From NCBI GenBank assembly GCA_002794705.1, contig PGTK01000006.1, forward strand, positions 50,959-114,958: 64,000 nt of DNA, written 5' to 3'. Made by a program: the position numbers and the translations under genes. Position 1 is the stretch's first letter, and the number at the start of each line of letters is the position of its first letter. Of the stretch, positions 1 through 64,000 are shown in pieces. The notes beneath the pieces are model-generated. The model saw nothing but the letters and a program-made list of their open reading frames with translations. It ran no database searches and had not been told where the DNA came from. This stretch comes from Candidatus Thermofonsia Clade 1 bacterium (GTDB lineage: Bacteria > Chloroflexota > Anaerolineae > Aggregatilineales > UBA2796).

Positions 1-448
1 CTTGCCGTGCGTAGTATTCCAGAAAATCTATCGCCTCAGCCGTATCAGCGTCCGCCTCCGCCCAATTCTTGCCGATCTCAAAGACCATCCAAGCGCTGAA
101 CTCGTGCTTGCGGCGGCGCATTTCGGCGGCTGCGCGCAGCAAATAGCGCGCCCGCTCTTCAATATCCACATATTGCCAGTGTTTGAATGCCTCAGCCGCC
201 ACCTCAATGGCGCGCTCAGCATCTTCTTTGCGTCCCGCCGAGACCGTGCCGACGATCTCAGCTGGGCGCGAGGGGTTGAGAGACTGGATCGTATCAGGCG
301 TGTGCAATTCGTTCGCGCCAATGCGCAACGGATAATGCTTGCCCAGCTGACCGCGCACATACTCCAGCGCTTGCTGAAAAGCAGCGCGATTGGCGGGCTG
401 CGCGAAGTCGGTCAGCGGCTCATTTTTGAAATCAGGCAATTTTGCCAT
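1..448 (-). CDS. 1-pyrroline-5-carboxylate dehydrogenase, N-terminal part (cut by window edge)
   Basis: Reading leftward from an ATG at 446-448 gives about 149 residues, open to the window edge. They match the N-terminus of RocA/PruA-type L-glutamate-gamma-semialdehyde dehydrogenases: an EPLTDF start, a LNPSRP segment followed by VGTVS, an AERAIE helix, then RARYL..AA and FEIGKNWAEADAD. The family oxidises glutamate semialdehyde to glutamate with NAD+, the last step of proline and arginine breakdown in the cytoplasm. The catalytic Cys and Glu lie beyond the window. A GAGAGG ribosome site precedes the ATG. A weak promoter candidate (TATAAT at 503-508 on this strand, TTGCAA at 528-533, 19-bp spacer) lies upstream. 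Family assignment is firm; RocA-like is preferred over other aldehyde dehydrogenases because of the N-terminal EPLTDF extension. Confidence 0.85.
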   Translation of the reverse strand, partial: MAKLPDFKNEPLTDFAQPANRAAFQQALEYVRGQLGKHYPLRIGANELHTPDTIQSLNPSRPAEIVGTVSAGRKEDAERAIEVAAEAFKHWQYVDIEERARYLLRAAAEMRRRKHEFSAWMVFEIGKNWAEADADTAEAIDFLEYYARQ

Positions 449-588
449 TGTTAAAACCTCTCTTAGTCTAGAACAACTGTCCGTCATGCCAGATTGTATA
501 TAATTATAGCGCACGGTTCGGGAGGCTTTGCAAATGCGCGCTCTGCGTTACACTACGCTAAACAAGTGTTCAAAGCAGGCAGGCTATC

Positions 589-1953
589 ATGCAACGACGG
601 CACTTTCTTCACCTCTTGGGCTTGAGCGCGCTGAGCGCAGCCCTTTCACGCCGAACAGCACGTGGAGCGGAATCCGTGCTGATTGTGGGCGCGGGCATGG
701 CGGGCATCAGTGCAGCGCGGGCGCTGCAGGCAGCTGGACTCACAGTCACATTGCTAGAGGCACGCGATCGCTTGGGCGGGCGCATCTGGACCGATGATGC
801 GCTTGGCGTCCCGCTTGATATGGGCGCGGCATGGATTCACGGCGAGCGCCGCAATCCGCTGACGCCACTCGCACGCGCTGCAGGCATTCGCACCTTCCCA
901 AGCGATTTTGAAGCCATGGCGCTCTATACGGGCAACGGCGAGCGCTTGAGCGATGATCAGCTTGAGTCGGCTGCTGAAAGGGCTGCTGATATCCTCAAAG
1001 AGCTGGAGGCGGCTAAGGCGCACCATTTGGTGAATGACAGTACGTCCATTGCCGAGGTTCTGGCTACGCTACTGCCCGAATATGCGCTGAGTGGCGCGAA
1101 CAAACGGGCTGTCTTGTGGCTGCTTGCCAGCGAGATCGAGCTGCAGTGGGGCGCAGACGCTCATGACCTCTCCCTTTTGGCGTGGAATGAGGATAGCAAT
1201 TTCGGCGGCGACGATCTGCTGCTGCGTGAGGGCTACAGCGCGCTGATCGCTTTCCTCGCCCGCGACCTTGACGTTCAGCTGAACACGGTCATCAGCGAAA
1301 TTGCCTATGACCGCACAGGCGTAGCGCTCACAGCGACCGACGGGCGCACCTTTGAGGCGGACCGCGCCCTGATCACCTTGCCAATTGGCGTGTTGCAGAG
1401 CGGCGCGGTCAGGTTTACGCCCGCCCTGCCTGAGGCAAAGGGAGGGGCGCTAGGTCGGCTGCGCATGGGGACTCTAAACAAGGTCGCTTTGCGCTTTCCA
1501 CGCGCCTTCTGGGATACCGACCTGCATCGCTTCGGCTATCTGGATGAAAGCACTGCGGAACTCTTCGAATTCTTCAACCTGCACGTGCTGCATGGGCAGC
1601 CGATTTTGGTCGCGTTGGCACGCGGCGACCACGCACGCAGTCTTGAGCGTCTTGCGCCTGAGCAGGCTGCCGCTCGCGCCTTCCAGACCCTTCAGCGCGC
1701 CTTCGGCAGAGCTATCCCAGAGCCAGAGGCATTTGCCGTCACAGCTTGGCATAGCGATCCTTTTGCCCGCGGCGCCTATTCGCATGTGCCGCCCAATGCG
1801 CGCCACGCCGATTACGACATCCTAGCGCGTCCAGTGCAGAATCGGCTCTTTTTCGCGGGCGAAGGCACGCTCTCCGATTATCCCGCCACGGTTCACGGCG
1901 CGCTGATCAGCGGTGAGCGCGAAGCAAAGCGTATCGTAGGCTTGGCAGAATGA
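589..1953 (+). CDS. Flavin monoamine oxidase family protein, probably Tat-exported
   Basis: The 454-residue protein has the amine-oxidase layout. A dinucleotide-binding GAGMAG motif lies near residues 34-39, followed by LEARDRLGGRIWT near 57-69, which contacts FAD. The FAD-closing motif FAGEGT...GAL.SGE is near the C-terminus. Enzymes of this family oxidise primary or secondary amines to imines, releasing H2O2. The first 28 residues form a signal-like segment with R3-R4 followed by FLHLLG and a hydrophobic stretch, which resembles a twin-arginine signal and suits an enzyme that folds around FAD before export. The substrate cannot be read from sequence. The stop overlaps the start of the next gene by 4 bp (ATGA), so the two are probably translated together. 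Confidence 0.85.
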   Translation: MQRRHFLHLLGLSALSAALSRRTARGAESVLIVGAGMAGISAARALQAAGLTVTLLEARDRLGGRIWTDDALGVPLDMGAAWIHGERRNPLTPLARAAGIRTFPSDFEAMALYTGNGERLSDDQLESAAERAADILKELEAAKAHHLVNDSTSIAEVLATLLPEYALSGANKRAVLWLLASEIELQWGADAHDLSLLAWNEDSNFGGDDLLLREGYSALIAFLARDLDVQLNTVISEIAYDRTGVALTATDGRTFEADRALITLPIGVLQSGAVRFTPALPEAKGGALGRLRMGTLNKVALRFPRAFWDTDLHRFGYLDESTAELFEFFNLHVLHGQPILVALARGDHARSLERLAPEQAAARAFQTLQRAFGRAIPEPEAFAVTAWHSDPFARGAYSHVPPNARHADYDILARPVQNRLFFAGEGTLSDYPATVHGALISGEREAKRIVGLAE

Positions 1954-3845
1954 GCCAAGAGTCGCATCTAGCGCGCCTTGCGCCGCTGATCCTCTTCTTC
2001 GCTTTCCTAGCGCTCTACATCAGCACGGCGGCGCGTGGCTACATCGTAGGGGGCGGCGCTGAGGCGGAATCAATGGAATTGCAGCGCGCCGTGGTCTATA
2101 ACGGCATTGCGCACGCCACCAGCTATCCCGCTTATGTGATCCTCGCGCATTATTTCACGCACCTTGGCGCTGTGCTGGGCGATGATCCGTTCACGTGGGT
2201 CACATATTTTTCCTCACTGACCGTGGCGCTTGCGCTTGTGATCGCTTATTTTTTGCTGCGGCTGTATGTGAGGTGGTACGCAGCAGCGCTGGCTGTGAGC
2301 ATCTTCGGACTGAGCGGCGTGCTGTGGCACATCGCCACCATTGCCGAAGTGCAGGGACTGCACCTCCTGACTGTGATGGGCATTCTTTATCTCGGAGCGC
2401 TCTACACGCGGCAGCCTGAGCGAGTCGCTTATTTGGAGGGCGCAGCGCTGCTCTTCGGACTAGGCTTAGCCAATCATCGGATTATTGTGCTGTGGGCGCC
2501 CAGCATCGCGCTGATCGCACTAGGCAGTGGCGCGTTGCGCCGTTTGCAGCCTTGGCAGTATGTGCGCCTTGCCGCCATGCTCAGCTTGCCGCTCTTGTTG
2601 TACTATGATGTCTTTTTCAAGGTGCCGGCTGGTGTGGTCTATGGCTTAGGCACGACCTTCAATCCGCCGATTAACGCCTACAATGCGCTGCAGATCGTCT
2701 TTGGCTACGGGCAGGAGGGCTTGCTGATCTCGCCTTTGCCCGAACTGGGAGCGCGCATTGCGCTAGTGGGCGGCTTCCACCTTGAGTTTTTCACGCCAAT
2801 TGGCGTTATGTTGGGCGTAATAGGCTTAGCGCTCTTCATACGCTGTGCGCCGCTCTATGGGATTGCGATCCTGATCGGGAGCGCGCTCTCGTTCGCCTTT
2901 TTCATGACGTGGCGGCAAGATCACAAGGCGTTTATCTACTATGGACAGAGCGGCTTTGCCCTGATCGTCGGTTTGGCGCACCTAGCAGACCTCACCGTGC
3001 GCTTACCGCGACTCGGCAAGCGGCTGAGTCTTGCCTTGCCGCTTGTGGCGCTTATCCCGCTACTTTTTGCGCTTGGCTTTCCCAAGAATAACCGCGCCAT
3101 TGATAGGCGCGGCGCTGAGTACTTCGCAGCCTATGCCAGCTTGCCGCCTGAGAGCATCGTCTTCACAGGCGGCTGGAGTCCTGACCATTGGATCGGCTTG
3201 GAGGCGGTCGCAGCGGGCTATAAAGTCGGCTTGTTCTATGACCGTGAGGCGCCGTTCATCGCCGCTGTTGCCGACGAACGGCGGACTCAAAACATCTACC
3301 TCTCGCACTGGATGCAGATGTATCTAGGGATGCTCTCCGGGCAAAATCCGCTTTTGGAGCTAGGCATGGGCTTTGGCGGCACGCACACGCCCTTCGTTCA
3401 GGTCTTGCCGCGTGGCGACCCGCGCATAGCCGCTGAGGCGGAAACAGCGACCAAACTGGAGCAGATGGCGGCGCCCGGCATCCAACTTTATAGCTATCAT
3501 GCGCACGCCGATCAGCATGGCGCTTACTTCACGCTCTATTGGCGCGTTGTGGGCGAGATTCCTGAGCGCTTCATCCCGTTTGCGCACCTGCGCACAGTCG
3601 ATTCGGCGGGCAACACAACGGGATTGATCGCCCAGCGCGATTATCCCGACCCCGTGCGCGGCTACTACCCGACCACAGCTTGGCAACAGGGCGAGGTCAT
3701 CCGCGATACGGTCTTTATCGCATGGGCAGAAGACGATTTGCCGCCCGCTGAGTCGTTGCGCTGGACGTTCGGCTTCGTCTCGCCTAGCACGGGTCAGCGC
3801 ACGGGCGAGATTTTCCTGCCCTTCAGCGTTGCAGCGCGCCCCTAG
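1950..3845 (+). CDS. DUF2723-type multi-spanning membrane protein (putative glycosyltransferase-like)
   Basis: The protein has 631 residues. Roughly the first 370 contain many hydrophobic helices. The segment after helix 1 (AAESMELQ, then GIAHATSYPAYVILAH) is characteristic of the DUF2723 family, whose eukaryotic relative TMEM260 is an O-mannosyltransferase and whose bacterial members are thought to be lipid-linked-sugar glycosyltransferases. The C-terminal 250 residues are soluble and probably extracytoplasmic. The gene starts inside the stop of the amine oxidase gene. The enzymatic role is family-level inference; no substrate can be assigned. Confidence 0.7.
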   Translation: MSQESHLARLAPLILFFAFLALYISTAARGYIVGGGAEAESMELQRAVVYNGIAHATSYPAYVILAHYFTHLGAVLGDDPFTWVTYFSSLTVALALVIAYFLLRLYVRWYAAALAVSIFGLSGVLWHIATIAEVQGLHLLTVMGILYLGALYTRQPERVAYLEGAALLFGLGLANHRIIVLWAPSIALIALGSGALRRLQPWQYVRLAAMLSLPLLLYYDVFFKVPAGVVYGLGTTFNPPINAYNALQIVFGYGQEGLLISPLPELGARIALVGGFHLEFFTPIGVMLGVIGLALFIRCAPLYGIAILIGSALSFAFFMTWRQDHKAFIYYGQSGFALIVGLAHLADLTVRLPRLGKRLSLALPLVALIPLLFALGFPKNNRAIDRRGAEYFAAYASLPPESIVFTGGWSPDHWIGLEAVAAGYKVGLFYDREAPFIAAVADERRTQNIYLSHWMQMYLGMLSGQNPLLELGMGFGGTHTPFVQVLPRGDPRIAAEAETATKLEQMAAPGIQLYSYHAHADQHGAYFTLYWRVVGEIPERFIPFAHLRTVDSAGNTTGLIAQRDYPDPVRGYYPTTAWQQGEVIRDTVFIAWAEDDLPPAESLRWTFGFVSPSTGQRTGEIFLPFSVAARP

Positions 3846-3907
3846 CGGGCGTTATGCGTTAAAATCTCGCTGCAGATGAACTTTTTGGCTAAAAAAGGCA
3901 GAACTTT

Positions 3908-4918
3908 ATGACTTCTATCGGCATTCTGGGCATTGGCACCTACTTCCCTGCCCAAATCGAGACCGCCGCTGACCTTGCGCCGCGCACAGGCATCCCAGAG
4001 CCAGTCCTGCGTGAGAAGATGGGCATTCGTCAGCGGCGCGTCGCAGCGGCACATGAGACCGTCTCTCACATGGCGACTCAAGCTGCCTTGCGCGCCCTAG
4101 AGAGCGCTAAACTTGCGCCTGAGCAGATCGATCTGGTCATTTCGCACGGCAGCGAGTACAAAGATCACAACGTCTGGAGCGCCGCCGCCAAGATTCAGCA
4201 CAACATCGGCGCGCACAACGCCTTCGCCTTCGATCTGTATGCGCTGTGCGCCGCTGCGCCTATCGCCATGCAGGCTGCCCGCGGCATGATGCTAGCTGAT
4301 CCCTCGCTGCGGCACGTCTTGCTTGTGGCAGCCAGCCGCGAAAACGATCTGGTCAATTTCCGCAATGAGCGCGTGCGCTTCATGTACAATTTCGGCAGCG
4401 GCGCAGGCGCCATGGTCCTCAAGCGCGACGCCGAACACAACCCGATCATCGGCATGGCGGCGATCACCGACGGCAGCCTCTCTGAGACAGTCACGCTCAG
4501 CCGTGCGCCTGAGGCAGTCGGTGACGCTGCTGAACACGGCGACCTATGCGGACGGCTAGAGGTCAATCAGCCTGAGTACATGGCGGAGCGGCTGGGCGCG
4601 GTCTCACTGGAGAATTTCGTGCGCGTGATTCGCGGTGCTGTGGAAAAAGGCGGCGCGTCGCTCTCAGATGTGCGTTTTCTGGGCATTACGCACATGAAAC
4701 GCTCATTTTACCTTGAGATTTTGAAGGCAATCGGGCTGAGCGCTGAGCAATCGGTCTATTTGGAAGATTACGGTCATGTGCAGAGCGCCGATCAGGCGCT
4801 TGCGCTGCAGCTGGGCTTGGCGCAAGGCAAGATCAAGGCGGGCGATCTGGTGGTGTTGGCAGGCGCAGGCGTCGGCTACACTTGGAGCGCCGCCGCCATT
4901 CAATGGACACAACCATGA
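3908..4918 (+). CDS. 3-oxoacyl-ACP synthase III (FabH)-like thiolase-fold enzyme
   Basis: This 336-residue protein has the KASIII fold. The nucleophile is C114 in YALCAAAP, the glycine-rich GSGAGAM segment is near 164-170, the first active-site His is probably H262 in GITHMKR, and the last motif is YGHVQSADQ near 288-296. Where FabH usually has GNTSAA with a catalytic Asn, this protein has His (H290), giving a Cys-His-His set as in KASI/II. That makes classical acetyl-CoA-primed FabH activity uncertain. An alternative is a paralogue condensing or transferring acyl groups in a specialised pathway. AAAAAAGGC precedes the ATG at a workable distance. The small next gene overlaps the stop by 4 bp. 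Confidence 0.75.
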   Translation: MTSIGILGIGTYFPAQIETAADLAPRTGIPEPVLREKMGIRQRRVAAAHETVSHMATQAALRALESAKLAPEQIDLVISHGSEYKDHNVWSAAAKIQHNIGAHNAFAFDLYALCAAAPIAMQAARGMMLADPSLRHVLLVAASRENDLVNFRNERVRFMYNFGSGAGAMVLKRDAEHNPIIGMAAITDGSLSETVTLSRAPEAVGDAAEHGDLCGRLEVNQPEYMAERLGAVSLENFVRVIRGAVEKGGASLSDVRFLGITHMKRSFYLEILKAIGLSAEQSVYLEDYGHVQSADQALALQLGLAQGKIKAGDLVVLAGAGVGYTWSAAAIQWTQP

Positions 4919-5238
4919 CAGCCGATCACAACGAAATTTTTGAGCTGCTGGGCGTTGAAAAAGGCGCACTGACCCTTCAGCGCGTTGAAATCTCGCTATG
5001 GGGGACGGAAGTGCAGCTGGATTGTGCCTACGAAGGCGATCCCTTCCAGCTGCTCTTCGAAGAGGTGCGCTCGCTGCAATGGGACGTGCGCGGCTATCCT
5101 GATGAGCGCGACGAACACGCCGATATCATCGGCATGTTCTTGGGCGAACGTGAGCATCGTGAGGCGGCGATCATCGTGACCGATGTCTGCGAGATCGCCA
5201 TTCTCTACGGCAACATGCTGCTCCTGAAGACGTGGTGA
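4915..5238 (+). CDS. Small conserved-looking hypothetical protein
   Basis: A 107-residue acidic protein with no recognised domain. The reading frame is open further upstream to 4882, but the ATG at 4915 overlaps the TGA of the KASIII-like gene (ATGA), which argues for translational coupling from this start. The sequence alternates beta-like hydrophobic stretches (VEISLWGTEVQLDC, AAIIVTDVCEIAILYG), suggesting a small globular domain. The tight coupling suggests a helper to the KASIII-like enzyme, but nothing in the sequence proves it. Confidence 0.6.
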   Translation: MTADHNEIFELLGVEKGALTLQRVEISLWGTEVQLDCAYEGDPFQLLFEEVRSLQWDVRGYPDERDEHADIIGMFLGEREHREAAIIVTDVCEIAILYGNMLLLKTW

Positions 5239-5270
5239 GTGCGCTGCGAAGGCTCTCACAGCGCACTCAC
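5235..5270. terminator. Bidirectional hairpin terminator between convergent genes
   Basis: A perfect 12-bp stem (GTGAGTGCGCTG / CAGCGCACTCAC) with a 12-nt loop overlaps the stop of the rightward gene and sits just before the end of the leftward PPC-protein gene. No T-run follows, so it may act as a Rho-independent-like barrier or an mRNA 3'-end stabiliser for both genes. Confidence 0.6.
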
Positions 5271-5278
5271 GCGATCGC

Positions 5279-7414
5279 CTAGCGGATCGGCGCCACGGCG
5301 ACCTCAAAACTGCCCGTTGTGCCGCCTGTCAGCGCGCCGAAGCGCGTAGCAATGATGATATAGCGCCCATCCGCAGGGATGACGGCGTCAATGCGTGCAT
5401 TTACATCGTTGGGCGCAGCATCATCGTTGAAGGCGATCTGCACGCCGCTTGGATCGAGCAGATAGAGCGCAGGATCGAGCGTGCCGCCTGTAGCGCGCAT
5501 CGAGATTCGGACGCGGTCGCCTGCCCGCGCTTGGAAAGTGTAGACCGTAAACGGGCTGACATTATCCACGCTTCCGAAAGTTGGGCGTCCGTAGATGAGC
5601 GCCTCCGCCACATCAGCGCGGTCACGCACATCGCCGATATCGCGTAGCGCCTCGTTAAAGAAGACCGCGCCACGTCCCGCGCTGACCGTCCCATCAGGAT
5701 TGATGGTGAAAGTAGTGACGTAGAGCCGCCCATTGATATCAGGCTGCTCCTGCACGCTCAGCACCTGCTGACCGCGCACATTGACGTTCAGGGCGTAGGT
5801 GGGCAGGAGAGTCTCGCCGCACAGGTTGCGCAGCCAGACCTGTACCTCATACGTGCCTGTCAGCAGCCGATCGGCTTGCCAGACGGCGTACGTGATCGGC
5901 GCGCTAGTCGGATTATTGCAGTTCAGGTTATCCTGGCGCGCCAAAATGCCGCCGCTGGGCGTATTGCGCACGTCCGAGAAAAGCGACCGATTTTCAGGGT
6001 CACGGACAAGCAAGCGCACGTCGGCGCGGCTGTTCCACGTCAAGCTGATGTTCATCGCGCCGACGGGCAAGCCCGCCAAACCGACTTCGCCCGCAGGCTG
6101 AGTCGGTGCGATGATGGGCGCGCCGCCCTCAGGCGCGACGGGCGTCTGTGCAGCGACAAGGGCGCCCGTGCCGCTCAAGGTCAGCTCATAGTTGCCCTCC
6201 GTGCCGCCGATATTCTTGCCGAAGCGCGTGGCGATGATCACGTAAGTGCCATTCACGGGCAAGAGCTGATTGGCGATCAAGGCGTTGCGCGTCTCTGGAC
6301 TAGCATCATCGTTTGAGGCAAGCACGGCGCGGTCAGGTCCGAGCAAGATCAGCTGCGGATCGAGGCTGCCGCCGTCCACTGCATTCATGGCGATGTTCAC
6401 CACCTGCCCTGCCACGCCCTCAAAACTCCAAACGTCCACCTGATTGTTGCGATCAATGCGGCTGCGCACACTGGTGCGCCCGCCAAGGGGCTGCGGCGCG
6501 CTGATCTGGGCGGCGAAGGGCGTCAAGTTCAGCAGAAGCGGATTGGCGCCGCCCTGCTGCACGCTGACCGCCTCAGGCGACTCAAGAATGAAGCTGGCGA
6601 CGTACTGATCGTTCAAATTCAAGCGTCCCTGAATGGGAGGCTGAGCGCGCCCGTTGACCGTGACCGTGACTGTGAAGTCCACAGGGGCGGGCGGCTGACG
6701 GCAAGCGCGGTTATAGTAGACCAGAATCTCGTAGCTGCCAGCAGGCACGCGCCCCGGCGCCCAACGGATCGTCTCAATGGGACTAGAGACAGTGTTGGTG
6801 CAGCCATTGTTGACGTTCGCTAGTAAAGTTGCGCCACCAGCGGCTGTATTGCCCCAAAAGACCGAATTGCCGATCGGATCGCGCACTTCCAAGTCGAGAT
6901 CGTCAATGGTCGCCCAGCTGAGCGCCACGCTCATGTTGCTGACAGTGATCGGCGCGAGAGTCGGCACGGGCGTGGGCGAGGCGAGAGTCCCTGCGCTCAA
7001 GCTCAGCGTGAATTGCCCTGAGACTGCGCCCTGTGCGCCGCTGCTGCGCAGCACAGTCACATAGTAAATGCCGCTAGGCAGGCTCAAGTTGCTCAAACTG
7101 ACCTCGGCGCCGCTCAAATTGGCATTCTGCGCGAGCGGCTGTCCGTTTGCATCGGTCAGGATAAGGGCGAGAGTCAGCTCAGGCGTGTTGCTGACAGCGG
7201 TCAGTGTGAGCAGCGCTCCACCAGTTACCTCAAAAGTATAGGTCTGGGCGAAGGTCTGTTCGCTGAGCGTCCCTGTGACGCTCCCGCCGACAGTCAGGCG
7301 GCGCGGTGTGCCATCTTGCGCCAATGCCAAGCCCACTGAGGCAAAGACGAACAGTGCCGCCAAGCCAAGCGCCAAAAAAAGCCGCGTGCGGCTGATCAAG
7401 AGCCGTTTTTCCAA
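5279..7414 (-). CDS. Secreted protein with alternating PPC-type beta domains
   Basis: About 711 residues from a TTG at 7412-7414, chosen because GAGGAGGG sits 8 nt upstream; the frame is open further but lacks comparable support. A basic start and hydrophobic helix ending in LALAQDG give a cleavable signal peptide. Three bacterial pre-peptidase C-terminal (PPC) domains are visible: one after the signal, one in the middle (SLDPQLILLGP, SNDDASPETRNA) and one at the C-terminus (TLDPALYLLDPSG, FNDDAAPNDVNA). Between them lie two copies of a different beta module (DLDLEVRDPIGN and DVRLLVRDPENR, each with a conserved Cys pair). PPC domains usually accompany secreted proteases, but no protease domain is present here. 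A surface or adhesive role is plausible and unproven. It diverges from the CarH-like regulator. Confidence 0.75.
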   Translation of the reverse strand: MEKRLLISRTRLFLALGLAALFVFASVGLALAQDGTPRRLTVGGSVTGTLSEQTFAQTYTFEVTGGALLTLTAVSNTPELTLALILTDANGQPLAQNANLSGAEVSLSNLSLPSGIYYVTVLRSSGAQGAVSGQFTLSLSAGTLASPTPVPTLAPITVSNMSVALSWATIDDLDLEVRDPIGNSVFWGNTAAGGATLLANVNNGCTNTVSSPIETIRWAPGRVPAGSYEILVYYNRACRQPPAPVDFTVTVTVNGRAQPPIQGRLNLNDQYVASFILESPEAVSVQQGGANPLLLNLTPFAAQISAPQPLGGRTSVRSRIDRNNQVDVWSFEGVAGQVVNIAMNAVDGGSLDPQLILLGPDRAVLASNDDASPETRNALIANQLLPVNGTYVIIATRFGKNIGGTEGNYELTLSGTGALVAAQTPVAPEGGAPIIAPTQPAGEVGLAGLPVGAMNISLTWNSRADVRLLVRDPENRSLFSDVRNTPSGGILARQDNLNCNNPTSAPITYAVWQADRLLTGTYEVQVWLRNLCGETLLPTYALNVNVRGQQVLSVQEQPDINGRLYVTTFTINPDGTVSAGRGAVFFNEALRDIGDVRDRADVAEALIYGRPTFGSVDNVSPFTVYTFQARAGDRVRISMRATGGTLDPALYLLDPSGVQIAFNDDAAPNDVNARIDAVIPADGRYIIIATRFGALTGGTTGSFEVAVAPIR

Positions 7415-7458
7415 GTGTAAGTCCCTCCTCAAGCACACACAGCTGCGTGCGAAAGTTG

Positions 7459-7487
7459 AGTCTACCTTATCGGGACGCGCTTGGCAA
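7459..7487 (-). promoter_or_regulatory. Candidate promoter of the PPC-protein gene
   Basis: Read leftward: TTGCCA at 7487-7482, a 17-bp spacer, then TAGACT at 7464-7459, about 45 bases before the TTG start. The spacing is ideal and the hexamers are fair matches to the housekeeping-sigma consensus. Confidence 0.35.
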
Positions 7488-7533
7488 TTGCGCCTCGATC
7501 GTGTCTGGATGCATATAGGACTGGTCAGTTGGC

Positions 7534-7562
7534 TTGACAACAAGGCTTGCCCGATCTACAAT
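7534..7562 (+). promoter_or_regulatory. Strong sigma-70-type promoter of the CarH-like regulator gene
   Basis: TTGACA at 7534-7539, a 17-bp spacer, and TACAAT at 7557-7562. This matches the housekeeping consensus in all but one position. The predicted transcript would start near 7569, about 35 bases before the ATG at 7605, and inside the repeat block described next. Confidence 0.75.
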
Positions 7563-7591
7563 TCAGCAAGCATTAGACAAAAAGTAGACAA
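7563..7591. promoter_or_regulatory. 11-bp-spaced direct repeats, candidate operator for the CarH-like regulator
   Basis: TAGACAA occurs at 7574-7580 and again at 7585-7591, exactly 11 bp apart. A weaker copy (TCAGCAA) lies a further 11 bp upstream at 7563-7569. CarH of Thermus binds head-to-tail 11-bp repeats as a tetramer. The repeats here cover the predicted transcription start, where binding would block transcription, so autorepression is a natural reading. The binding itself is inference. Confidence 0.5.
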
Positions 7592-7604
7592 GCGCTCCTC
7601 AGAA

Positions 7605-8579
7605 ATGCGGCGTCAACTCGAAGATTATTCTGATGAACCGATCTATAACATGAAAGCGGTAGAGCAGCAGACGGGCATTTCTGCGGCAACACTGCGCGCT
7701 TGGGAGCGGCGCTACCTGCTGATTGAGCCAAAACGGACGCCTAGCGGCTATCGGCTGTACTCTGACCGCGATATCGCCCTGCTGCGCTGGGTGCGCCAAC
7801 AGATGAACGACGGCTTGACGATCAGTCGCGTGGTTGCCATGCTGGAGGCGGCGCGGCAAAACGGCGAGCCAATCTACATCGAGCCGCATGAGGCTATTGC
7901 ACCGACCCTCCGCCAAACGCCACAGCCGCCCTCTGACTTCGTCGCGCCGCTGGTGCAAGCTCTGATCAGCCTTGATACCGAGCGCGCCGATGAGGTGATC
8001 GAGCAGGCATTTGTGCTATACACCATGCCGACGGTCTATGTGGAGGTGATCACGCCCGCCCTGATCGAGATCGGCGAGTTGTGGCATCGCGGCGAAATCT
8101 CGATCTCAATTGAACACTTCGCCACTACCTATCTGCGCGGCAGGCTACTCGGTCTGCTGCAGGCATACCCGCATCGCAGCGATATGCCGATGATCATCAT
8201 CGGTTGCGCGCCCGGCGAACGGCATGAGATCGGCGCCCTGATCTTCGCTGTGATGTTGCGCCAACAGGGCTTCAATGCCGTCTACCTAGGGCAAGACGTG
8301 CCAGTAGACGACGTCGTGCATACAGCGCTCCAAGAGCGCGCCGCGATGATCTGCATGTCCGCCAATAATCCCGCCTCCGCGCTTGCCCTGCGCGAGGTGC
8401 AGCCGCTCCTAGAGCGGAGCAATGCGAACAATCTGCCGCTGTTCGGCTATGGCGGGCGCGCCTTTGACTCCGACGCGAACCTGCGTCAGCAAGTCAAAGG
8501 CTACTATCTGGGCAGCGACCCACGCGATGCCATCAACCTGATTCACAATCTGTTGCGCATCCAGCGCAACGGCGCCTGA
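7605..8579 (+). CDS. CarH/LitR-like MerR-family regulator with cobalamin-binding domain
   Basis: The 324-residue protein joins three parts. A MerR winged helix occupies residues 13-82 (KAVEQQTGISAATLRAWERR). A four-helix cap near 112-190 follows, and a B12-binding Rossmann domain covers 195-320. The cap keeps W160 followed nine residues later by E170-H171, the W-x9-EH signature of photoreceptor CarH. The B12 domain has E205-x-H207-xx-G210, the lower-ligand motif with H207 as cobalt ligand. CarH binds adenosylcobalamin in the dark, tetramerises on DNA and represses; light breaks the Co-C bond and releases it. The ATG at 7605 is preferred over upstream in-frame starts because promoter and repeats lie just before it. 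Light sensing is inferred; cobalamin or stress sensing is possible. Confidence 0.85.
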   Translation: MRRQLEDYSDEPIYNMKAVEQQTGISAATLRAWERRYLLIEPKRTPSGYRLYSDRDIALLRWVRQQMNDGLTISRVVAMLEAARQNGEPIYIEPHEAIAPTLRQTPQPPSDFVAPLVQALISLDTERADEVIEQAFVLYTMPTVYVEVITPALIEIGELWHRGEISISIEHFATTYLRGRLLGLLQAYPHRSDMPMIIIGCAPGERHEIGALIFAVMLRQQGFNAVYLGQDVPVDDVVHTALQERAAMICMSANNPASALALREVQPLLERSNANNLPLFGYGGRAFDSDANLRQQVKGYYLGSDPRDAINLIHNLLRIQRNGA

Positions 8580-11456
8580 TCACCTGCGCTTCGCCGCGAT
8601 TGCCTCGATAGCCGCTGTGATTTTCCCCATGCCGATCAACGGCTCAGCGCCCAAATGCAGGCGGATGATGCGCCGTCCGCGGCTCTGGAGCGCCTCATAA
8701 TCGCCTTCAGCCTGCGCTTGCTTCAAAATGCTGAAACTATAGGGCATGTTCGGGATCGGCAACGGCTCAGGATCGTCCATAGTCAGCTGAATGAAGACGC
8801 CTTTATCGCAGCCCGCCTTGTGCAACTGACCTGTAGAGTGCAAGTAGCGCGGACCGAAACCGAGAGTCACGGCGCGCTGCAGCACATGCCGCAATTGCCG
8901 CCGAAAGGTCTCCAGCTGAGCGACATACTCTGGGCGCGGCGGCAAGTACGCTAGCAAGCCGATGTAATCGCCTGAGCGCGCCAAACGCAAAAATGCCGCC
9001 AATAAGCCGCTCAACGGACTGGTCTCAAAGGCTTGTTGAGTGCGCAGCTGCTCCAAAAGCGCCGCCGTTACCTCATCAGCAAACAAGCTGATCCCGTCTT
9101 CGCTGTAGGCAGGTGCGCTCTGCGGCAAAGCACCTTGCTCAACGTACGTATCTAGCAGGCGCTGCGTATTCTGCTTGCTCTCCTCCACAGCCGGCTCATC
9201 AAACGGGTTGATGCCCAAAACCATGCCGACCGTTGCCGCTGCAAACTGCCAGCGGAAGAATTCCGCGCCGATATCGTAGACATCGCGCAGATTGAGCGTC
9301 ACAATGGGATGCCCCGCCTCTTTGAGCATCTGCACAGCCTGATCGGGATTGTGCGGACTGCCCTCAAGGCGCAAATAGACGAACAAGCGATCATCATCGT
9401 AGTCATGGGGCAAGCCGACGGTGCCACCACTGATGGGGATAATGCCCTTATCCTCTTTGCCGCTGCTCTCCGCGATCAGCTGCTCTGCCCATGCGCCAAA
9501 CGCGGCGATCTCAGGGCTGGTGAGCAGGGTCAGCTTATCCAGTCCGCGCCGCGCTAGGACGCCCATGATCGTGCCAAGCCACAAGCCGGGATGATTGTTG
9601 CCCATCACGTTTGCGCCACAGGCGAGCGCCATTTCCGCCGCTCGATCCATGATTTTTTCGAAGTCCAAACCGAGCATGGCAGCTGGCAACATGCCGAAAT
9701 AGCTCAAAGCCGCGTAGCGACCTGCCATATCAGTCGGATTGTAGTAAATGGCGCGGAAACCGAGCCGCCCCGCCTCTTCAGCAAGGCGCGTCTCAGGGTC
9801 AGTGATGGCGATGAACTGATCGCCTGCTTTAGGGTTATGCTCCGTACAGCGCTGATAGAAGTGATAGAGCATGGCGAGGGTCTCAAGCGTGCTGCCGGAT
9901 TTGCTGGCAACAATGAAGCACGTGCGTGCCAGATCGATCTGCACCTCGACATCCCGAATGGCAGTCGGATCAGTGCTGTCAAGCGTGATCAGAGCGGGGA
10001 AGCCCGCTTGCTGCCCGAAGATGCCGTAAAGCGTCTCAGCTGTGATGTTGGCGCCGCCCATGCCCAGCATCACAATGTGCTGCCAGCCCTCGCGCTGCGA
10101 CTCAGCCCGTGCAGCGCGCAGCACCTCTCGATCAATGCACCCATCAGTGGGCAAGCGCAGCCAGCCCAGCCGAGTCTCGATCAGCGTCGCTGCCTCAGGC
10201 GAGTCTGTCCACAGGCTGGCATCGCACGCCCAAGTGCGCGTAATGCTCTTCCGGCTGCGCAAGCGCTGCAGCTCAGTCTCAACAGGCTTCTGGTACTGCC
10301 CTAGCACCAGAGTCTGGCGGCGCATGAAGCCGCTAGAGAGCAGCTTGCGCTTGCCCTCCACACGGGCGATCAGCTTGGCGAACGCCTCGCTGTACATCTC
10401 TTCAGCATCGCTGAGCAATTGGCGCGCCACCAAGTCCAGATCAATGCCGACGGCAGCAAGGCGCACTAGGATATCCGGCGCCTCGCGCAGCGCCGCCGTG
10501 CGCGGCATGGCGTCCCGATCGTAGTCGGCAAGATGATCCAGCATCGGCGGCTCAATCAGCAAAAGCGCCTCAGTATGACTCAAGCAATCAAGGTAATGTA
10601 AAGGTGCTTGCAAAGGACTGATCGGCGCGATCTCTGTCCAGAGGAGGCGCTGCGGCAAAGCACCTTGCGCCCGCAAACGGCTGAAACGCTCGCTATTGAA
10701 AATATCGCGGCTGCGCCGATAGACATTGTTAGCGTTTGCCACACCGATCTTGCCCAACAGCTCTGCATTGGCAGAGACGCGCGCCAATTCGCTACGCGCT
10801 TGCGCTGCACGGATATTATTCTGCAGTTGATGATCTACCACGGCGTCTAAACTGCTGACATGGAAGCCGACCACAGAGATCAGCTCGCCCAAAGGCAGAT
10901 TCTCAAAGGCACGGCGCTCCAGAGCGCGCAAATAGCACTCAGCTGCTCTCTCATACGTCGCAGCGCTGTAGACGTGCGTAAAGTGGATGTTCACGCCCTC
11001 ATAAAGCAGCTGCTCAATCACGGTCAGCAGATCGGGCTGGGCAGGCAACTTGATCAGGACGTTCGGACGATCAATCGCCTGAAAGAGCCGACGGGCTGCC
11101 TCAAGGCGCTCCGCAGGCGACTCAGCGCGCAAAGGCGAGAGGTCAACACTGACTACGCCACTTGCCCATTCAGGCACAAAACGCGGACGCAGCGCATCAG
11201 CGGCACGGCGTGCATCCTCAACAAGCAGCGCTTGAAAGCAGCTGTGCGGATCATCGGGCGTGGGTTGCTCAAGGGCGGCATCATAGGCATCGCCTTCGCC
11301 AATGGCGCGCTCCAGACGGGCGAGGTGCGTTGTGAAGCTGCTGGTAGGCAGGCGCTCTAAGGGCTGCGCGGCAAGCAGGGCGTGCGTCAAATCGTGATAC
11401 CACAGGCGCCGCCCCTCAGGAAAGCGCGGCGTGTCAAACGCATCGTGATCAAGCAT
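8580..11456 (-). CDS. tal-pgi: Bifunctional transaldolase / glucose-6-phosphate isomerase
   Basis: A 958-residue fusion. Residues 1 to about 370 are transaldolase: Schiff-base lysine K136 in NVLIKLPAQ, then NIHFTHVYS and a GFHVSSLD strand. Residues from about 400 onward are phosphoglucose isomerase: a GMGGANI phosphate loop, VASKSGSTLET, and HNPDQAVQMLKE near the C-terminal active site. The enzyme links the non-oxidative pentose phosphate pathway to glycolysis in one chain. The canonical VTSNPTIF segment of transaldolase is diverged here (PTSSFTTHL). A GAGAGGAG site precedes the ATG. Similar fusions are known in cyanobacteria, Chloroflexota and some other groups. It is convergent with, and directly abuts, the CarH-like gene. 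Confidence 0.93.
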   Translation of the reverse strand: MLDHDAFDTPRFPEGRRLWYHDLTHALLAAQPLERLPTSSFTTHLARLERAIGEGDAYDAALEQPTPDDPHSCFQALLVEDARRAADALRPRFVPEWASGVVSVDLSPLRAESPAERLEAARRLFQAIDRPNVLIKLPAQPDLLTVIEQLLYEGVNIHFTHVYSAATYERAAECYLRALERRAFENLPLGELISVVGFHVSSLDAVVDHQLQNNIRAAQARSELARVSANAELLGKIGVANANNVYRRSRDIFNSERFSRLRAQGALPQRLLWTEIAPISPLQAPLHYLDCLSHTEALLLIEPPMLDHLADYDRDAMPRTAALREAPDILVRLAAVGIDLDLVARQLLSDAEEMYSEAFAKLIARVEGKRKLLSSGFMRRQTLVLGQYQKPVETELQRLRSRKSITRTWACDASLWTDSPEAATLIETRLGWLRLPTDGCIDREVLRAARAESQREGWQHIVMLGMGGANITAETLYGIFGQQAGFPALITLDSTDPTAIRDVEVQIDLARTCFIVASKSGSTLETLAMLYHFYQRCTEHNPKAGDQFIAITDPETRLAEEAGRLGFRAIYYNPTDMAGRYAALSYFGMLPAAMLGLDFEKIMDRAAEMALACGANVMGNNHPGLWLGTIMGVLARRGLDKLTLLTSPEIAAFGAWAEQLIAESSGKEDKGIIPISGGTVGLPHDYDDDRLFVYLRLEGSPHNPDQAVQMLKEAGHPIVTLNLRDVYDIGAEFFRWQFAAATVGMVLGINPFDEPAVEESKQNTQRLLDTYVEQGALPQSAPAYSEDGISLFADEVTAALLEQLRTQQAFETSPLSGLLAAFLRLARSGDYIGLLAYLPPRPEYVAQLETFRRQLRHVLQRAVTLGFGPRYLHSTGQLHKAGCDKGVFIQLTMDDPEPLPIPNMPYSFSILKQAQAEGDYEALQSRGRRIIRLHLGAEPLIGMGKITAAIEAIAAKRR

Positions 11457-11521
11457 CTCAAAAACTCCTCTCTAAGTTTCTAAAGGTTAATTTTCGGCGT
11501 GAGGCGCTCAAAAGCGCTAAT

Positions 11522-11989
11522 TTAATCCCACATGCCGATTGTCTCAATCAGCAAGCGCCCTTCCTCACAGCGCGGACAGCGCACCCAAGCCCGCTGAATA
11601 TCGAACAAGCGACTATCACCAACGCTCACCAACTGGACGTTCGCGCTGCCGCAGTACGAACAGCTGGTGACGGCTTGCGGCACGTTCTCATCAAACGCCT
11701 CTAGCGCGGCGCGGAAGAGCGGCAGCAGATCGCGGGCGCGCTCATCGCCGATGATTGCGTCCGCCTCCATTTGGATCAAGTCGCGGCGGGCTGTGCGCAA
11801 GGCGTCTTGGGTCTCTTGCTCAGTGTTCGGCACCAACACCGAGACCAACTGATGACATTCGCCACAGATTGCCAGCGCGTAATGGTTGCGCAGGAACATC
11901 GGATCAATGCCGCTATTGCCTTCGTGCAGGTCAGCGTCCACGTGATAATTACAGACCGGGCATGGATGCGCCCTTAGCAGTCGTCCCAT
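11522..11989 (-). CDS. Zinc-ribbon protein, function unknown
   Basis: The chosen ATG (11987-11989) has GAGGG 7 nt upstream and yields 155 residues; an in-frame start 13 codons earlier has less support. Four CxxC pairs are visible: C10-C13 (CPVC), CGEC near 40, CSYC near 109 and CPRC near 138. The layout implies two zinc ribbons joined by a helical middle segment (RTARRDLIQMEADAII). The first ribbon resembles CpXC-type domains found in uncharacterised bacterial proteins. Nothing indicates DNA binding or catalysis, so no function is assigned. It lies upstream of tal-pgi on the same strand with a 65-bp gap. Confidence 0.65.
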   Translation of the reverse strand: MGRLLRAHPCPVCNYHVDADLHEGNSGIDPMFLRNHYALAICGECHQLVSVLVPNTEQETQDALRTARRDLIQMEADAIIGDERARDLLPLFRAALEAFDENVPQAVTSCSYCGSANVQLVSVGDSRLFDIQRAWVRCPRCEEGRLLIETIGMWD

Positions 11990-12055
11990 TGCTGATCCCT
12001 CGCTTGTGGTGCTTTGGCGGCGGGGCAAGCCGCTCGGACTTGCCCCACAAACGCG

Positions 12056-12607
12056 CTACTGACAGCCCTCTAGCGCGCTACAAAATGTCTCGCAGACCTG
12101 CGGGCTAGAGGCGGCATACATAATGTAGAACTCGTTGTTATCTTTGCGCAAAGTGTACATATTGGCGCAAAAACCGTACTCTGAGATACCCTCTGCGCCC
12201 ATGAGACCGGGCGCTACAGGTATGGCGCAACCGATCAGGGTCTGTGGATCGGTGATCTTGTTGCGGTTGACGATCATGATCAAGCCCGACTTGAGCGGAT
12301 TCTCTTGCTGAATGTAGACTCGTCCCTCGATGGCGCCTGCCCGCTGCAGACAAGCTGTATAGTTGCCAATTGCGCCGACCGCCGCCGCAAATTGCACCTG
12401 ACCGCCCGCTAGGGCTGCGCCTGCGCCCGCTTTGGTAAGCGCGTCGGTGATATTGAGCGTATTCTCAACGGTGTAGCCGCTCAGACGGGGCAGCAAAGCA
12501 GCCGTGCTTTCATCGCGTGGCACAACCGTATCACACGCCGCAAAAATTAACATCAGCGCCACGCCTGCCACCAGACGCGCCTGCCAAGTCCACCTATGCT
12601 TAGACAT
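12056..12607 (-). CDS. Small exported lipoprotein-like hypothetical protein
   Basis: Starting at ATG 12605-12607 (GAAAGGAAC upstream) gives 183 residues. A positively charged N-terminus is followed by a hydrophobic helix ending in IFAAC, a weak lipobox, so it is probably anchored outside the membrane. The mature part has several Cys (CLQRAG, IGCAIP, GFCANMY, CETFCSALEGC), consistent with disulfides. No family was recognised. Confidence 0.6.
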   Translation of the reverse strand: MSKHRWTWQARLVAGVALMLIFAACDTVVPRDESTAALLPRLSGYTVENTLNITDALTKAGAGAALAGGQVQFAAAVGAIGNYTACLQRAGAIEGRVYIQQENPLKSGLIMIVNRNKITDPQTLIGCAIPVAPGLMGAEGISEYGFCANMYTLRKDNNEFYIMYAASSPQVCETFCSALEGCQ

Positions 12608-12752
12608 GGGGTGTTCCTTTCCTGAACTCAAGCTGCGCTCATTGTAACACATCCTCACAGTGCGAGAGCGCTGGTATGCTGCCGCGATCGCAGCACCAGC
12701 GCGCCAACGGCTGTGGTATGGCGTTCGGACTGTAAGGTGAGCGCGCTCAGGC

Positions 12753-13979
12753 TCAGGACTCGATGATCTTATCGTCAATCAGCTGCTGGCGGACTTCCTG
12801 CCCGCGCGGATCGAAGGCGAAAAAAGGCGCGTGCAGCTGAAATTCCATGTCTAGCATGGCGCGCCCTGCCCGATTTTTCTCAATGGTGAAGACCACCCAA
12901 TTGCGGAATTGCTGCGCAGCATACGGATTGAACGAGATGTGATCCTTCGCCAAAATCTGATACTTGTTGTTCATGATCAGGGCGATATCGCATTCGTAAT
13001 CAAGGGCAGAGCTGCCGCGCAGATGGAACAGGTGCAAGCGCTTCGCCTTCAAGCCCTCCCGATCCGCAGCTACAATCGAAAGGACGGGGATATTCAGCGA
13101 AAGCGCGATATCCTTCAAGCCCTCTACCACAATGGTGATCTTATCTTCTTCGCTCTGGGCATGTTCAGGATAGATCGCCACTTTTTGTAGGTAGTCTACA
13201 AAAAGCGTTAAGTTACCGCCCGTGGCCTCAGCAAGGCGCGCCGTCATCTCGCGGATCGCGCTCAGCGTCGTGACTGCTGGACTCGCCTTGACGATGATCA
13301 AGCGGTCAGCGTATTTGTTCAAGCGCGCTAACGCCATTGAGGTCTTGGGATGCTCGCGCAAAATGGTCTGGAGCGAGCCTGCCTTGCTGGTATCGCGCCC
13401 GAGCAGCTCGCGGGCGCGCTGCGAGATGATGATATCGAACAAATCCTTGAGCTTTAAGCCGTTGCGCGTATCCACCTCAGGCGGATTGACGCTCTCAAGG
13501 CACAGCAACCGATTCATCAAGTGAGTCTCGGTATGCTCATAGGAGATGTAGAAGGCGAATTGCTCTGGGCGCATGGCGATGTTGCGCGCCATCTGCAGCG
13601 CGGCAATCGTCTTGCCAATGCCCTGCGCGCCGCCTAGCAAGACCAGCTCCGTCTTGCGCAAGCCGCCGCCGATCAAGCCGTCAAGCGGATCGAAGCCCGT
13701 CGGTTGCGGCATGAAATCCGAGAGGTCGCCGCGCACCACTGAGTCGTTAGCGTCGTTCAGCACTTGCGCCAAAGTGCGCGGCATGTGCTGTGAGGGTCGC
13801 TGCGCGGGTGGGCGACGCGAAACTCGCGCTGGGTGAGGCGGTGGCTGATTTTGCGGCGGCTGAACAGGCGCCTGCGGACGCCCAAGCCGTGCCACAGGCT
13901 GACTCTCAGGGGGCGCTTGAGGCTCTGCTGGCTCTGGCGCCGCCTCTGGGAGATCATCTGGAAGACGCTTAGTGACCAT
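12753..13979 (-). CDS. DnaB-like RecA-fold ATPase lacking the DnaB N-terminal domain
   Basis: The 408-residue protein has the C-terminal ATPase core of replicative helicase DnaB: Walker A GAQGIGKT at 117-124, YISYEHTE after strand 2, Walker B in TLFVDYLQK near 265, the RGSSALDYECD motif that follows it, and the arginine-finger segment EKNRAG near 370. Instead of the helical DnaB N-terminal domain there are about 70 Pro/Gln/Ala-rich residues, a probable disordered tail. A normal DnaB is about 440-470 residues with both domains. It may be an accessory helicase or a plasmid/phage-derived paralogue; no replication genes adjoin it. The TGA at 12753-12755 ends the frame cleanly. Confidence 0.75.
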   Translation of the reverse strand: MVTKRLPDDLPEAAPEPAEPQAPPESQPVARLGRPQAPVQPPQNQPPPHPARVSRRPPAQRPSQHMPRTLAQVLNDANDSVVRGDLSDFMPQPTGFDPLDGLIGGGLRKTELVLLGGAQGIGKTIAALQMARNIAMRPEQFAFYISYEHTETHLMNRLLCLESVNPPEVDTRNGLKLKDLFDIIISQRARELLGRDTSKAGSLQTILREHPKTSMALARLNKYADRLIIVKASPAVTTLSAIREMTARLAEATGGNLTLFVDYLQKVAIYPEHAQSEEDKITIVVEGLKDIALSLNIPVLSIVAADREGLKAKRLHLFHLRGSSALDYECDIALIMNNKYQILAKDHISFNPYAAQQFRNWVVFTIEKNRAGRAMLDMEFQLHAPFFAFDPRGQEVRQQLIDDKIIES

Positions 13980-14079
13980 CGGTTTTCGCCCGCCCGCTCA
14001 AGGTTAGAATTTCCTGAATTCCATATAGTCTACAGCGAATTGAAGCACCATGCAACAGGCACGGTCAACAGCCAAGTGG

Positions 14080-15684
14080 CTAGTCTTGCCCTAGCCCAGG
14101 CAGACTAACCTGTGTAGCGTGCCGCACGAAGTCCAGTGATTTGAAGCGCTCTAATAGCTCGTTAGACAACGGCTGATCGAGGGTCAGAACGGTCAGCGTC
14201 TGCCCGCCTTTGGTGGCACGTCCCGTGCGCCACGCCGCGATGTTGATCCCGTTTTCGCCCAGCAGCGTGCCAACTTTGCCGATCACGCCCGGCACGTCGT
14301 AGCTGCCGAAGATCAGCAGCACGCCGCTTGGCACGAAGTCACTGCGGTACTCATCAATCTGTACGATGCGCGGCTCGCGCCGATTGAACAGCGCGCCGCT
14401 GATCACTTGCCCGCCGCCGCCCTCCCAATGCACCTGACACGAGACCAAATTGGTGTAATCCACTACATCCAAGCCCTTGGTCTGTGTGACATGAATGCCG
14501 CGCTCCATTGCTACCAGCGGCGCGTTGATGTAATTGACGCCCTCGCCCAGCACAGGCGCCAGCATCCCTTTGAGCAAAGCGACCGTCAGCGGCTTGACCA
14601 AGCCGTCTAGCTCCTCGCCCTTGTACTCAACAGCGACGCGCCGAATGCGCCCGCGTGCCAGATAGTGGTGCAGCGCGCCGATGCGCTCAGCCAGCTGCAG
14701 ATAGGGCTGCATGGCGTCAAAAGCGCGACCGGGCATGAAGGGCATGTTGACGATGTTGCGATAATCCACGCCGAAGAGCGCATCACAGACTTGACGGGCG
14801 ATCTGAATGCTCAGATCGCGCTGTGCCTCTAGGGTAGCATCGCCCATGTGCGGCGTGTGGATCACATTCGGCAAGCCGATCAGCGGCGAATCGGTCGGCG
14901 GCTCATTCGCAAAAACGTCCAGTGCTGCGCCGCTCAAGCGTCCGCTGCGCAACGCCGCCGCGAGCGCCGCCTCATCCACTACGCCGCCGTGCGCAACGTT
15001 GATCAGCCGTGCGCCCGCCTTGATGAGACGAAACGCCTCCGCATTGAGCAGATTCGCCGTCTCAGGCGTGTAGGCGCAATGCAGACTGATGAAGTCGCTG
15101 CGGCGCAACACCTCTTCAAAGCCGACCAGCTTGACGCGCAAATCGCTGATTTGCGACTCGGCGACATACGGATCGTAAGCGATCACGTCCATGCCAAAGG
15201 CAATAGCGCGCTCTGCCACGCGCCGTCCCACGCGCCCCATGCCGATGATTCCCAGCACTTTGCCATAGAGCTCTGTGCCGATGTGCGCCTGGCGCAGCCA
15301 CAAGCCGCGCTCCAGCTCTGTGTGTGCTGTCACTACTTGGCGTGCCAGTGCCAGTATCAGCGCGAAAGTGTATTCGGCTGTGGAAATGGCATTGACGCCG
15401 GGCGTGTGCATGACCATCACGCCACGTGCCGTTGCTGCCTCGATATCAATGCCCGCCAAGCCGACTCCCACGCGCCCGATCACCTTCAGACGTTTGGCGT
15501 GCGCTAGGAGTTCGGCGTCCACTTGCAACTCATCGCGGATGATCAGCCCGTCTGCCTCACTGATCACTTTCAGCACTTCGGCGCGATTGGGCGGCAAAAT
15601 GCGCACCTCAACGCCCTCCGCCCGCCGCAGGAAGTCTAGTGCCTCACCTGTGAGTGTGGTTGTGACGAAAATTGTGTATGGCAC
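14080..15684 (-). CDS. serA: D-3-phosphoglycerate dehydrogenase, long form
   Basis: A 534-residue protein from GTG 15682-15684, which has GAGAGG 9 nt upstream; the frame is open further but the alignment to SerA starts here (PYTIFVTT). The substrate and nucleotide domains show GRVGVGLAGID, GIIGMGRVGR (NAD loop), the Arg/Glu/His catalytic set with HTPHMGDAT, then an ASB domain and a C-terminal ACT domain (DVPGVIGKVGTLLGENGINI). This is the long bacterial type, about 525-535 residues. It oxidises 3-phosphoglycerate as the first step of serine synthesis, and the ACT domain commonly mediates serine feedback. It lies 13 bp downstream of the EEP-family gene on the same strand. Confidence 0.93.
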   Translation of the reverse strand: MPYTIFVTTTLTGEALDFLRRAEGVEVRILPPNRAEVLKVISEADGLIIRDELQVDAELLAHAKRLKVIGRVGVGLAGIDIEAATARGVMVMHTPGVNAISTAEYTFALILALARQVVTAHTELERGLWLRQAHIGTELYGKVLGIIGMGRVGRRVAERAIAFGMDVIAYDPYVAESQISDLRVKLVGFEEVLRRSDFISLHCAYTPETANLLNAEAFRLIKAGARLINVAHGGVVDEAALAAALRSGRLSGAALDVFANEPPTDSPLIGLPNVIHTPHMGDATLEAQRDLSIQIARQVCDALFGVDYRNIVNMPFMPGRAFDAMQPYLQLAERIGALHHYLARGRIRRVAVEYKGEELDGLVKPLTVALLKGMLAPVLGEGVNYINAPLVAMERGIHVTQTKGLDVVDYTNLVSCQVHWEGGGGQVISGALFNRREPRIVQIDEYRSDFVPSGVLLIFGSYDVPGVIGKVGTLLGENGINIAAWRTGRATKGGQTLTVLTLDQPLSNELLERFKSLDFVRHATQVSLPGLGQD

Positions 15685-15697
15685 GCCGATGCACCTC

Positions 15698-16738
15698 TCA
15701 AATAGCGACCTCAACCCATAATGGCAAGTGATCCGAGCCGCCTGAATCAGGCAAGACACGCGCCTGAAGCGCTTGAATGCCCTCGCTGGCAAAGGCGTAA
15801 TCAATGCGGAAGAGCGGCGGCAGCCAGCCGAGCGGCAAGCCATTGGTCAGCTCACGCGCCTGTGGATAGCGCCAAGCTGGGAAGGTATAGCCCATGCCCG
15901 CGCCGACTCGACGGAAAATATCGTAGTAGCGCGCCGTGATTTGACGGTAGGCTTCGGCTTGATCGGTCATGTTGAAATCGCCCAGCAAAAGGACAGAGCG
16001 CTTTTCGGCGGCAAGGCGCGCCATGATCTGATCGATCTCCCATTGGCGCGGACGGGCGTCGAAGAGCTTGCCGACCATGCCCGGATGCACGGGATGCACA
16101 TTGTAGAGCGCAATCTGGACGCCGCGCACGTCAAGCGTCGCCCGTTGATGTCCCAGTGCGTTGACCACGCCCTCATGCCGCCAATACAGCACGTCGCTGA
16201 GCGGAAAACGGCTCAAAAGTCCCTGACCGGCGCTAGGGAAAGCAGGATAGGGCTGCAAACTGCGATAAGGATACTCATATGCCAGCTCTTGCTCAAGACA
16301 TTCAGCGGCGCGGCTGCCCAGCTCCTGCAGCGCGACCACGTCGGCATCTGCATTGCGAATCACGTTCAAAATCGGCTCAAGATGCATATCTTCCTTGTGC
16401 ACATTGTAGGTGAGCGCAGTCAGGCTGCGCGGCGAACGAATCGGCTGCGGCGGGCGCGCCATGCGCCACAGCTGCCCGCCATAGTGCCGCAGGAATTCAG
16501 CCGCCAAAGGCATGAGCAGAGCGGCTGCCCGCCAACGGCGCGCCAACAGCAGCAGCGGCACACTGATCACGGCGGGCTTCAGCAGCAAGTGCAGCAGGCT
16601 GTTCAGCAGCGCCACAGGCGGCAAAGCGGTCTCTGGCAGGCGCTCGCGGTTGCTCAAAAAGGCGACCAGTAGAAAGCTATACAGGCTCAGCGGGCGCGGC
16701 ACGGCGCGGCGCGGCGTCTCAGACGCAGATCGGGACAT
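15698..16738 (-). CDS. Endonuclease/exonuclease/phosphatase (EEP) family protein with membrane segment
   Basis: Start ATG 16736-16738 is favoured by GGAGAG 8 nt upstream, giving 346 residues. The first 85 residues contain two or three hydrophobic helices. The rest is an EEP domain: TYNVHKED, ALQELG (metal-binding Glu), YNVHPVHPG, GDFNMTD (catalytic Asp-x-Asn) and the C-terminal GGSDHLPLW with its catalytic SDH. The family includes DNases, inositol phosphatases and sphingomyelinases. A membrane-anchored member with an outward-facing domain suggests a phosphodiesterase or phosphatase on nucleic acid or lipid; the substrate is not readable. Confidence 0.8.
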   Translation of the reverse strand: MSRSASETPRRAVPRPLSLYSFLLVAFLSNRERLPETALPPVALLNSLLHLLLKPAVISVPLLLLARRWRAAALLMPLAAEFLRHYGGQLWRMARPPQPIRSPRSLTALTYNVHKEDMHLEPILNVIRNADADVVALQELGSRAAECLEQELAYEYPYRSLQPYPAFPSAGQGLLSRFPLSDVLYWRHEGVVNALGHQRATLDVRGVQIALYNVHPVHPGMVGKLFDARPRQWEIDQIMARLAAEKRSVLLLGDFNMTDQAEAYRQITARYYDIFRRVGAGMGYTFPAWRYPQARELTNGLPLGWLPPLFRIDYAFASEGIQALQARVLPDSGGSDHLPLWVEVAI

Positions 16739-16768
16739 CTGTGAACTCTCCGTTTCTCTCAAACGGGC

Positions 16769-17932
16769 TTACCAAGCGGAATCGAGAATAGCGTGTAGCT
16801 CAAAGTCGCTCAGGGCGACTGGATTCGCCTTCATGCTATTGGAGGCTTTAGCCTTCTGGACAATTTCAGCGAACGCCTCGCGCTGCACGCCCAGATCGCG
16901 CAGGCGCGGCACGTTCAGGCGGGCGCACAGCGCATGAAGCGCCTCTACCGCCGCCTCCGCTTCAGGCGACTCAGCGTCCAAGAGCAGAGCGATCTCCTCA
17001 AAGCGCATCAGCCGATCGCGGGCGAAGGAGTCGTTCTGAGCGCGCAAGGCACGGACGTTCGCCGCTACGCCGTAAGGCAGCAAACAAGCGCAGATTGTGC
17101 CGTGCGGCGCGCCGAACATCCCGCCAATGGGCGCGGCAAAGCCATGCACCACGCCCAGACCTGCATTTGCCAATGCTATGCCGCCAAACAAGCTGGCATA
17201 CGCCATTGCCTCGCGTGCCTCTGCGTCGTTGCCGTCGCTGTAGGCGCGTGGGAGCGCCCAGGCTGCGTTCGTCATCCCCTCGCGGCACAGCGCGTCCGTG
17301 ATCGGATTAGCGCGGCGGCACACAAACGGCTCAATCAGCTGTGTGAGCGCGTCTAAGCCGCTGCTGGCGGTCACGTGCGGCGGCAAGCTATGCGTCAAAG
17401 TCGGATCGATCAGGGCGAGGCGCGGCAACATCAGCGGCGAGCGCAAACTGACCTTCACACGCTGCGCCTCCGCTGTCAAGACGGCGTTACGAGTCGCCTC
17501 TGAGCCTGTGCCGGCTGTTGTGGGAATGGCGATGTAAGGCAAAGGCGCGTTTATGAGCGGCTGTGCCTTGCCGACCACCTCAAGGTAATCGAGCGGATCG
17601 CCCGCGTTAGTGGCAAGCGCCGCAATTGCCTTCGCCGCGTCCAGAGCGCCGCCACCGCCAATGCCGATTACGAATTGCGCCTCAAATTGACGCGCTTGGG
17701 CTGTACCATCACAGGCTGTCTGCACGCTTGGCTCGCCGCTGACGCTGAAGACGTGATAAGCGATGTGCGCCTCATCCAAAAGTGCGAAAAGCGGCGCCAC
17801 ACGGCGCGAGTCGGCGCCCGTAACGACCAGAGCGCGCCTCCCGAAAGGCTCAACAAGGTTCGGTAGCTCACGCAGCGCGCCGCTCCCAAAGACAATGCGC
17901 CCTGCGGTCATGAACTCAAAGCGCTCAAGCAT
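16769..17932 (-). CDS. Iron-containing alcohol dehydrogenase family protein
   Basis: The 387-residue protein from ATG 17930-17932 matches the family from residue 1. GGGGALDAAKA is the NAD(P)-phosphate region, PTTAGTGSEATRNAV the family signature. The metal-binding C-terminal half has ASSGLDALTQLIE and VVHGFAAPIGGMFGAPHG, the latter ending in the PHG metal-ligand motif. The second His of the usual AH pair is replaced (FAAP), a departure also seen in maleylacetate-reductase-like branches, so substrate and metal are uncertain. It starts inside the 3' end of the ABM-domain gene (8-bp overlap), so the two are co-translated. One reading is a short pathway pairing a quinol/aldehyde-type monooxygenase with a reductase. 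Confidence 0.8.
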   Translation of the reverse strand: MLERFEFMTAGRIVFGSGALRELPNLVEPFGRRALVVTGADSRRVAPLFALLDEAHIAYHVFSVSGEPSVQTACDGTAQARQFEAQFVIGIGGGGALDAAKAIAALATNAGDPLDYLEVVGKAQPLINAPLPYIAIPTTAGTGSEATRNAVLTAEAQRVKVSLRSPLMLPRLALIDPTLTHSLPPHVTASSGLDALTQLIEPFVCRRANPITDALCREGMTNAAWALPRAYSDGNDAEAREAMAYASLFGGIALANAGLGVVHGFAAPIGGMFGAPHGTICACLLPYGVAANVRALRAQNDSFARDRLMRFEEIALLLDAESPEAEAAVEALHALCARLNVPRLRDLGVQREAFAEIVQKAKASNSMKANPVALSDFELHAILDSAW

Positions 17933-18245
17933 CGGGATACTTCCACAGCGCCTGATCGGGGAAAATCGGCACGTAGCGCACGCCGACTCGCGGCTCTGCC
18001 AGCATCTCAGCAACAGCATCGCGCCAAGCAAGGTAGTGAGCGGTCTCGCGGTGCGCTTGTTGCGCCTCAGGCGAATAAAAGACCTCGATCAGCATAAAAT
18101 GGGTCGGATCATCTTCCTGTTGGATGAAATCAAAGCGGGCAATGCCCGCCTCTTGCACACTGTTACGGGCGTTCTCAAGCGTGGCGGCGATGAACGCCTC
18201 CACATGCTCAGCTTTGACGCGAATCGAGACCAGTGCAACGATCAT
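17925..18245 (-). CDS. ABM-domain monooxygenase (LsrG/YgiN-like)
   Basis: A 106-residue dimeric alpha-beta barrel half. ATG 18243-18245 is chosen because the family begins at MIVALVSIRVK; the upstream extension is out of character. The features are the EHVEAFIAATLENARNSVQE helix, RFDFIQQEDDPTHFMLIEVF, and HRETAHYLAWRD, which hold the conserved His and Trp of antibiotic-biosynthesis monooxygenase domains. Members oxidise quinols or degrade autoinducer-2 derivatives without cofactors. Its overlap with the alcohol dehydrogenase gene suggests they act on related carbonyl or quinone compounds. Confidence 0.75.
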   Translation of the reverse strand: MIVALVSIRVKAEHVEAFIAATLENARNSVQEAGIARFDFIQQEDDPTHFMLIEVFYSPEAQQAHRETAHYLAWRDAVAEMLAEPRVGVRYVPIFPDQALWKYPDA

Positions 18246-18385
18246 GCTGTATCCGTTCCATGTGATGGGCAGTCTGGCTAATACTATACGCAAAAAGCTG
18301 AGCTTTGGCTAACAAAAGTGGCAAGCGCGGGCAAAAGCTGCCACAATCAGCGTGCATCAACGGTTTTCAGAGAGGTATACCCATC

Positions 18386-20935
18386 ATGCGGCGTTTTCTC
18401 TTCGTGGCGCTGGCAGCAGCGGCTGTGATTGGATTGGTAGGCTTGGCAGCTCCGAGTCTTGCGCAGGGCGATCCCACAGCGACGCCCTCAGCAGTGCGCA
18501 CCTATAGCGATCTGCCTCAAACGACCACTGTGGCAGGCTTCCCTGTCTTGGGATCGCCCGAAGCTGACCTGATCATCGCCGAGTTCTCGAATTTCTCGTG
18601 TCCCGGCTGCGCGATCTATCGCCCGACGGTCAAGCAGATCATTGAGGCGCACGTGCGCACAAGCAAAGCGCGTTTCATGTTCCTGCCTATGGTCTTTGGC
18701 TTGGGCGACGATCCCTCCTTCCTTGCGGCGCAAGCGGCGCTGTGCGCCGGACGGCAAAACGCCTTCTGGGAGATGCACGACGCGCTCTTCGACCAGCACA
18801 ACGCGCAAGGCGCCCGTAGCTTCACGCCCACCACGCTGCGCGCTGCCGCCGAACGCCTCGCCCTTGACGCCGATGCGATCCTCGCTTGCGTCGAAAAAGG
18901 CGAGACGCTTGAGGTCATTTTGAGCGCGGCGCGCTTCGCCGAGCAGACGGGCATTCAATTCACGCCGACTGTCATGTGGTCAATTGATGATGGGCGCACG
19001 CTGCAGTGGTTCACGCGGGCAAACGGAGAGCGCTACGATAGTAGCGTGCCATTTGAGGAGGTAGATCGGCTGGTAGCGCGCGCTGTCAGCGGCGAACTGA
19101 CAGCCGCTATTCAAGCCACTGGCACTGCCTTCGCCCAAATCACCCCGACTGCTATCCCCACTAGGACTGATCCGTTCGCCAATCTGACCTATGAGCTATG
19201 GCGCAGCAACGACGGCATTCTCTCGCTAGAATTCCCGCGTGGCTGGCGCGCTCAGGTCAATCCGCAGTCGTTCAGCCCGATCTCGTACATCTTCACACCT
19301 GTGGATGACGAGTCGCTTGGCGTGGGCGTCCTAGTCACGCCGACTCAGCATCTGGGCATCCCCGATCTCCCGCCTAGCACGACGCCCGCCGAAATTGCAC
19401 AGCTGGTTTTCGGCGGACGCGAAGGCGTGCAAATCCGCGAGGTCGCCGCCGGGCGCAATAACGAGTATCGCGGCGTGAGCGTGCGCCAGACTCAGGAAGA
19501 TGTCAATCCGCGCACAGGGCAACGCCTGACCATTGAGCGCGACCTCTGGATTCTAGCGCTCGATCCCGTCACCTTGATCGTCATGCAGGGCGTCAGCGCA
19601 ACCGAGTTCTGGGAGAATACACAAAGGGTCTTTGAGCAAGCGACCAAGACCATTCAAGTCGAGCGCGAGAGCGCCCTGGTCGCCCTTGATCGCGTCTTCA
19701 ACCCGACTCCCACCCTCACCCCGACCTTCAACGCGACCGCTGACTTCATTGATCGCGGCACAGCCGTAGCGCTGCAATTCGTGCCCTTCCGCAGCACAGA
19801 TGGCGCCATCAGCTTTGAGGCGCCGCAGTCATGGCGTGTGGAGCCGAACTTCAATTCGAGTCCTGTTGCCTACAACCTGTTGCCGCCTAGCGATCCGATC
19901 AACAACAACATCGGTCTGACCGTGCGCACGGTCAGTTCGCTGGGCGTGGCGAACGTCAGTGAGAATGCCGACGCCCTAACGCTGATGAACATTGTCTTCG
20001 GGCGCGAGCCGAACCTAACCGTTGAGCCTGTGACGGCGGGCGCGCTCAAAGGCGGGAGCGTGGTACAATATCAATCCGTGGCGGATCGTGTCAACGGCGG
20101 CTACATTGACCTTGAGCGCCGCGTATGGCTGCTGGACGTGGCGCCCGGCTATGTGCTGCTGATTCAAGCGGTCAGCGCGCCTGCGCAGCGCGTGCAGGTC
20201 AACGCCGTATTTGATCGCCTGATCCAGACGCTGACCCTTGACACAGCGCTCAGCGTAGCCGCTGTTGAGGCACGTCTGAATGCGCCGCCTGTCACGCCTA
20301 CGCCCGTCCCGACTGTGGCAGGATTTGCGCCCGTCTCAGTTGGCGAGGGTGCTTGTGTCGGTGTGAAAGACCCTGAGAATGTCGCTGTACCTGCTGATGG
20401 CAAAGGCAAGCAGTACAGCGCGCCTGAGCAGGTCATCAATCCTGCGCACACCTATTGCGCTATCCTCACGACCGCCAAAGGGCGAATCGTGATCCAGCTC
20501 TATCCGCAGGTGGCGCCGCAGCACGTCAATTCGTTTGTCTTCCTCGCGCAGCGCGGCTTCTACGACGGCACGACCTTCCATCGCGTGATTCCGGGCTTCG
20601 TGGCGCAAGGCGGCGATCCCACAGGGACTGGCACCGGCGGACCGGGCTATCGCTTGCCCCTTGAGGTCAATCCTGCCCTGAAATACGACCGAGTCGGCGT
20701 GCTGGGCATGGCGCGCACCAGCGACCCGAACTCAGCGGGCAGTCAGTTTTTCATCACTTATGTCCCCTTGCCCAGCCTCGATCCGAGCGCCCAAAGCGCG
20801 GGCTACACCATCTTCGGACAGGTGGTGGAGGGCATGGACGTGGTTGAACAAATCACGCCCCGCGATCCCAGCACGGCTACAAGCGAAGGCGATGTGCTGA
20901 TCTCCGTCCGAATCGTTGATTTGGGCGTCCGCTAG
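18386..20935 (+). CDS. Secreted DsbA-like / double beta-module / cyclophilin fusion
   Basis: The 849-residue protein begins at ATG 18386 with AGAGAGG upstream; an upstream in-frame extension lacks a ribosome site. Residues 1-27 are a signal peptide (ends SLAQG). Residues 48-260 form a DsbA/thioredoxin_4 domain with redox motif C72-P-G-C75. Two homologous modules of about 170 residues follow, each beginning with a SxDGxxSxExPxxWR pattern (near 280 and 500) and having Trp-containing strands. Residues 690-849 are a cyclophilin-type peptidyl-prolyl isomerase: FHRVIPGFVAQGGDPTG, GMARTSDPNSAGSQFFI. The chain therefore joins disulfide formation and proline isomerisation outside the cytoplasm. Each domain is clear; the combination is uncommon to my knowledge. 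Confidence 0.85.
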   Translation: MRRFLFVALAAAAVIGLVGLAAPSLAQGDPTATPSAVRTYSDLPQTTTVAGFPVLGSPEADLIIAEFSNFSCPGCAIYRPTVKQIIEAHVRTSKARFMFLPMVFGLGDDPSFLAAQAALCAGRQNAFWEMHDALFDQHNAQGARSFTPTTLRAAAERLALDADAILACVEKGETLEVILSAARFAEQTGIQFTPTVMWSIDDGRTLQWFTRANGERYDSSVPFEEVDRLVARAVSGELTAAIQATGTAFAQITPTAIPTRTDPFANLTYELWRSNDGILSLEFPRGWRAQVNPQSFSPISYIFTPVDDESLGVGVLVTPTQHLGIPDLPPSTTPAEIAQLVFGGREGVQIREVAAGRNNEYRGVSVRQTQEDVNPRTGQRLTIERDLWILALDPVTLIVMQGVSATEFWENTQRVFEQATKTIQVERESALVALDRVFNPTPTLTPTFNATADFIDRGTAVALQFVPFRSTDGAISFEAPQSWRVEPNFNSSPVAYNLLPPSDPINNNIGLTVRTVSSLGVANVSENADALTLMNIVFGREPNLTVEPVTAGALKGGSVVQYQSVADRVNGGYIDLERRVWLLDVAPGYVLLIQAVSAPAQRVQVNAVFDRLIQTLTLDTALSVAAVEARLNAPPVTPTPVPTVAGFAPVSVGEGACVGVKDPENVAVPADGKGKQYSAPEQVINPAHTYCAILTTAKGRIVIQLYPQVAPQHVNSFVFLAQRGFYDGTTFHRVIPGFVAQGGDPTGTGTGGPGYRLPLEVNPALKYDRVGVLGMARTSDPNSAGSQFFITYVPLPSLDPSAQSAGYTIFGQVVEGMDVVEQITPRDPSTATSEGDVLISVRIVDLGVR

Positions 20936-20944
20936 GCATAGGTT

Positions 20945-20980
20945 GCAGCGCTGTGATGCTCTGAGTCGTCACAGCGCTGC
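20945..20980. terminator. Bidirectional hairpin terminator
   Basis: A perfect 12-bp stem (GCAGCGCTGTGA / TCACAGCGCTGC) with a 12-nt loop lies between the converging Dsb/cyclophilin and methylmalonyl-CoA mutase genes. A short TTCTAAC follows, without a long T-run. Confidence 0.6.
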
Positions 20981-20998
20981 TTCTAACAGCCGTTGCCG

Positions 20999-22681
20999 CT
21001 AGATCGTGTTATCCTCGTGATAAATGCCGAATTCAGCGCGGAAAACGTCCATGATCTCTTGCAAGGTGGCGTAGCTGCGCGCCGCCTCTAGGATGAAAGG
21101 CATCAAATTTTGAGTGCTGCGGGCTGCCTCGCGCAGTGCCGCTAACGTGCTACCGACGCGCTCGTTATCGCGCTCCATGCGCAGCTGCTGCAGACGCGCC
21201 ACTTGCCGATCGTAGCCGTTTGGATCCATCTCTAGGATCGGAATCTCGATTTTAGCGTCGGGATCGGCGTACTGATTCACGCCTACAATCACCTGCTCAC
21301 CGCGCTCCACTTGGCGCTGAAAGGCGAAGGCGGCATCGGCGATCTCTTGCTGGAAGAAGCCGCGCCGAATGGCGGGCAGTACGCCGCCCAGCTCCTCAAT
21401 GCGGCGGAAATAGGCATAGACGGCTTTCTCAGTCTCTTCAGTGAGTTTTTCGAGGAAGTAGCTGCCGCCAAGCGGATCAATGGTGTTCGCCACGCCGCTC
21501 TCATGGGCGATGATCTGCTGTGTGCGCAGGGCGATCGTGACTGCTTTTTCGCTGGGCAGGGCGAGCGCCTCATCCATGCTGTTGGTATGCAGCGATTGCG
21601 CGCCGCCCAACACAGCCGCAAGCGCCTGAATTGCCACGCGGATGATGTTGATCTCCGGCTGCTGCGCTGTCAAGCTGACCCCGGCGGTCTGGCAGTGGAA
21701 GCGCATCAGCCATGAGCGCGGGTCTTTAGCGCCGAAGGTCTCGCGCATTTCACGCGCCCAGATGCGCCGCGCCGCCCGTAACTTGGCAATTTCCTCAAAG
21801 AAGTCGTTATGCACATTGAAGAAAAACGAGAGGCGCGGCGCGAATTCATCAATGTGCAGACCGCGAGCCAGCGCCCAACGGACGTACTCTAGACCGTCGG
21901 CAAGGGTGAAGGCAAGTTCCTGCACAGCGGTACTGCCCGCCTCACGGATATGATAGCCGCTGATGCTGATGGTGTTCCACAGCGGCATGTGGCGCGTGCC
22001 GAACTCAATCGTATCGGTCACAAGGCGCATAGAGGGCTCAGGCGGGAAGATGTACTCTTTTTGCGCCGTGTATTCCTTCAAAATGTCGTTTTGGAGCGTG
22101 CCGCGCAGCTGATCCATTGGCACGCCTTGTTTTTCCGCCGCTGCGATGTAAAACGCCCAAATCACAGCGGCGGGACTATTGATGGTCATGCTGGTGGTCA
22201 CTTCGCCTAGCGGGATTCCCTCGAAGAGAATCTCCATATCGCGCAACGAACTGACCGCCACGCCGCACTTGCCGAACTCGCCGAGCGCCTCAGGCGCGTC
22301 GGTATCGTAGCCCATGAGCGTGGGCAGGTCAAAGGCGACCGATAGACCCATGTTGCCCTGCTCAAGCAGGTACTTGAAGCGGGCATTGGTCTCTTCAGCC
22401 GTGCCGAAACCGGCAAACATGCGCATCGTCCAGAGCTTGCCGCGATGTCCCGTAGCGTGAATGCCGCGTGTGAAGGGATATTCGCCCGGAAAGCCGAGAT
22501 CGGTCATGTAGTCAAAATTGGGCAGATCGAGCGGCGTGTACAGGCGGGCAATTGGCTTGCCAGAGGTGGTGATGAACTCATTGCGGCGCTCAGGCATTCG
22601 AGCGAGGGTCTTGTGGAGCGTGGTCTCTTCCCAGCGATCGCGCTCTTGTGCCAGTTCCTCTAATTTTTTGGCGTCAAACAT
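20999..22681 (-). CDS. Methylmalonyl-CoA mutase, catalytic (large) subunit without B12 domain
   Basis: A 560-residue protein covering only the TIM-barrel catalytic domain. Diagnostic segments are [63 protein letters not shown], and the substrate-site region [20 protein letters not shown]. The C-terminal cobalamin-binding domain found in single-chain mutases is absent, as in the split type where a separate small subunit of about 135 residues supplies it. No such subunit is in the window. The enzyme interconverts (R)-methylmalonyl-CoA and succinyl-CoA in propionate, odd-chain fatty acid or branched amino-acid metabolism. Confidence 0.93.
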
Positions 22682-22807
22682 CGGATGTAGCTCCCTGCTA
22701 AACTAACAAGTGTTCGTTTGATAGTCTCTCTAATTGTAGCAACAATCAGTGGAACGACTCATGTTAGAGCTATGGCAGTCTGCATAGCGCAGGCGCGCAG
22801 GACGGGC

Positions 22808-22813
22808 TATAAT
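22808..22813 (+). promoter_or_regulatory. -10 element implying a leaderless transcript
   Basis: A perfect TATAAT ends 7 bases before the ATG of the TGT-like gene at 22821. Transcription would be expected to start at about the A of that ATG. No ribosome-binding sequence is visible in between and no good -35 hexamer upstream, so a leaderless mRNA is the simplest reading. Confidence 0.45.
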
Positions 22814-22820
22814 CGCGCTC

Positions 22821-23900
22821 ATGCCCTATCCAACTGCCCTCAATTTGCCGCACGGCAGCCTATCGCTGCCTATCTTCCTGCCCGACGCAACTCGCGCCGT
22901 TGTGCGCAGCCTCGATAGCGCCGATCTCATCGCCTGCGGCGTGGAGGGCTTGGTGATGAGCGCCTTCCACCTGATGCAACAGCCCGGCTCCAGCACAGTT
23001 AAGGCGCTGGGCGGTCTGCACGCCATGACTAACTGGCAACGCCCGATCATCACGGACTCAGGCGGCTTCCAAATCTACTCGCTCATCCGCCAAAATCCGC
23101 GCATGGGCAGCCTGAGCAACAAAGGCGCGACCTTCCAACTGAGCAGCAACGGACGCAAGGTCAACCTCACGCCTGAAAAGAGCATTCAGCTGCAAATGCG
23201 CTTCGGCGCCGACGTGCTGATCTGCCTTGATGACTGCACGCATGTGGACGATCCACCTGCTGAGCAGGCTGAATCCGTGCGGCGGACAGTGGCATGGGCA
23301 AAGCGCTGCAAAGCCGAGTTCACACGCTTGTTGGAGAGCCGTAAGGGCTCAGCCTCGCGTCCCCTGCTGTTTGCAGTGGTGCAAGGCGGCGGCGATCCTG
23401 CCTTGCGCAAGGCGTGCGCTGAGGAATTGCTCGCCGTTGGCTTTGATGGCTACGGCTATGGCGGCTTTCCGCTTGATGGCAAGGGCAACTTGCTGCGCGA
23501 GATGTTAGCGCTGACCCGCGAGCTGATCCCGCCTGAGTTCCCAATGCACGCGCTCGGCGTCGGACAGCCCGTCAATGTGCGCGATTGTGCGCGGCTAGGC
23601 TATCAACTTTTCGATAGCGCCATGCCCACCCGCGATGCACGGCACGGCAGGCTCTACCATCTGACCAGCACGCAGATCAGTGGCACGGGCTGGCTTGAGT
23701 ACCTCTACATCGGCGATGCTAAACACATCAAGACTGCACTGCCCCTCGATGAGGCATGTGACTGTCCGGCTTGCCGCTTGCCGCTTGGCTATTTGCACCA
23801 CCTCTATAAAATCAAGGATACGCTCTTCACGCGCCTTGCCACGCTGCACAACTTGCGCACCATGACCCGCTTGATTGCCCTGTTGAGGCAAACGCCATGA
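22821..23900 (+). CDS. tRNA-guanine transglycosylase family protein (divergent Tgt)
   Basis: The 359-residue protein has the TGT barrel: ITDSGGFQIYS, with the substrate-binding Asp (near residue 78), VLICLDDCT, the nucleophile in FDSAMPTRDARHG, and a zinc site CDCPAC plus a later His near the C-terminus. TGT swaps guanine for a 7-deazaguanine base in tRNA. Bacterial Tgt recognises its base through a GGLAVGE-like loop; here the corresponding part reads YGGFPLDGKG, so the incoming base or the RNA/DNA target may differ from canonical queuosine biosynthesis. The protein is also shorter than most bacterial Tgt (about 370-390). It is followed by a 4-bp-overlapping rRNA methyltransferase gene. Confidence 0.8.
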   Translation: MPYPTALNLPHGSLSLPIFLPDATRAVVRSLDSADLIACGVEGLVMSAFHLMQQPGSSTVKALGGLHAMTNWQRPIITDSGGFQIYSLIRQNPRMGSLSNKGATFQLSSNGRKVNLTPEKSIQLQMRFGADVLICLDDCTHVDDPPAEQAESVRRTVAWAKRCKAEFTRLLESRKGSASRPLLFAVVQGGGDPALRKACAEELLAVGFDGYGYGGFPLDGKGNLLREMLALTRELIPPEFPMHALGVGQPVNVRDCARLGYQLFDSAMPTRDARHGRLYHLTSTQISGTGWLEYLYIGDAKHIKTALPLDEACDCPACRLPLGYLHHLYKIKDTLFTRLATLHNLRTMTRLIALLRQTP

Positions 23901-24694
23901 GCGAGGCGCTTGAGTCGTTAGTGGCAGATGTGCTTGCCACCAGCAAATACGCGCATATCGCGCCTGATTTTGTGCGCAAAGTCGCTGCTGAGCAGCTGCG
24001 CCGATATCCCAAGCCTAAAGAGGCGCTCAAGGCAACCAAAAATAAGTTGCATCAGGTTGCTGCTGCGTATTTTGACAAAATGGCGTATCAGGCATGGCTG
24101 ACACAGCTTGCAAACGCGCCTGCAGACGGTCGCCGTGCGCTTTGCCGTGCGATCATGGCGCACCATGCCAGCACACGCGAGCGTCTCGCTATCCTAGACG
24201 AGCTATACGCCGCGATCATCGCAAAGTTGCCGCCTATTCGCAGCGTCCTAGACCTCGCCTGCGGACTCAATCCGCTGAGTGCGCTCTGGCTGCCCGATCT
24301 AACCCATTACTACGCCTACGATATCTACTGCGACCTAGCTGATTTCCTGAACGGCTTCTTTCGGCTGATCGGTGTGCAAGGCGGCGCCTACGCCCAAGAC
24401 GTGCTGAGCAATCCGCCTGCGCAGCGCGCCGATCTCGCCCTGCTGATGAAAGCATTGCCGTGTCTGGCGCAGTTTGACGCTATGGCAAGCGAGAGGCTGC
24501 TCGATCAGCTGCAGGCGGCGTACTTGGTGGTCACTTTTCCCTCGCGCAGTCTGGGCGGACGCGCTAAGGGCATGGTTGAAAACTACTCAGCGCGCTTTGA
24601 GGCGCTGATCGCGGCGCGCCACTGGAGGGCGGAGCGCCTGCTGATGGCAAGTGAGGTCGTTTTCATTGTGCATCGGGCGGCTGGTGCTGCATAA
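23897..24694 (+). CDS. 16S rRNA (guanine1405-N7)-methyltransferase family protein (ArmA/RmtB/FmrO-like)
   Basis: A 265-residue protein whose segments follow ArmA closely. The N-terminal helical domain has SKYAHIAPDFVRKVA, KATKNKLHQVAAAYF and HHASTRERLAILDELY. The SAM-binding domain has VLDLACGLNPLSALW, then YAYDIYCD, LLMKALPCLAQFD, and FPSRSLGGRAKGMVENY. This family methylates N7 of G1405 in 16S rRNA and gives high-level resistance to gentamicin- and kanamycin-type aminoglycosides. The gene begins inside the stop of the TGT-like gene. It converges on the ABC exporter gene, whose 3' end overlaps by 32 bp. Catalytic identity is strongly suggested; resistance in the host is inference. Confidence 0.85.
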   Translation: MSEALESLVADVLATSKYAHIAPDFVRKVAAEQLRRYPKPKEALKATKNKLHQVAAAYFDKMAYQAWLTQLANAPADGRRALCRAIMAHHASTRERLAILDELYAAIIAKLPPIRSVLDLACGLNPLSALWLPDLTHYYAYDIYCDLADFLNGFFRLIGVQGGAYAQDVLSNPPAQRADLALLMKALPCLAQFDAMASERLLDQLQAAYLVVTFPSRSLGGRAKGMVENYSARFEALIAARHWRAERLLMASEVVFIVHRAAGAA

Positions 24695-25472
24695 AATACT
24701 CATACTCCTCCAGAACGATGTCGCTTTCTCCGTCCATGCGCAGGCGTCCTTTATGCAGCCAGAGCGCTCGCTCACAGAGCATCCGTACAGCGCTTGCATC
24801 ATGCGAGACGAAGATGATCGTGCGTCCTTCGGCGCGCAGCTTCAGCATGTGGTCTACACATTTCTTCTGGAAAGCTGAGTCGCCAACTGCCAAGACCTCA
24901 TCAAGGAAAATGATCTCCGGCAAGACGTGAATGGCAATGCTAAAGCCGAGGCGAGCGCTCATGCCGCTAGAGTAATGTTTGACGGGCGTATCAATGAAGG
25001 GGCGAATCTCGGCAAAATTAATGATATCTTCAACATACGGCTCGATTTGGTGTGGCATCACGCCGTGAAAAGCGGCATTCAGGTAGATGTTCTTGCGCCC
25101 TGAGAGTTCCATGATAAAGCCCGCCTGTAAGCCGATCAGCGAGGCAAACCGACCGTTCACACGCACGCTACCCTTCGTCGGACTCATGATGCCAGAGAGC
25201 AACTTGAGCAGCGTCGTCTTGCCTGAGCCATTGCGCCCGATAATTGCCACGCTTTCGCCGCGCTGCACGCTAAACGTGACGTTTTGCAGCGCATAAAACG
25301 GCTGTGAGACAGTCTGTTGGCGCAAAGCGCGCCGCAACAGACTGAGCGCCTCATGGCGCAAACTGGGGCGGTACTCCATGCGCGCATACTGCTTGTACAC
25401 GCCCTCCACCTGAATGATCGGCTTTGTAGCGCCCTCAAGCGCCGTCTCGGACTGATTTTCAAGTGTGATCAT
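24663..25472 (-). CDS. ABC-type polysaccharide exporter, ATP-binding subunit
   Basis: A 269-residue ATPase of the Wzt/TagH/RfbB branch: Walker A GRNGSGKT, signature HYSSGMSARLGFS, Walker B IIFLDEVLAVGDSAFQ, H-loop FVSHD. The ELSGRKNIYLNA segment is typical of polysaccharide exporters. No C-terminal carbohydrate-binding domain is present, so it resembles the short TagH/KpsT type. It energises export of a lipid-linked O-antigen- or teichoic-acid-like glycan through the permease encoded just upstream; the two genes overlap by 4 bp. Confidence 0.88.
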   Translation of the reverse strand: MITLENQSETALEGATKPIIQVEGVYKQYARMEYRPSLRHEALSLLRRALRQQTVSQPFYALQNVTFSVQRGESVAIIGRNGSGKTTLLKLLSGIMSPTKGSVRVNGRFASLIGLQAGFIMELSGRKNIYLNAAFHGVMPHQIEPYVEDIINFAEIRPFIDTPVKHYSSGMSARLGFSIAIHVLPEIIFLDEVLAVGDSAFQKKCVDHMLKLRAEGRTIIFVSHDASAVRMLCERALWLHKGRLRMDGESDIVLEEYEYFMQHQPPDAQ

Positions 25473-26701
25473 GCGAAATCTGCCAAACGCGACTCATTTG
25501 CTTTGAAGTATGCGTAACCCATGTAGAGCAAGGTCAGGGCGACCACCAATGGATAGTAGAGCGAGAGCGGATCAGGCGCCCGCCCGTAGACCGTCACATC
25601 GCGGAACGCCTGCACGATCAAGCCCAGTGGGCTGATGAGGAAAATGAAGCGAAACTGCTCCGGGACGTTCTGCACAGGATACAGAATCGGCGTGAGATAG
25701 AAGAGCAGCTGCATCACCACCGACACCAACTGCGGAATATCGCGGATCATCAGGCTCAAGCAGCTTAGAAAGAACATCACGCCGAGCGTGAAACACACAA
25801 GGATGAACAGCAAGAGCGGCAGATACAGCCACATGACGTTCGGATAAATGCCGTTGAGCGCATTGACGATCACGAAGGCTAAGAACGTGAAGCAGAAATC
25901 CACCAGACTTTCGCCGATCACCAGCAGCACAACGATCTCACGCGGAAAGTTGACCTGATTGATCAGCCCCATCCTGCTCAGGATCGCGCTCATGCCGCCG
26001 AAGATGCCACTGCTGAACAGCTGCCACAGCACTAAGCCTGCCAAGAAAAAGACAATGAAGGGCACATCGTAGTTAATGCGCAAAAATTGCGAGAAAGCCA
26101 GTGCCAGCACGCTACTCATGGCGAGAGGCAGCAAAATAATCCAGAAAATGCCGACCACGGTCTGGCTGTAGCGCGATTGGATGTTATATCGCAGCCACAA
26201 GCCCAGCAAAGCGCGATTGTGCCATAGGCGCCATAGGTGCGTGAGGAGGGTGCCGCTATCTTGCTGCGGATTGATTCGTGAGGGATAGACAATTGCGCAC
26301 ACACCAACCGCCGCCGCCGCCACACCAAAATAGACCAGTTGTAACTGGGAGAGGTCAGGTAGCAACCACAGCGTGCCTAGCACAATCAAGCCGATGCCCA
26401 GAATCAAGAGGCGGAATTGTGAGCGCGGCGTCAGCCAGCGGCGCAAGGGCGTGCGCGCTGTCCAGCTGGCTATCAGGTAGGCAAGTGCTTGCCCGCCTGC
26501 AATAACGAGCAGAAATAACGGGGGCTGTGCCTCATATTCAGGTCCGAGTGTGTTGCCCCACGGCAAGCGCAGGCGAATTTGAACAGCGATCAGGTGCGCG
26601 CCGATCAGGATCGCCACGTTTGCCGTGTACTGCAGCAGACGCAAGACGTTTAGTGGCAACCTGAGCGACTCTGAAGCACGTTGTGCAATCGAAATAGCCA
26701 T
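25469..26701 (-). CDS. ABC-2-type polysaccharide exporter permease with N-terminal membrane extension
   Basis: The 410-residue protein ends in an ABC-2 permease of the Wzm/TagG kind (residues about 150-410: RYNIQSRYSQTVVGIFW, then six hydrophobic helices, LLFYLTPILYPVQNVPE). Such permeases are usually 250-280 residues. About 140 extra N-terminal residues form four hydrophobic helices, similar to the membrane domain preceding sugar-phosphate transferases. The extension may handle the lipid carrier; this is inference. It pairs with the overlapping ATPase gene. Confidence 0.8.
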   Translation of the reverse strand: MAISIAQRASESLRLPLNVLRLLQYTANVAILIGAHLIAVQIRLRLPWGNTLGPEYEAQPPLFLLVIAGGQALAYLIASWTARTPLRRWLTPRSQFRLLILGIGLIVLGTLWLLPDLSQLQLVYFGVAAAAVGVCAIVYPSRINPQQDSGTLLTHLWRLWHNRALLGLWLRYNIQSRYSQTVVGIFWIILLPLAMSSVLALAFSQFLRINYDVPFIVFFLAGLVLWQLFSSGIFGGMSAILSRMGLINQVNFPREIVVLLVIGESLVDFCFTFLAFVIVNALNGIYPNVMWLYLPLLLFILVCFTLGVMFFLSCLSLMIRDIPQLVSVVMQLLFYLTPILYPVQNVPEQFRFIFLISPLGLIVQAFRDVTVYGRAPDPLSLYYPLVVALTLLYMGYAYFKANESRLADFA

Positions 26702-26844
26702 TGTTCCAGCTGAACCACTGATATCCTACAACGGCTACAAATGTACACTTGTGAATCAACTTTCACAACTATCTGATGGGCTGCTCATCGGTGGCATTAG
26801 CAGGACTAGCAGCCTGCCTGAGGGGCGTACACAAGGGCGCGCTC

Positions 26845-27717
26845 TCACGCCAGCATAATCCGCCAGCAGGGGATATCCAAGCCGCTGTGCATGAAGCCAT
26901 AGCGCTCATACAGCCGCTGTGAGCGCACATTGCTTGCCTGCGTATTGACGCTGGCTGCCAACACGCCGCGCTTGATGAAGCTCTCCAGCAATTCGCTCAG
27001 CAAGGCGCCGCCCACACCGCTCCCTTGCACCTCCGGCAGCACGGCTAGGCGCGCTAGATGTACGCTCTCGCCGTGCAGTGTGCTGATCTGATAGCCCACA
27101 GCGCGCCCGCGCTCTTCGGCAATGGTGAAGCTGGCAGCTGTGCGCGCCGCCTGCCATACAGAGCCTTCGTCAAGCGCCCAGAGCGGCGAAAAGGCAGCCC
27201 GATCAATGGCAGCCGCTGCGCTTGCCTCATACGTTTGCGCGTGGCGAATGCGTAGGTCTGGGCGTGGCGATTCAGGCACTTCAGCGCCCCTGCGCCGCAG
27301 CGTGATAATATCCTCAATGTGGGTGAAGCCGTACGCGCTCAGCAGATCGCTCACCCAGTCATGCAGGGCTAGAGCGGCTAACTCCGCGCAGCCGAGCGCG
27401 ATCAAGCGCAGGCGCAAAGCGCACCACAGCACGGCAAAAACGTCCTTGGCAACGTCATTAGAGGGACTAGCTGTGCGCAGGGCGATCAGGCGCAGCCACG
27501 CCGCGCCGCTCAAGGGCGGCGTGGCTGCAATGGCGCCGATCACGCGCTGTGCCTGCAGCGCGAGGTAGATCGGCACTTCAGGCTGCACGATCCACTCTTC
27601 CACGCTGTGCCAATCGAGGTGAACGTGCAGCCAGACGGCGGGATCGTCCACCAGACTGAGCAGATCGCGCCGAAAACGCCGCGCATATGGCACGATCTCA
27701 GTGCCTAGCCCGACCAT
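26845..27717 (-). CDS. GNAT-family acetyltransferase with tandem GNAT folds
   Basis: A 290-residue protein. The C-terminal half is a clear GNAT domain: RLAVLPEVQGSGVGGALLSEL is the acetyl-CoA-binding motif A, followed by NVRSQRLYERYGF. The N-terminal half has a weaker GNAT-like pattern (YLALQAQRVIGAIAA, LAAYGFTHIED equivalent), suggesting a degenerate duplicate. The target is unknown. It is 18 bp downstream of nadE on the same strand and may be in that operon. Confidence 0.7.
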   Translation of the reverse strand: MVGLGTEIVPYARRFRRDLLSLVDDPAVWLHVHLDWHSVEEWIVQPEVPIYLALQAQRVIGAIAATPPLSGAAWLRLIALRTASPSNDVAKDVFAVLWCALRLRLIALGCAELAALALHDWVSDLLSAYGFTHIEDIITLRRRGAEVPESPRPDLRIRHAQTYEASAAAAIDRAAFSPLWALDEGSVWQAARTAASFTIAEERGRAVGYQISTLHGESVHLARLAVLPEVQGSGVGGALLSELLESFIKRGVLAASVNTQASNVRSQRLYERYGFMHSGLDIPCWRIMLA

Positions 27718-27735
27718 AGCGCCTTATGCCTCATA

Positions 27736-28599
27736 CTAGCCCGCCCAATCGCGTAGGTACAGGAAATCGTGTCCGATGCTGCGCCGACTCAGCTTTGCCA
27801 CATTCGGCATGGTGCGCTTAAAGTGATTCAGGCGCACGCGCCGCCACACGCGCTCCACAAATGCCAAATCAAAGCCCTGCGCTGCGGCTTCCTCAACTGT
27901 GTAGCGCCCATCTACCAGCAAATAGAGCAGGCGATCTACTTCGGCGTAGGTGTAGCCCAGTTCACCTTCATCAGTCTGTCCCGTCCAGAGATCGGCGGAG
28001 GGCGGCTTGTTGAGGATGCTCTGTGGCACGCCCAAAGCCCGTGCGAGCTGGCGCACCTGCGTCTTATACAAGTCTTCGATCGGTTGCAGCGCCGCAGCGC
28101 TATCGCCAAAGAGCGTGGAGTAGCCCAACAGCACTTCAGTCTTATTGCTAGTGCCGATCACCAAGCCGCGCCACGCCGCCGATTGATCGTACAGCACGAT
28201 CATGCGTTGGCGCGCCATGATATTGCCCTTGCGTACGCTATCCATATCCGGGAACAGATCGATCAGCGGCTGCACCATCGGTGTGATATCAATGGTCAGC
28301 GAGGGCAAGCCCAGTTGATCGATCACAGCCTGTGCGTCGCTCAGACTCTCAGGTGAGGAGGTGCGGTAGGGCATTCGCACGGCAAGCACATTCTCGGCGC
28401 CTAGCGCCCGCGCCGCCAAAAAAGCGACCAATGCTGAATCAATGCCGCCGCTCAAGCCGATCACTGCCCGCGAATAGCCGACTTTAGTCACGGCGTCTTG
28501 GATGAAGCCGACGATGATCTTGGTGGCAAGATCGGTGTTGATCTGCAAAAGCGCGTCTATGTCCACGCGTTGTTGTGGCTGAACAAGCGTCGTCACCAT
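27736..28599 (-). CDS. nadE: NAD+ synthase, synthetase domain protein
   Basis: A 287-residue ATP-pyrophosphatase: GLSGGIDSALVA is the PP-loop, followed by GTSNKTEVLLGYSTLFGDSAA, a NadE signature, and KPPSADLWTGQTDEGELG with the deamido-NAD site. It adenylates nicotinate adenine dinucleotide and amidates it to NAD+. In most bacteria with glutamine-dependent NadE a nitrilase domain is fused at the N-terminus; here that domain is the separate gene 11 bp upstream, so the holoenzyme is presumably a two-gene complex. GAGGAG precedes the ATG. Confidence 0.9.
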   Translation of the reverse strand: MVTTLVQPQQRVDIDALLQINTDLATKIIVGFIQDAVTKVGYSRAVIGLSGGIDSALVAFLAARALGAENVLAVRMPYRTSSPESLSDAQAVIDQLGLPSLTIDITPMVQPLIDLFPDMDSVRKGNIMARQRMIVLYDQSAAWRGLVIGTSNKTEVLLGYSTLFGDSAAALQPIEDLYKTQVRQLARALGVPQSILNKPPSADLWTGQTDEGELGYTYAEVDRLLYLLVDGRYTVEEAAAQGFDLAFVERVWRRVRLNHFKRTMPNVAKLSRRSIGHDFLYLRDWAG

Positions 28600-28610
28600 A
28601 GGAGACTCCT

Positions 28611-29492
28611 CTAGCGTCCGCTAAAGATACGATCAGGCGATTCGTTCAGGATGCGTGCCAATTCGCGGGCTGTGAGCGCCGTGCGTTCATCACGCAGCAA
28701 GGGCAGGCGCGTGCGTGTGCGCCGAATCTGGTTGAGATCAATGGTGTGGATGCACAGAGCAGGCTCATGCATGGGCGCAGCACAGGCGATCTCGCCATCA
28801 GGATCGATGATCGTGCTGCCGCCCCAGAAGTTCAAGCCATCTTCGTAGCCCACGCGATTGCAGTGCAGCACGTAGCTGGTGAACAGGCTGCCGTACGCCT
28901 GATTGACCAGCTGTACCCAACGTGCCGAGCCGAGCCTATCTGAAGCGTCCAAGCCGCGCCCGGGACTAGCGCTGTGGAACAGGAAAACATCAGCGCGGTC
29001 AATCCAGAGCAGATAGGGCGGCGAGGCGTGCCAGAAATCCTCACAGATCAACATGCCGAAGCGCCCGAAGCGCGTATCGAAGGCGCGGACTGAGTCGCCC
29101 CAGGCGAAGTAGCGCCCCTCATCGAACATCGTATACGTCGGCAAGTAGACCTTGTGATGGACATGCACCACCTTGCCGCCTGAGAGATAAGCCGCTCCGA
29201 TGAAATAGCGCGCCCGCCGATCCGTATCCACAAAGCCGACCATCAAGTCCATGTCGTAGTCGCCGCTTGCCTCTAACAATTGGCGGAAGATCGGGTTATC
29301 CGCCGTCGGCTGCATAGCGACCTCATAGACTAGGTCTTGCAGATTGTAGCCCGTCAGCGAAAGCTCTGGGAAGAGCAACAGCTGGGCGCCATGTGCCTTT
29401 GCCGCTGCGATCTGCTCAAGGTGCTTCTGGAGATTTGCCGCGACATCGCCAATTTTCGGATAAATCTGTGCTAAGCCAACCGTCAGATGCAT
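28611..29492 (-). CDS. Nitrilase-fold glutaminase, probable partner of NadE
   Basis: A 293-residue carbon-nitrogen hydrolase. The catalytic triad can be read: Glu in LLFPELSLTGY, Lys in HHKVYLPTYTMFDEGRYF, and Cys in GMLICEDFWHAS. The wording of these motifs (LTGYNLQDL, LPTYTMFDE, CEDFW) is that of the glutaminase domain of glutamine-dependent NAD synthetase rather than generic nitrilases. It would supply ammonia from glutamine to the adjacent NadE. Gene order glutaminase-synthetase mirrors the domain order of the fused enzyme. Confidence 0.85.
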   Translation of the reverse strand: MHLTVGLAQIYPKIGDVAANLQKHLEQIAAAKAHGAQLLLFPELSLTGYNLQDLVYEVAMQPTADNPIFRQLLEASGDYDMDLMVGFVDTDRRARYFIGAAYLSGGKVVHVHHKVYLPTYTMFDEGRYFAWGDSVRAFDTRFGRFGMLICEDFWHASPPYLLWIDRADVFLFHSASPGRGLDASDRLGSARWVQLVNQAYGSLFTSYVLHCNRVGYEDGLNFWGGSTIIDPDGEIACAAPMHEPALCIHTIDLNQIRRTRTRLPLLRDERTALTARELARILNESPDRIFSGR

Positions 29493-29738
29493 GTTCGTGC
29501 GCCCATCTAGAGTTTACATCGCAATTGTATCATATTTTTCTAAGGAAAAGGCGATAGTGTGCCTGCATGATGGCAGTCTGCTGTGAACGGGCATATTCAA
29601 GTGCAGCAGCACATGACCGAAATTGCTAGAGCGCGGATTGGGCTACTTGACAAGCCACTGAATTTGATATCCAATGCGAAAGGTGATCCTAACCTGAACC
29701 AATAGGTGCTTAGCCCGAAAGGCTGAAAGGGCTTCCAC

Positions 29739-30554
29739 ATGATGGCGTTCAAGCCGCGTTTATCGTTTCTATCAGTGATTTTGGGCGCGTTGCTGGCTGT
29801 GAGCGCCTGCAGCGGCGCCCCCGCCGAGTCGCCCGCTCCGCCCGTGACAGCAGCTGCCGAGACTCCCGTAGCTGTTTCACCTACACTCGCTGTGAGCGTA
29901 AAAGTTGAGGATTTAGAGCGCGCTGCTGAGATCGGTCGGCTAGGGCGTGGCAAACTCTCAGAGGTTGCCTATTCGCCCGACGGGAGACAACTCGCAGCAG
30001 CCAGCAGCGTAGGCATCTGGCTCTACGATCTGCAAAGTCAGGATAGCGCGCCACGTCCATTAGAGGGACATGCAGGCAAGGTCAATGCTGTAGCGTGGTC
30101 GCCTGATGGTCGTTTGATCGCCTCTGGCGCGGATGATAAGCGCGTGATGCTCTGAGAGGCGGCGACAGGCGGGCTGCAAAAGACGCTCGACGCAGGCACG
30201 CAAGGGCATTTAGACCGTGTGAACGGCGTGGCGTGGTCGCCTGATGGCAAACAAATTGCCTCAGTGAGCGGCGATGGTAGCGCAGTCATCTGGGAGGCTG
30301 AAAGTGGCGCATTCGTGCGCACGCTGCGCGGACGCATGGGCAGTCTGAGCGATGTCACGTGGTCGCCCGATGGTCGCTTCATAGCAGCTGGCTCAAACAA
30401 TAACTTGGTGCAGGTCTGGGATGTTCAAAGTGGCGATATGCGGGCATTCGAAGGGCATACCGGCGAGGTGTACGCAGTCGCATGGTCGCCTGATGGTCGC
30501 ACTGTTGCCAGCGGCGCCTATGACGGCACAGTCCGACTGTGGGGCGCCCGCTAG
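29739..30554 (+). pseudogene. WD40-repeat lipoprotein gene interrupted by an in-frame TGA
   Basis: From ATG 29739 (AAAGGG 7 nt upstream) the frame encodes a lipoprotein signal (ending AVSAC, Cys near residue 24) and WD40-type repeats with the pattern VAWSPDGRxIASG. The frame stops at TGA 30153-30155 after DDKRVML, where the repeat demands Trp (compare VIWEAESG and QVWDVQSG later). The same frame then continues through three more repeats to TAG at 30552-30554. A single TGG-to-TGA change explains it. About five repeats remain in total, short of a closed seven-blade propeller. It could be a real nonsense mutation, a base-call error, or readthrough; both halves otherwise look well conserved, so the lesion is recent. 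Confidence 0.8.
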
Positions 30555-30665
30555 AACAGGCGATAGCACAGGCAGGCGTGCGATAGCCCGCTTGCCTGCT
30601 CGTGAAAACGCGGATGCACTGCTCCGCGCCTGAATGTGCTACAATTGCACGCAGAGCAATGCACC

Positions 30666-30956
30666 ATGCCGAAGGAACGTCCGCCTGTCTTGATTTGCGC
30701 GCTGTGTGGCAGGCAGGTCGGCCATCTGAGCCGCCATCATCTGGTGCCGAAGTCCGAAGGCGGCACAGAGACGGTTGGGCTGTGCAGCGCCTGCCACACC
30801 ACGCTGCATAAATTCTTCACAAACCGCACGTTGGCGCGCCACAAGTACACCATTGAGGCGCTCCAGCAAGACCCCGACATTCAGCGCTACCTAGCGTGGG
30901 TGCGCAAGCAGCCCGATCGCCGCATCACGGTCAGGCGCAAGCGCGATCGCATCTAA
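30666..30956 (+). CDS. Small HNH-type zinc nuclease domain protein
   Basis: A 96-residue protein from ATG 30666. It has ICALCGR near the start, then SRHHLVPKSEGG and LCSACHTTLHKFF. The HH pair, GG turn and CxxCH...H pattern are those of HNH endonuclease domains with a structural zinc bound by two CxxC pairs. The central Asn of HNH is not at its usual place (TETVGLC), so activity is uncertain. The C-terminus is very basic (RRKRDRI), suggesting nucleic-acid binding. TACAAT at 30640-30645 may be its -10 element. No toxin partner or recombinase is next to it. Confidence 0.65.
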   Translation: MPKERPPVLICALCGRQVGHLSRHHLVPKSEGGTETVGLCSACHTTLHKFFTNRTLARHKYTIEALQQDPDIQRYLAWVRKQPDRRITVRRKRDRI

Positions 30957-31066
30957 GCAAGCGCACAGCAAGTGCCACACGCAAAGAATTGCCCAAGTAA
31001 GCCTCAGGCGGCACGGCGCGTCCGAAAGCTATAGGAAAATCCGCTAACTGCAAAGGAATGCAAGCC

Positions 31067-31720
31067 ATGTCGCTCATCCAAGCCCAAGACCGCGAATACC
31101 TGATCCGTGAGTTCAGCCAGCTGAGCCAGCCCGTCAAACTCGTGTTGTTCACTAGCGCGCATGAGTGCGAATACTGCACTGAGACGCGCCAAATCGCCAC
31201 AGAGGTGGCTGAACTCTCCGCCCAGCTGAGCCTTGAGGAACACGATCTAGAGCGTGAGCCTGAGATCGCGGCTGAATACAAGGTGGATAAGACCCCGGCG
31301 CTCGTAGTCATGCGCGGCGGCGATCAGCCCAAAGATTACGGCATTCGCTATTACGGCATCCCAGCGGGCTATGAGTTCAGCTCGCTGATCCACAGCATTT
31401 TGATGGTCGGCAAGGGCGAATCGGGCTTATCGGCGGGCGCGAAGGCGTGGGCGGCAACACTCACACAGCCGATTCACATCCAGGTTTTCGTCACGCCCAG
31501 CTGCCCGTATTGCCCGCAGGCGGTCTTGTTGGCGCATCGTTTTGCCCTCGAGAGCGACCTGATCCGCGCCGATATGGTCGAGGCAATGGAGTTCCCCGAT
31601 CTGGCAGAGCGCTATCAGGTGATGGGCGTGCCGCGCACGGTCATCAACGAGCATGTGCATATCGAGGGAGCAGCGCCTGAGCAAATTCTGCAGGCAAAGT
31701 TGCAAGAGGCGATTGCATGA
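31067..31720 (+). CDS. Two-domain glutaredoxin-like protein disulfide oxidoreductase
   Basis: ATG 31067 is chosen over 31058 because AAAGGA lies 9 nt upstream. The 217-residue protein has two thioredoxin folds, each with a redox pair: ECEYCTE near residue 42 and SCPYCPQ near 145, each followed by a cis-Pro segment ([16 protein letters not shown]). This is the layout of PDO proteins known from archaea and thermophilic bacteria, which form and isomerise disulfides in cytoplasmic proteins. A second role as alkyl-hydroperoxide-reductase partner cannot be excluded. Confidence 0.85.
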
Positions 31721-31723
31721 GGG

Positions 31724-33265
31724 CTAGTCAGGCAGCAGAACGGGGCGAAAGCCGATTGAGTCTAGCTCAATAGAGGGGATGTTCTGGTAGCGATAGAAGG
31801 TGTTGACCTGCCTCCCCTCTGATGACCAAGCGCCGCCGCGCAGCACGCGCGGCGCGGCGCCATTCAGGTGCGTGGCGTCGCTCTGCCATTCGGTCAGGCA
31901 CCACTCCCAGATGTTGCCGTGCATGTCTAAAACGCCAAAAGGACTCGCGCCACTAGGATAGGCGTCTACAGGCGTGGGCGCGCCAATGCCCGATTCTCGC
32001 GTGTTGCTGCGCCTGGGATCGAAGTGCTTACCATAGGGATAGCGCCTGTTATCATCGCCCTGAGCGGCATGTTGCCACTGTAGCTCAGTGGGCAGGCTTA
32101 CGCGCTTGCCCGTGCGATGACTCAGCCACAGGCAGAACGCCACAGCATCGAACCAGCTCACGCACGTGCGCGGCATACGGTCGCCCAGAACAACCGTCGG
32201 CTTGGGCTGCGGACGCTTGCGCCGCCACGCCATTGCCTGCAGCGAGTACGTCCACCAGCGGATATCGCGGTAGCCGTCGGGTGCGTCCAAAAAGACCTGA
32301 TATTGGGCATTGGTGATGGGCGTCTGGGCAATTTTGAAGACGCCCACAGCGAACAAGCCGCCCCCAGAGCCGGGCGGATTATATTTGCGCGGATCAGAAG
32401 CGTCTTCAATGAAAACATGCCCTTCCGTCACGGCACACCACGCAAAATTGGGCAAAAAGTCGCTCACATCAACCTTGAATGTATTGGTCTTAGGGCGCGG
32501 ACGCAGATGATAGGCAAGGTCGAGCGGATCATCGGTATATTCAGGGTAATCGCGGCGGAATTGCGCCCAAGCTCTACAGGCTAAGTCCAGATTGACGTGG
32601 CGCAAGGCGGCGATCTCTTCGTAAGCCTCTTGTGCCTCTTGGCGGCGGCGCTGTTGGTACAAGCTGTGCTGCGCGTGTTCGATTACAGCCTGCAGCGAAA
32701 AAAAGCGCGGCTGATAGCCTTCGGCGGCAAGCGCCTCCAGCAGCTCAAGGGCTTGCTCGTAGGCTTCATCGCGGATCAGGGCAAGTGCCTCTGCAAAACG
32801 CAGCCCGGACTTGCGCTGTTGCGGGCTGAGCATCTGGCGCGGACGCTCAGCTGAGTTGCTCTCAGCAAGAGCGTGCAGCACGCTGCTGATCATGGCTTGG
32901 TGCGGCTTATGCACAAAATCATGGATGTGCAGTCGGCCAGGCGAGATGGTGATGGGCAGGCTGTTCAGATCGGTCTTGCGCACGAGGATCGGCACGATGA
33001 TCGGGCGGCTTTCGGGCGGCAAGCCGGCGGCATGATCCAGCTCAATGCGCGAGCCGCTGTTCACCTTGATTGACTCAGGCGAGATGGCGAAGATAAAGTG
33101 CGTACACTGCTCAATGCCCGCCTTGATCTCCTCCCAATAGGGCATATGTCCGCTGATATGCCAGATATCTAGCCAAACATCATGCTCAGCGCGCAGCAAA
33201 TGCTCGGCTAACATCAAGATAAAGGGGCGATCTTGTGAGTTATAACTGAGGAAAACTCGCGCCAT
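31724..33265 (-). CDS. TIR domain / helical linker / FGE-sulfatase-like fusion
   Basis: From ATG 33263-33265 the protein has 513 residues. Residues 1-135 are a TIR domain: ARVFLSYNSQDRPF, VWLDIWHIS, FIFAISPESI and SRIELDHA, whose Glu matches the NAD-cleaving Glu of active TIRs. Residues 150-245 are helical and TPR-like (ALELLEALAAEGY). Residues 265-513 are a formylglycine-generating-enzyme (SUMF1/EgtB-fold) domain: TPITNAQYQVFL, RTCVSWFDAVAFCLWLS, LPTELQWQHAA, DMHGNIWEWC and RGGAWSS. The Cys pair needed for formylglycine formation is missing near the C-terminus (SIGFRPV where active enzymes have a Cys), so this domain probably binds ligands. Such fusions are typical of bacterial conflict or signalling systems; the effector role is inferred. 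Confidence 0.85.
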   Translation of the reverse strand: MARVFLSYNSQDRPFILMLAEHLLRAEHDVWLDIWHISGHMPYWEEIKAGIEQCTHFIFAISPESIKVNSGSRIELDHAAGLPPESRPIIVPILVRKTDLNSLPITISPGRLHIHDFVHKPHQAMISSVLHALAESNSAERPRQMLSPQQRKSGLRFAEALALIRDEAYEQALELLEALAAEGYQPRFFSLQAVIEHAQHSLYQQRRRQEAQEAYEEIAALRHVNLDLACRAWAQFRRDYPEYTDDPLDLAYHLRPRPKTNTFKVDVSDFLPNFAWCAVTEGHVFIEDASDPRKYNPPGSGGGLFAVGVFKIAQTPITNAQYQVFLDAPDGYRDIRWWTYSLQAMAWRRKRPQPKPTVVLGDRMPRTCVSWFDAVAFCLWLSHRTGKRVSLPTELQWQHAAQGDDNRRYPYGKHFDPRRSNTRESGIGAPTPVDAYPSGASPFGVLDMHGNIWEWCLTEWQSDATHLNGAAPRVLRGGAWSSEGRQVNTFYRYQNIPSIELDSIGFRPVLLPD

Positions 33266-33477
33266 AGAGTGCGCTTTCAGGGAAAGAATTTTTACATTGC
33301 TTTTATTATGCGGCAAAAGCCATTTTAGCGCCTATGGCAAAAATTAGACGTTGTCACTTTTGTGAAACATTTGAAACTTCCGTGAAGATGGTTTAAGCCG
33401 CCCAAACTGCCTCCGAAAATGCCTGCGTACGCACTGCCACTTTTTATGGTACGATAAAGCTGTTGCGGATAGATGTA

Positions 33478-33490
33478 GGAGGCGACCTCC
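33478..33490 (+). promoter_or_regulatory. Ribosome-binding site inside a perfect small hairpin
   Basis: The Shine-Dalgarno GGAGG (33478-33482) can pair with CCTCC (33486-33490) across a 3-nt loop, immediately before the ATG at 33491. If it forms, the site would be masked. It could be temperature-sensitive or melted by ribosomes; a chance match is possible. Confidence 0.4.
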
Positions 33491-35524
33491 ATGCAGGCGA
33501 TTCTCACTCTTTTGCTGCTGCTCGGCTTGGGCGTGCTGGGTTTTGTGGTGGCGGGCATCCGCTATGTGCCGAACAATCGCGTAGGCATCGTGGAAAAGCG
33601 CTTTGCCCTCAAAGGCTCGGTCAAAGCTGACTCGTTCATCGCGCTAAACAGAGAGGCAGGCTATCAGCCCAATGTGCTGCGCGGCGGCTTGACGTGGCTC
33701 ATGCCAATTCAGTATAAAGTCCACTTGGTGCCACTGGTGACCATCCCACAAGGGCAGATCGGCTATGTTTTTGCCCGCGATGGCATTCCCCTAGCGCCCA
33801 CACAAGCGCTTGGATGCGTGGTCCCTGAAGGCAAGACCTTCCAAGACGTGGAAGGCTTCCTGAAAAATGGTGGGCAGCGCGGTCCGCAGCGCGAGATATT
33901 GCGCGAAGGCACTTATGCCCTGAATCTGGTGCTGTTCGTTGTTTTCACAGAAGACGGTCTATACTACCTGCCGATCAGCCGTGAGGAAGAGGCAGTCTTC
34001 AAGCGCATGGGCGGCTTGCTGCGCGAGCGCGACGCCTTCCGCCCGGTTGTGATCAAAGGCTCAGATGATAAGATCGGCATTGTGACCGTCCATGACGGAC
34101 CAGCCCTTGAGCAAGATGAGATCATCGCGCCCGCCGTCGGCACGGATCCGAGCGATCCCACCACCTATCACAATAACTTCCAAGACCCCGAAAAATTCCT
34201 GCGCGCAGGCGGCAGGCGCGGACGCCAACTGCAGGTGATCGTCGAAGGTACGTACTACATCAATCGCCTGTTCGCCACTGTTGAGCTGATCAACAAGACC
34301 ATTGTGGAGGTCGGCTTTGTGGGCGTGGTGGTCTCGTATGCAGGCTCACGCGGCGGCGATGTCTCCGGCGAGGAATACAAGCACGGCGAACTCGTCCAGC
34401 GCGGCGAAAAGGGCGTCTGGAGCGAACCACTCATGCCCGGCAAGTACGCTTTCAATACCTATGCCGGTCAGATTATCATGGTGCCGACCACCAACATCAT
34501 CCTGAAGTGGAACAAGGATGAAATGGGGACGCACCGCTTTGACGAAAATCTCTCCGCCATTGAGCTGATCACCAAAGACGCCTTCGAGCCAGTCTTGCCG
34601 CTCTCGGTAGTCATGCACATTGACTACCGCAAGGCGCCGCTGGTCATTCAGCGCTTCGGCGATATCAAAAAGCTGGTGGATCAGACGCTTGACCCGATGG
34701 TCGCCGCCTACTTCAAAAACATCGGGCAGACCCGCACCCTGATCCAGCTGATCCAAGAGCGCAGCCAAATCCAGCAGCAAGCCTCCCAAGAGATGCAAGA
34801 GCGTTTCGCCCACTACAATCTGGAGTTAGAGGAAGTCCTGATCGGCACGCCCGCCTCCTCCACCTCTGACCGCAAGATCGAGGAAATCCTCGCTCAGCTG
34901 CGCGACCGTCAAATTGCCATTGAGCAGATCGAGACCTACAATCGCAAGCAGCAAGCCGCCGCCAAAGAGCGCGAACTGCGCCAAGCAGAGGCAATCGCCA
35001 AGCAGCAGACTGCCCTCACGGAGTCTGAGATCAGCATCACGATCCAGAGCAACGAGGGTAAAGCCGCCTATCAGCGCTCTTTGCAGGAAGCCGCTAAGAT
35101 CAGAGCGCTTGCAGAGGCAGAGGCAGAGCGCGACGCCCGCATCGGTATCGCCCGCGCCATTGCCATCGAAGAGCAGGTGCGCGCCTACGGCGGACCGCAG
35201 TTCCAGGTCTTGCAGCAGGCGCTGGATCGCTTCAGCCAAGCTGTGGAAAACGCCGGCATTGAGATCGTGCCGCGCATGGTAGTGACCTCAGGCGGCGGCG
35301 AGCAGGGCGGCGGCACCTACAGCGCCTTCGAGGGGCTGATGATGCTGTTGCTCTCCGAAAAGCTGGGCGTGCAGATGAGCGATAACATCGCCAGCAACGG
35401 CGCCGCCTCTGAGGAAATTCGCCGCCTGCGCGAGAGCATCCTCAGCAGCATGAGCCGCCCGACGCAAGGCGCGCCAAACGGCGGCGAACACACTGCAGCG
35501 CAACCTGCCGATCAGCGCAGCTAA
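33491..35524 (+). CDS. SPFH/band-7 (flotillin-like) membrane protein
   Basis: A 677-residue protein. An N-terminal hydrophobic helix (about 3-23) is followed directly by an SPFH start (VPNNRVGIVEKRFALKG). The SPFH region is interrupted by an insert of roughly 150 residues and resumes around 265-460. A long Ala/Glu/Gln/Arg-rich coiled coil (470-590: EIEQIETYNRKQQ, REAEAIAKQQ-like) precedes a Gly/Ser-rich tail, as in flotillins (YuaF/FloT partners). Flotillins organise membrane microdomains and large oligomeric cages. Its strong AGGAGG site sits in the hairpin just upstream. It lies directly before the phage-like module, from which a terminator separates it. Confidence 0.82.
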   Translation: MQAILTLLLLLGLGVLGFVVAGIRYVPNNRVGIVEKRFALKGSVKADSFIALNREAGYQPNVLRGGLTWLMPIQYKVHLVPLVTIPQGQIGYVFARDGIPLAPTQALGCVVPEGKTFQDVEGFLKNGGQRGPQREILREGTYALNLVLFVVFTEDGLYYLPISREEEAVFKRMGGLLRERDAFRPVVIKGSDDKIGIVTVHDGPALEQDEIIAPAVGTDPSDPTTYHNNFQDPEKFLRAGGRRGRQLQVIVEGTYYINRLFATVELINKTIVEVGFVGVVVSYAGSRGGDVSGEEYKHGELVQRGEKGVWSEPLMPGKYAFNTYAGQIIMVPTTNIILKWNKDEMGTHRFDENLSAIELITKDAFEPVLPLSVVMHIDYRKAPLVIQRFGDIKKLVDQTLDPMVAAYFKNIGQTRTLIQLIQERSQIQQQASQEMQERFAHYNLELEEVLIGTPASSTSDRKIEEILAQLRDRQIAIEQIETYNRKQQAAAKERELRQAEAIAKQQTALTESEISITIQSNEGKAAYQRSLQEAAKIRALAEAEAERDARIGIARAIAIEEQVRAYGGPQFQVLQQALDRFSQAVENAGIEIVPRMVVTSGGGEQGGGTYSAFEGLMMLLLSEKLGVQMSDNIASNGAASEEIRRLRESILSSMSRPTQGAPNGGEHTAAQPADQRS

Positions 35525-35533
35525 CTGACCAAA

Positions 35534-35556
35534 AGGGCAGGCGCAATGCCTGCCCT
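35534..35556. terminator. Hairpin terminator between the SPFH gene and the phage-like operon
   Basis: A 9-bp stem AGGGCAGGC / GCCTGCCCT with a 5-nt loop lies between the converging SPFH gene and the last gene of the leftward phage-like operon, and can end transcription from both sides. Confidence 0.65.
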
Positions 35557-35565
35557 CGCTATTCA

Positions 35566-35835
35566 TTAGCTGCGTTGCGGCGAGTCGAGCTTGCCGTCGG
35601 TCACGTCCGCCGCCAAATCGCCCACGTCTTTGAGCGCCAAAGCGATTTGCCGAATGACGTCCGCCGCCTCAGCCGGGAGCGCCTGATACGCCAACTCCAA
35701 AGCCCGCTTGTTGGCGCGCAAAATCGCCAAAAATGCCGCAATGCCGCCCGCCGTCACCAAGCCGAACGCCGCAAACACCAAAATCACAGCCGCGCTGACA
35801 ATCGTTGCGATCGCCTGAACATCCATGCTCTCCAT
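35566..35835 (-). CDS. Small single-span membrane protein, last gene of phage-like operon
   Basis: ATG 35833-35835 has AGAGGAGAG 7 nt upstream and gives 89 residues; longer in-frame starts lack this. One hydrophobic helix (IVSAAVILVFAAFGLVTAGGIAAFLAIL, near residues 8-35) is followed by a charged amphipathic C-terminus. Size, topology and position after tail genes fit a holin-like or tail-associated membrane protein, but a single helix and no adjacent lysin make the holin call weak. Confidence 0.55.
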   Translation of the reverse strand: MESMDVQAIATIVSAAVILVFAAFGLVTAGGIAAFLAILRANKRALELAYQALPAEAADVIRQIALALKDVGDLAADVTDGKLDSPQRS

Positions 35836-35885
35836 GACTTTTCTCTCCTCTTTGAACTCAGATTCGGACACCACCTATGCCAGCA

Positions 35886-36260
35886 TCAGGTTTCTCTTTT
35901 CACCATGCTGACAATTTCCCTCAGAATGCGCTTGAGCAACGGATCGCCCAAGCCCTCAATCAGCTCATCCAGACTGCCCTCGATGATCGGCACGCTGCGC
36001 TCTTCAGGCGGCGTATATGCCTTTACACGGCTGCGCACCTCAGCAATTTGTTCTTCTGAAATGCTCAATGCGCAATGCACAACCGTGCGGTAATCGCCGT
36101 AATCGCCCGTTGACACGCCAAACACAGCCGCGATGTCCGCCAAAGCCTCTGTGAGCGCCTGTGCCTCCACCTCTTTTTCAAAGTACAGGTCGAGCCTGTC
36201 CGCCTCGCGCCGCTCTTCAAACGTTCGCTCTTCAGGCGTCTGCTCATCCATCACGCCCAT
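35886..36260 (-). CDS. Hypothetical protein of the phage-like operon
   Basis: The ATG at 36258-36260 shares one base with the stop of the upstream gene (TGATG), with GGAGGTGG just before, so 124 residues is the likely product. It is highly acidic (ERTFEERREADRLDLYFEKEVEAQALTEAL cannot bind DNA readily) and predicted mostly helical. Its place after a fibre-like gene suggests a tail assembly chaperone or accessory; no family was recognised. Confidence 0.6.
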   Translation of the reverse strand: MGVMDEQTPEERTFEERREADRLDLYFEKEVEAQALTEALADIAAVFGVSTGDYGDYRTVVHCALSISEEQIAEVRSRVKAYTPPEERSVPIIEGSLDELIEGLGDPLLKRILREIVSMVKRET

Positions 36261-36757
36261 CACGCCACCTCCATCGCCCAAAAGACCACAGGGCTGTTCA
36301 CAGCGCGCAGCGTCGCCGTGCCGGAAGTAGCGCGCCACACGGGGCGAAAGGTATGCGAACCGACCGTCAAGCCCATGACAAGCGCCGTGTAGGATGCAGG
36401 CACGTGAATAAAGCCTGTGGCTGTGTGCACCTCTAACAAGCCGTTTGACACAGTGGTGTAGCGGTTGCCATCTACCGTGAAGTCAAAGCAATAGAACGGA
36501 CCCGAGTTGACTTCAGCCACACCCGAAAAGCCGACCAGCACTGCGCTCCCTGAGATGGTCAAGGTGATGCTCAAGTTTGTCGCGTCAATGTCCACGAAAG
36601 TGGTGCTAGTCGTCGTGTAGTTTGAAGACGCTACGCGGATGATCCGCTGATGAGGGCGGCTGAGCAAGTAGTTCATGTTATCCCGCAGCTGCTCATTCAG
36701 CTGCGTAGCCGTCACCACTTGCGCCGATACCCATGTTGTGGGCGTCGTCCAAGGCAT
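36260..36757 (-). CDS. Tail-fibre-like phage protein
   Basis: A 165-residue protein. The start (PWTTPTTWVSAQVVTATQLNEQLRDN) is a module seen at the N-terminus of many small phage tail or fibre-associated proteins, where it is thought to mediate attachment or trimerisation. The rest is beta-rich with Thr/Ser/Gly (TISGSAVLVGFSGVAEV), like a receptor-binding head domain. It overlaps the next gene by one base. Confidence 0.65.
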   Translation of the reverse strand: MPWTTPTTWVSAQVVTATQLNEQLRDNMNYLLSRPHQRIIRVASSNYTTTSTTFVDIDATNLSITLTISGSAVLVGFSGVAEVNSGPFYCFDFTVDGNRYTTVSNGLLEVHTATGFIHVPASYTALVMGLTVGSHTFRPVWRATSGTATLRAVNSPVVFWAMEVA

Positions 36758-36760
36758 ATT

Positions 36761-39379
36761 TCACACTCCCAGTCTTGTCGTCTCGTCCAACTTGCCGTAA
36801 GTAGCATCGCCCAAGAGCCAGAACGTCACGTCTTGCAACGGGCGCACGCTGAACTCCACATTGAGCGTCTTGTGCGCGTCAAGGGCGTAGCTGATGCCCG
36901 TCACCAGGTACTTCTGGTTCGTAATCATCAGCTGATAGTCGGTCACTGTGATGACATCGCCGATGTCGATGCTCACAATCGGCACGTTCGCGTCCAGATA
37001 GCGCTGATTTTCGAAACTGAGCCGCCGTATGCGGTAGACAGGCTCTAGATAGCGCCCGATCAGATACTCTGCCAGACTTTCAGCGTAGAGCTGCTTGACG
37101 GGCAAAGGCAGATTGACCGATAACTCTCGCACGCCGTATTTCGCCTGACTTGCCTTATCCTCGCGCACATAGCGCACAGGCTCATAGGAGACAATCGCCT
37201 CGCCGCGCAATTGGAAATCCTTGATGAACAGCGTGCCAAGCGCGCTATTCTCTACCGTCACCTCGATGTCCGTTGCGGAGCGCGCTACTGCGAACTTCAG
37301 CACATCTGGATGTAGCGGATGAGCCGTGTAGTCCACGCCCGTGCCGTCTTCCCGCTCGTTTGCCGTGTAGTCCACAAACGGCTCAGGCGGCAAGCGCAGA
37401 TTTTTTGCCGCCGTAATGCGCCCGCGCGCTAAGTCCACAAACGGCACTTTGACGACCGTTGTGCCGTGCGGCGGCATGTCCTGCGTAATGCCAAAGCGAT
37501 TGGCGCCCTCAGGCGGCTTGTTTGCAGCCCCCCACCTGCCCGGCGCTCGGATCACGCTGTTCATCTTTGCCACCACGCCTGAAGCAAGCGTGCGGCGCGG
37601 CGTACAGCTCACCACCACGCGATTGTAAATCTCCTCGATGCCATAAGTTGCCTCATGACTAGCGTGATGATCGTCTGTTTTGGCAACAGGCGCCGCTAAA
37701 GTGCGCTCATTGGCATAATACCGATTCTTGAAAACTAAAGTGCCATCACGCGCCTGCCAAAACATGCCGCGCTCGCTCTGGACGACTTGCTCTATGGCGC
37801 TCAAAGCATTGGTATCGTCCTCGCGCCACTCATCCGCGGCAATGTCAAACACCTCCGCGCCCGTCTCAAGACTGAGCGCGGGGTAGTCAGCGCCCGAGAC
37901 GACGGCAAAGCTGTCAATGAAGAGCGCCGCGCTTGTCTCAGCGATCGGCATAGTGTTTGCCCACGAGCCTTCTGTCACAGCGCTCAGCCAAATGCCCAAA
38001 CCTGGGAAAGGAAGTGAGCTGTTGGCAAGTCCCGTCAAGTCTGCGCGCAAAAAGAGCGCAAATTCCGCATAGTCGCCTGGCGTGTACTCGCCGTTATAGT
38101 AGACTGCCCAGCCCAAGCCCATGCGCTTGGTCTCATGGTCAATGTTCACGCTCAGCGGCACACTTGCATCAATGATGAGCGTGTCCCAATTCCAGACTTT
38201 GAGCGTCCGCGCAAGGTAATCGAAAGCAACCACCAAGCGGTTCCAACTGCCAAACGTCACTGCCCCTACAGCGCTATCTGCCTCCCAGACGCCCGCGATA
38301 AAAACTCGGAGGTTACCGTCTGGATAAAGGCGCATGAGAAATAAGCCGTCAGTGGAAAAATCCACGCCGTTGTTCCAGCCCACAATGGAGCGCTGTCCGA
38401 CTGAAAATGCTTGAGGTCTGACCATCACATGCAAACTGAAACTTCGGCGGCGCATGTCAATCGGCGGGATGCTCACACCTTGCCCGAACACAAGCGTTGT
38501 TGTCAGACAAGTGAGCGGCTCTTCGCTGTAGATTGGCGAGCTGGTCACGCCAAGCGTAGGACTGCCAAAATAGGTGGCATTCCGCTTGTTCTCGCCGATA
38601 TCGAGCGCCTCTGTGCCGTTTGTCTCAGCAAGACGATAGTAGCGCACAGGGTTGCGGTCTCTGATCCAGCCCGTTGTGCCGCGATTGTACCATTCGGCAA
38701 TGAACGATTTCGGCTGCTTTGTGCCGGCAAAGTACTTTTCGCCCTCGCCCTGCCCGCCGTTGATAGCGCTCATCAGGTATTCAAGCTGCAGATAGCGCAA
38801 CTGCGCGGGATTGGTCGCGGCAGTGGTCAGGCGCTTCACGTCGTTCGCCTGCACAGGCGTCTCTTTGAAGCGATAGGTCACGTCGTCAACCGTCACTGTG
38901 TCATTTTCAGCGATTTGCGCCGCGCCCAAATACTGCAAGGGACGCTTGTGAAGCGTTTGGCGGAACGCCCGCGCCGTGATGACGCGAATGAGCTGGTCAG
39001 CTCTCACATCCTCTTGCAAGGGCAAGGTGATGTTGGTTGCTTGCAGGGTGCTGAGCAGGTCTTCGCACTCGATTGTTGCCTCCCGCTCAGCATACTGCCC
39101 GCTTGAGAGCGTGAGACGGCGCATCCGCCCTACGAACACGGTTACGCCGTCAATCTTCACCTCTACAGGTTTGTTTGGCACAATCAAACCATAATGCGGA
39201 CTGCTCAAGTTGTTCGGCGTGAAGCGTCTATCGCTGTTATCAAGGCGGAGGTAGCATACGCCGGGCGCCGCCATGCCCGCCATTGGCGTGTGAATGCCGA
39301 TCCGCACATACAGGCGCTTGAGGAACGGCGTCAAGTTCAGCGGCGCGTTGTTGGCTAGAGTCAAAGTGACCTCAAACAT
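36761..39379 (-). CDS. Large phage tail-tip-like protein with LamG domain
   Basis: ATG 39377-39379 with GAGAGG upstream gives 872 residues; a GTG two codons earlier is less well placed. Residues 1-140 resemble distal tail or hub proteins (LRLDNSDRRFTPNN, VFVGRMRRLTLSSGQYAEREATIECEDLL). About 255-450 is a laminin-G/concanavalin-like jelly roll (YYRLAETNGTEALD, FSLHVMVRPQ, WNRLVVAFDYLARTLKVWN), commonly a carbohydrate binder. The C-terminal third has further beta modules. It is the probable host-contact protein of the particle. It is long for a podovirus adaptor and short for a siphovirus tape measure, and shows no coiled coil. Confidence 0.7.
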   Translation of the reverse strand: MFEVTLTLANNAPLNLTPFLKRLYVRIGIHTPMAGMAAPGVCYLRLDNSDRRFTPNNLSSPHYGLIVPNKPVEVKIDGVTVFVGRMRRLTLSSGQYAEREATIECEDLLSTLQATNITLPLQEDVRADQLIRVITARAFRQTLHKRPLQYLGAAQIAENDTVTVDDVTYRFKETPVQANDVKRLTTAATNPAQLRYLQLEYLMSAINGGQGEGEKYFAGTKQPKSFIAEWYNRGTTGWIRDRNPVRYYRLAETNGTEALDIGENKRNATYFGSPTLGVTSSPIYSEEPLTCLTTTLVFGQGVSIPPIDMRRRSFSLHVMVRPQAFSVGQRSIVGWNNGVDFSTDGLFLMRLYPDGNLRVFIAGVWEADSAVGAVTFGSWNRLVVAFDYLARTLKVWNWDTLIIDASVPLSVNIDHETKRMGLGWAVYYNGEYTPGDYAEFALFLRADLTGLANSSLPFPGLGIWLSAVTEGSWANTMPIAETSAALFIDSFAVVSGADYPALSLETGAEVFDIAADEWREDDTNALSAIEQVVQSERGMFWQARDGTLVFKNRYYANERTLAAPVAKTDDHHASHEATYGIEEIYNRVVVSCTPRRTLASGVVAKMNSVIRAPGRWGAANKPPEGANRFGITQDMPPHGTTVVKVPFVDLARGRITAAKNLRLPPEPFVDYTANEREDGTGVDYTAHPLHPDVLKFAVARSATDIEVTVENSALGTLFIKDFQLRGEAIVSYEPVRYVREDKASQAKYGVRELSVNLPLPVKQLYAESLAEYLIGRYLEPVYRIRRLSFENQRYLDANVPIVSIDIGDVITVTDYQLMITNQKYLVTGISYALDAHKTLNVEFSVRPLQDVTFWLLGDATYGKLDETTRLGV

Positions 39380-39388
39380 GCGCACCTC

Positions 39389-39814
39389 TCAATCCCAGAG
39401 CGCATCATCGGCAAAGAGCGGCGCGCCGTCGCTCTGGAAGGTCAGGCGCAGCAGCAGACCGCCGCCCTGCGGCGCACTGACCCGCCGCTCCGCCACGATC
39501 ATCGGATAGCCCGCCTTCGGCGCGCCGCTGAAGTTGCCCACCACGCCCCAGATCAGCTCCCCACGGGCGCCCACGCGCAGACGCGGCAAGGCGCTCAGGG
39601 CAAAGGGGACTTGCGCCCGTGTGAAGAAGCCCTCCCATGTGAGCGAACAGGCGCGCACGCCGATCAGCACGCCCCGCGCTGCTGCGTTGCCGCGCGTGTT
39701 GCCGTGCAGCGTCACGCTCTCGCTCATCTCAAAGTTGGTGCGCGCCGCCGAAAGGACGAGCGCGCCGTCTGAGTCGTGCCATTCGGCGTAGATGGAGCGT
39801 TCAGCGTAGCTCAT
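39389..39814 (-). CDS. Probable phage tail protein
   Basis: A 141-residue beta-rich protein (GVLIGVRACSLTWEGFF, LRVGARGELIWGVVGNFSGAPKAG). The pattern suits a tail-tube or neck protein. The ATG overlaps the stop of the preceding gene by 4 bp, so it is part of the same translation unit. No specific family was recognised beyond context. Confidence 0.55.
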   Translation of the reverse strand: MSYAERSIYAEWHDSDGALVLSAARTNFEMSESVTLHGNTRGNAAARGVLIGVRACSLTWEGFFTRAQVPFALSALPRLRVGARGELIWGVVGNFSGAPKAGYPMIVAERRVSAPQGGGLLLRLTFQSDGAPLFADDALWD

Positions 39815-40395
39815 TCGCGCACCTCATCTGTCCGCAGGAAAGGCGCAGCGCGCACGCCGCTGAGCTGGCGGAAACGCATTGCCTGCGCCGTGCAATGCTC
39901 ATACTCCTGACTCGCCTTCAAGCCGTGTCCGCCTGCCCAATCGAGGCGCGCCGCTGCGAAGGCTGCTTTCTGCTCCCAGATGCTGGCTGCCGCGCCGTAC
40001 AGATCGTAGTGACGGGCGTCTATCGTGTAGGGGAGACCCTCCTGATCGTCGGCAAAGACCACGCGCCGCGCCCTATAGTTGATCGTGAAGCCGCTCGTGA
40101 GCGCCGCGCCGAACGAATCGCGTATGGCAAAGCCGCTATCGGGCGCCGATTCCTCGATCCAGACGCCCAGTGCAGTCGGAAAGGCGTATTCGTAATAGCG
40201 ATAGGCGCCATCAATGAACTGGGGCAGGGCGATCAGCGGCGCGCCGTAGAGCGTCCGCCGCGTGGCGTCTAGCTCCGCCTGCAGCATCTCATCTGACCAG
40301 TAGGTGAGCGCGCCGACGATCAAATCTGACTCGCCAACAGCGCACAAGGCGCGCAAATGCGCGATCAGCGGCACCATACCGAGCCGTGCCGTCAT
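39811..40395 (-). CDS. Probable head-tail connector-like protein of the phage-like operon
   Basis: The 194-residue protein lies directly after the capsid gene, where head-completion or adaptor proteins are encoded in tailed phages. It has an N-terminal helical part (LIAHLRALCAVGESDLI, YWSDEMLQAELDATR) like gp6/gp15-type adaptors, then a beta segment and a C-terminal helix. AAAGGAGC precedes the ATG. The first repeat element (40428-40516) separates it from the capsid gene. Assignment rests on position and secondary structure. Confidence 0.55.
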   Translation of the reverse strand: MTARLGMVPLIAHLRALCAVGESDLIVGALTYWSDEMLQAELDATRRTLYGAPLIALPQFIDGAYRYYEYAFPTALGVWIEESAPDSGFAIRDSFGAALTSGFTINYRARRVVFADDQEGLPYTIDARHYDLYGAAASIWEQKAAFAAARLDWAGGHGLKASQEYEHCTAQAMRFRQLSGVRAAPFLRTDEVRE

Positions 40396-40427
40396 GCTCT
40401 GCTCCTTTCGCTAAAAATGGACGAGAC

Positions 40428-40516
40428 TCCTATCCCCGACCCTTTCCCCGCAAGCAGGGAAAGGGAGGCATATGCTTCCCCGCCCTGCTTGCGGGGCGGG
40501 AAATGAGGGGTGGGGT
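40428..40516. repeat. Two-hairpin REPIN-like element, copy A
   Basis: Hairpin 1 (40440-40465) is CCCTTTCCC / GGGAAAGGG around loop CGCAAGCA. Hairpin 2 (40479-40500) is CCCGCCC / GGGCGGG around loop TGCTTGCG. The two loops are exact reverse complements. It fills the gap between the capsid stop and the ribosome site of the next gene, so it could also act as a terminator or RNA-processing site. Confidence 0.85.
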
Positions 40517-40517
40517 C

Positions 40518-41366
40518 TTAGCTAGGCAGCGTGGCAAGCCCGATCAGCTTAACGCCCATGCTCGGGCGCCAAACGCCGTGCGCAAACCACAGCGAAAAGT
40601 TCAGCTCCAGCGCCTCACGCGCCTCGTTGCGCTGCGGACGCATATTGAAGGCGCGCCGCTCATCGTAGGCGAGGGCGAGCGGCGAGTACATCGCGCCGAC
40701 GGCGTTGTCATCCTCCACAGCGATGCTGGGCGTGACCACAAAGGTGACTCCGCCGATCAGGCTCGCCACAAAATACGTCGAGACCAGCGCATCCTGAAAG
40801 GCGGGCGCCTGCTGAAGCTCCGTGCCGCTCAGCGCCGCGCTCTCCACAAGGCGCAGCCACTGATAGGGATGCAGGGCGCAGAAATATGGGGCAGGCACTT
40901 TGGCGTTATGCAGCAGCGCACGCGCACGCAGGACATGCGCCCAAGTCAGCGCCGAATCGAGCGCGCCAAAGCTGCCGCCCGTCAGATCGGCGAAGTTCGA
41001 GGCGATCTTGGCGTCTACAAACTCGGCGAAAGCGGCGCCCATCTCCAGCGCCACGTCCACGCGCACGTCCTGTGGATCCGTGGCGATGCGCTGATCGGTC
41101 AGGATGACCTGATCGGCGTAACGCGCCGGAGTCAGCGTGCTGAGCGCCGTGCGATTGAAGGCGGTCGCTGTGACGCTATCGCCCTCGCCAAAGGGACGCA
41201 CGTTCGCGGCGCTGTAGAGCGTCGCCTTGCGCGGCGCCATGCCGCGATTCTCGCTGAAGACGGTCACAGTGCGCACAAGGGCGTTATTGGCGCGCAAGGT
41301 GAAGTAGGCGCCCTCGTAGATATCCTCGATCAGCGCTGCGATATCGCTGTACTTCGAAAGAGTCAT
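40518..41366 (-). CDS. Major capsid protein (HK97-fold phage type)
   Basis: A 282-residue protein with the usual order of small HK97-type capsid proteins: N-terminal arm, an E-loop-like segment (ENRGMAPRKATLYSAANVRPFGEGDSV, residues about 38-64), P-domain helix (VRVDVALEMGAAFAEFVDAKIASNFADL) and A-domain (CALHPYQWLRLVESA, GVTFVVTPSIAVEDDNAVGAMY). The phrase on reporting the host Hoc-like end is SLWFAHGVWRPSMGVKLIGLATL. There is no N-terminal protease-processed delta domain, which fits the separate scaffold gene just upstream. An encapsulin nanocompartment is an alternative for the fold, but the neighbouring portal and tail genes favour a phage-type capsid. Confidence 0.75.
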   Translation of the reverse strand: MTLSKYSDIAALIEDIYEGAYFTLRANNALVRTVTVFSENRGMAPRKATLYSAANVRPFGEGDSVTATAFNRTALSTLTPARYADQVILTDQRIATDPQDVRVDVALEMGAAFAEFVDAKIASNFADLTGGSFGALDSALTWAHVLRARALLHNAKVPAPYFCALHPYQWLRLVESAALSGTELQQAPAFQDALVSTYFVASLIGGVTFVVTPSIAVEDDNAVGAMYSPLALAYDERRAFNMRPQRNEAREALELNFSLWFAHGVWRPSMGVKLIGLATLPS

Positions 41367-41386
41367 CGCCTAGCCCTCCTGATCCA

Positions 41387-41716
41387 TTACTCCCCATCAC
41401 TCCAACGGACGCCGCCGCGCCCAAACGGATTGGCGCGCCCGCTGCGGCGATCGCGCAACCAGCTCAAGTCAGGCGCAGCAGGCTCAGCGGCGTGCGCCGC
41501 GCTCACGGACGTTTGGCGCGGACTCTTCAAAGCGCGGGCGAGCGTCGCGGCGTCTTGTGCCAGCTGATCGGGGTCTTCGGCGCGCAAGAGCGCGATCAGC
41601 TCTTGCGGAATGCCGTGCTGCGCCGCGAGCGCCTCGCGCCGCGCCTTTTCCAGCTCCGATTGCAGCTGCGCAATGAACAATTCCTGTGTCTCTTCAGGAT
41701 TTGGCATCTCAGCCAT
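41387..41716 (-). CDS. Scaffold-like protein of the phage-like operon
   Basis: A 109-residue protein, charged and helical at the N-terminus (QELFIAQLQSELEKARREALAAQHG, a coiled coil) with a Gly/Arg/Ser C-terminus. It sits between portal and capsid genes, the standard place of the internal scaffold. TAGGAGG lies upstream of the ATG. Unusually short for a scaffold, which is commonly 150-300 residues, but the composition fits. Confidence 0.6.
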   Translation of the reverse strand: MAEMPNPEETQELFIAQLQSELEKARREALAAQHGIPQELIALLRAEDPDQLAQDAATLARALKSPRQTSVSAAHAAEPAAPDLSWLRDRRSGRANPFGRGGVRWSDGE

Positions 41717-41753
41717 GTGCGGAACGACCTCCTAACGTGAAAAACGGACGAAT

Positions 41754-41844
41754 ACCCCACCCCTCAGTCCCCGCCCCGCAAGCAGGGCGGGAGGCATGTT
41801 TCCCCCTTTCCCTGCTTGCGGGGAAAGGGCAGGGGATAGGGGTC
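41754..41844. repeat. Two-hairpin REPIN-like element, copy B (inverted relative to A)
   Basis: The sequence is the reverse complement of copy A with a few changes: the GC-rich hairpin comes first, then the CCCTTTCCC-type hairpin. It lies between the end of the portal gene and the ribosome site of the scaffold-like gene. Copies A and B share a flank AAAAA(T/C)GGACGA at 40415-40426 and 41740-41751. Confidence 0.85.
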
Positions 41845-41862
41845 TGGCGAAAAAAGCAGGGA

Positions 41863-43005
41863 TTACGGCAAGGCAACCGGTAGCGGGTCTGCCCACGTGA
41901 CGCGGATCGGCGCCGTGAAGTCTGCCTCGCCTGCCAACATGCGCAGGGCTTGGCTGAGCGCGATCACGCCGATCTCATAATTGCGGCGTAGCTCTTCGGT
42001 CTTGAAGAGGGCGTCCATGTAGAGCGTGCGCACGCCCAAATTGGTGATGTGCCGCCAATCGGCGACCGTGCCATCAAGCACCACCACGCGCTGCTCAGCG
42101 AGGAAGGCACGGGTCAGGAAGGTGACGGCGTTTAGGCTGCTCGCTAAGTCGGTCTGCATCTCCAGATTGAAAACCTTAGCGTCCGCCTTGGGGATCGTCC
42201 AGAGCGTGTTGATGGCAGTTGGCGTGAGATCGCGTGCCTCAAAGCCAATGCCGACTGTGCGCGGCGCCGCGTGATAGCGCAAAATGCGCGCTACATCGCT
42301 CATCAGCTTATTGACGCGATCGTTCAGGGCAAAGTTGTTGATCTCCGCCTGCCCATAGAAGCCGTTCGGCGTTGCCTGATGCTGCCAGCTGATAATCGGC
42401 GGCAACGGATAGCTCCATACGCCCGTCTCAAGGCGCTCCCAGCCGCCCCCGTCTTCCCGCCAAGTGTGGATCAGCCACGCAGACTCGGCGCGCACCACCT
42501 CCTGACGGTAGCTCAGCCGCCCATGCGACCAATGCACCTCGTACCACAGCACCTCTTCATAATCATCAGCCCGCCAAAAGGCGATCACGTTGGCGGGATT
42601 GAGCGCGATCAGGCGCGGCGCTGAGTCGGGCGCCTCGGGCGGCAGGGCGCGCACAAAGACATGCCCACTCAAGCAGCCCTGCCTAGCAACCTTCGCCAAA
42701 AAACGGGCGCCGCCATTCACCGCCCAGAGCGCCTCCAGAGCCGCCGCCCGCTCGGGCTGCGTGGGCAGTTCCAGAGTCGGGAAGCGCGGCATCAGCAGGC
42801 TGACCGTGCGATCAATGGCTTGGCGCACAAGGTTGATGACCACATTATCATCGCCCTCTTCGCCTTGAGCGCGCAAATGGCGCTTGTGCAGACCGTTGTA
42901 ATAGTCGTAGGCGCGCCCATAGGCGGCACGACGGGCGCGCAGCTCGGAGTCAGCGGCGGCACGCAGGTCAGGATCGTCGGGTGCGTAGGCAAGGGCAGGC
43001 GGCAT
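41863..43005 (-). CDS. Phage portal protein
   Basis: Start ATG 43003-43005 has GAGGTGAG just upstream and gives 380 residues; an in-frame start 16 codons earlier reads into the promoter region. Portal hallmarks are AYDYYNGLHKRHL (the N-terminal YYxGxH/Q motif), NVVINLVRQAIDRTVSLLMPRFP, GHVFVRALPP, ALNPANVIAFWRADD, and the wing/stem segment NGFYGQAEINNFALNDRVNKLMSD. Portals form the dodecameric ring through which DNA enters the capsid. At 380 residues it is compact (many are 400-500). It opens the operon; no terminase gene lies upstream. Confidence 0.8.
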   Translation of the reverse strand: MPPALAYAPDDPDLRAAADSELRARRAAYGRAYDYYNGLHKRHLRAQGEEGDDNVVINLVRQAIDRTVSLLMPRFPTLELPTQPERAAALEALWAVNGGARFLAKVARQGCLSGHVFVRALPPEAPDSAPRLIALNPANVIAFWRADDYEEVLWYEVHWSHGRLSYRQEVVRAESAWLIHTWREDGGGWERLETGVWSYPLPPIISWQHQATPNGFYGQAEINNFALNDRVNKLMSDVARILRYHAAPRTVGIGFEARDLTPTAINTLWTIPKADAKVFNLEMQTDLASSLNAVTFLTRAFLAEQRVVVLDGTVADWRHITNLGVRTLYMDALFKTEELRRNYEIGVIALSQALRMLAGEADFTAPIRVTWADPLPVALP

Positions 43006-43043
43006 TCTCACCTCACTTTCGCTAGAGCGGCTGAGTGTGAGAC

Positions 43044-43072
43044 AGCTTAGCACAAATGTTCGAAAATGTCAA
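43044..43072 (-). promoter_or_regulatory. Promoter of the phage-like operon
   Basis: Read leftward: TTGACA at 43072-43067, 17-bp spacer, TAAGCT at 43049-43044, about 38 bases before the portal ATG. The -35 is perfect and the spacing ideal, so the host's housekeeping sigma factor could transcribe the module. The spacer contains CACAAATGT on the + strand, resembling sites near gpsA and the sugar-importer operons. Confidence 0.6.
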
Positions 43073-43081
43073 GAGTCAAAA

Positions 43082-43218
43082 GACCCCCAACCCCGACTCT
43101 TCCTCCGCAAGCAGGGGAAGGGGGTTATCTGCTCCCCGCCCTGCTTGCGGGGCGGGGACTGAGGGGTGGGGTTAGACCCCTATCCCCTGCCCTTTCCCCG
43201 CAAGCAGGGAAAGGGAGT
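43082..43218. repeat. Two-hairpin REPIN-like element, copy C (one and a half units)
   Basis: A full unit (43082-43172) in the same orientation as copy A is followed by the first half of another unit, with a CCCTTTCCC / GGGAAAGGG hairpin. It lies between the end of the E2 gene and the promoter of the phage-like operon, marking the border of the module. Confidence 0.85.
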
Positions 43219-43242
43219 CAATTGGCGCGTGGTGGGGAAGTG

Positions 43243-44547
43243 CTACCACGCTAACATGGCGGGCGTCTCTAGCGCCTCGCGCAGGTCGCGCAGGAAGTAG
43301 GCGGCATGGGCGCCATCTACCACGCGATGATCAGCGCTGAGCATCAGGTTGAGCATCGGCTTCAGGACGGGTTTGCCCTCCTGATCTGGCACGAATTGCT
43401 GGACGATCCGCCCAACTGCCAGAATTGCCACCTGAGGCGGATTGATGATAGCTGTGAAGCGATCCACGCCGAACATGCCCATGTTGCTGATGGTGAAGGT
43501 GCCACCGCTGACCTGATCGAGGGTCAATTTGCCTGTGCGCGCCAACTCAGCCAGACGATCTACCTCTTGCTGGATCGCCTGCAGCGAGAGCCGCTCAGCG
43601 CTGTGGATGACAGGCACGATCAAGCCGTCATCAAGCGCCACAGCCATGCCGATGTTGGCAGTGTTCCAATAGGAGATTTCATCGCCTTCAATGGTGGCGT
43701 TCAAGGCGGGATGCTTGCCGAGCGCCCAAGCGCACGCCTTGATCAAGAGCGCGGTCACGGTCAGTTTGGCGCCACGTGCCTTCAAAACCGAGCGCAGGTG
43801 CGCCACGGCGCTCATCTCAGCCGTCGCCTCTAGGAAGATGTGTGGCGCGGTCTGGAAACTCTTCTGAAGGCGCTGCGCAATGGTGCGGCGCATCCCTTCA
43901 AGGCGCACCACACGCCGATCCAGTGGCTCTGAAATGGGCGGCGGCGCTATGGGCTGCGTATCGCGCTTGCCAAGCGGCTTGGCGGGCGCTTGAGGGACTT
44001 CGACTGTGTGAGCGGTCAAGGCGGCTTGCACGTCTGTCCCCTGCACGCGCCCGCGCGGACCTGTGCCGTGAATCTGGGCGAGGTCAACGCCGTGTTCAGC
44101 CGCCAGACGGCGCGCTGCAGGTGTGGCGCGCACCTTATCCAGCGCCTGTTCTACGTCGCGGCGCGTGATCTTGCCGTCGCGCCCGCTGCCTTGCACGGCA
44201 GTCAAGTCCAGATGGTTGCTCTCGGCAATGCGGCGCGCTAGAGGCGTGGCGGTTGGGACGCTCTGTGCCGTGCTAGTCGGCACAGGCGCTGCAGCCTGCG
44301 CGACCTCATCCTCGCGCAATAGATAGCAGATCACCTCCGTGACTGGCACAACATCGCCCGCCTTGTACAGAATTTGGTGGACGATTCCATCTTCGGTCGC
44401 CTCGACTTCCATATTGACCTTATCAGTGGTCACTTCGCAGAGCGGATCGCCGCTGCGGACTCGGTCGCCTTCGCGCACCAGCCACTGGACGATCTCACAG
44501 CTCTCTAAGGTGAAGCCGAATTTCGGCATGATGATCGGCACGGGCAT
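43243..44547 (-). CDS. pdhC: Dihydrolipoamide acetyltransferase (E2) with two E3-binding domains
   Basis: The 434-residue protein has a lipoyl domain (residues 1-78, lipoyl-lysine in [11 protein letters not shown]), then two consecutive peripheral-subunit-binding domains of about 35 residues: [20 protein letters not shown] near 101-140 and [20 protein letters not shown] near 143-180. The catalytic domain (about 207-434) ends with the active-site DHRVVDGA. It transfers acetyl from E1 to CoA in the pyruvate dehydrogenase complex. A tandem pair of binding domains is unusual; most E2 have one. It is encoded after both E1 genes. Confidence 0.9.
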
Positions 44548-44550
44548 GGC

Positions 44551-45546
44551 TCAATACTCGCCTTTCACCAGTTTGCGCGCCTCGCGCACAATGCTCTCAA
44601 CTTGCGGCACGGCATAATATTCCAGCTCGCGGTTGTACGGGATCGGGATATCTAAGCCCGCCAAGCGGCGGATCGGCGCCTCTAGATAATCGAACGCCTC
44701 GCTCCCTGCAATGCGCGCCACGATCTCGCCGCCGAAGCCGCCCATCTCAACTGCCTCATGCACTACGAGCGCACGCCCCGTCTTTTTGATCGACTCGATG
44801 ATCGGCACGTCATCCAGCGGCTTGAGCGTGCGCGGATCGATCACCTCCAGCTCGATCCCCTCTTTAGCCAGTTCCTCAGCCGCCTGCAGCGCTCGCACCA
44901 CCATGATCGAGGTCGCCACAACGGTCAGGTGCTTGCCCTCGCGCACGATCTGGGTCTGGCTGAGCGGCACGATGTAGGGCTCTTCAGGCACATGCCCCTT
45001 GGTCTTATAGAGCAGCTTGTGTTCTACGAAAATGACGGGGTTGTTGTCCAGCACGGAGGCGCGCAACAGACCCTTAGCATCGTAGGGCGTGCTGGGCATG
45101 ACCACTTTGAGGCCCGGCACATGCACAAACCAATTTTCGAGGCTCTCGCTGTGCTGAGCGGCTGCGCCCGTGCCGCTGCCGCCGGGCATGCGCAGCACCA
45201 TCGGCACGCTCGCCTTGCCGCCAAACATGAAGCGCACCTTCGCCGCCTGCAGCACCAGCTGCTCCATGCTCAGCGTGACGAAGTCCATGAATTGAATCTC
45301 GCCAATGGGGCGCATGCCCGTCAGCGCCGCGCCGATGCAAGCGCCGGCAATGCCCGCCTCTGAGATCGGCGTATCAATCACGCGCTCCGCGCCGAACTGA
45401 TCGATCAAGCCCGCCGTGACGCCGAAGGCGCCGCCATACACGCCGATATCTTCGCCGATCAAGAAAACGCGCTCGTCTTCCTCCATCAGTTGGCGCAAGC
45501 CCTCGCGGAGCGCCTCAGCGTAGGTCAGTTCGCGCACTTCAGGCAT
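44551..45546 (-). CDS. pdhB: Pyruvate dehydrogenase E1 component, beta subunit
   Basis: ATG 45544-45546 overlaps the end of the alpha gene by 8 bp and begins the family alignment ([17 protein letters not shown]), giving 331 residues. Diagnostic parts are [14 protein letters not shown] (thiamine pyrophosphate contact), [25 protein letters not shown], and [13 protein letters not shown] near the C-terminus. With the alpha subunit it decarboxylates a 2-oxo acid and passes the acyl group to lipoyl-E2. Pyruvate is the most likely substrate; acetoin or branched-chain acids are alternatives. Confidence 0.9.
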
Positions 45547-46549
45547 AGACACCGTCCATAATATCGGCAACGTTCGGGGCAGGACTCGCCTCGCTAAAGG
45601 CGACCGCCTCATCAATAGTGGCGATAGCCCGATCGCGCATGTGTGCCGCTTCTGTCTCGCTGATCACGCCCGCCATCAGCAGCAGATTGGTGAAACGCAG
45701 GATCGGATCGCGCCGATCTTGCCACTCGCGGACTTCCTCACGGCTGCGATAGGCCTGCTTATCGCTCTTGGAGTGTCCCTTATAGCGGTAGGTCTTTGCC
45801 TCAACCAGAGTCGCGCCTTCGCCGCGCCGCGCCCGCGCTGCCGCCTCGCTCACAGCGCTGTAGACCGCTAAAACGTCGTTGCCATCTACTGTGACGCCCG
45901 GCAAGCCGTAAGCAGCCGCCCGCTGACTGATATTCTCGATCTTGAACGCCTTTTCCACAGGCATGGACATGGCATACTGGTTGTTCTCGCACAGAAAGAC
46001 TATCGGCAACGCCCAGATAGCCGCCATGTTGAGCGCCTCATGGAAGGCGCCTTCGTTCGCGGCGCCATCGCCGAAGATCACAAGGCAGACCTGACTGGTG
46101 CGCCGCATCTTGATGCTCAAACCGACTCCGACGGCAATCGGGATGCCGCCCGCCACAATGCCGTTGGCGCCCAAGTTATTCGACTCGACATCGGCAATGT
46201 GCATGCTGCCGCCGCGTCCGCGACAATAGCCCGTCTCTTTGCCCATGAATTCGGCCATCATGCGATTGGGATCGGCGCCCCATGCCATGCAATGTCCGTG
46301 ACCGCGATGATGGTTGAGCAGGTAATCGCCCTCTTGCATGGCGTTCGCCGCACCGACGGCGGTCGCCTCCTGCCCGATGGAGAGGTGCATGGTGCCATGC
46401 ACCTTGCCCTGCATGTAGAGCTGCTCAGCGCGCTCTTCAAAGGCGCGGATAGTGTGCATCTCTTGGAGCATCATCTTCAGCGCCTCTGGACCGAGGGTCT
46501 CGATCAGATCGTGATAGCGCTGAATCAAGTCCTGTGATAGTTGAATCAT
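45539..46549 (-). CDS. pdhA: Pyruvate dehydrogenase E1 component, alpha subunit
   Basis: 336 residues from ATG 46547-46549 (GAGG 9 nt upstream; an earlier in-frame ATG lacks a site). The thiamine-pyrophosphate motif is [23 protein letters not shown]...[31 protein letters not shown] and GRGGSMHI are further E1-alpha marks. Forms an operon pdhA-pdhB-pdhC with overlapping or closely spaced genes. No E3 (lipoamide dehydrogenase) gene is in the window. The gpsA gene lies 28 bp upstream and is probably co-transcribed. Confidence 0.9.
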
Positions 46550-46577
46550 GTGCCGAGTCCTCATCCTTTGATACGAT

Positions 46578-47672
46578 TTAAGCGCCCTGTGCGCGCTGGC
46601 GCAGCGGCGGCGCGAACGGCAATTTGCTGAAAAAGCTCTCGAAGTCAAAGGCGACCGCTACATTGCGCGTCAGGATGCGATACAGCTCGCGCAGGAGCGG
46701 CAAGGCGTCCGCCTCGATCTTGCCCTGCGCGATCATGTGCTCAATGGCAGGCATGACGGCAAGCACGCAGTCCACACCTTCAACGGTCTCATCAGGCATC
46801 TCTTCAACGGCATCGCTGTAGGGCTTGCCCATGCCCAAGAGTCGTCCCATGCGCGAGTTGCGTCCGCCCTGTGTGGTGACGTACAGATCGCCGGCGCCGG
46901 GCAGGCTGAAGACGGTCTCCAAGCTGCCGCCCAGCAACTGGACAAGGTAAGCAGTCTCTGCCAAGCCCTGCGCGAAGATAGCCGCCGCATAATTGTGATT
47001 CTTAGCAGCGGCAACATCCGGCGGCAAGGTCTCCAGCACGCCCTGCGCAATGCCTGTGGCTAAGGCGTAAGGATTCTTGAGCGCCACACAGACTTCCACG
47101 CCGATCATGTCGGTTGAAGTCCAAATGTGGTAGTAGGGCGTGGCAAAGACCGCTTGCAGGCGCGGCAAAATCTCGGCATTGCGCGAGACAAATACTACTG
47201 AAGTGTGGCGGCGCGCCGCTAACTCGCCAGCGATGCTCGGGCCGCCAATGGCAGCGTAATGCACCTGATGACGGATCGGCTCAGGCAGCCGCGAGGCAAG
47301 CACATCAGGCAGCACCATCAAATTGCCGTCGGGCGTGCTCTCCAAGCCCTTGGTCGCCATCAAGATGATCTGCTCAGGCTGCAAATGCGGCGCAATTGTC
47401 TCAGCAGCCCAATGCACGCCCCGCGAATTGACGCCTAAGACCACGATCTCCGTGCCGCGCATTGCCTCCGCGATCTCGGCATGATAGAATGGCTGCACAT
47501 TGGGCGGGATCGGGCGCTTCAGCTTGGGATGAAAACCCGTTTCTTTGCAGCTTCTAATGATTTCCTCATCAAGGTGTGTGCCCGCCAGCCGAACGCTATG
47601 TCCGTTATCTGCGGCTGGGAAAGTGAGCGCTGTTCCCATCACACCTGCGCCAAAAACAGTAATCGTGGTCAC
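46578..47672 (-). CDS. gpsA: Glycerol-3-phosphate dehydrogenase [NAD(P)+]
   Basis: GTG 47670-47672 (GGCAGG upstream) begins the Rossmann start [15 protein letters not shown] and gives 364 residues; the upstream extension is out of family. Further marks are [16 protein letters not shown], the substrate lysine in [15 protein letters not shown], and GAGDLYVTT with the C-terminal helical domain. It makes sn-glycerol-3-phosphate for membrane lipids. Slightly longer than E. coli GpsA (339). The best promoter in the window precedes it. Confidence 0.88.
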
Positions 47673-47733
47673 TGGATGCCTGCCTTTGCTTAAGCACTTT
47701 GCACAAATGTGAGTTTTTTTCACATTTTACCAG

Positions 47734-47762
47734 ATTGTAGGACTGGGCGGCGCGCTTGTCAA
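47734..47762 (-). promoter_or_regulatory. Promoter of gpsA-pdhABC
   Basis: Read leftward: TTGACA at 47762-47757, 17-bp spacer, TACAAT at 47739-47734. The near-palindromic CACAAATGTG (47702-47711) lies about 25 bases downstream, inside the leader, and may be a regulatory site. Confidence 0.7.
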
Positions 47763-47812
47763 GCAGAGCGTAGCCCCTAACGATCCTATCAAAAGTGACG
47801 AAAGGGCAAAAC

Positions 47813-47841
47813 TTGACAGGATATTTGAACTTGATTATAGT
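47813..47841 (+). promoter_or_regulatory. Promoter of the first carbohydrate importer operon
   Basis: TTGACA at 47813-47818, 17-bp spacer, TATAGT at 47836-47841. A transcript from here would run through the putative operator at 47862-47876 to the permease start at 47940. Confidence 0.7.
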
Positions 47842-47861
47842 TAGCACAATGGTGCAGCTTA

Positions 47862-47876
47862 TGCACGTTTGTGAAA
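47862..47876 (-). promoter_or_regulatory. Shared 15-bp motif, candidate operator of the first importer operon
   Basis: On this strand TTTCACAAACGTGCA, 14 of 15 identical to the site at 55628-55642 before the second importer. It is about 15-30 bases downstream of the predicted transcript start, where a bound repressor would block transcription. A shared sugar-responsive repressor is inferred. Confidence 0.4.
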
Positions 47877-47939
47877 CGCCGTCACTTTAGACAGCGCAAG
47901 TCAGGCAAAAGTAGCCTTTAGCATTTTGCGAGGAACGGC

Positions 47940-48890
47940 ATGGCGCGTCCGAGTATTGCCTTAACGCCTTTAAGCAGACAAGCAGAGATGACCACAAAGC
48001 AGCGGCGTGGCTTCTTCTCAGCCAACAATCCGTGGCTGTGGGTCGCGCCGGCTGTGATCATCTTGCTGCTTTATAGCATCTTCCCGCTGATTTTCAATAT
48101 CCTTGTCAGCTTCCAGAACTTCCGCCCCAGCACAAGGGCGTGGGAGTGGGTCGGCTTCCGCAACTACGAATGGATGCTGTTCGGCAATCCGCTGGTGGGC
48201 GATTTCGGCAACGCAATCGTCATCACAGCGGTCTATACGATCATTGCGCTGGGTGTCCAGTTGACCCTCGGTTTGTTCATTGCGCTGTTGCTGGACGCAC
48301 GCCCGTGGTTCGGCAACATCATGCAGACCTTCATGATCCTGCCAATGGTCACGGCGCCGGTCATTGCGGGCTTGATCTTCCGCCTGCTGCAGCACTCCGA
48401 TTTCGGCGTGATCTCATGGCTGCTCTACGGCGCAGGCGTCCTGACTAGAGAGGAGCCGCTGCTGGGCGGCACGGGTCAGTTTGCGCTCATAGCCGTGCTG
48501 ATGGTCGAAATCTGGCAGTGGACGCCGTTCTTCGTGCTGATCATCCTCGCCGGTCTCAAGAGCATGCCGCACGAGATCATCGAGGCGTCAATGGTAGACG
48601 GTGCCTCGTGGTTCCAGCGCCTGACTCGCATTAAAATCCCGATGCTGTTCGGCGTCTTGACGGTCGGTATCCTCTTCCGCCTGATCGAACTCTACAAAAC
48701 CTTCGATTACATCATGGTCATGACCTCAGGCGGTCCTGGCGGGCGCACCACCACGCTCAGCTTCTACCAGTACACGATCACCTTCCAGAACATCCGCTGG
48801 GGCTACGGCGCAGCGATTGGCGTGTTCATCCTTGTGGTCGGCTGGCTTTCGGCGTTCGCCTACACCAAGATTTTCCGCGTGAAATGGTAG
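47940..48890 (+). CDS. Carbohydrate ABC importer permease (MalF/UgpA type)
   Basis: A 316-residue permease with six hydrophobic helices. The first lies near residues 30-55 (WVAPAVIILLLYSIFPLIFNILVSF) and the ATPase-contacting EAA loop is EASMVDGASWFQRLTRIKIPM, in the typical place before the last two helices. GAGGAA precedes the ATG. It starts an operon with a second permease 10 bp downstream and a Tat-dependent binding protein. The ATPase subunit is missing here and may be a shared MsmK-type protein elsewhere. The substrate is probably a sugar or polyol. Confidence 0.85.
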   Translation: MARPSIALTPLSRQAEMTTKQRRGFFSANNPWLWVAPAVIILLLYSIFPLIFNILVSFQNFRPSTRAWEWVGFRNYEWMLFGNPLVGDFGNAIVITAVYTIIALGVQLTLGLFIALLLDARPWFGNIMQTFMILPMVTAPVIAGLIFRLLQHSDFGVISWLLYGAGVLTREEPLLGGTGQFALIAVLMVEIWQWTPFFVLIILAGLKSMPHEIIEASMVDGASWFQRLTRIKIPMLFGVLTVGILFRLIELYKTFDYIMVMTSGGPGGRTTTLSFYQYTITFQNIRWGYGAAIGVFILVVGWLSAFAYTKIFRVKW

Positions 48891-48900
48891 GAGGTGCGGC

Positions 48901-49875
48901 ATGGCAGTAGGGGCATTGAAAAGCACGGCTCAAACGGATTGGCGCGCCGCACAGCGCCGTCATCATCGCAACAAATTCTTGAGCAAGCTGTTGCTCACGC
49001 TGGTCTCACTTGCAGTGGTAGGGCTATTCGTCTTTCCAATTTTCTACTGGTTTCGGCTCTCGATCACGCCCTATCGCTACGTCTTCACTTTGCCGCCTCG
49101 CCTCGACTTTCCAGAGATCACCCTGGCGTGGTGGCGCGTGATCTTGGGACAAGCAAGCTACCAAGATACCATGCGCGAGCAGACGGGCACAGCCCTTGCG
49201 GCTGGCGTCGGTGGCGGTGGCACGCTCGGCTACGCCATGATCCAGCCGATTGCCAACAGCCTGTTCTACGGACTGACCAGCACAGCTATTGTCATCTTCG
49301 TGGCGACCCTTGCCGCCTATGCACTTTCGCGCTTCAATCCACGCGGCAAGCAGAATCTGGTCTTTTTCATCATCTCAACGCGCTTCATGCCGGCAGCTGC
49401 GGTCGTTTTGCCGCTCTCATGGCTCTATCAGCAGCTCGGCTTGACCAGCACCTATTTCGGCGTGATGATGGCGCACGTGGTCATCAACCTGCCTTTGGCA
49501 ACGCTCCTGCTCAAGTCGTTTTTCGATGATATCCCGACTGATCTTGACGAGGCGGCAATGGTAGATGGCTGCACGCGCTTTGGCGCCTTCTGGCGGATCA
49601 TCATCCGCTATGTGGCGCCTGGCATTGCGGCAGCAGCCGTGCTGTGCATGATTTTCTCATGGAATGAATTCATCCTGACGCTGTACCTCTCGCGCCTGCC
49701 CGAAATGCAGACCGTGCCGATCCGTATGCAGTCCTACGATACATCGGCGGGTCCGACGGAGTGGGGCTTGCTCTCAGCAGCCGGTACAGCGGCGTTGATC
49801 CCGGTCTTCCTGTTCATCCTATCGGCGCAGCGCTACCTGATTCGCGGCTTGACGCTGGGCGCAGTGCGCGGCTAG
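48901..49875 (+). CDS. Carbohydrate ABC importer permease (MalG/UgpE type)
   Basis: 324 residues with AGGAGG before the ATG. It has an N-terminal helix (about 22-45), a periplasmic loop, and the core with EAAMVDGCTRFGAFWRIIIRY as EAA loop. An unusual insert in the first periplasmic loop is Gly-rich (AAGVGGGGTLGYAM) and extends the protein beyond the common 270-290 residues. It pairs with the permease encoded just upstream. Confidence 0.85.
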   Translation: MAVGALKSTAQTDWRAAQRRHHRNKFLSKLLLTLVSLAVVGLFVFPIFYWFRLSITPYRYVFTLPPRLDFPEITLAWWRVILGQASYQDTMREQTGTALAAGVGGGGTLGYAMIQPIANSLFYGLTSTAIVIFVATLAAYALSRFNPRGKQNLVFFIISTRFMPAAAVVLPLSWLYQQLGLTSTYFGVMMAHVVINLPLATLLLKSFFDDIPTDLDEAAMVDGCTRFGAFWRIIIRYVAPGIAAAAVLCMIFSWNEFILTLYLSRLPEMQTVPIRMQSYDTSAGPTEWGLLSAAGTAALIPVFLFILSAQRYLIRGLTLGAVRG

Positions 49876-49992
49876 GCAAAATCGAGCCAATCAAGGAGGT
49901 GATGTCTATCGCGCTATTTTCAGAGGACGTTCACGGACTTTACCCATCACCATTTCGCTTTCTGAGAATCTTTTTTGAAAGGAACTTGTGAG

Positions 49993-51516
49993 ATGAACGA
50001 ACGCGAACGCAAGCAACGTCTTTATGTAGCACAGCAGGGCGAGAAACTGCGCAAGGGGCAGATCAGCCGCCGCGAGTTCCTGCGCCGCATCGGTCTAGCC
50101 GGCTTCGGCATCAGCATGGCGGGCATGTTCCGCTGGGATATGCATCGGGCAATGGCAGCCCGTCCGCCCATTCGCCTGCGCGAAGGCGTCTATCAGCTCT
50201 CCCAAGAGCAAGAGCAGTGGCTGCGCGAGGTCGGTGGGCGCTATCGCGGCACGACTGTGCGCATCTCATCGGAGTCCACAGCGCCTAGCCAGATCATCAG
50301 CGACCTTGCCAAGCAGGTTTTTGAGCCGCTGACCGGCATGACCATCATCTGGGAGCAGACGCCGCTCGATCAAGTGCTCTCGAAGATCACGCAGGACACT
50401 GCCACTGGATCGCCCTCCAACGATATCTACTACCTCGATCAGGCATGGGTAGGGCGCTTCGTCAACGACACTGTTGACCCGATGGAGTACATGAGCGATA
50501 CCGGCAGCGACCTGAACATGCCCGACTTTGACTTCGATGACTTCGTGCCGGAGCTGATCCCTGCACTGGCGTCGTATCAAGGGCGTCTTGTCGGCCTGCC
50601 CTTCGATATCCCGATCTTCGTCTACATGTATCGCCGCGACATCTACGAGCAGCTCGGTCTGAAGCCTGCCACCACCATGGCTGAGTTCCTTGAGAATGTG
50701 CGCGCCACCGACATGAGCAAGAATGCCGACGGCAGCGAGGTGCGCGGCTACCTCGGGCAGTGGAAGTCCGGTCACTACGCGCTCCAGTGCGACTGGACGG
50801 CATGGCTGTGGTCGCATGGCGGCTCGCACACCGGTCCGAACGAGACCGTGGTCATTGATGACGAATTCGCGGTCGCAGGCGCCAACTACATGCTCGAGCT
50901 CGGCAAGCACGCGCCGGCGGGCGTCACCACGTGGGACTGGGGCGGTCAAGGCGATGCCATGGCGCAGGGCTTGGGCGCCAACGTGATCTCGTGGGCGGAG
51001 TTCTTCCCCGGCTTGGACGTGCCAGACCGTTCGAAGACCGTCGGGCTGTGGGAGACCGCCGACCTGCCGCAGGAAGTCGCGCTGCGTCCGCCGTCTGAGT
51101 GCAGCTTTGACGAAGTGCCGGCTATCGGTCACCAAGGCGGCTCCTGCATTGCGCTCTCGAAGTACAGCCGCGTTAAGGACGCTGCGTGGATTTTCCTGCA
51201 GTGGGCGACCAGCAAGCCGACCCAGATCGCCGCAGCCGAGTCCAGCAACACGCCTGTGCGCTTGAGCGCCTTCAACGCGCCAAACGTCCTAGAGAAGGCG
51301 AAGGTCGTGGCAGGCACAACGCGCCACTTCCCGGCCGCGCTCAAGGCGATCAAGGAGCGCATGGGCACCGAGCCGCACTTCCCCGGCTGGGCGGCGGTCA
51401 GCGGCACGGGCGGTCCAGTGCCAACCGAGCTGGGCAAGATGACCACTGGCGCTCAGGATGTGCGCACCACGCTGCGCAACATCAAGGCCGCTATCGAGGC
51501 TGCTATCCAAGAATAA
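49993..51516 (+). CDS. Tat-exported sugar-binding protein of the first importer
   Basis: ATG 49993 (AAAGGA 9 nt upstream) gives 507 residues. A twin-arginine signal is visible: SRREFLRRIGLAGFGISMAGMF, within residues 25-48, so the protein is exported folded or with a cofactor, unusual for a simple sugar-binding lipoprotein. The rest is a type 1 extracellular solute-binding protein (YYLDQAWVGRFVND, RLVGLPFDIPIFVYMYRRDIYEQLG, VAGANYMLELGK, VPAIGHQGGSCIALSKYS). It would deliver the substrate to the two permeases before it. A strong terminator follows. Confidence 0.85.
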   Translation: MNERERKQRLYVAQQGEKLRKGQISRREFLRRIGLAGFGISMAGMFRWDMHRAMAARPPIRLREGVYQLSQEQEQWLREVGGRYRGTTVRISSESTAPSQIISDLAKQVFEPLTGMTIIWEQTPLDQVLSKITQDTATGSPSNDIYYLDQAWVGRFVNDTVDPMEYMSDTGSDLNMPDFDFDDFVPELIPALASYQGRLVGLPFDIPIFVYMYRRDIYEQLGLKPATTMAEFLENVRATDMSKNADGSEVRGYLGQWKSGHYALQCDWTAWLWSHGGSHTGPNETVVIDDEFAVAGANYMLELGKHAPAGVTTWDWGGQGDAMAQGLGANVISWAEFFPGLDVPDRSKTVGLWETADLPQEVALRPPSECSFDEVPAIGHQGGSCIALSKYSRVKDAAWIFLQWATSKPTQIAAAESSNTPVRLSAFNAPNVLEKAKVVAGTTRHFPAALKAIKERMGTEPHFPGWAAVSGTGGPVPTELGKMTTGAQDVRTTLRNIKAAIEAAIQE

Positions 51517-51540
51517 GCTCTTCACTCTCTCACGTTGTGG

Positions 51541-51570
51541 CAGAGGGCAGGAGGCTCATCCTGCCCTCTG
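51541..51570 (+). terminator. Rho-independent-like terminator of the first importer operon
   Basis: A perfect 12-bp stem CAGAGGGCAGGA / TCCTGCCCTCTG with a 6-nt loop, followed by TTT, about 25 bases after the stop. Confidence 0.75.
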
Positions 51571-51610
51571 TTTGGCGGCTTGCTCAGGCTCACTGGCACA
51601 GGCAGTTTGC

Positions 51611-51638
51611 TTGACATCGCTCCATGCTACGCTATACT
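51611..51638 (+). promoter_or_regulatory. Promoter of the Gfo/Idh/MocA - murB pair
   Basis: TTGACA at 51611-51616, 16-bp spacer, TATACT at 51633-51638, about 55 bases before the ATG at 51695. Confidence 0.65.
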
Positions 51639-51694
51639 CGCGCTCAGCGTCTCGAAGTTGCAACAGATCGAGCTGAAAGCATAGCTGAGCTGTT

Positions 51695-52669
51695 ATGATC
51701 CGCTGGGGAATCCTCAGCACAGGCAAAATCGCCCGTGCTTTTGCCACTGCCTTGAAAGCCCTCCCAGATGCCAAGCTGTTGGCAGTTGGGTCGCGCCACC
51801 GCATCACAGCCGACGAATTTGCCATAAACTTTGACGTGCCACGCGCCTACGATAGCTACGAGGCACTCGCCGCCGATCCTGATGTGGACATCATCTATGT
51901 CGGCACGCCGCACCCGCTACACGCTGAAAATACCTTGATGTGCCTACGCGCAGGCAAGCACGTGCTGTGCGAAAAGCCCTTCGCCATGAATGCCGCGCAA
52001 GCGCAAGCCATGATTGACCTAGCGCGCCAAAAACGGCTCTTTTTGATGGAGGCAATGTGGACGCGCTTCATTCCTGCTGTAGCGCGTGCTAAATCGCTGA
52101 TCGATCACGGCGTCATCGGCAAGGTCTGGATGATGAGCGGCACGTTCGGCTTCCGTGCGCCTTTCAATCCCAAAGGGCGTCTGTTCGCGCCTGAGTTGGG
52201 CGGCGGCTCCCTGTTGGATGTCGGCGTGTATGTGCTATCGTTCGCCTCATGGCTTCTCGGCAAGCCCAAGCGCATTCAGAGCGCAGCGCGTCTGGGCAGC
52301 ACGGGCGTAGATGAACACGCTGTGATGCAGCTGATCTATGAGGACGGCGAATTGGCGGCGCTTGCCTCAGCAGTTAGCCTGAAGATGCCGATTGAAGTGC
52401 TTCTGGCAGGCACTGAGGGCTACCTGACCCTGCATGAGCCATTCTACAAGGCGACGCGCTTCACCATCACGCCTGTGGAAGGCGAGCCACAGACCTACAC
52501 TGTGCCTTACGAGGGCAACGGCTATCAATTTCAGGCGCTGGAGGTCATGCGCTGCCTGCGCGAGGGCTTGCCAGAGAGTCCTGTGATGCCGCTCGATGAG
52601 ACGCTCCAGATCATGCAGACTATGGACGCGATTCGGGCGCAATGGGGCTTGAAATATCCCAATGAATGA
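51695..52669 (+). CDS. Gfo/Idh/MocA family NAD(P)-dependent oxidoreductase
   Basis: A 324-residue protein: Rossmann start IRWGILSTGKIARAFATAL, then YVGTPHPLHAENTLMCLRAGKHVLCEKPFAMN, where EKPF carries the catalytic Lys, and GGSLLDVGVYVLSFASWLLG in the C-terminal beta-sheet domain. The wording is that of the trans-1,2-dihydrobenzene-1,2-diol / xylose dehydrogenase-like branch, acting on sugars or cyclitols. Placed 3 bp before murB and downstream of a sugar importer, so it could process an imported sugar. Exact substrate unknown. Confidence 0.85.
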   Translation: MIRWGILSTGKIARAFATALKALPDAKLLAVGSRHRITADEFAINFDVPRAYDSYEALAADPDVDIIYVGTPHPLHAENTLMCLRAGKHVLCEKPFAMNAAQAQAMIDLARQKRLFLMEAMWTRFIPAVARAKSLIDHGVIGKVWMMSGTFGFRAPFNPKGRLFAPELGGGSLLDVGVYVLSFASWLLGKPKRIQSAARLGSTGVDEHAVMQLIYEDGELAALASAVSLKMPIEVLLAGTEGYLTLHEPFYKATRFTITPVEGEPQTYTVPYEGNGYQFQALEVMRCLREGLPESPVMPLDETLQIMQTMDAIRAQWGLKYPNE

Positions 52670-52672
52670 AGA

Positions 52673-53581
52673 ATGAGCGACTATGAGACGGTTTTGCGCC
52701 CGTTAGTGGGCGCAGCGCTGCAGCTGAACGCGCCTATGGCGCGCTACACAGTGGCACGTCTAGGCGGCACGGCGGACGCGCTCATCATCGCTGACTCGGT
52801 CGCTATGCTGGAGCGCGCAGCGCATGCAGCATGGGTGCAAGGCTGGGCAGTGCGGATTATCGGCAGCGGCGCGAACATTCTAGTCGCAGATAGGGGCGTG
52901 CGCGGCGTGGTGATCGTCAATCGGGCTGAGCAAGCGACCTTTGAGGAGTCGGGCGTTCTGGTGGCAGAGAGCGGCGCGCCGCTGATCGGCTTGGCCCGCG
53001 CCTGCATCGAGCGCGGCTGGGAGGGCTTGACATGGGCGATTGGCATACCGGGTACGCTTGGCGGCGCTGTAGTGAACAACGCCGGCGCCTACGGCGGCGA
53101 GATCGCGCAATGTCTGCTCTGGGCAGAGATCGCAGGGCCTGAGCAGCCGACCCACCTATGGGAGCGCGCTGAACTTGCCTATGCCTACCGCGAATCGGCG
53201 TTGAAGCGGCGCAAGACGCCCTTTGCTGTGCTGCGGGCGGCGCTGCAGCTGCAGCCAAATGCCGACCCTGCTGCGCTGCGCGCCCAAGCAGAGGCGCACA
53301 GCGCCCATCGGCGGCGCACACAGCCGAATGGCGCGAGTCTGGGCAGTATGTTCAAAAATCCGCCCAATGATTACGCCGGCCGGCTGATCGAGGCGGCGGG
53401 CTTAAAGGGGACTCAGATCGGCGGCGTGCTGATCTCGCCGCAGCACGCCAATTGGTTCATCAACACAGGGAACGGCACAGCTGCCGATTACCTCGCGCTC
53501 ATCCGCTTGGCACAAGAGCGCGTCGCGGCGCAGTTCGGCGTCCAACTGGAGCTGGAAGTTGAGCTAATCGGTGATTTTTAG
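52673..53581 (+). CDS. murB: UDP-N-acetylenolpyruvoylglucosamine reductase
   Basis: A 302-residue type II (short) MurB. The FAD domain is readable: RLGGTADALIIADS, IIGSGANILVADRGVRGVVI, GLTWAIGIPGTLGGAVVNNAGAYGGEI. The active-site Ser lies in YAYRESALK-type context and the C-terminal region has GSMFKNPPNDYAGRLIEAAGLKG and SPQHANWFIN, with the catalytic Glu near the end (LELEVELIG). It reduces UDP-GlcNAc-enolpyruvate to UDP-MurNAc, so the organism makes at least some peptidoglycan precursor. Confidence 0.92.
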   Translation: MSDYETVLRPLVGAALQLNAPMARYTVARLGGTADALIIADSVAMLERAAHAAWVQGWAVRIIGSGANILVADRGVRGVVIVNRAEQATFEESGVLVAESGAPLIGLARACIERGWEGLTWAIGIPGTLGGAVVNNAGAYGGEIAQCLLWAEIAGPEQPTHLWERAELAYAYRESALKRRKTPFAVLRAALQLQPNADPAALRAQAEAHSAHRRRTQPNGASLGSMFKNPPNDYAGRLIEAAGLKGTQIGGVLISPQHANWFINTGNGTAADYLALIRLAQERVAAQFGVQLELEVELIGDF

Positions 53582-53641
53582 AGCACGGCGCGCTACAATC
53601 GCCGTCAAAAGCATACTTAGTTAGTAGGTGGGATTTGAAAA

Positions 53642-55189
53642 ATGTACATTGGCGATATTGCAGGCAAGCGCGCTCTATACACGCCTGAGGCGCTGGCTGT
53701 AGTGGATAGCGGCAAAACGCCCCACTTGCACTTGACGTACCGTCAACTGAACGAACGTGCGAACCGCTTAGGGAACTGGCTGCGCGTACAGGGCATTGGC
53801 AAGGGCGATGTAGTGGCGATTTTGGCGCGTGACGGCGTGGAATACCTCGATCTGTTCTTCGCCTGCGGCAAGCTGGGCGCGATCCTCGCCCTCTACAATT
53901 GGCGATCGCACCCGCGTGAGCTGCTGGGCATTTTGGCGAACACACAGCCCAAGTTGCTCTTCTTCAGCGGCGAATTCGGCGAATCGGCGCACTTTTTGAA
54001 GCAAGCGTGTTTCCGCTTGCAAGGTCTGGTGCATTACGAAGGCGGCGGCGTGCTGGGCAGCTATGACTACGCCGAAATCCTTGCCAACTCGCCCGATACG
54101 CCCGTCTTCAATGATTCAGTCGAGGCGGAAGATACTGCCTGCCTGATTTTCACAGGCGGCACCACAGGCTTGCCGAAAGCGGCACAGATCAGCCATCGCA
54201 TGATCGCTTGGAACACGCTCAACACCATCATCCATGACTTGCGGCACGGCGATATCACTGTGAACGTCTTTCCGATGTTCCATACAGGCGGTCTGTTGGT
54301 CTACACGACGCCGCTGCTGATCCTAGGCGGCACAGTTGTGCTGACGCGCCAATTCGACGCGGCACGAGTGCTGGACTTGATCCAACAGTATGGCGCCACG
54401 GTCTTTGCAGGCGTGCCGACCATGTATCAAATGATGACTCAAGCGCCGAATTGGGCAAGCGCCGATCTGAGCAAGCTGCGCTTCTGCACCAGCGGCGGCG
54501 CGCCGCTCCCCGTGACGCTTGTAGAGCAATTCCAGCGCGAGAAAGGCGTGCGCTTCAAACAAGGTTTCGGCATGACCGAGTTCGGACCGGGCGTCTTCGC
54601 TCTAGCGCCCGAAGATGCGATTCGCAAAGCGGGCAGCATCGGGCGCCCGAATTTCTTCATAGATGCCCGCATTGTGGACGATAACAATCAGCCTGTGCCT
54701 GTGGGCGAAGTGGGCGAACTAGTCCTGAAGGGACAATCAGCGCTCTCAGGCTACTACAACAATCCTGAGGCAAGCGCAGCCGCCTTCGATGAGCAAGGCT
54801 GGTTCCACACGGGCGATCTCGCACGCTGCGATGAGGAAGGCTATTTCTACATCGTAGATCGCAAGAAGGATATGTTCATCAGCGGCGGCGAAAATATCTA
54901 CCCGGCTGAGATCGAGCAGGTGCTGTACAAACATCCCGCCGTGCATCAGTGCGCCGTGATTGGCGTGCCTGATCCCAAGTGGGGCGAGGTGGGCAAAGCC
55001 TGCGTGGTGCTAAAACCAAACGCCACTGCCACGCCCGAAGAGCTGATCGCGCATATGAGCGAGCATCTGGCGCGCTATAAAGTGCCGAAAAGTGTCGAAA
55101 TCATGGACTCGCTGCCCATCTCCGCCGCCGGCAAGATTCTCAAGCGCGAGTTACGCGCCCTATTTGTGCAAAATACTGAAACGAACTGA
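53642..55189 (+). CDS. AMP-forming acyl-CoA synthetase
   Basis: A 515-residue ANL-superfamily enzyme: P-loop-like TGGTTGLPKAA, FGMTEFGPG, GWFHTGDLA, YIVDRKKDMFISGGENIYPAEIE and catalytic Lys in AAGKILKREL at the C-terminus. It activates a fatty or aromatic carboxylic acid to its CoA ester using ATP. Fatty-acid chain length cannot be read. The MaoC gene 14 bp downstream points to fatty-acid or related acyl-CoA metabolism. Confidence 0.88.
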   Translation: MYIGDIAGKRALYTPEALAVVDSGKTPHLHLTYRQLNERANRLGNWLRVQGIGKGDVVAILARDGVEYLDLFFACGKLGAILALYNWRSHPRELLGILANTQPKLLFFSGEFGESAHFLKQACFRLQGLVHYEGGGVLGSYDYAEILANSPDTPVFNDSVEAEDTACLIFTGGTTGLPKAAQISHRMIAWNTLNTIIHDLRHGDITVNVFPMFHTGGLLVYTTPLLILGGTVVLTRQFDAARVLDLIQQYGATVFAGVPTMYQMMTQAPNWASADLSKLRFCTSGGAPLPVTLVEQFQREKGVRFKQGFGMTEFGPGVFALAPEDAIRKAGSIGRPNFFIDARIVDDNNQPVPVGEVGELVLKGQSALSGYYNNPEASAAAFDEQGWFHTGDLARCDEEGYFYIVDRKKDMFISGGENIYPAEIEQVLYKHPAVHQCAVIGVPDPKWGEVGKACVVLKPNATATPEELIAHMSEHLARYKVPKSVEIMDSLPISAAGKILKRELRALFVQNTETN

Positions 55190-55203
55190 GGAAGGACTCG
55201 TCT

Positions 55204-55614
55204 ATGCCCAAAGTCGAGGTCGGTGCGCGTGCCAGCCGCACCAAGACGATCACTGACGCCGATATCCGCGCTTTCGCAGCCGCCAGCGGCGATACCAACT
55301 CAATCCATCTGGATGAAGAATACGCTAAAACGACGCGCTTTGGCAGGCGCATTGCGCACGGCATGCTGACTGCCAGCCTGATCAGCGCCGTGCTGGGCAA
55401 CGATCTGCCCGGCACTGGCACGATCTACCTAAGCCAGACCCTGCACTTCAAAGCGCCTGTCTACCTTGATGACACGATCACCGCCACAGTGGAGGTGACC
55501 GCCTTCCGCGAGGATAAGCGCATCACCACGCTGCGCACGGTCTGCACGAATCAAGAGGGGACAGTTGTGCTAGAAGGTGAGGCGACGGTCATTGCGCCTA
55601 AAGAGGCTTCCTAA
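55204..55614 (+). CDS. MaoC-family (R)-enoyl-CoA hydratase
   Basis: A 136-residue single hot-dog domain. The hydratase motif is intact: ASGDTNSIHLDEEYA holds the catalytic Asp and His, followed by FGRRIAHGML. Enzymes such as PhaJ hydrate trans-2-enoyl-CoA to (R)-3-hydroxyacyl-CoA. Together with the acyl-CoA synthetase it suggests a fatty-acid-derived side path, possibly storage polyester or specialised lipid synthesis; no PHA synthase is nearby. Confidence 0.85.
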   Translation: MPKVEVGARASRTKTITDADIRAFAAASGDTNSIHLDEEYAKTTRFGRRIAHGMLTASLISAVLGNDLPGTGTIYLSQTLHFKAPVYLDDTITATVEVTAFREDKRITTLRTVCTNQEGTVVLEGEATVIAPKEAS

Positions 55615-55630
55615 CGTTTGTTAGGAATTT
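55608..55630 (+). terminator. Terminator hairpin after the MaoC gene
   Basis: TTCCTAAC / GTTAGGAA form an 8-bp stem with a 4-nt loop that includes the stop codon and is followed by TTT. Short but well placed. Confidence 0.55.
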
Positions 55631-55642
55631 CACAAATGTGCA
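55628..55642 (+). promoter_or_regulatory. Shared 15-bp motif, candidate operator of the second importer operon
   Basis: TTTCACAAATGTGCA, 14 of 15 identical to the site at 47862-47876. Here it lies upstream of the predicted -35 at 55677, a position more suited to an activator, or the real promoter differs from the one predicted. Confidence 0.4.
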
Positions 55643-55676
55643 GAAACGCGACGTTTGTCCAAGTTTTATTGAAGTA

Positions 55677-55704
55677 TTGCAAGTTTTGCAAGGTGCGCTA
55701 TAGT
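55677..55704 (+). promoter_or_regulatory. Candidate promoter of the second importer operon
   Basis: TTGCAA at 55677-55682, 16-bp spacer, TATAGT at 55699-55704, about 66 bases before the ATG. A 15-bp palindrome TGCGCTTGAAGCGCA follows just downstream and could be an operator. Confidence 0.45.
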
Positions 55705-55770
55705 TGACTATGCGCTTGAAGCGCAAAGCTGACAACTCACAAGCTACAGGATTCACAAGAGGAAACGCTT

Positions 55771-57000
55771 ATGCGTAACAAATTCATTGCCTTTCTTTTG
55801 ATCGTTGCCGTCATGTTTGGCGCGCTCGGAGTGCTGAACGTCCGTGCGCAGGATGCTACGCTGCTGATCTGGGCGGACGACACCCGCGCTCCGATCCTTG
55901 AGGCGCTCGGCGCCAAGTTCAAGGAAGAGTTCGGCGTAGACGTGAAGGTGCAGCAGCTCGGCTTTGGCGACATCCGCTCACAAGTCAAGACCGCCTCGCC
56001 CGCAGGTGAAGGTCCGGACATTTTCGTGGGCGCGCACGACTGGATCGGCGAGCTCTCCAAAGACGGTCTGCTTGAGCCGCTAGACCTCGGCGAGTTGGCT
56101 GAGAAATTCACGCAGGCCTCGCTAGACGGCTTCACCTACGAGGGTGTGCTGTACGGCATGCCCTATGCCGTTGAGAACGTCGCTTTCGTCTACAATCCTG
56201 AGATCGTCACCGAAGTGCCAAAGAACTTTGAGGAAGTCCGTAAGCTCTCTGAGGAGCTGATGAAGTCGGGCGTCGTCAAATACGGCTTTGTGCGTCAAAG
56301 CGGCGATCCCTACCACTTCTTCCCAATCCAGACTGCCTTCGGCGGCTACGTCTTCGGCTTTGAGGAAGGCGTCGGCTACAATCCGAACGATCTGGGCATT
56401 GATAGCGAGGGCAGCATTGCGGCGCTGAAGTGGTTCGAGGGCATGGTCAAAGATGGTCTGCAGCCTGCGGGTGTAGACTACGACGTGATGCATACGCTCT
56501 TCACCAACAAGGAAGCGGCGATGATCATCACGGGTCCGTGGGCATTGGGCGACCGTCTGCGTCCGAGCGGCGTGCCGTACAAGATCGCCCCGATCCCCGG
56601 CGGCGGCAGACCGTTCCTCGGCGTGCAGGGCTTCATGGTCAACGCCTTCAGCAAGAACAAGGAGCTCGCCAAGACCTTCCTGTTCGACTTCATCGCCGCT
56701 GAGGATATCGAAGTGACCGCTGTGGGCAAAGATGGTGTGGAGCGCACGGGCATCCCGATGGTGCTGTTCGGCTTCGACCGTCCCTCCGCCTTCCTGCCCG
56801 CTCTTGACAAGCTGGAAGACCCCGACCTGATCGCCTTCGGCGAGGCGGGCGTGAACGGCTTGGCAATGCCGGCAATCCCGGAGATGGCTTCGGTCTGGCA
56901 GGCGTGGGGCAACGCCATTGAGGCAGTGGCGAATCAGCAGGTCGGCGCTGAGGAAGCCTTCAAGACCGCCGCTGAGCAGATTCGCAACCTGCTGCGTTAG
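55771..57000 (+). CDS. malE: Maltose-type sugar-binding protein
   Basis: A 409-residue protein with a cleavable signal peptide (residues 1-27, ending NVRAQD). The mature part follows MalE: LLIWADDTRAPILEALGAKFKEEFGVDVKV, GPDIFVGAHDWIGELSKDGLLEPL, YGMPYAVENVAFVYN, AAMIITGPWAL, and GVQGFMVNAFSKNKE. There is no lipobox, so it is either free or bound in another way. It probably binds a malto-oligosaccharide or related glucoside. A hairpin after the stop separates it from the permeases. Confidence 0.85.
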   Translation: MRNKFIAFLLIVAVMFGALGVLNVRAQDATLLIWADDTRAPILEALGAKFKEEFGVDVKVQQLGFGDIRSQVKTASPAGEGPDIFVGAHDWIGELSKDGLLEPLDLGELAEKFTQASLDGFTYEGVLYGMPYAVENVAFVYNPEIVTEVPKNFEEVRKLSEELMKSGVVKYGFVRQSGDPYHFFPIQTAFGGYVFGFEEGVGYNPNDLGIDSEGSIAALKWFEGMVKDGLQPAGVDYDVMHTLFTNKEAAMIITGPWALGDRLRPSGVPYKIAPIPGGGRPFLGVQGFMVNAFSKNKELAKTFLFDFIAAEDIEVTAVGKDGVERTGIPMVLFGFDRPSAFLPALDKLEDPDLIAFGEAGVNGLAMPAIPEMASVWQAWGNAIEAVANQQVGAEEAFKTAAEQIRNLLR

Positions 57001-57038
57001 GACACAGGCACCTCTCGCAGCTTATGATTGCGTAGGAG

Positions 57039-57066
57039 TAAGGGCGGGAGAGTCGTCCCGCCCTTA
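57039..57066 (+). terminator. Intercistronic hairpin between binding-protein and permease genes
   Basis: An 11-bp perfect stem TAAGGGCGGGA / TCCCGCCCTTA with a 6-nt loop, 40 bases after the malE stop. In sugar importers such structures limit readthrough or protect the upstream mRNA, giving more binding protein than permease. Confidence 0.65.
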
Positions 57067-57151
57067 TGCGTAGTCTAAAACTTTGATTGTAGCGCAAGCA
57101 ACTCTTATTGGCTGAAAGGAGAGCGGCATTTTTCCCGCCGCAACCGCGTTT

Positions 57152-58768
57152 ATGACCACAGGTACGCTGACGCAACAGCCATCTGTTCAACCTGCTATTC
57201 CCGGCGTCGTGACATTACTCTTGCGCTATCTCGGCTTGATGATTGTGGACGCTTTCGCCTTCTGGCTGATTTTTTCGCTGATTAACGATGGCGTCTGGGA
57301 GCTTGCCATTGCCATTGGCTTGATCACACTCTTTGTGAACATCATCAATTTGCGCCCAGAGCTGAAGCCGCTGCGCTGGATGTCGCCTGCTTTTGCGCTT
57401 TTGGCGCTCGGCGTGATCTATCCGATTGTCTACACGATCTACGTCGCCTTCACGAACTATGGTGACGGTCACTTGCTGACCAAAACGCAAGTGGTACAGC
57501 TTCTGGAGCGCCGCACCTTCGTGCCAGAGACGGGTACGCGCTACCGCTGGGAGGCGTTCATTAACGAGGCGGGCGAATACGCGCTCTGGTTGACGGCGCC
57601 CGACGGACCGTCGTTTTTTGTGGTCGGGCAGGGTGCCCTACAGACCGTCAGCGGCGATATCCCAGAGACCTTTCAGGGCTTTCGGCGTGCCACACGCGCT
57701 GAGCGCACGCGCCTGCTGACAGCTGCCGCCAATCAGCAGTTCGGACCCGAAGATTACCGTCTGAGCGTCACCCGCGATTTTGTGGCGGTGCTGGAGCAGC
57801 GTTTTGTCTATGACCGCGCTACGGATAGCATTACCGATAGACAGACAGGCAGAGTTTTCACGGCGGATGATGAGATCGGCTTTTTTGTAGATCGCGCCGC
57901 CCTTGAGGAAGCCCGCGCCCAAAATCCTGAGGCGCAAGCCCGCGATTTCTTGATGCGCATTGAGGGCTTCCCGGCTGGAGTCGGCTATCGCACGGTCATC
58001 GGCTTTGCCAACTTTGACCGTTTCTTCAATAGCCCTGCTTTGCGCGGACCGCTGCTCAGCATCTTCACTTGGACAGTCGTTTTTGCGCTCTCCTCAGTGG
58101 CAAGCACCTTTGCGCTCGGTCTATTGGTGGCGCTGCTGATGCAGGGCAAATTCTTCGGGCGGCGTTTCTTCCGCACGCTCCTGATCGTGCCGTATGCCAT
58201 TCCGGCGCTCATCTCAGTTGTGACATGGCGCGGCATGTTTCAGCCGCAGTTCGGCGTCTTCAGCCAGATCATCCCTGGCTTGCCGAACGTCTTCGCAGAT
58301 GGCACTTTGACGCGCATCGCCATCTTGATCGTCAATCTGTGGCTGGGCTACCCGTATTTCATGCTGGTGTGCAGCGGCGCCCTTGCCGCCATTCCCGCTG
58401 ACCTGTATGAGGCAGCCCAAGTAGACGGCGCAAGTCGCTTCCAAGCGTTCCGCTTCATCACCATGCCGCTCTTGCTGGTCTCTATCGGTCCATTGCTGAT
58501 CAGCTCATTTACGTTCAACTTCAATAACTACACGCTGATCGCTGCCTTTAACGACGGCAATCCCGTGATCGCCGATTCGCCGATCCCAGCAGGGCAGACG
58601 GATATTTTGATCAGCTACACCTATCGCATCGCCTTTTCGGGGCAAGGCGGCGCCGATTTCGGCTTTGCCTCCGCCATTTCGATCATCATTTTCATCATCG
58701 TCGGCACGGTTACGATCATGCAAATGGGCTTGACACGGCGCTGGGAGGAGGTCTCTCGAAATGTCTAG
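57152..58768 (+). CDS. malF: Maltose-type importer permease with large periplasmic loop
   Basis: 538 residues. After two or three N-terminal helices (about 20-110) comes a large extracytoplasmic segment (about 115-290) like the P2 loop of E. coli MalF, then the permease core with EAAQVDGASRFQAFRFITMPL as EAA loop. A P2 loop contacts the binding protein. The annotated ATG has GGAGAG 29 bases upstream, too far; an in-frame ATT at 57128 lies at the proper distance, so initiation may occur there, or the ATG is used without a ribosome site. It overlaps malG by 8 bp. Confidence 0.85.
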   Translation: MTTGTLTQQPSVQPAIPGVVTLLLRYLGLMIVDAFAFWLIFSLINDGVWELAIAIGLITLFVNIINLRPELKPLRWMSPAFALLALGVIYPIVYTIYVAFTNYGDGHLLTKTQVVQLLERRTFVPETGTRYRWEAFINEAGEYALWLTAPDGPSFFVVGQGALQTVSGDIPETFQGFRRATRAERTRLLTAAANQQFGPEDYRLSVTRDFVAVLEQRFVYDRATDSITDRQTGRVFTADDEIGFFVDRAALEEARAQNPEAQARDFLMRIEGFPAGVGYRTVIGFANFDRFFNSPALRGPLLSIFTWTVVFALSSVASTFALGLLVALLMQGKFFGRRFFRTLLIVPYAIPALISVVTWRGMFQPQFGVFSQIIPGLPNVFADGTLTRIAILIVNLWLGYPYFMLVCSGALAAIPADLYEAAQVDGASRFQAFRFITMPLLLVSIGPLLISSFTFNFNNYTLIAAFNDGNPVIADSPIPAGQTDILISYTYRIAFSGQGGADFGFASAISIIIFIIVGTVTIMQMGLTRRWEEVSRNV

Positions 58769-59693
58769 CATCTCGCAACCTATCTTACAGACACCGCGTG
58801 TGGCAGAAGGCGGCTTGACCTTCAAACAGCGCCGCCAACTGCAAAATTTGGTGCGCTACGCCATTCTGACCGTCCTGATCGTCTTTGCGCTCTTCCCCGT
58901 GCTGTGGATTGTCAGCGCTTCGCTCAATCCGCTGCAAAGCATGGCGAGCCAGCGCCTGATCCCGAACGTCTCAGACCCCGCGCTGCTCCTCAAGAACTAC
59001 ACTGACCTGTTGGGCAACCCGGATCGCTATCCGTTCTTCCGCTGGCTGCTCAACTCGACTCTGGTTGCCTCCGTGACGGCAATTGGCATTGTCTCGATCA
59101 CGGCGCCGGCAGCCTACGCTTTCTCGCGCTTCAATTTCAAGGGACGCCGCAACCTGTTGCTGTTCATGCTCTTGGTGCAGGTCTTCCCGAACCTGCTGGC
59201 AATGGTCTCGATTTTCCTGATGCTGCAGCAACTGGGCGTGTACTTGCCGTTCATCGGCTTCAATACGCACGGCGGCTTGGTCTTGGTCTACATCGGCGGC
59301 GCGATGGGCACCAACATCTGGCTGATGAAGGGCTTTTTCGACTCAATCCCGCGTGAGCTAGATGAGGCGGCGCTCGTGGACGGCGCGACCATCCTGCAGA
59401 CCTATCTCCGCATTATTCTGCCAGCAGCGCGCCCAATTCTGATCGTGATCGGCGTGCTATCCTTCGTCGGCATTTTCAACGAATTTGTCCTAGCGCGCGT
59501 GTTGCTGCGCGATAAAGAGACCTGGACGCTGATGGTGGGCTTGTACGTCAACTTTGTCAGCAGCAACTTTGCCAATCAATGGGGCTTGTTCGCGGCAGGC
59601 GCTGTGATCGGCATGTTGCCGACCCTGATCGTGTACCTGATCCTGCAAGATCAGATCGCCAGCGGCACAACCGCCGGCGCCGTGAAAGGCTAG
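58761..59693 (+). CDS. malG: Maltose-type importer permease
   Basis: A 310-residue permease: helix 1 near 32-52 (LIVFALFPVLWIVSASL), EAALVDGATILQTYLRIILPAARP as EAA loop, and the C-terminal AVKG typical of MalG. GGGAGGAGG within the malF 3' end supplies its ribosome site. With MalF it forms the channel; the ATPase (MalK/MsmK) is not in the window. Confidence 0.87.
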   Translation: MSSISQPILQTPRVAEGGLTFKQRRQLQNLVRYAILTVLIVFALFPVLWIVSASLNPLQSMASQRLIPNVSDPALLLKNYTDLLGNPDRYPFFRWLLNSTLVASVTAIGIVSITAPAAYAFSRFNFKGRRNLLLFMLLVQVFPNLLAMVSIFLMLQQLGVYLPFIGFNTHGGLVLVYIGGAMGTNIWLMKGFFDSIPRELDEAALVDGATILQTYLRIILPAARPILIVIGVLSFVGIFNEFVLARVLLRDKETWTLMVGLYVNFVSSNFANQWGLFAAGAVIGMLPTLIVYLILQDQIASGTTAGAVKG

Positions 59694-59710
59694 ACATCGC
59701 ACAAGTGAGC

Positions 59711-59754
59711 GCGCAGGCTGCCGTAGCATCTTCAGGGACTGCGGCAGTCTGCGC
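59711..59754 (+). terminator. Imperfect terminator hairpin after malG
   Basis: GCGCAGGCTGCCGTAG pairs with CTGCGGCAGTCTGCGC with a few mismatches, around a 12-nt loop, between malG and the ROK gene. Confidence 0.5.
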
Positions 59755-59827
59755 CTCTGGAGACAGACGTGATATACTGGTCAGTGGACACTGGGCAAGA
59801 GGTACTCAAGCAAGTTCGGTCTATTGC

Positions 59828-60799
59828 ATGGCAGAAAAAGTCCACATCGGCATAGATTTAGGCGGCACGCGCATTCGAGCGGGCAAATTCAACGCGAATC
59901 TAGAGCGTCTAGCGCGCACAGAGACCCTCACGCTTGATGAGGAAGGCGTCGAAGCAGTTATCGGACGGATCGTGGGACAAGCACGGGCAGTCTGGGCAGA
60001 CAAGGGTGAGGAAATCGCAGCGGTTGGTGTCTCGGCGCCCGGCCCGATTGACCTGAAGACGGGCGTCATCACGCGCCCGCCCAATCTCGCCGGCTGGCAC
60101 GACGTGCCGCTCAAGCGCCGCCTTGAAGAGGCGCTCCAAGTGCCGGTCTATTTGGGCAACGACGCGAATCTGGCTGCACTGGCTGAATACGAGCGCGGCG
60201 CGGGCAAAGGCTTTCAGCACGTCATCTACTTGACCATCAGCACAGGCATCGGCGCGGGCATCATCGTAGATGGCGTCCCGATTGTCGGCTGGCGCGGCTT
60301 TGGCGCCGAAGGCGGTCACATGGCGATGATGGTCTATGAGTGTGGGCAGATGCGCGCCACCACGCTTGAAAAAGAGACACAAGGCGGCGCTATCGCGCGG
60401 CAAGCTCAAGTCGCCATTGTAGGCGGACGCCAATCGGCGATTCTCGCGCTGGCAGGCGGCGATATACGCCACATTGAGACGCGGCACGTGGTCGAGGCGG
60501 CGCGCAAGGGCGACTCGCTCGGTCTAGAGCTGCTGCGGCGCGCTGGGACGCTGATCGGGCTAGGCATTGTCAGTCTGCTGCATTTGTTCAACCCTGAGAT
60601 CATCATCATCGGCGGCGGCGTGGCAGAAGGCGCCGCCGACCTGCTGCTCACACCTGCATGGGAGGCGATCAAGGCGAATGTGCTGGACGAATCGTACTAT
60701 CAGTACGGCGATTGGCAGCTGCAGATCGTGCCGCCGCAGCTGGGCGAAGATGTCAGCTTGATCGGCGCGGCGGCACTGGCTATGCGCGGCGGCAAGTGA
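59828..60799 (+). CDS. ROK-family sugar kinase without the zinc motif
   Basis: ATG 59828 begins the ROK pattern (KVHIGIDLGGTRIRAGKF) and gives 323 residues. Motifs: VGVSAPGPIDLKTGVI, VYLGNDANLAALAEYERGAGKG with the catalytic Asp, TISTGIGAGIIVDG and the late GGGVAEG. The CxCGxxGCxE zinc-binding motif that normally follows the GH(xx) segment is reduced to ECGQMRATTLEK, with a single Cys. It phosphorylates an imported sugar, likely glucose, next to the maltose-type importer. No good ribosome site is visible, and TATACT at 59773-59778 may be a -10. Confidence 0.8.
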   Translation: MAEKVHIGIDLGGTRIRAGKFNANLERLARTETLTLDEEGVEAVIGRIVGQARAVWADKGEEIAAVGVSAPGPIDLKTGVITRPPNLAGWHDVPLKRRLEEALQVPVYLGNDANLAALAEYERGAGKGFQHVIYLTISTGIGAGIIVDGVPIVGWRGFGAEGGHMAMMVYECGQMRATTLEKETQGGAIARQAQVAIVGGRQSAILALAGGDIRHIETRHVVEAARKGDSLGLELLRRAGTLIGLGIVSLLHLFNPEIIIIGGGVAEGAADLLLTPAWEAIKANVLDESYYQYGDWQLQIVPPQLGEDVSLIGAAALAMRGGK

Positions 60800-60805
60800 G
60801 GTAGG

Positions 60806-62248
60806 TCAGTAGGCTTTGGCGAAGAGCGCACGCTCCGTGCATTCCGCGCCGCAGACGATGCACTTGCCCTTGCCGCGCTCTTGATCGAGCGGGAAGTTGC
60901 GCGAAGATGCCTGACTATCCTCTTTAATCTTCGCCTCGCAGGCTGCGCCGCCACAGAACCAAGTGTACGCCCAGCCGTCTTTCAGAATCTCGCAGAACGC
61001 GCCGTAATCATCCGCGATTTCGTGGATGTTCGCGTCGCGGAAGGCAGTGGCTTGTTCCAGCAGCCCGCGCTGCACATCTTCGAGCAGTCCCTTGAGAAAC
61101 TCCAGAGCGCCTGCGCGTGGCACGCTTTGCTTGCCGGCCTTGCCCGCCACGTCGCGGCGCGCCACAACGATCGTGCCATTCTGCACATCTTTCGGTCCGA
61201 TCTCAACGCGCACAGGCACGCCGCGCATTTCCCAATCGTTATATTTGAAGCCCGGCGAGAGCTCAAAGCGCGTATCCAGCTTGGTGCGCACGCCGTTCGC
61301 CTTCAGCTCAGCCAAGAGCGACTCAGCCGTCTGCATCACGGGCGCCCGTTCCTCTTCATTCTTGCCAATCGGCACGATCACGACTTGAATCGGCGCAAGG
61401 CGCGGCGGCAAGCGCAGACCCTGATCGTCGCCGTGCACCATGATCACCGCGCCGATCATGCGCGTGGAGAGTCCCCAAGACGTCGTCCAGACGTATTGCA
61501 GCTCATTATTCTCATCGGTGTACTGAATCTCGAAGGCGCGGGCGAAGTTCTGACCGAGATTGTGGCTCGTGCAAGCCTGCAGAGCGCGCTTATCGCCCAT
61601 CATCGCCTCGATGCTGTAGCTGCGCAGCGCCCCGGCGAATTTCTCTTGATTGCTCTTGCGCCCTTTGATGCCCGGAATGGCTGCCTCGTTCAAATAGACA
61701 TCGTAGTAGACATCCAACATGCGCAGTGTCTCTTCCTCAGCTTCATCGTGCGTGGCGTGCGCGGTATGCCCTTCCTGCCACAGGAATTCCATTGTGCGCA
61801 GGAACAGGCGCGTGCGCATCTCCCAGCGCACCACGTTCGCCCACTGATTGAGCAAGAGCGGCAAGTCGCGGTAGCTTTGAATCCATTTCGCCATGCTGTA
61901 GCCGATGATCGTCTCGGACGTGGGGCGCACCACAAGGCGCTCTTGCAGCTCTTCGCCGCCGCCGATGGTCACCACTGCCAGCTCGGGGCTGAAGCCTTCC
62001 ACATGCTCCTTTTCTTTGGTCAGAAAGCTCTCCGGGATGAAGAGCGGGAAGTAGGCATTCTGATGACCGGTCGCCTTGAAGCGCGTATCGAGCGCGTGCT
62101 GGATATTCTCCCACAAGGCGTAGCCGTACGGCTTGATGATCATGCAGCCGCGCACGGGCGCGTAGTCGGCAAGGTCGGTGCGCTGCACCACGTCGGTATA
62201 CCAGCGCGAGTAGTCTTCACTGCGCGGCGTAATGACTTGTGATGACAT
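60806..62248 (-). CDS. proS: Prolyl-tRNA synthetase, archaeal/eukaryal type
   Basis: A 480-residue class II synthetase: motif 1 region GCMIIKPYGYALWENIQ, motif 2 VVRWEMRTRLFLRTMEFLWQEGHTAH, motif 3 region GLSTRMIGAVIMVHGDD. It lacks the editing INS domain of long bacterial ProRS and has the C-terminal zinc-binding extension (WFCGGAACEAK, GKCIVCGAECTE) and the terminal Tyr of the archaeal-type enzyme. It charges tRNA-Pro. This type is shared by several deep-branching bacteria. Confidence 0.93.
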   Translation of the reverse strand: MSSQVITPRSEDYSRWYTDVVQRTDLADYAPVRGCMIIKPYGYALWENIQHALDTRFKATGHQNAYFPLFIPESFLTKEKEHVEGFSPELAVVTIGGGEELQERLVVRPTSETIIGYSMAKWIQSYRDLPLLLNQWANVVRWEMRTRLFLRTMEFLWQEGHTAHATHDEAEEETLRMLDVYYDVYLNEAAIPGIKGRKSNQEKFAGALRSYSIEAMMGDKRALQACTSHNLGQNFARAFEIQYTDENNELQYVWTTSWGLSTRMIGAVIMVHGDDQGLRLPPRLAPIQVVIVPIGKNEEERAPVMQTAESLLAELKANGVRTKLDTRFELSPGFKYNDWEMRGVPVRVEIGPKDVQNGTIVVARRDVAGKAGKQSVPRAGALEFLKGLLEDVQRGLLEQATAFRDANIHEIADDYGAFCEILKDGWAYTWFCGGAACEAKIKEDSQASSRNFPLDQERGKGKCIVCGAECTERALFAKAY

Positions 62249-62368
62249 GCAGGTCTCCTGAGAGCGCGTGTAACGAGTCGGTCTTGGCGCGCTATTGTAG
62301 ACGATCTTGCGCGATCTGAGCTAGATTGATTCAATTCAAGTCTCAGAAAACAGTGGAATATTGCAAGA

Positions 62369-62963
62369 GTGCCAAACATCTTACAACTCTGGCAGATATC
62401 GCCTGAAGAGCTGACCGAAATCATTGACGAAAATCCAAGTCTGAGAGGCTTTTTAATCGGTTATATCAGCGAGTACAAGCTGCGTCACCTGATCAAGTCG
62501 CATCCTGATGTTCAAAGCATTCACAAGCCCGACGATCACGATAGAAGCGTCAAAGGCAACCTGATTGTCCAATATCGCGGACATACGTTTATTCTTGAGG
62601 TGAAGTCTCTGCAGAAAAACTCTATCTACCTTAGCGGCGATCGCTTATTTGGCACAGTGCAAGTGGACGCTAGTGACAAGCGCACTGTCCGATTTGCCTG
62701 ATGGAAGCGCACTAGAAACGACATGCCTGCTACGCGGCGAATTTGACGTGCTAGCGATTAATTTGTTTCAATTCAGGCAACGCTGAGAATTTGCTTTCAT
62801 CAGAAACAGCGACTTGCCCGTGATGCAGAGCAAGAAGTACACTGAGACGCAGAGACAATTTCTTCTGGCTACTGCGGTCAAGGTATCAGAGCAAGTTGAA
62901 CCGCCGTATAGCCGCGATCTTTTTGGCTTGCTGGACTCGCTGATCGCCGAGCGCGAGGCTTAG
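62369..62963 (+). pseudogene. Broken PD-(D/E)xK restriction-like nuclease gene
   Basis: The first 110 codons encode a helical start (NILQLWQISPEELTEIIDENP) and a nuclease-like core: DDHD.SVKGNLIVQYRGHTFILEVKSLQKNS holds a probable Asp...Glu-x-Lys metal site. The frame stops at TGA 62699-62701. Dropping one T from the TTT at 62693-62695 restores LPDGSALETTCLLRGEFDVLAINLFQFRQR; the new frame meets TGA at 62784-62786, where Trp is expected, and then runs on through [28 protein letters not shown] and [19 protein letters not shown] to TAG 62961-62963. So one frameshift and one nonsense codon break an otherwise coherent protein of about 197 residues. It converges on, and overlaps by 86 bp, the methyltransferase gene, presumably its former partner. 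Confidence 0.75.
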
Positions 62964-63639
62964 CTTGCTTCGGCTTGACGAAGACTAGGAAGTATGAGTG
63001 ATTCTTGCGAGCGTGATTCTGTTTCTTCAGGCGGCTCACTGATGGCTTGTTCGTGCGCACTAGGACGAATAAATCTTTGGCGTAAAAGCCCAGCTTGGCG
63101 AATTCCTGTGTGATCTCAACGTGCGTGAGCCATTGCCTGTTGGCGCTGACCTCATCCTGACACTTCACGATCAGCACGCCATTCTCGCGCAGCACTCTGA
63201 AAGCCTCGCGCCCTGCTTCTATGTAGAGCGCGATCACGGCGGCGTGCCACTTCGGGCTGCATGGCTCAGACGCCTCTTCCTCAGGCTGATAGGCGCGTCT
63301 GAAGCTCCTGTAGGTGCCGTTGCCCGCCCGATGATCGGCGTTGTTGCGCAGCAAGCCTTCCATATACGGCGGATCCAACACCACACAATCTATGCTGTTG
63401 GCTGCATAGGGCAGGTGGCGACAATCCACGCCTGATTGGATGTCCGTCGGCAGCAAAGTGTACCGATCTTTGGGCACATCTCGCCAAAAGACGCCTTTGC
63501 CGTAGGTCACGTCTGCGACTGTGGCGCCTGCAGGCACGTGCAGCGCAAGGATTTTCGGGAAAATCTCAGCGTTGGTGCCCTGATAGGCAGAGAAGATCAG
63601 GTCCGTAGTTGGCGTGCCGCCTTGCTTGCGCTTGCCCAT
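62878..63639 (-). CDS. DNA N4/N6-type methyltransferase (adenine or cytosine)
   Basis: ATG 63637-63639 (AAAGGAG 4 nt upstream) gives 253 residues. DPPYMEG is the catalytic motif [17 protein letters not shown] is the SAM-binding motif I in a diverged form (TYGKG rather than FxGxG), and [13 protein letters not shown] is a later strand. The motif order fits a beta-class-like enzyme, and the target-recognition part is small. The last 25 or so residues ([12 protein letters not shown]...) overlap the pseudo-nuclease and are not family-like; they may be readthrough into a lost stop. Probably the modification half of a restriction-modification system whose nuclease is dead. Confidence 0.78.
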
Positions 63640-63725
63640 TGCGCTCCTTTTCTCAGCAATTTTGCCGCAATTATACGCCTGTTCTAATTTCAGGTCAATC
63701 TCTGCCAGCAGCTGTGCGCAAGCGC

Positions 63726-64000
63726 CTAGACCAGCACGCGCAGAAAGATGACCTGCCCATTTTTGCACCACAGCGCGACCACCTCGCCATTTTGCAGGAA
63801 GGTCGCACCTTTGATTTCGCTCTCCGCGTGGAAGGACGCTAGGATTTCGTCCGTCTCGGCGTTGTACAGCTGTAGCACATTCCCTTTCAAACGCAGCAGC
63901 CTGCCGCGCTCAGGTGCAGGTGCAAATCCATCGCTGTGCCGCGTGCGCAAGAACTGCTCAAAGTCCTCTTCAAGCGCGTTATGCTGGGCGAACCACGCAC
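63726..64000 (-). CDS. C-terminal end of a WD40-type protein (cut by window edge)
   Basis: The frame is open from the right window edge to TAG 63726-63728, giving about 91 visible residues. The segment [26 protein letters not shown]...GQVIFLRV has the rhythm of the last blade of WD40 propellers in STAND (NACHT/AP-ATPase) or TIR-WD40 proteins, which often end in HFLRL-like strands. The ATPase part, if any, lies beyond the window. Function cannot be settled from this fragment. Confidence 0.55.

Follow-up and report, generated by a model that had tools for sequence, protein, structure and literature searches.

A phage-derived structural module of Aggregatilineales (Chloroflexota) that probably encodes a domesticated, gene-transfer-agent-like particle

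Gene transfer agents whose genetic basis is known represent few lineages, and the 2022 classification treats three independent groups of them (PMC9662315). The definition used here is taken from that source (PMC9662315), and the features compared are particle proteins derived from tailed phages, endogenised genes spread over several loci, and mostly vertical inheritance with host co-diversification. The definition also includes particles filled mostly with random host DNA, a head too small for the entire gene set of the particle, and DNA delivery into other cells. The agent BhGTA (VSH-1) of Brachyspira, assigned to the Brachygtaviriformidae, resembles the locus described here in that its structural cluster contains no terminase and a single terL lies elsewhere, and in that related species carry homologues without conserved gene order, as PMC9662315 describes it. 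A literature search for gene transfer agents in Chloroflexi/Chloroflexota, Anaerolineae and Thermofonsia, covering titles and the openings of abstracts of mostly non-subscription papers, showed no report for this phylum among the papers listed.

The window, a stretch of 64,000 nucleotides from a Candidatus Thermofonsia Clade 1 bacterium, holds nine packed leftward genes spanning 35566 to 43005 on the minus strand. As described in the initial annotation, all nine reading frames are open. The portal gene (41863..43005) was identified by PHROG 104 (E 1.4e-8), by 56 homologues and by a tree. Its longest frame begins at 43053, and the more likely start, judged by agreement with the homologues, is the ATG at 43005, which would give a protein of 380 residues. 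The C-terminus is about 54 residues shorter than in the portals of G001 and G004 (434 residues), and it ends near a palindromic repeat. The 109-residue product of the following gene (41387..41716) is scaffold-like, with weak matches to several PHROG scaffold families (best E 0.0012) and homologues in the same position in L001, L009 and L016 at 69-75% identity. The major capsid protein (type 1, 282 residues, 40518..41366) scores 36.9 bits against Pfam Phage_capsid_4 (PF25209; cut-off 27), matches PHROG 267 (E 2.1e-8) and has 118 homologues.

The remaining genes correspond in large part to those of an uncultivated tailed phage, IMGVR_UViG_3300005686_000138 (L081/L234, hereafter phage L234). The 194-residue protein (39811..40395) has no match in PHROG or Pfam, and a fold search of the PDB was empty at E 0.001; we call it a connector because its phage L234 homologue (42% identity) sits between the head and tail genes. 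Its gene overlaps by four bases the gene of a 141-residue protein (39389..39814) with a tail-tube fold, whose AF2 model (pLDDT 85.6) finds as best PDB matches the tail tube of siphophage R4C (E 1.9e-5) and chains of the RcGTA particle entries 6toa and 6tba. Of the identities suggested in the initial annotation, portal, capsid, tail and tip stand, the scaffold stands weakly, and the connector is named from position. The tail tip or hub protein (874 residues, 36761..39385) has a weak LamG-like region that falls under the Pfam cut-off, and matches PHROG 5313, a family of unknown function (E 3.1e-9). Over its whole length it is homologous (36% over 853 columns, E 9e-152) to the phage L234 protein encoded next after the tape measure. 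Next comes a 165-residue protein (36260..36757), homologous to the product of the gene following the phage tip (37%, E 1.6e-26), and then an open frame of up to 150 residues (35886..36338) with no family match in the PHROG or Pfam searches. Since the longest version of this frame overlaps the 165-residue gene by 79 bases, its true start probably lies further in. The last gene (35566..35874) encodes a small protein of 102 residues or fewer, related to a 97-residue protein of phage L234 (37.5%, E 1.8e-19). By eye, a single hydrophobic stretch is seen in it.

The block lies among housekeeping genes, as had been noted, with a band-7/SPFH gene on one side and the pyruvate dehydrogenase (PDH) genes for E2, E1-beta and E1-alpha on the other. 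The window contains 49 other ORFs of at least 80 residues; two at the window edges were left out and 47 were scanned against PHROGs. The absence of key phage genes reported earlier is borne out, with no terminase, integrase, tape measure or lysin among the best 25 of the 34 matching families, and the integrase, replication and lysis genes that would form one block with packaging genes in a prophage are likewise missing from that set. The proposed host-like TTGACA promoter was not upheld: it is merely a -35-like hexamer at which a promoter scan found no promoter-like site, and the region holds one such site against a mean of 2.0 in shuffles, which is fewer than in shuffled sequence.

Palindromic repeats occur upstream of the portal gene (43100..43215), in the gap between portal and scaffold genes (41770..41840) and in the gap between capsid and connector genes (40430..40517), as well as at an alternative junction in G003. 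They were considered as a tag for further module loci and rejected as such, as the exact repeat core is present in two of seven genomes (13 copies in G004 and three in G003), mostly away from the module.

Phage L234 carries homologues of six of the nine module genes, namely portal (52%), connector (42%), tip (36%), the 165-residue and 102-residue proteins and, weakly, the tube. Five of the six are in the same order, the 102-residue gene being out of order. Unlike the module, the phage has a terminase (KKSGK) near its portal gene, morphogenesis, closure, gp10-like, terminator and tape-measure genes, and a capsid of another type. The nearest named phage, Microcystis phage Mae-JY09 (PP395641.1), matches the capsid at 38% over 96% and the portal at 25% over 78% of the query, but it is a complete phage of 39 kb in which the terminase and portal genes lie close together. 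Relative to phage L234, the window and G006 retain the same genes and share the same deletion junctions, and in G010 the connector gene adjoins the tube gene. Single-sequence queries found no homologue of the tape-measure, closure, gp10-like or terminator genes and no lysis gene in G001, G003, G004, G005, G010 and G011. A weak morphogenesis match in G010 (27%, E 2.8e-8) is a short piece that seems to be spread over two frames. In G010 and G011, the portal and scaffold genes had seemed to persist alone; this was wrong, as the phage L234 capsid query found a capsid of another type in both.

The suggestion that a terminase might be encoded outside the block proved correct for the relatives. Seven of the 13 genomes searched encode a homologue of the terminase large subunit (TerL) at a separate locus, and all seven belong to the 11-genome family. 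Six of these 11 have both a portal match and a terminase, four have neither, and G005 has a terminase with neither portal nor capsid found. A PHROG 2 terminase search of 11 genomes gave nothing beyond weak matches for the close relatives of the window; their terminases were recovered when that of the nearest phage served as query. In G010, a single 2.1-Mb contig carries three loci (terminase, capsid and tail genes, portal) that are 139 and 16 kb apart, and in G001, G003 and G004 the terminase and the structural block are on different contigs. Relatives therefore show phage-derived genes endogenised at several loci. The window's own genome was analysed over these 64 kb, in which one locus is seen, and it is expected to carry a terminase as well. 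Wherever flanking sequence is present, the terminase loci have housekeeping flanks, and no conserved neighbours were found beyond TerL and the gene upstream of it. The structural block itself recurs in relatives, as the initial annotation had proposed to check, and its site differs between the window and G004.

The TerL proteins of the family group together (support 95/92) and are marked by a change of the P-loop from KKSGK to KKSAK; an earlier, larger tree had left this SAK group unresolved. The catalytic residues are kept: neither the DE pair nor the three Asp columns vary across 15 sequences. The G004 terminase has no close viral relative, with one match at 25% in viral_contigs and a best match of about 30% over less than half of the protein among 50,697 phage records. 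Carbon content is 5.00 in the SAK group (n=16) and 5.04 in the others (n=33; p 0.013). The carbon content of terminases is described as a signature of gene transfer agents (PMC9662315); we set this measure aside because GC-linked residues differ between the groups as well.

The proposed selection test gave dN/dS values of 0.08-0.37 for the phage-like genes, with dS near the housekeeping dS of the same genome pairs; the terminase lies at 0.15-0.27 and the housekeeping control is lower, at 0.05-0.10. In neutral simulations, the portal, tip and TerL frames stayed open in none of 1000 runs each. Identity ranks track those of PDH E1-beta for TerL, connector, tube and scaffold in the few genomes available, and show no significant correlation for portal, capsid and the upstream gene (6 pairs each). 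Because the dS values approach those of housekeeping genes at such low dN/dS, the genes have descended vertically under purifying selection and are not recent prophages. Mostly vertical inheritance with host co-diversification is thus indicated by dS and identity ranks from pairwise comparisons in few genomes.

We propose, with a probability of roughly two in three, that the module encodes the structural part of a phage-derived particle that an Aggregatilineales / Candidatus Thermofonsia-type lineage of Chloroflexota has domesticated and inherits vertically, and that this particle most likely works as a gene transfer agent. Of the three options left by the initial annotation, the separate terminase loci, the low dN/dS and the recurring block favour the second, a gene-transfer-agent-like locus with its terminase elsewhere, and a merely degenerate prophage is disfavoured. 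The scaffold and capsid proteins would assemble a head on the portal, and the terminase from another locus would then dock on the portal and pump chromosomal DNA into the head. Closure of the particle and attachment to a recipient cell would fall to the connector, the tip and one or a few rings of tail tube. The ancestral tailed phage would have lost its tape-measure, head-closure, gp10-like and tail-terminator genes, and since these are gone the tail is probably very short, a drastic reduction. Such particles may form, hold host DNA and deliver it to cells. A fuller history is tentative, and slightly easier to doubt than to accept: a Chloroflexota lineage of gene transfer agents may go back to one tailed phage that was domesticated once, long ago and ahead of the family's diversification. 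Most of the tail, tape measure included, would have been lost, and the terminase, portal and capsid genes scattered over the chromosome by recombination at the palindromic repeats. The alanine P-loop would have become fixed, and the capsid type would have changed once while portal, connector and tip did not.

The strongest competitor, which we consider unlikely, is a domesticated particle that transfers no DNA, such as a protein shell or a surface-binding particle for killing or signalling, with a terminase that serves another purpose or is left over. Conservation of capsid, tube and tip despite the many missing phage genes would suit such a particle, as would the lack of an identified lysis gene beside the block. 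However, the terminase is itself under purifying selection with its catalytic residues kept, and it is present in all six family genomes with a portal match, portal and terminase being parts for DNA packaging.

Less probable still is a phage satellite or mobile capsid cassette that relies on helper phages for the parts it lacks. This would also account for the different block sites in the window and G004 and is consistent with the repeats in the gaps and at the G003 junction. Capsid-forming satellites carry, next to the capsid genes, an integrase and genes for their own regulation or replication; none of these appears among the PHROG families listed for the window, and the flanks are housekeeping genes. 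Moreover, terminase and structural genes lie apart while both diverge like housekeeping genes, and no near-identical terminase was found in viruses.

We give equally little credence to chance preservation of open genes in the leftovers of one or more old prophages. Decay does occur in the family, as the G006 portal has an in-frame stop (its terminase is split across two contig ends) and the G010 morphogenesis piece looks broken. Many phage genes are absent, and the distant relatives G336, G069, G155 and G226 carry the same portal family beside a terminase as prophages or prophage fragments. Chance survival is nevertheless hard to reconcile with dN/dS well under 1 at near-housekeeping dS, with the neutral simulations, or with the genes and deletion junctions shared by the window and G006 and the one supported TerL group. 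A single prophage cut off by the window edge was rejected because other genes flank the block over about 35 kb on one side and 21 kb on the other.

If the gene-transfer-agent reading is correct, a phage would have been domesticated independently in a deep and largely uncultured phylum, yielding a tail-reduced particle with shell and packaging motor encoded far apart. The single-copy KKSAKS terminase outside any prophage would serve as a marker to find more, and sequencing of nuclease-protected DNA would give a direct test of gene flow in these bacteria.

Profile, fold and phage-homologue matches show that the particle proteins derive from tailed phages, and the known agents provide the frame for comparison. 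For BhGTA, which encodes an endolysin and has a tail of 65 nm, particles, packaging and transfer have been shown experimentally (PMC9662315), whereas the Chloroflexota module is known from its genes. Its likeness to BhGTA is one of organisation. RcGTA (Rhodogtaviriformidae) likewise has phage-derived genes over several loci and vertical descent, and the tube fold matches its particle entries; it differs in having five loci and a tail longer than the one proposed for the module (PMC9662315). Kinship to RcGTA-like capsids was not found, as PDB searches with the profiles of portal and capsid gave no sequence at E 0.001, RcGTA entries included. The FpGTA of Faecalibacterium keeps its terminase in one operon with portal, scaffold and capsid and has a known lysis operon (PMC12946183), whereas here terminase and capsid genes lie apart and no lysis genes were found. 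It resembles the module, as PMC12946183 describes it, in its two operons about 125 kb apart, its small gene set, its candidate small terminase, which lacks an obvious DNA-binding domain, and its particles without identifiable tails.

The phage-like module in the window (35566-43005) consists of nine tightly packed, leftward genes, all on the minus strand, as the initial annotation had described. Its flanks are likewise of housekeeping type, with a band-7/SPFH gene (33491-35524) on one side and the pyruvate dehydrogenase (PDH) E2, E1-beta and E1-alpha genes (43243-46648) on the other. The portal and capsid are backed by PHROG or Pfam profile matches, while profile support for the scaffold is weak. 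For the 141-aa protein, the AF2 model (pLDDT 85.6) shows a tail-tube fold whose best matches in the PDB are the tail tube of R4C and entries for the RcGTA particle; the 874-aa protein is homologous to tail tips. A PHROG scan of 47 of the 49 other ORFs of the window, judged by the 25 of 34 matching families listed, turned up no terminase, tape measure, integrase or lysin, in line with the annotation. The TTGACA promoter is not supported, a simple scan giving no promoter-like site upstream of the portal gene. Near the module, a gene at 31724-33316 fuses a TIR domain to a sulfatase-modifying-factor (FGE-type) domain.

The nearest phage is represented by a 20,314-base contig from an uncultivated virus (loci L081, bases 1-13748, and L234, bases 2219-20314). 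It carries homologues of the window portal (52%), connector (42%), tube (weak, E 0.004), tip (36%, E 9e-152), 165-aa protein (37%) and 102-aa protein (37.5%). Gene order is common to five of these six; the exception is the 102-aa protein, encoded ahead of the connector in the phage and at the end of the module in the window. The same contig encodes a terminase, a morphogenesis gene (Pfam Phage_Mu_F), a tape measure (PhageMin_Tail), a gp10-like gene (match under the Pfam cut-off) and putative head-closure and terminator genes, named from position and size. By this comparison, the window module is a tailed-phage structural set minus a specific list of genes. The closure, gp10-like and terminator genes occupy the connector-tube gap in the phage, and the tape measure and small genes its tube-tip gap; in the window, the connector and tube genes share 4 bases, and 3 bases separate tube from tip. 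Connector and tube again overlap by 4 bases in the related genome G006 and are separated by 14 bases in G010. A joined phage-gene query, a single sequence that diverged genes could escape, picked up the capsid and a G010 morphogenesis piece but none of the gap genes in G001, G003, G004, G005, G010 and G011, and gave tail-type matches in G006, G007, G430 and G469. In related phages (L049, L105, L168, L172, L234, L018), glycosyltransferase or other sugar-related genes, partly named by eye, are found between the capsid and tail genes or close to them.

The suggestion that the terminase lies elsewhere is supported by the relatives, in whose genomes it has a separate locus. With the phage terminase as query, a homologue was found in 7 of 13 genomes. 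The large-subunit gene (terL) is full-length and open in G001, G003, G004, G005, G010 and G011, split across two contig ends in G006, and flanked by housekeeping-like genes where flanking sequence is present. An extra weak match in G006 (35%) belongs to another phage, since its contig also bears a tape-measure-like match. Portal matches occur in six of the 11 family genomes (G001, G003, G004, G006, G010, G011), all of them terminase-positive, the G003 match being the 3' end only, at contig starts. Searches found neither portal nor capsid in terminase-bearing G005, and neither portal nor terminase in G002, G007, G008 and G009. In G001, G003, G004 and G005, a gene coding for about 190-215 aa lies upstream of terL and adjoins or overlaps it; because the G004 copy matched nothing in Pfam or PHROG, its naming as the small terminase is guesswork based on position. 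Downstream of terL, G011 (L217:10506-10736) and G006 (L221:1036-1275) have a small gene with two Cys pairs, and one similar by eye precedes terL in the phage, just upstream of L081 position 623.

In a tree of 44 terminases, one branch (support 95/92) sets the six genome terminases and ten database proteins apart from the rest. This group was not resolved in the first tree of 55, from which 11 rows were dropped (near-duplicates, long branches, P0222, P0223); the P-loop column was retained in both. The P-loop reads KKSAKS in database proteins P0175-P0189 and P0202, KKSCKT in P0212, KKSLKT in P0224 and KKxGK[ST] in the remaining P0190-P0224, apart from the fragment P0221, where the motif was searched for and not found; the SAK form reappears among less closely related terminases from P0232 onward. 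A DE pair and three Asp columns, which we take to be the catalytic residues, are invariant across 15 aligned sequences. The G001 and G003 terminases are identical to entries named Candidatus Thermofonsia Clade 1 and Chloroflexi bacterium CFX4.

Dispersal can be followed within contig 1 of G010 (2,111,020 bases), where terL lies at 1,564,212-1,565,684, a type 2 capsid followed by connector, tube, LamG, tip and 167-like genes at 1,704,637-1,714,280 (both strands), and scaffold and portal at 1,730,392-1,732,148. A scan of 898,024 bases of this contig (~43% of it, ~19% of the genome) with 428 ORFs from 20 phage/prophage loci gave no additional structural gene at E 1e-4; by eye, the remaining matches look like transferases, epimerases, transporters and similar proteins. 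On contig 2, a 182-aa frame weakly resembles the phage morphogenesis gene (27%, E 2.8e-8; 26.6% in a second comparison) and seems to continue in a second frame, where a CoA-transferase frame also starts; it is a fourth piece, probably decayed. The morphogenesis-like stretch (L252:6823-7985) sits isolated amid housekeeping genes. The G006 order (L014) is membrane gene, broken portal, scaffold, type 2 capsid, glycosyltransferase-like gene, connector and tube, with a weak match to the tip start 283 bases past the tube, at the contig end. G430 (L166), another genome of the order, has an open portal gene (10908-12314) and, some 9 kb off on the same contig, a tail-tip gene (271-1950), with bacterial genes between them; it gave no match to the L081 terminase query. 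In G004, a 932-aa AAA/TPR protein (L009:7450-10248) is encoded directly upstream of the portal gene.

The capsids of G010 (L250:8638-9510), G006 (L014:2603-3463) and G011 (L251:1525-2409) differ from the window type and are 60-66% to that of the phage, which is also of the other type and matches PHROG 267 strongly. Portal and connector in these genomes are homologous to the window's despite the other capsid, a pattern that points to a capsid swap. The portal tree separates the window, P0001-P0004, G004 and G001 from G010, G011 and G006. The tree alone is no proof of a single origin, because the phage portal falls beside the window's group, with weak support (84/85).

The check for the block at the same site in relatives came out negative for G004. 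Its E1-beta is 94% identical to the window's, and the block site differs, since the PDH operon there is followed by another gene, the same one in G001, G002 and G004. A palindromic repeat with core CCCCGCAAGCAGGG fills three module gaps (40430-40517, 41770-41840, 43100-43215), which hold seven of the eight core matches in the 64-kb window (<=2 mismatches). Such repeats also occur in gaps of phage-like loci in G003 and G004 (L016 near 278, 1600-1644 and 2717-2779; L180 30-119); across the whole G004 genome the exact core occurs 13 times, in several cases at the end of a contig. In G003, contigs C34 (L015) and C7 (L016) have bases 1-310 in common (96%), covering the portal 3' end, and diverge at such a repeat, where one continues into the block and its partner into unrelated genes. 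This junction could possibly reflect a strain mixture in the assembly. Scattering of phage-like genes by recombination at the repeats is plausible.

The proposal that structural genes stayed intact under selection is borne out by dN/dS (Nei-Gojobori): portal 0.15-0.19 (3 pairs) and, over six pairs each, capsid 0.08-0.13, connector 0.11-0.15, scaffold 0.13-0.27, tube 0.19-0.37, TerL 0.15-0.27 and the gene beside terL 0.19-0.37; the N-terminal part of the tip gave 0.12-0.22 (3 pairs, dS up to 3.4 and thus saturated). The controls are lower (PDH E1-beta 0.05-0.07, 10 pairs; GpsA 0.05-0.10, 6 pairs), and phage-like genes are therefore less constrained than housekeeping genes. A simple simulation of neutral evolution (substitutions only, two rates, 1000 runs) left the portal, tip and TerL frames open in 0/1000 runs at both rates, the capsid frame in 4/1000 and the connector in 12 and 8/1000. 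Phage-like dS resembles that of the controls in the same genome pairs: for window-G004, portal 0.88, scaffold 0.57, capsid 0.63, connector 0.70, tube 0.61 and tip 1.18 (E1-beta 0.63, GpsA 0.87); for G001-G003, TerL 1.08, capsid 0.96 and connector 1.43 (E1-beta 1.05); for G001-G004, portal 0.93, TerL 0.82, capsid 0.86 and scaffold 1.32 (E1-beta 0.69). Identity ranks track E1-beta for TerL, connector and tube (rho 0.79 each, 10 non-independent pairs) and scaffold (0.94, 6 pairs); correlations were not significant for portal (0.71), capsid (0.38) and the gene beside terL (0.49; 6 pairs each).

We read the module as a domesticated set of particle genes under selection, with a probability of about 0.8. 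We hold less firmly, at moderate confidence, that it functions in the manner of a gene transfer agent (GTA), and claim no membership. Of the six features in the GTA definition of PMC9662315, computation found three, with caveats. The closest precedents are BhGTA, whose single terL lies outside its structural cluster (PMC9662315), and FpGTA, whose two operons are about 125 kb apart and whose particles have no identifiable tails (PMC12946183).
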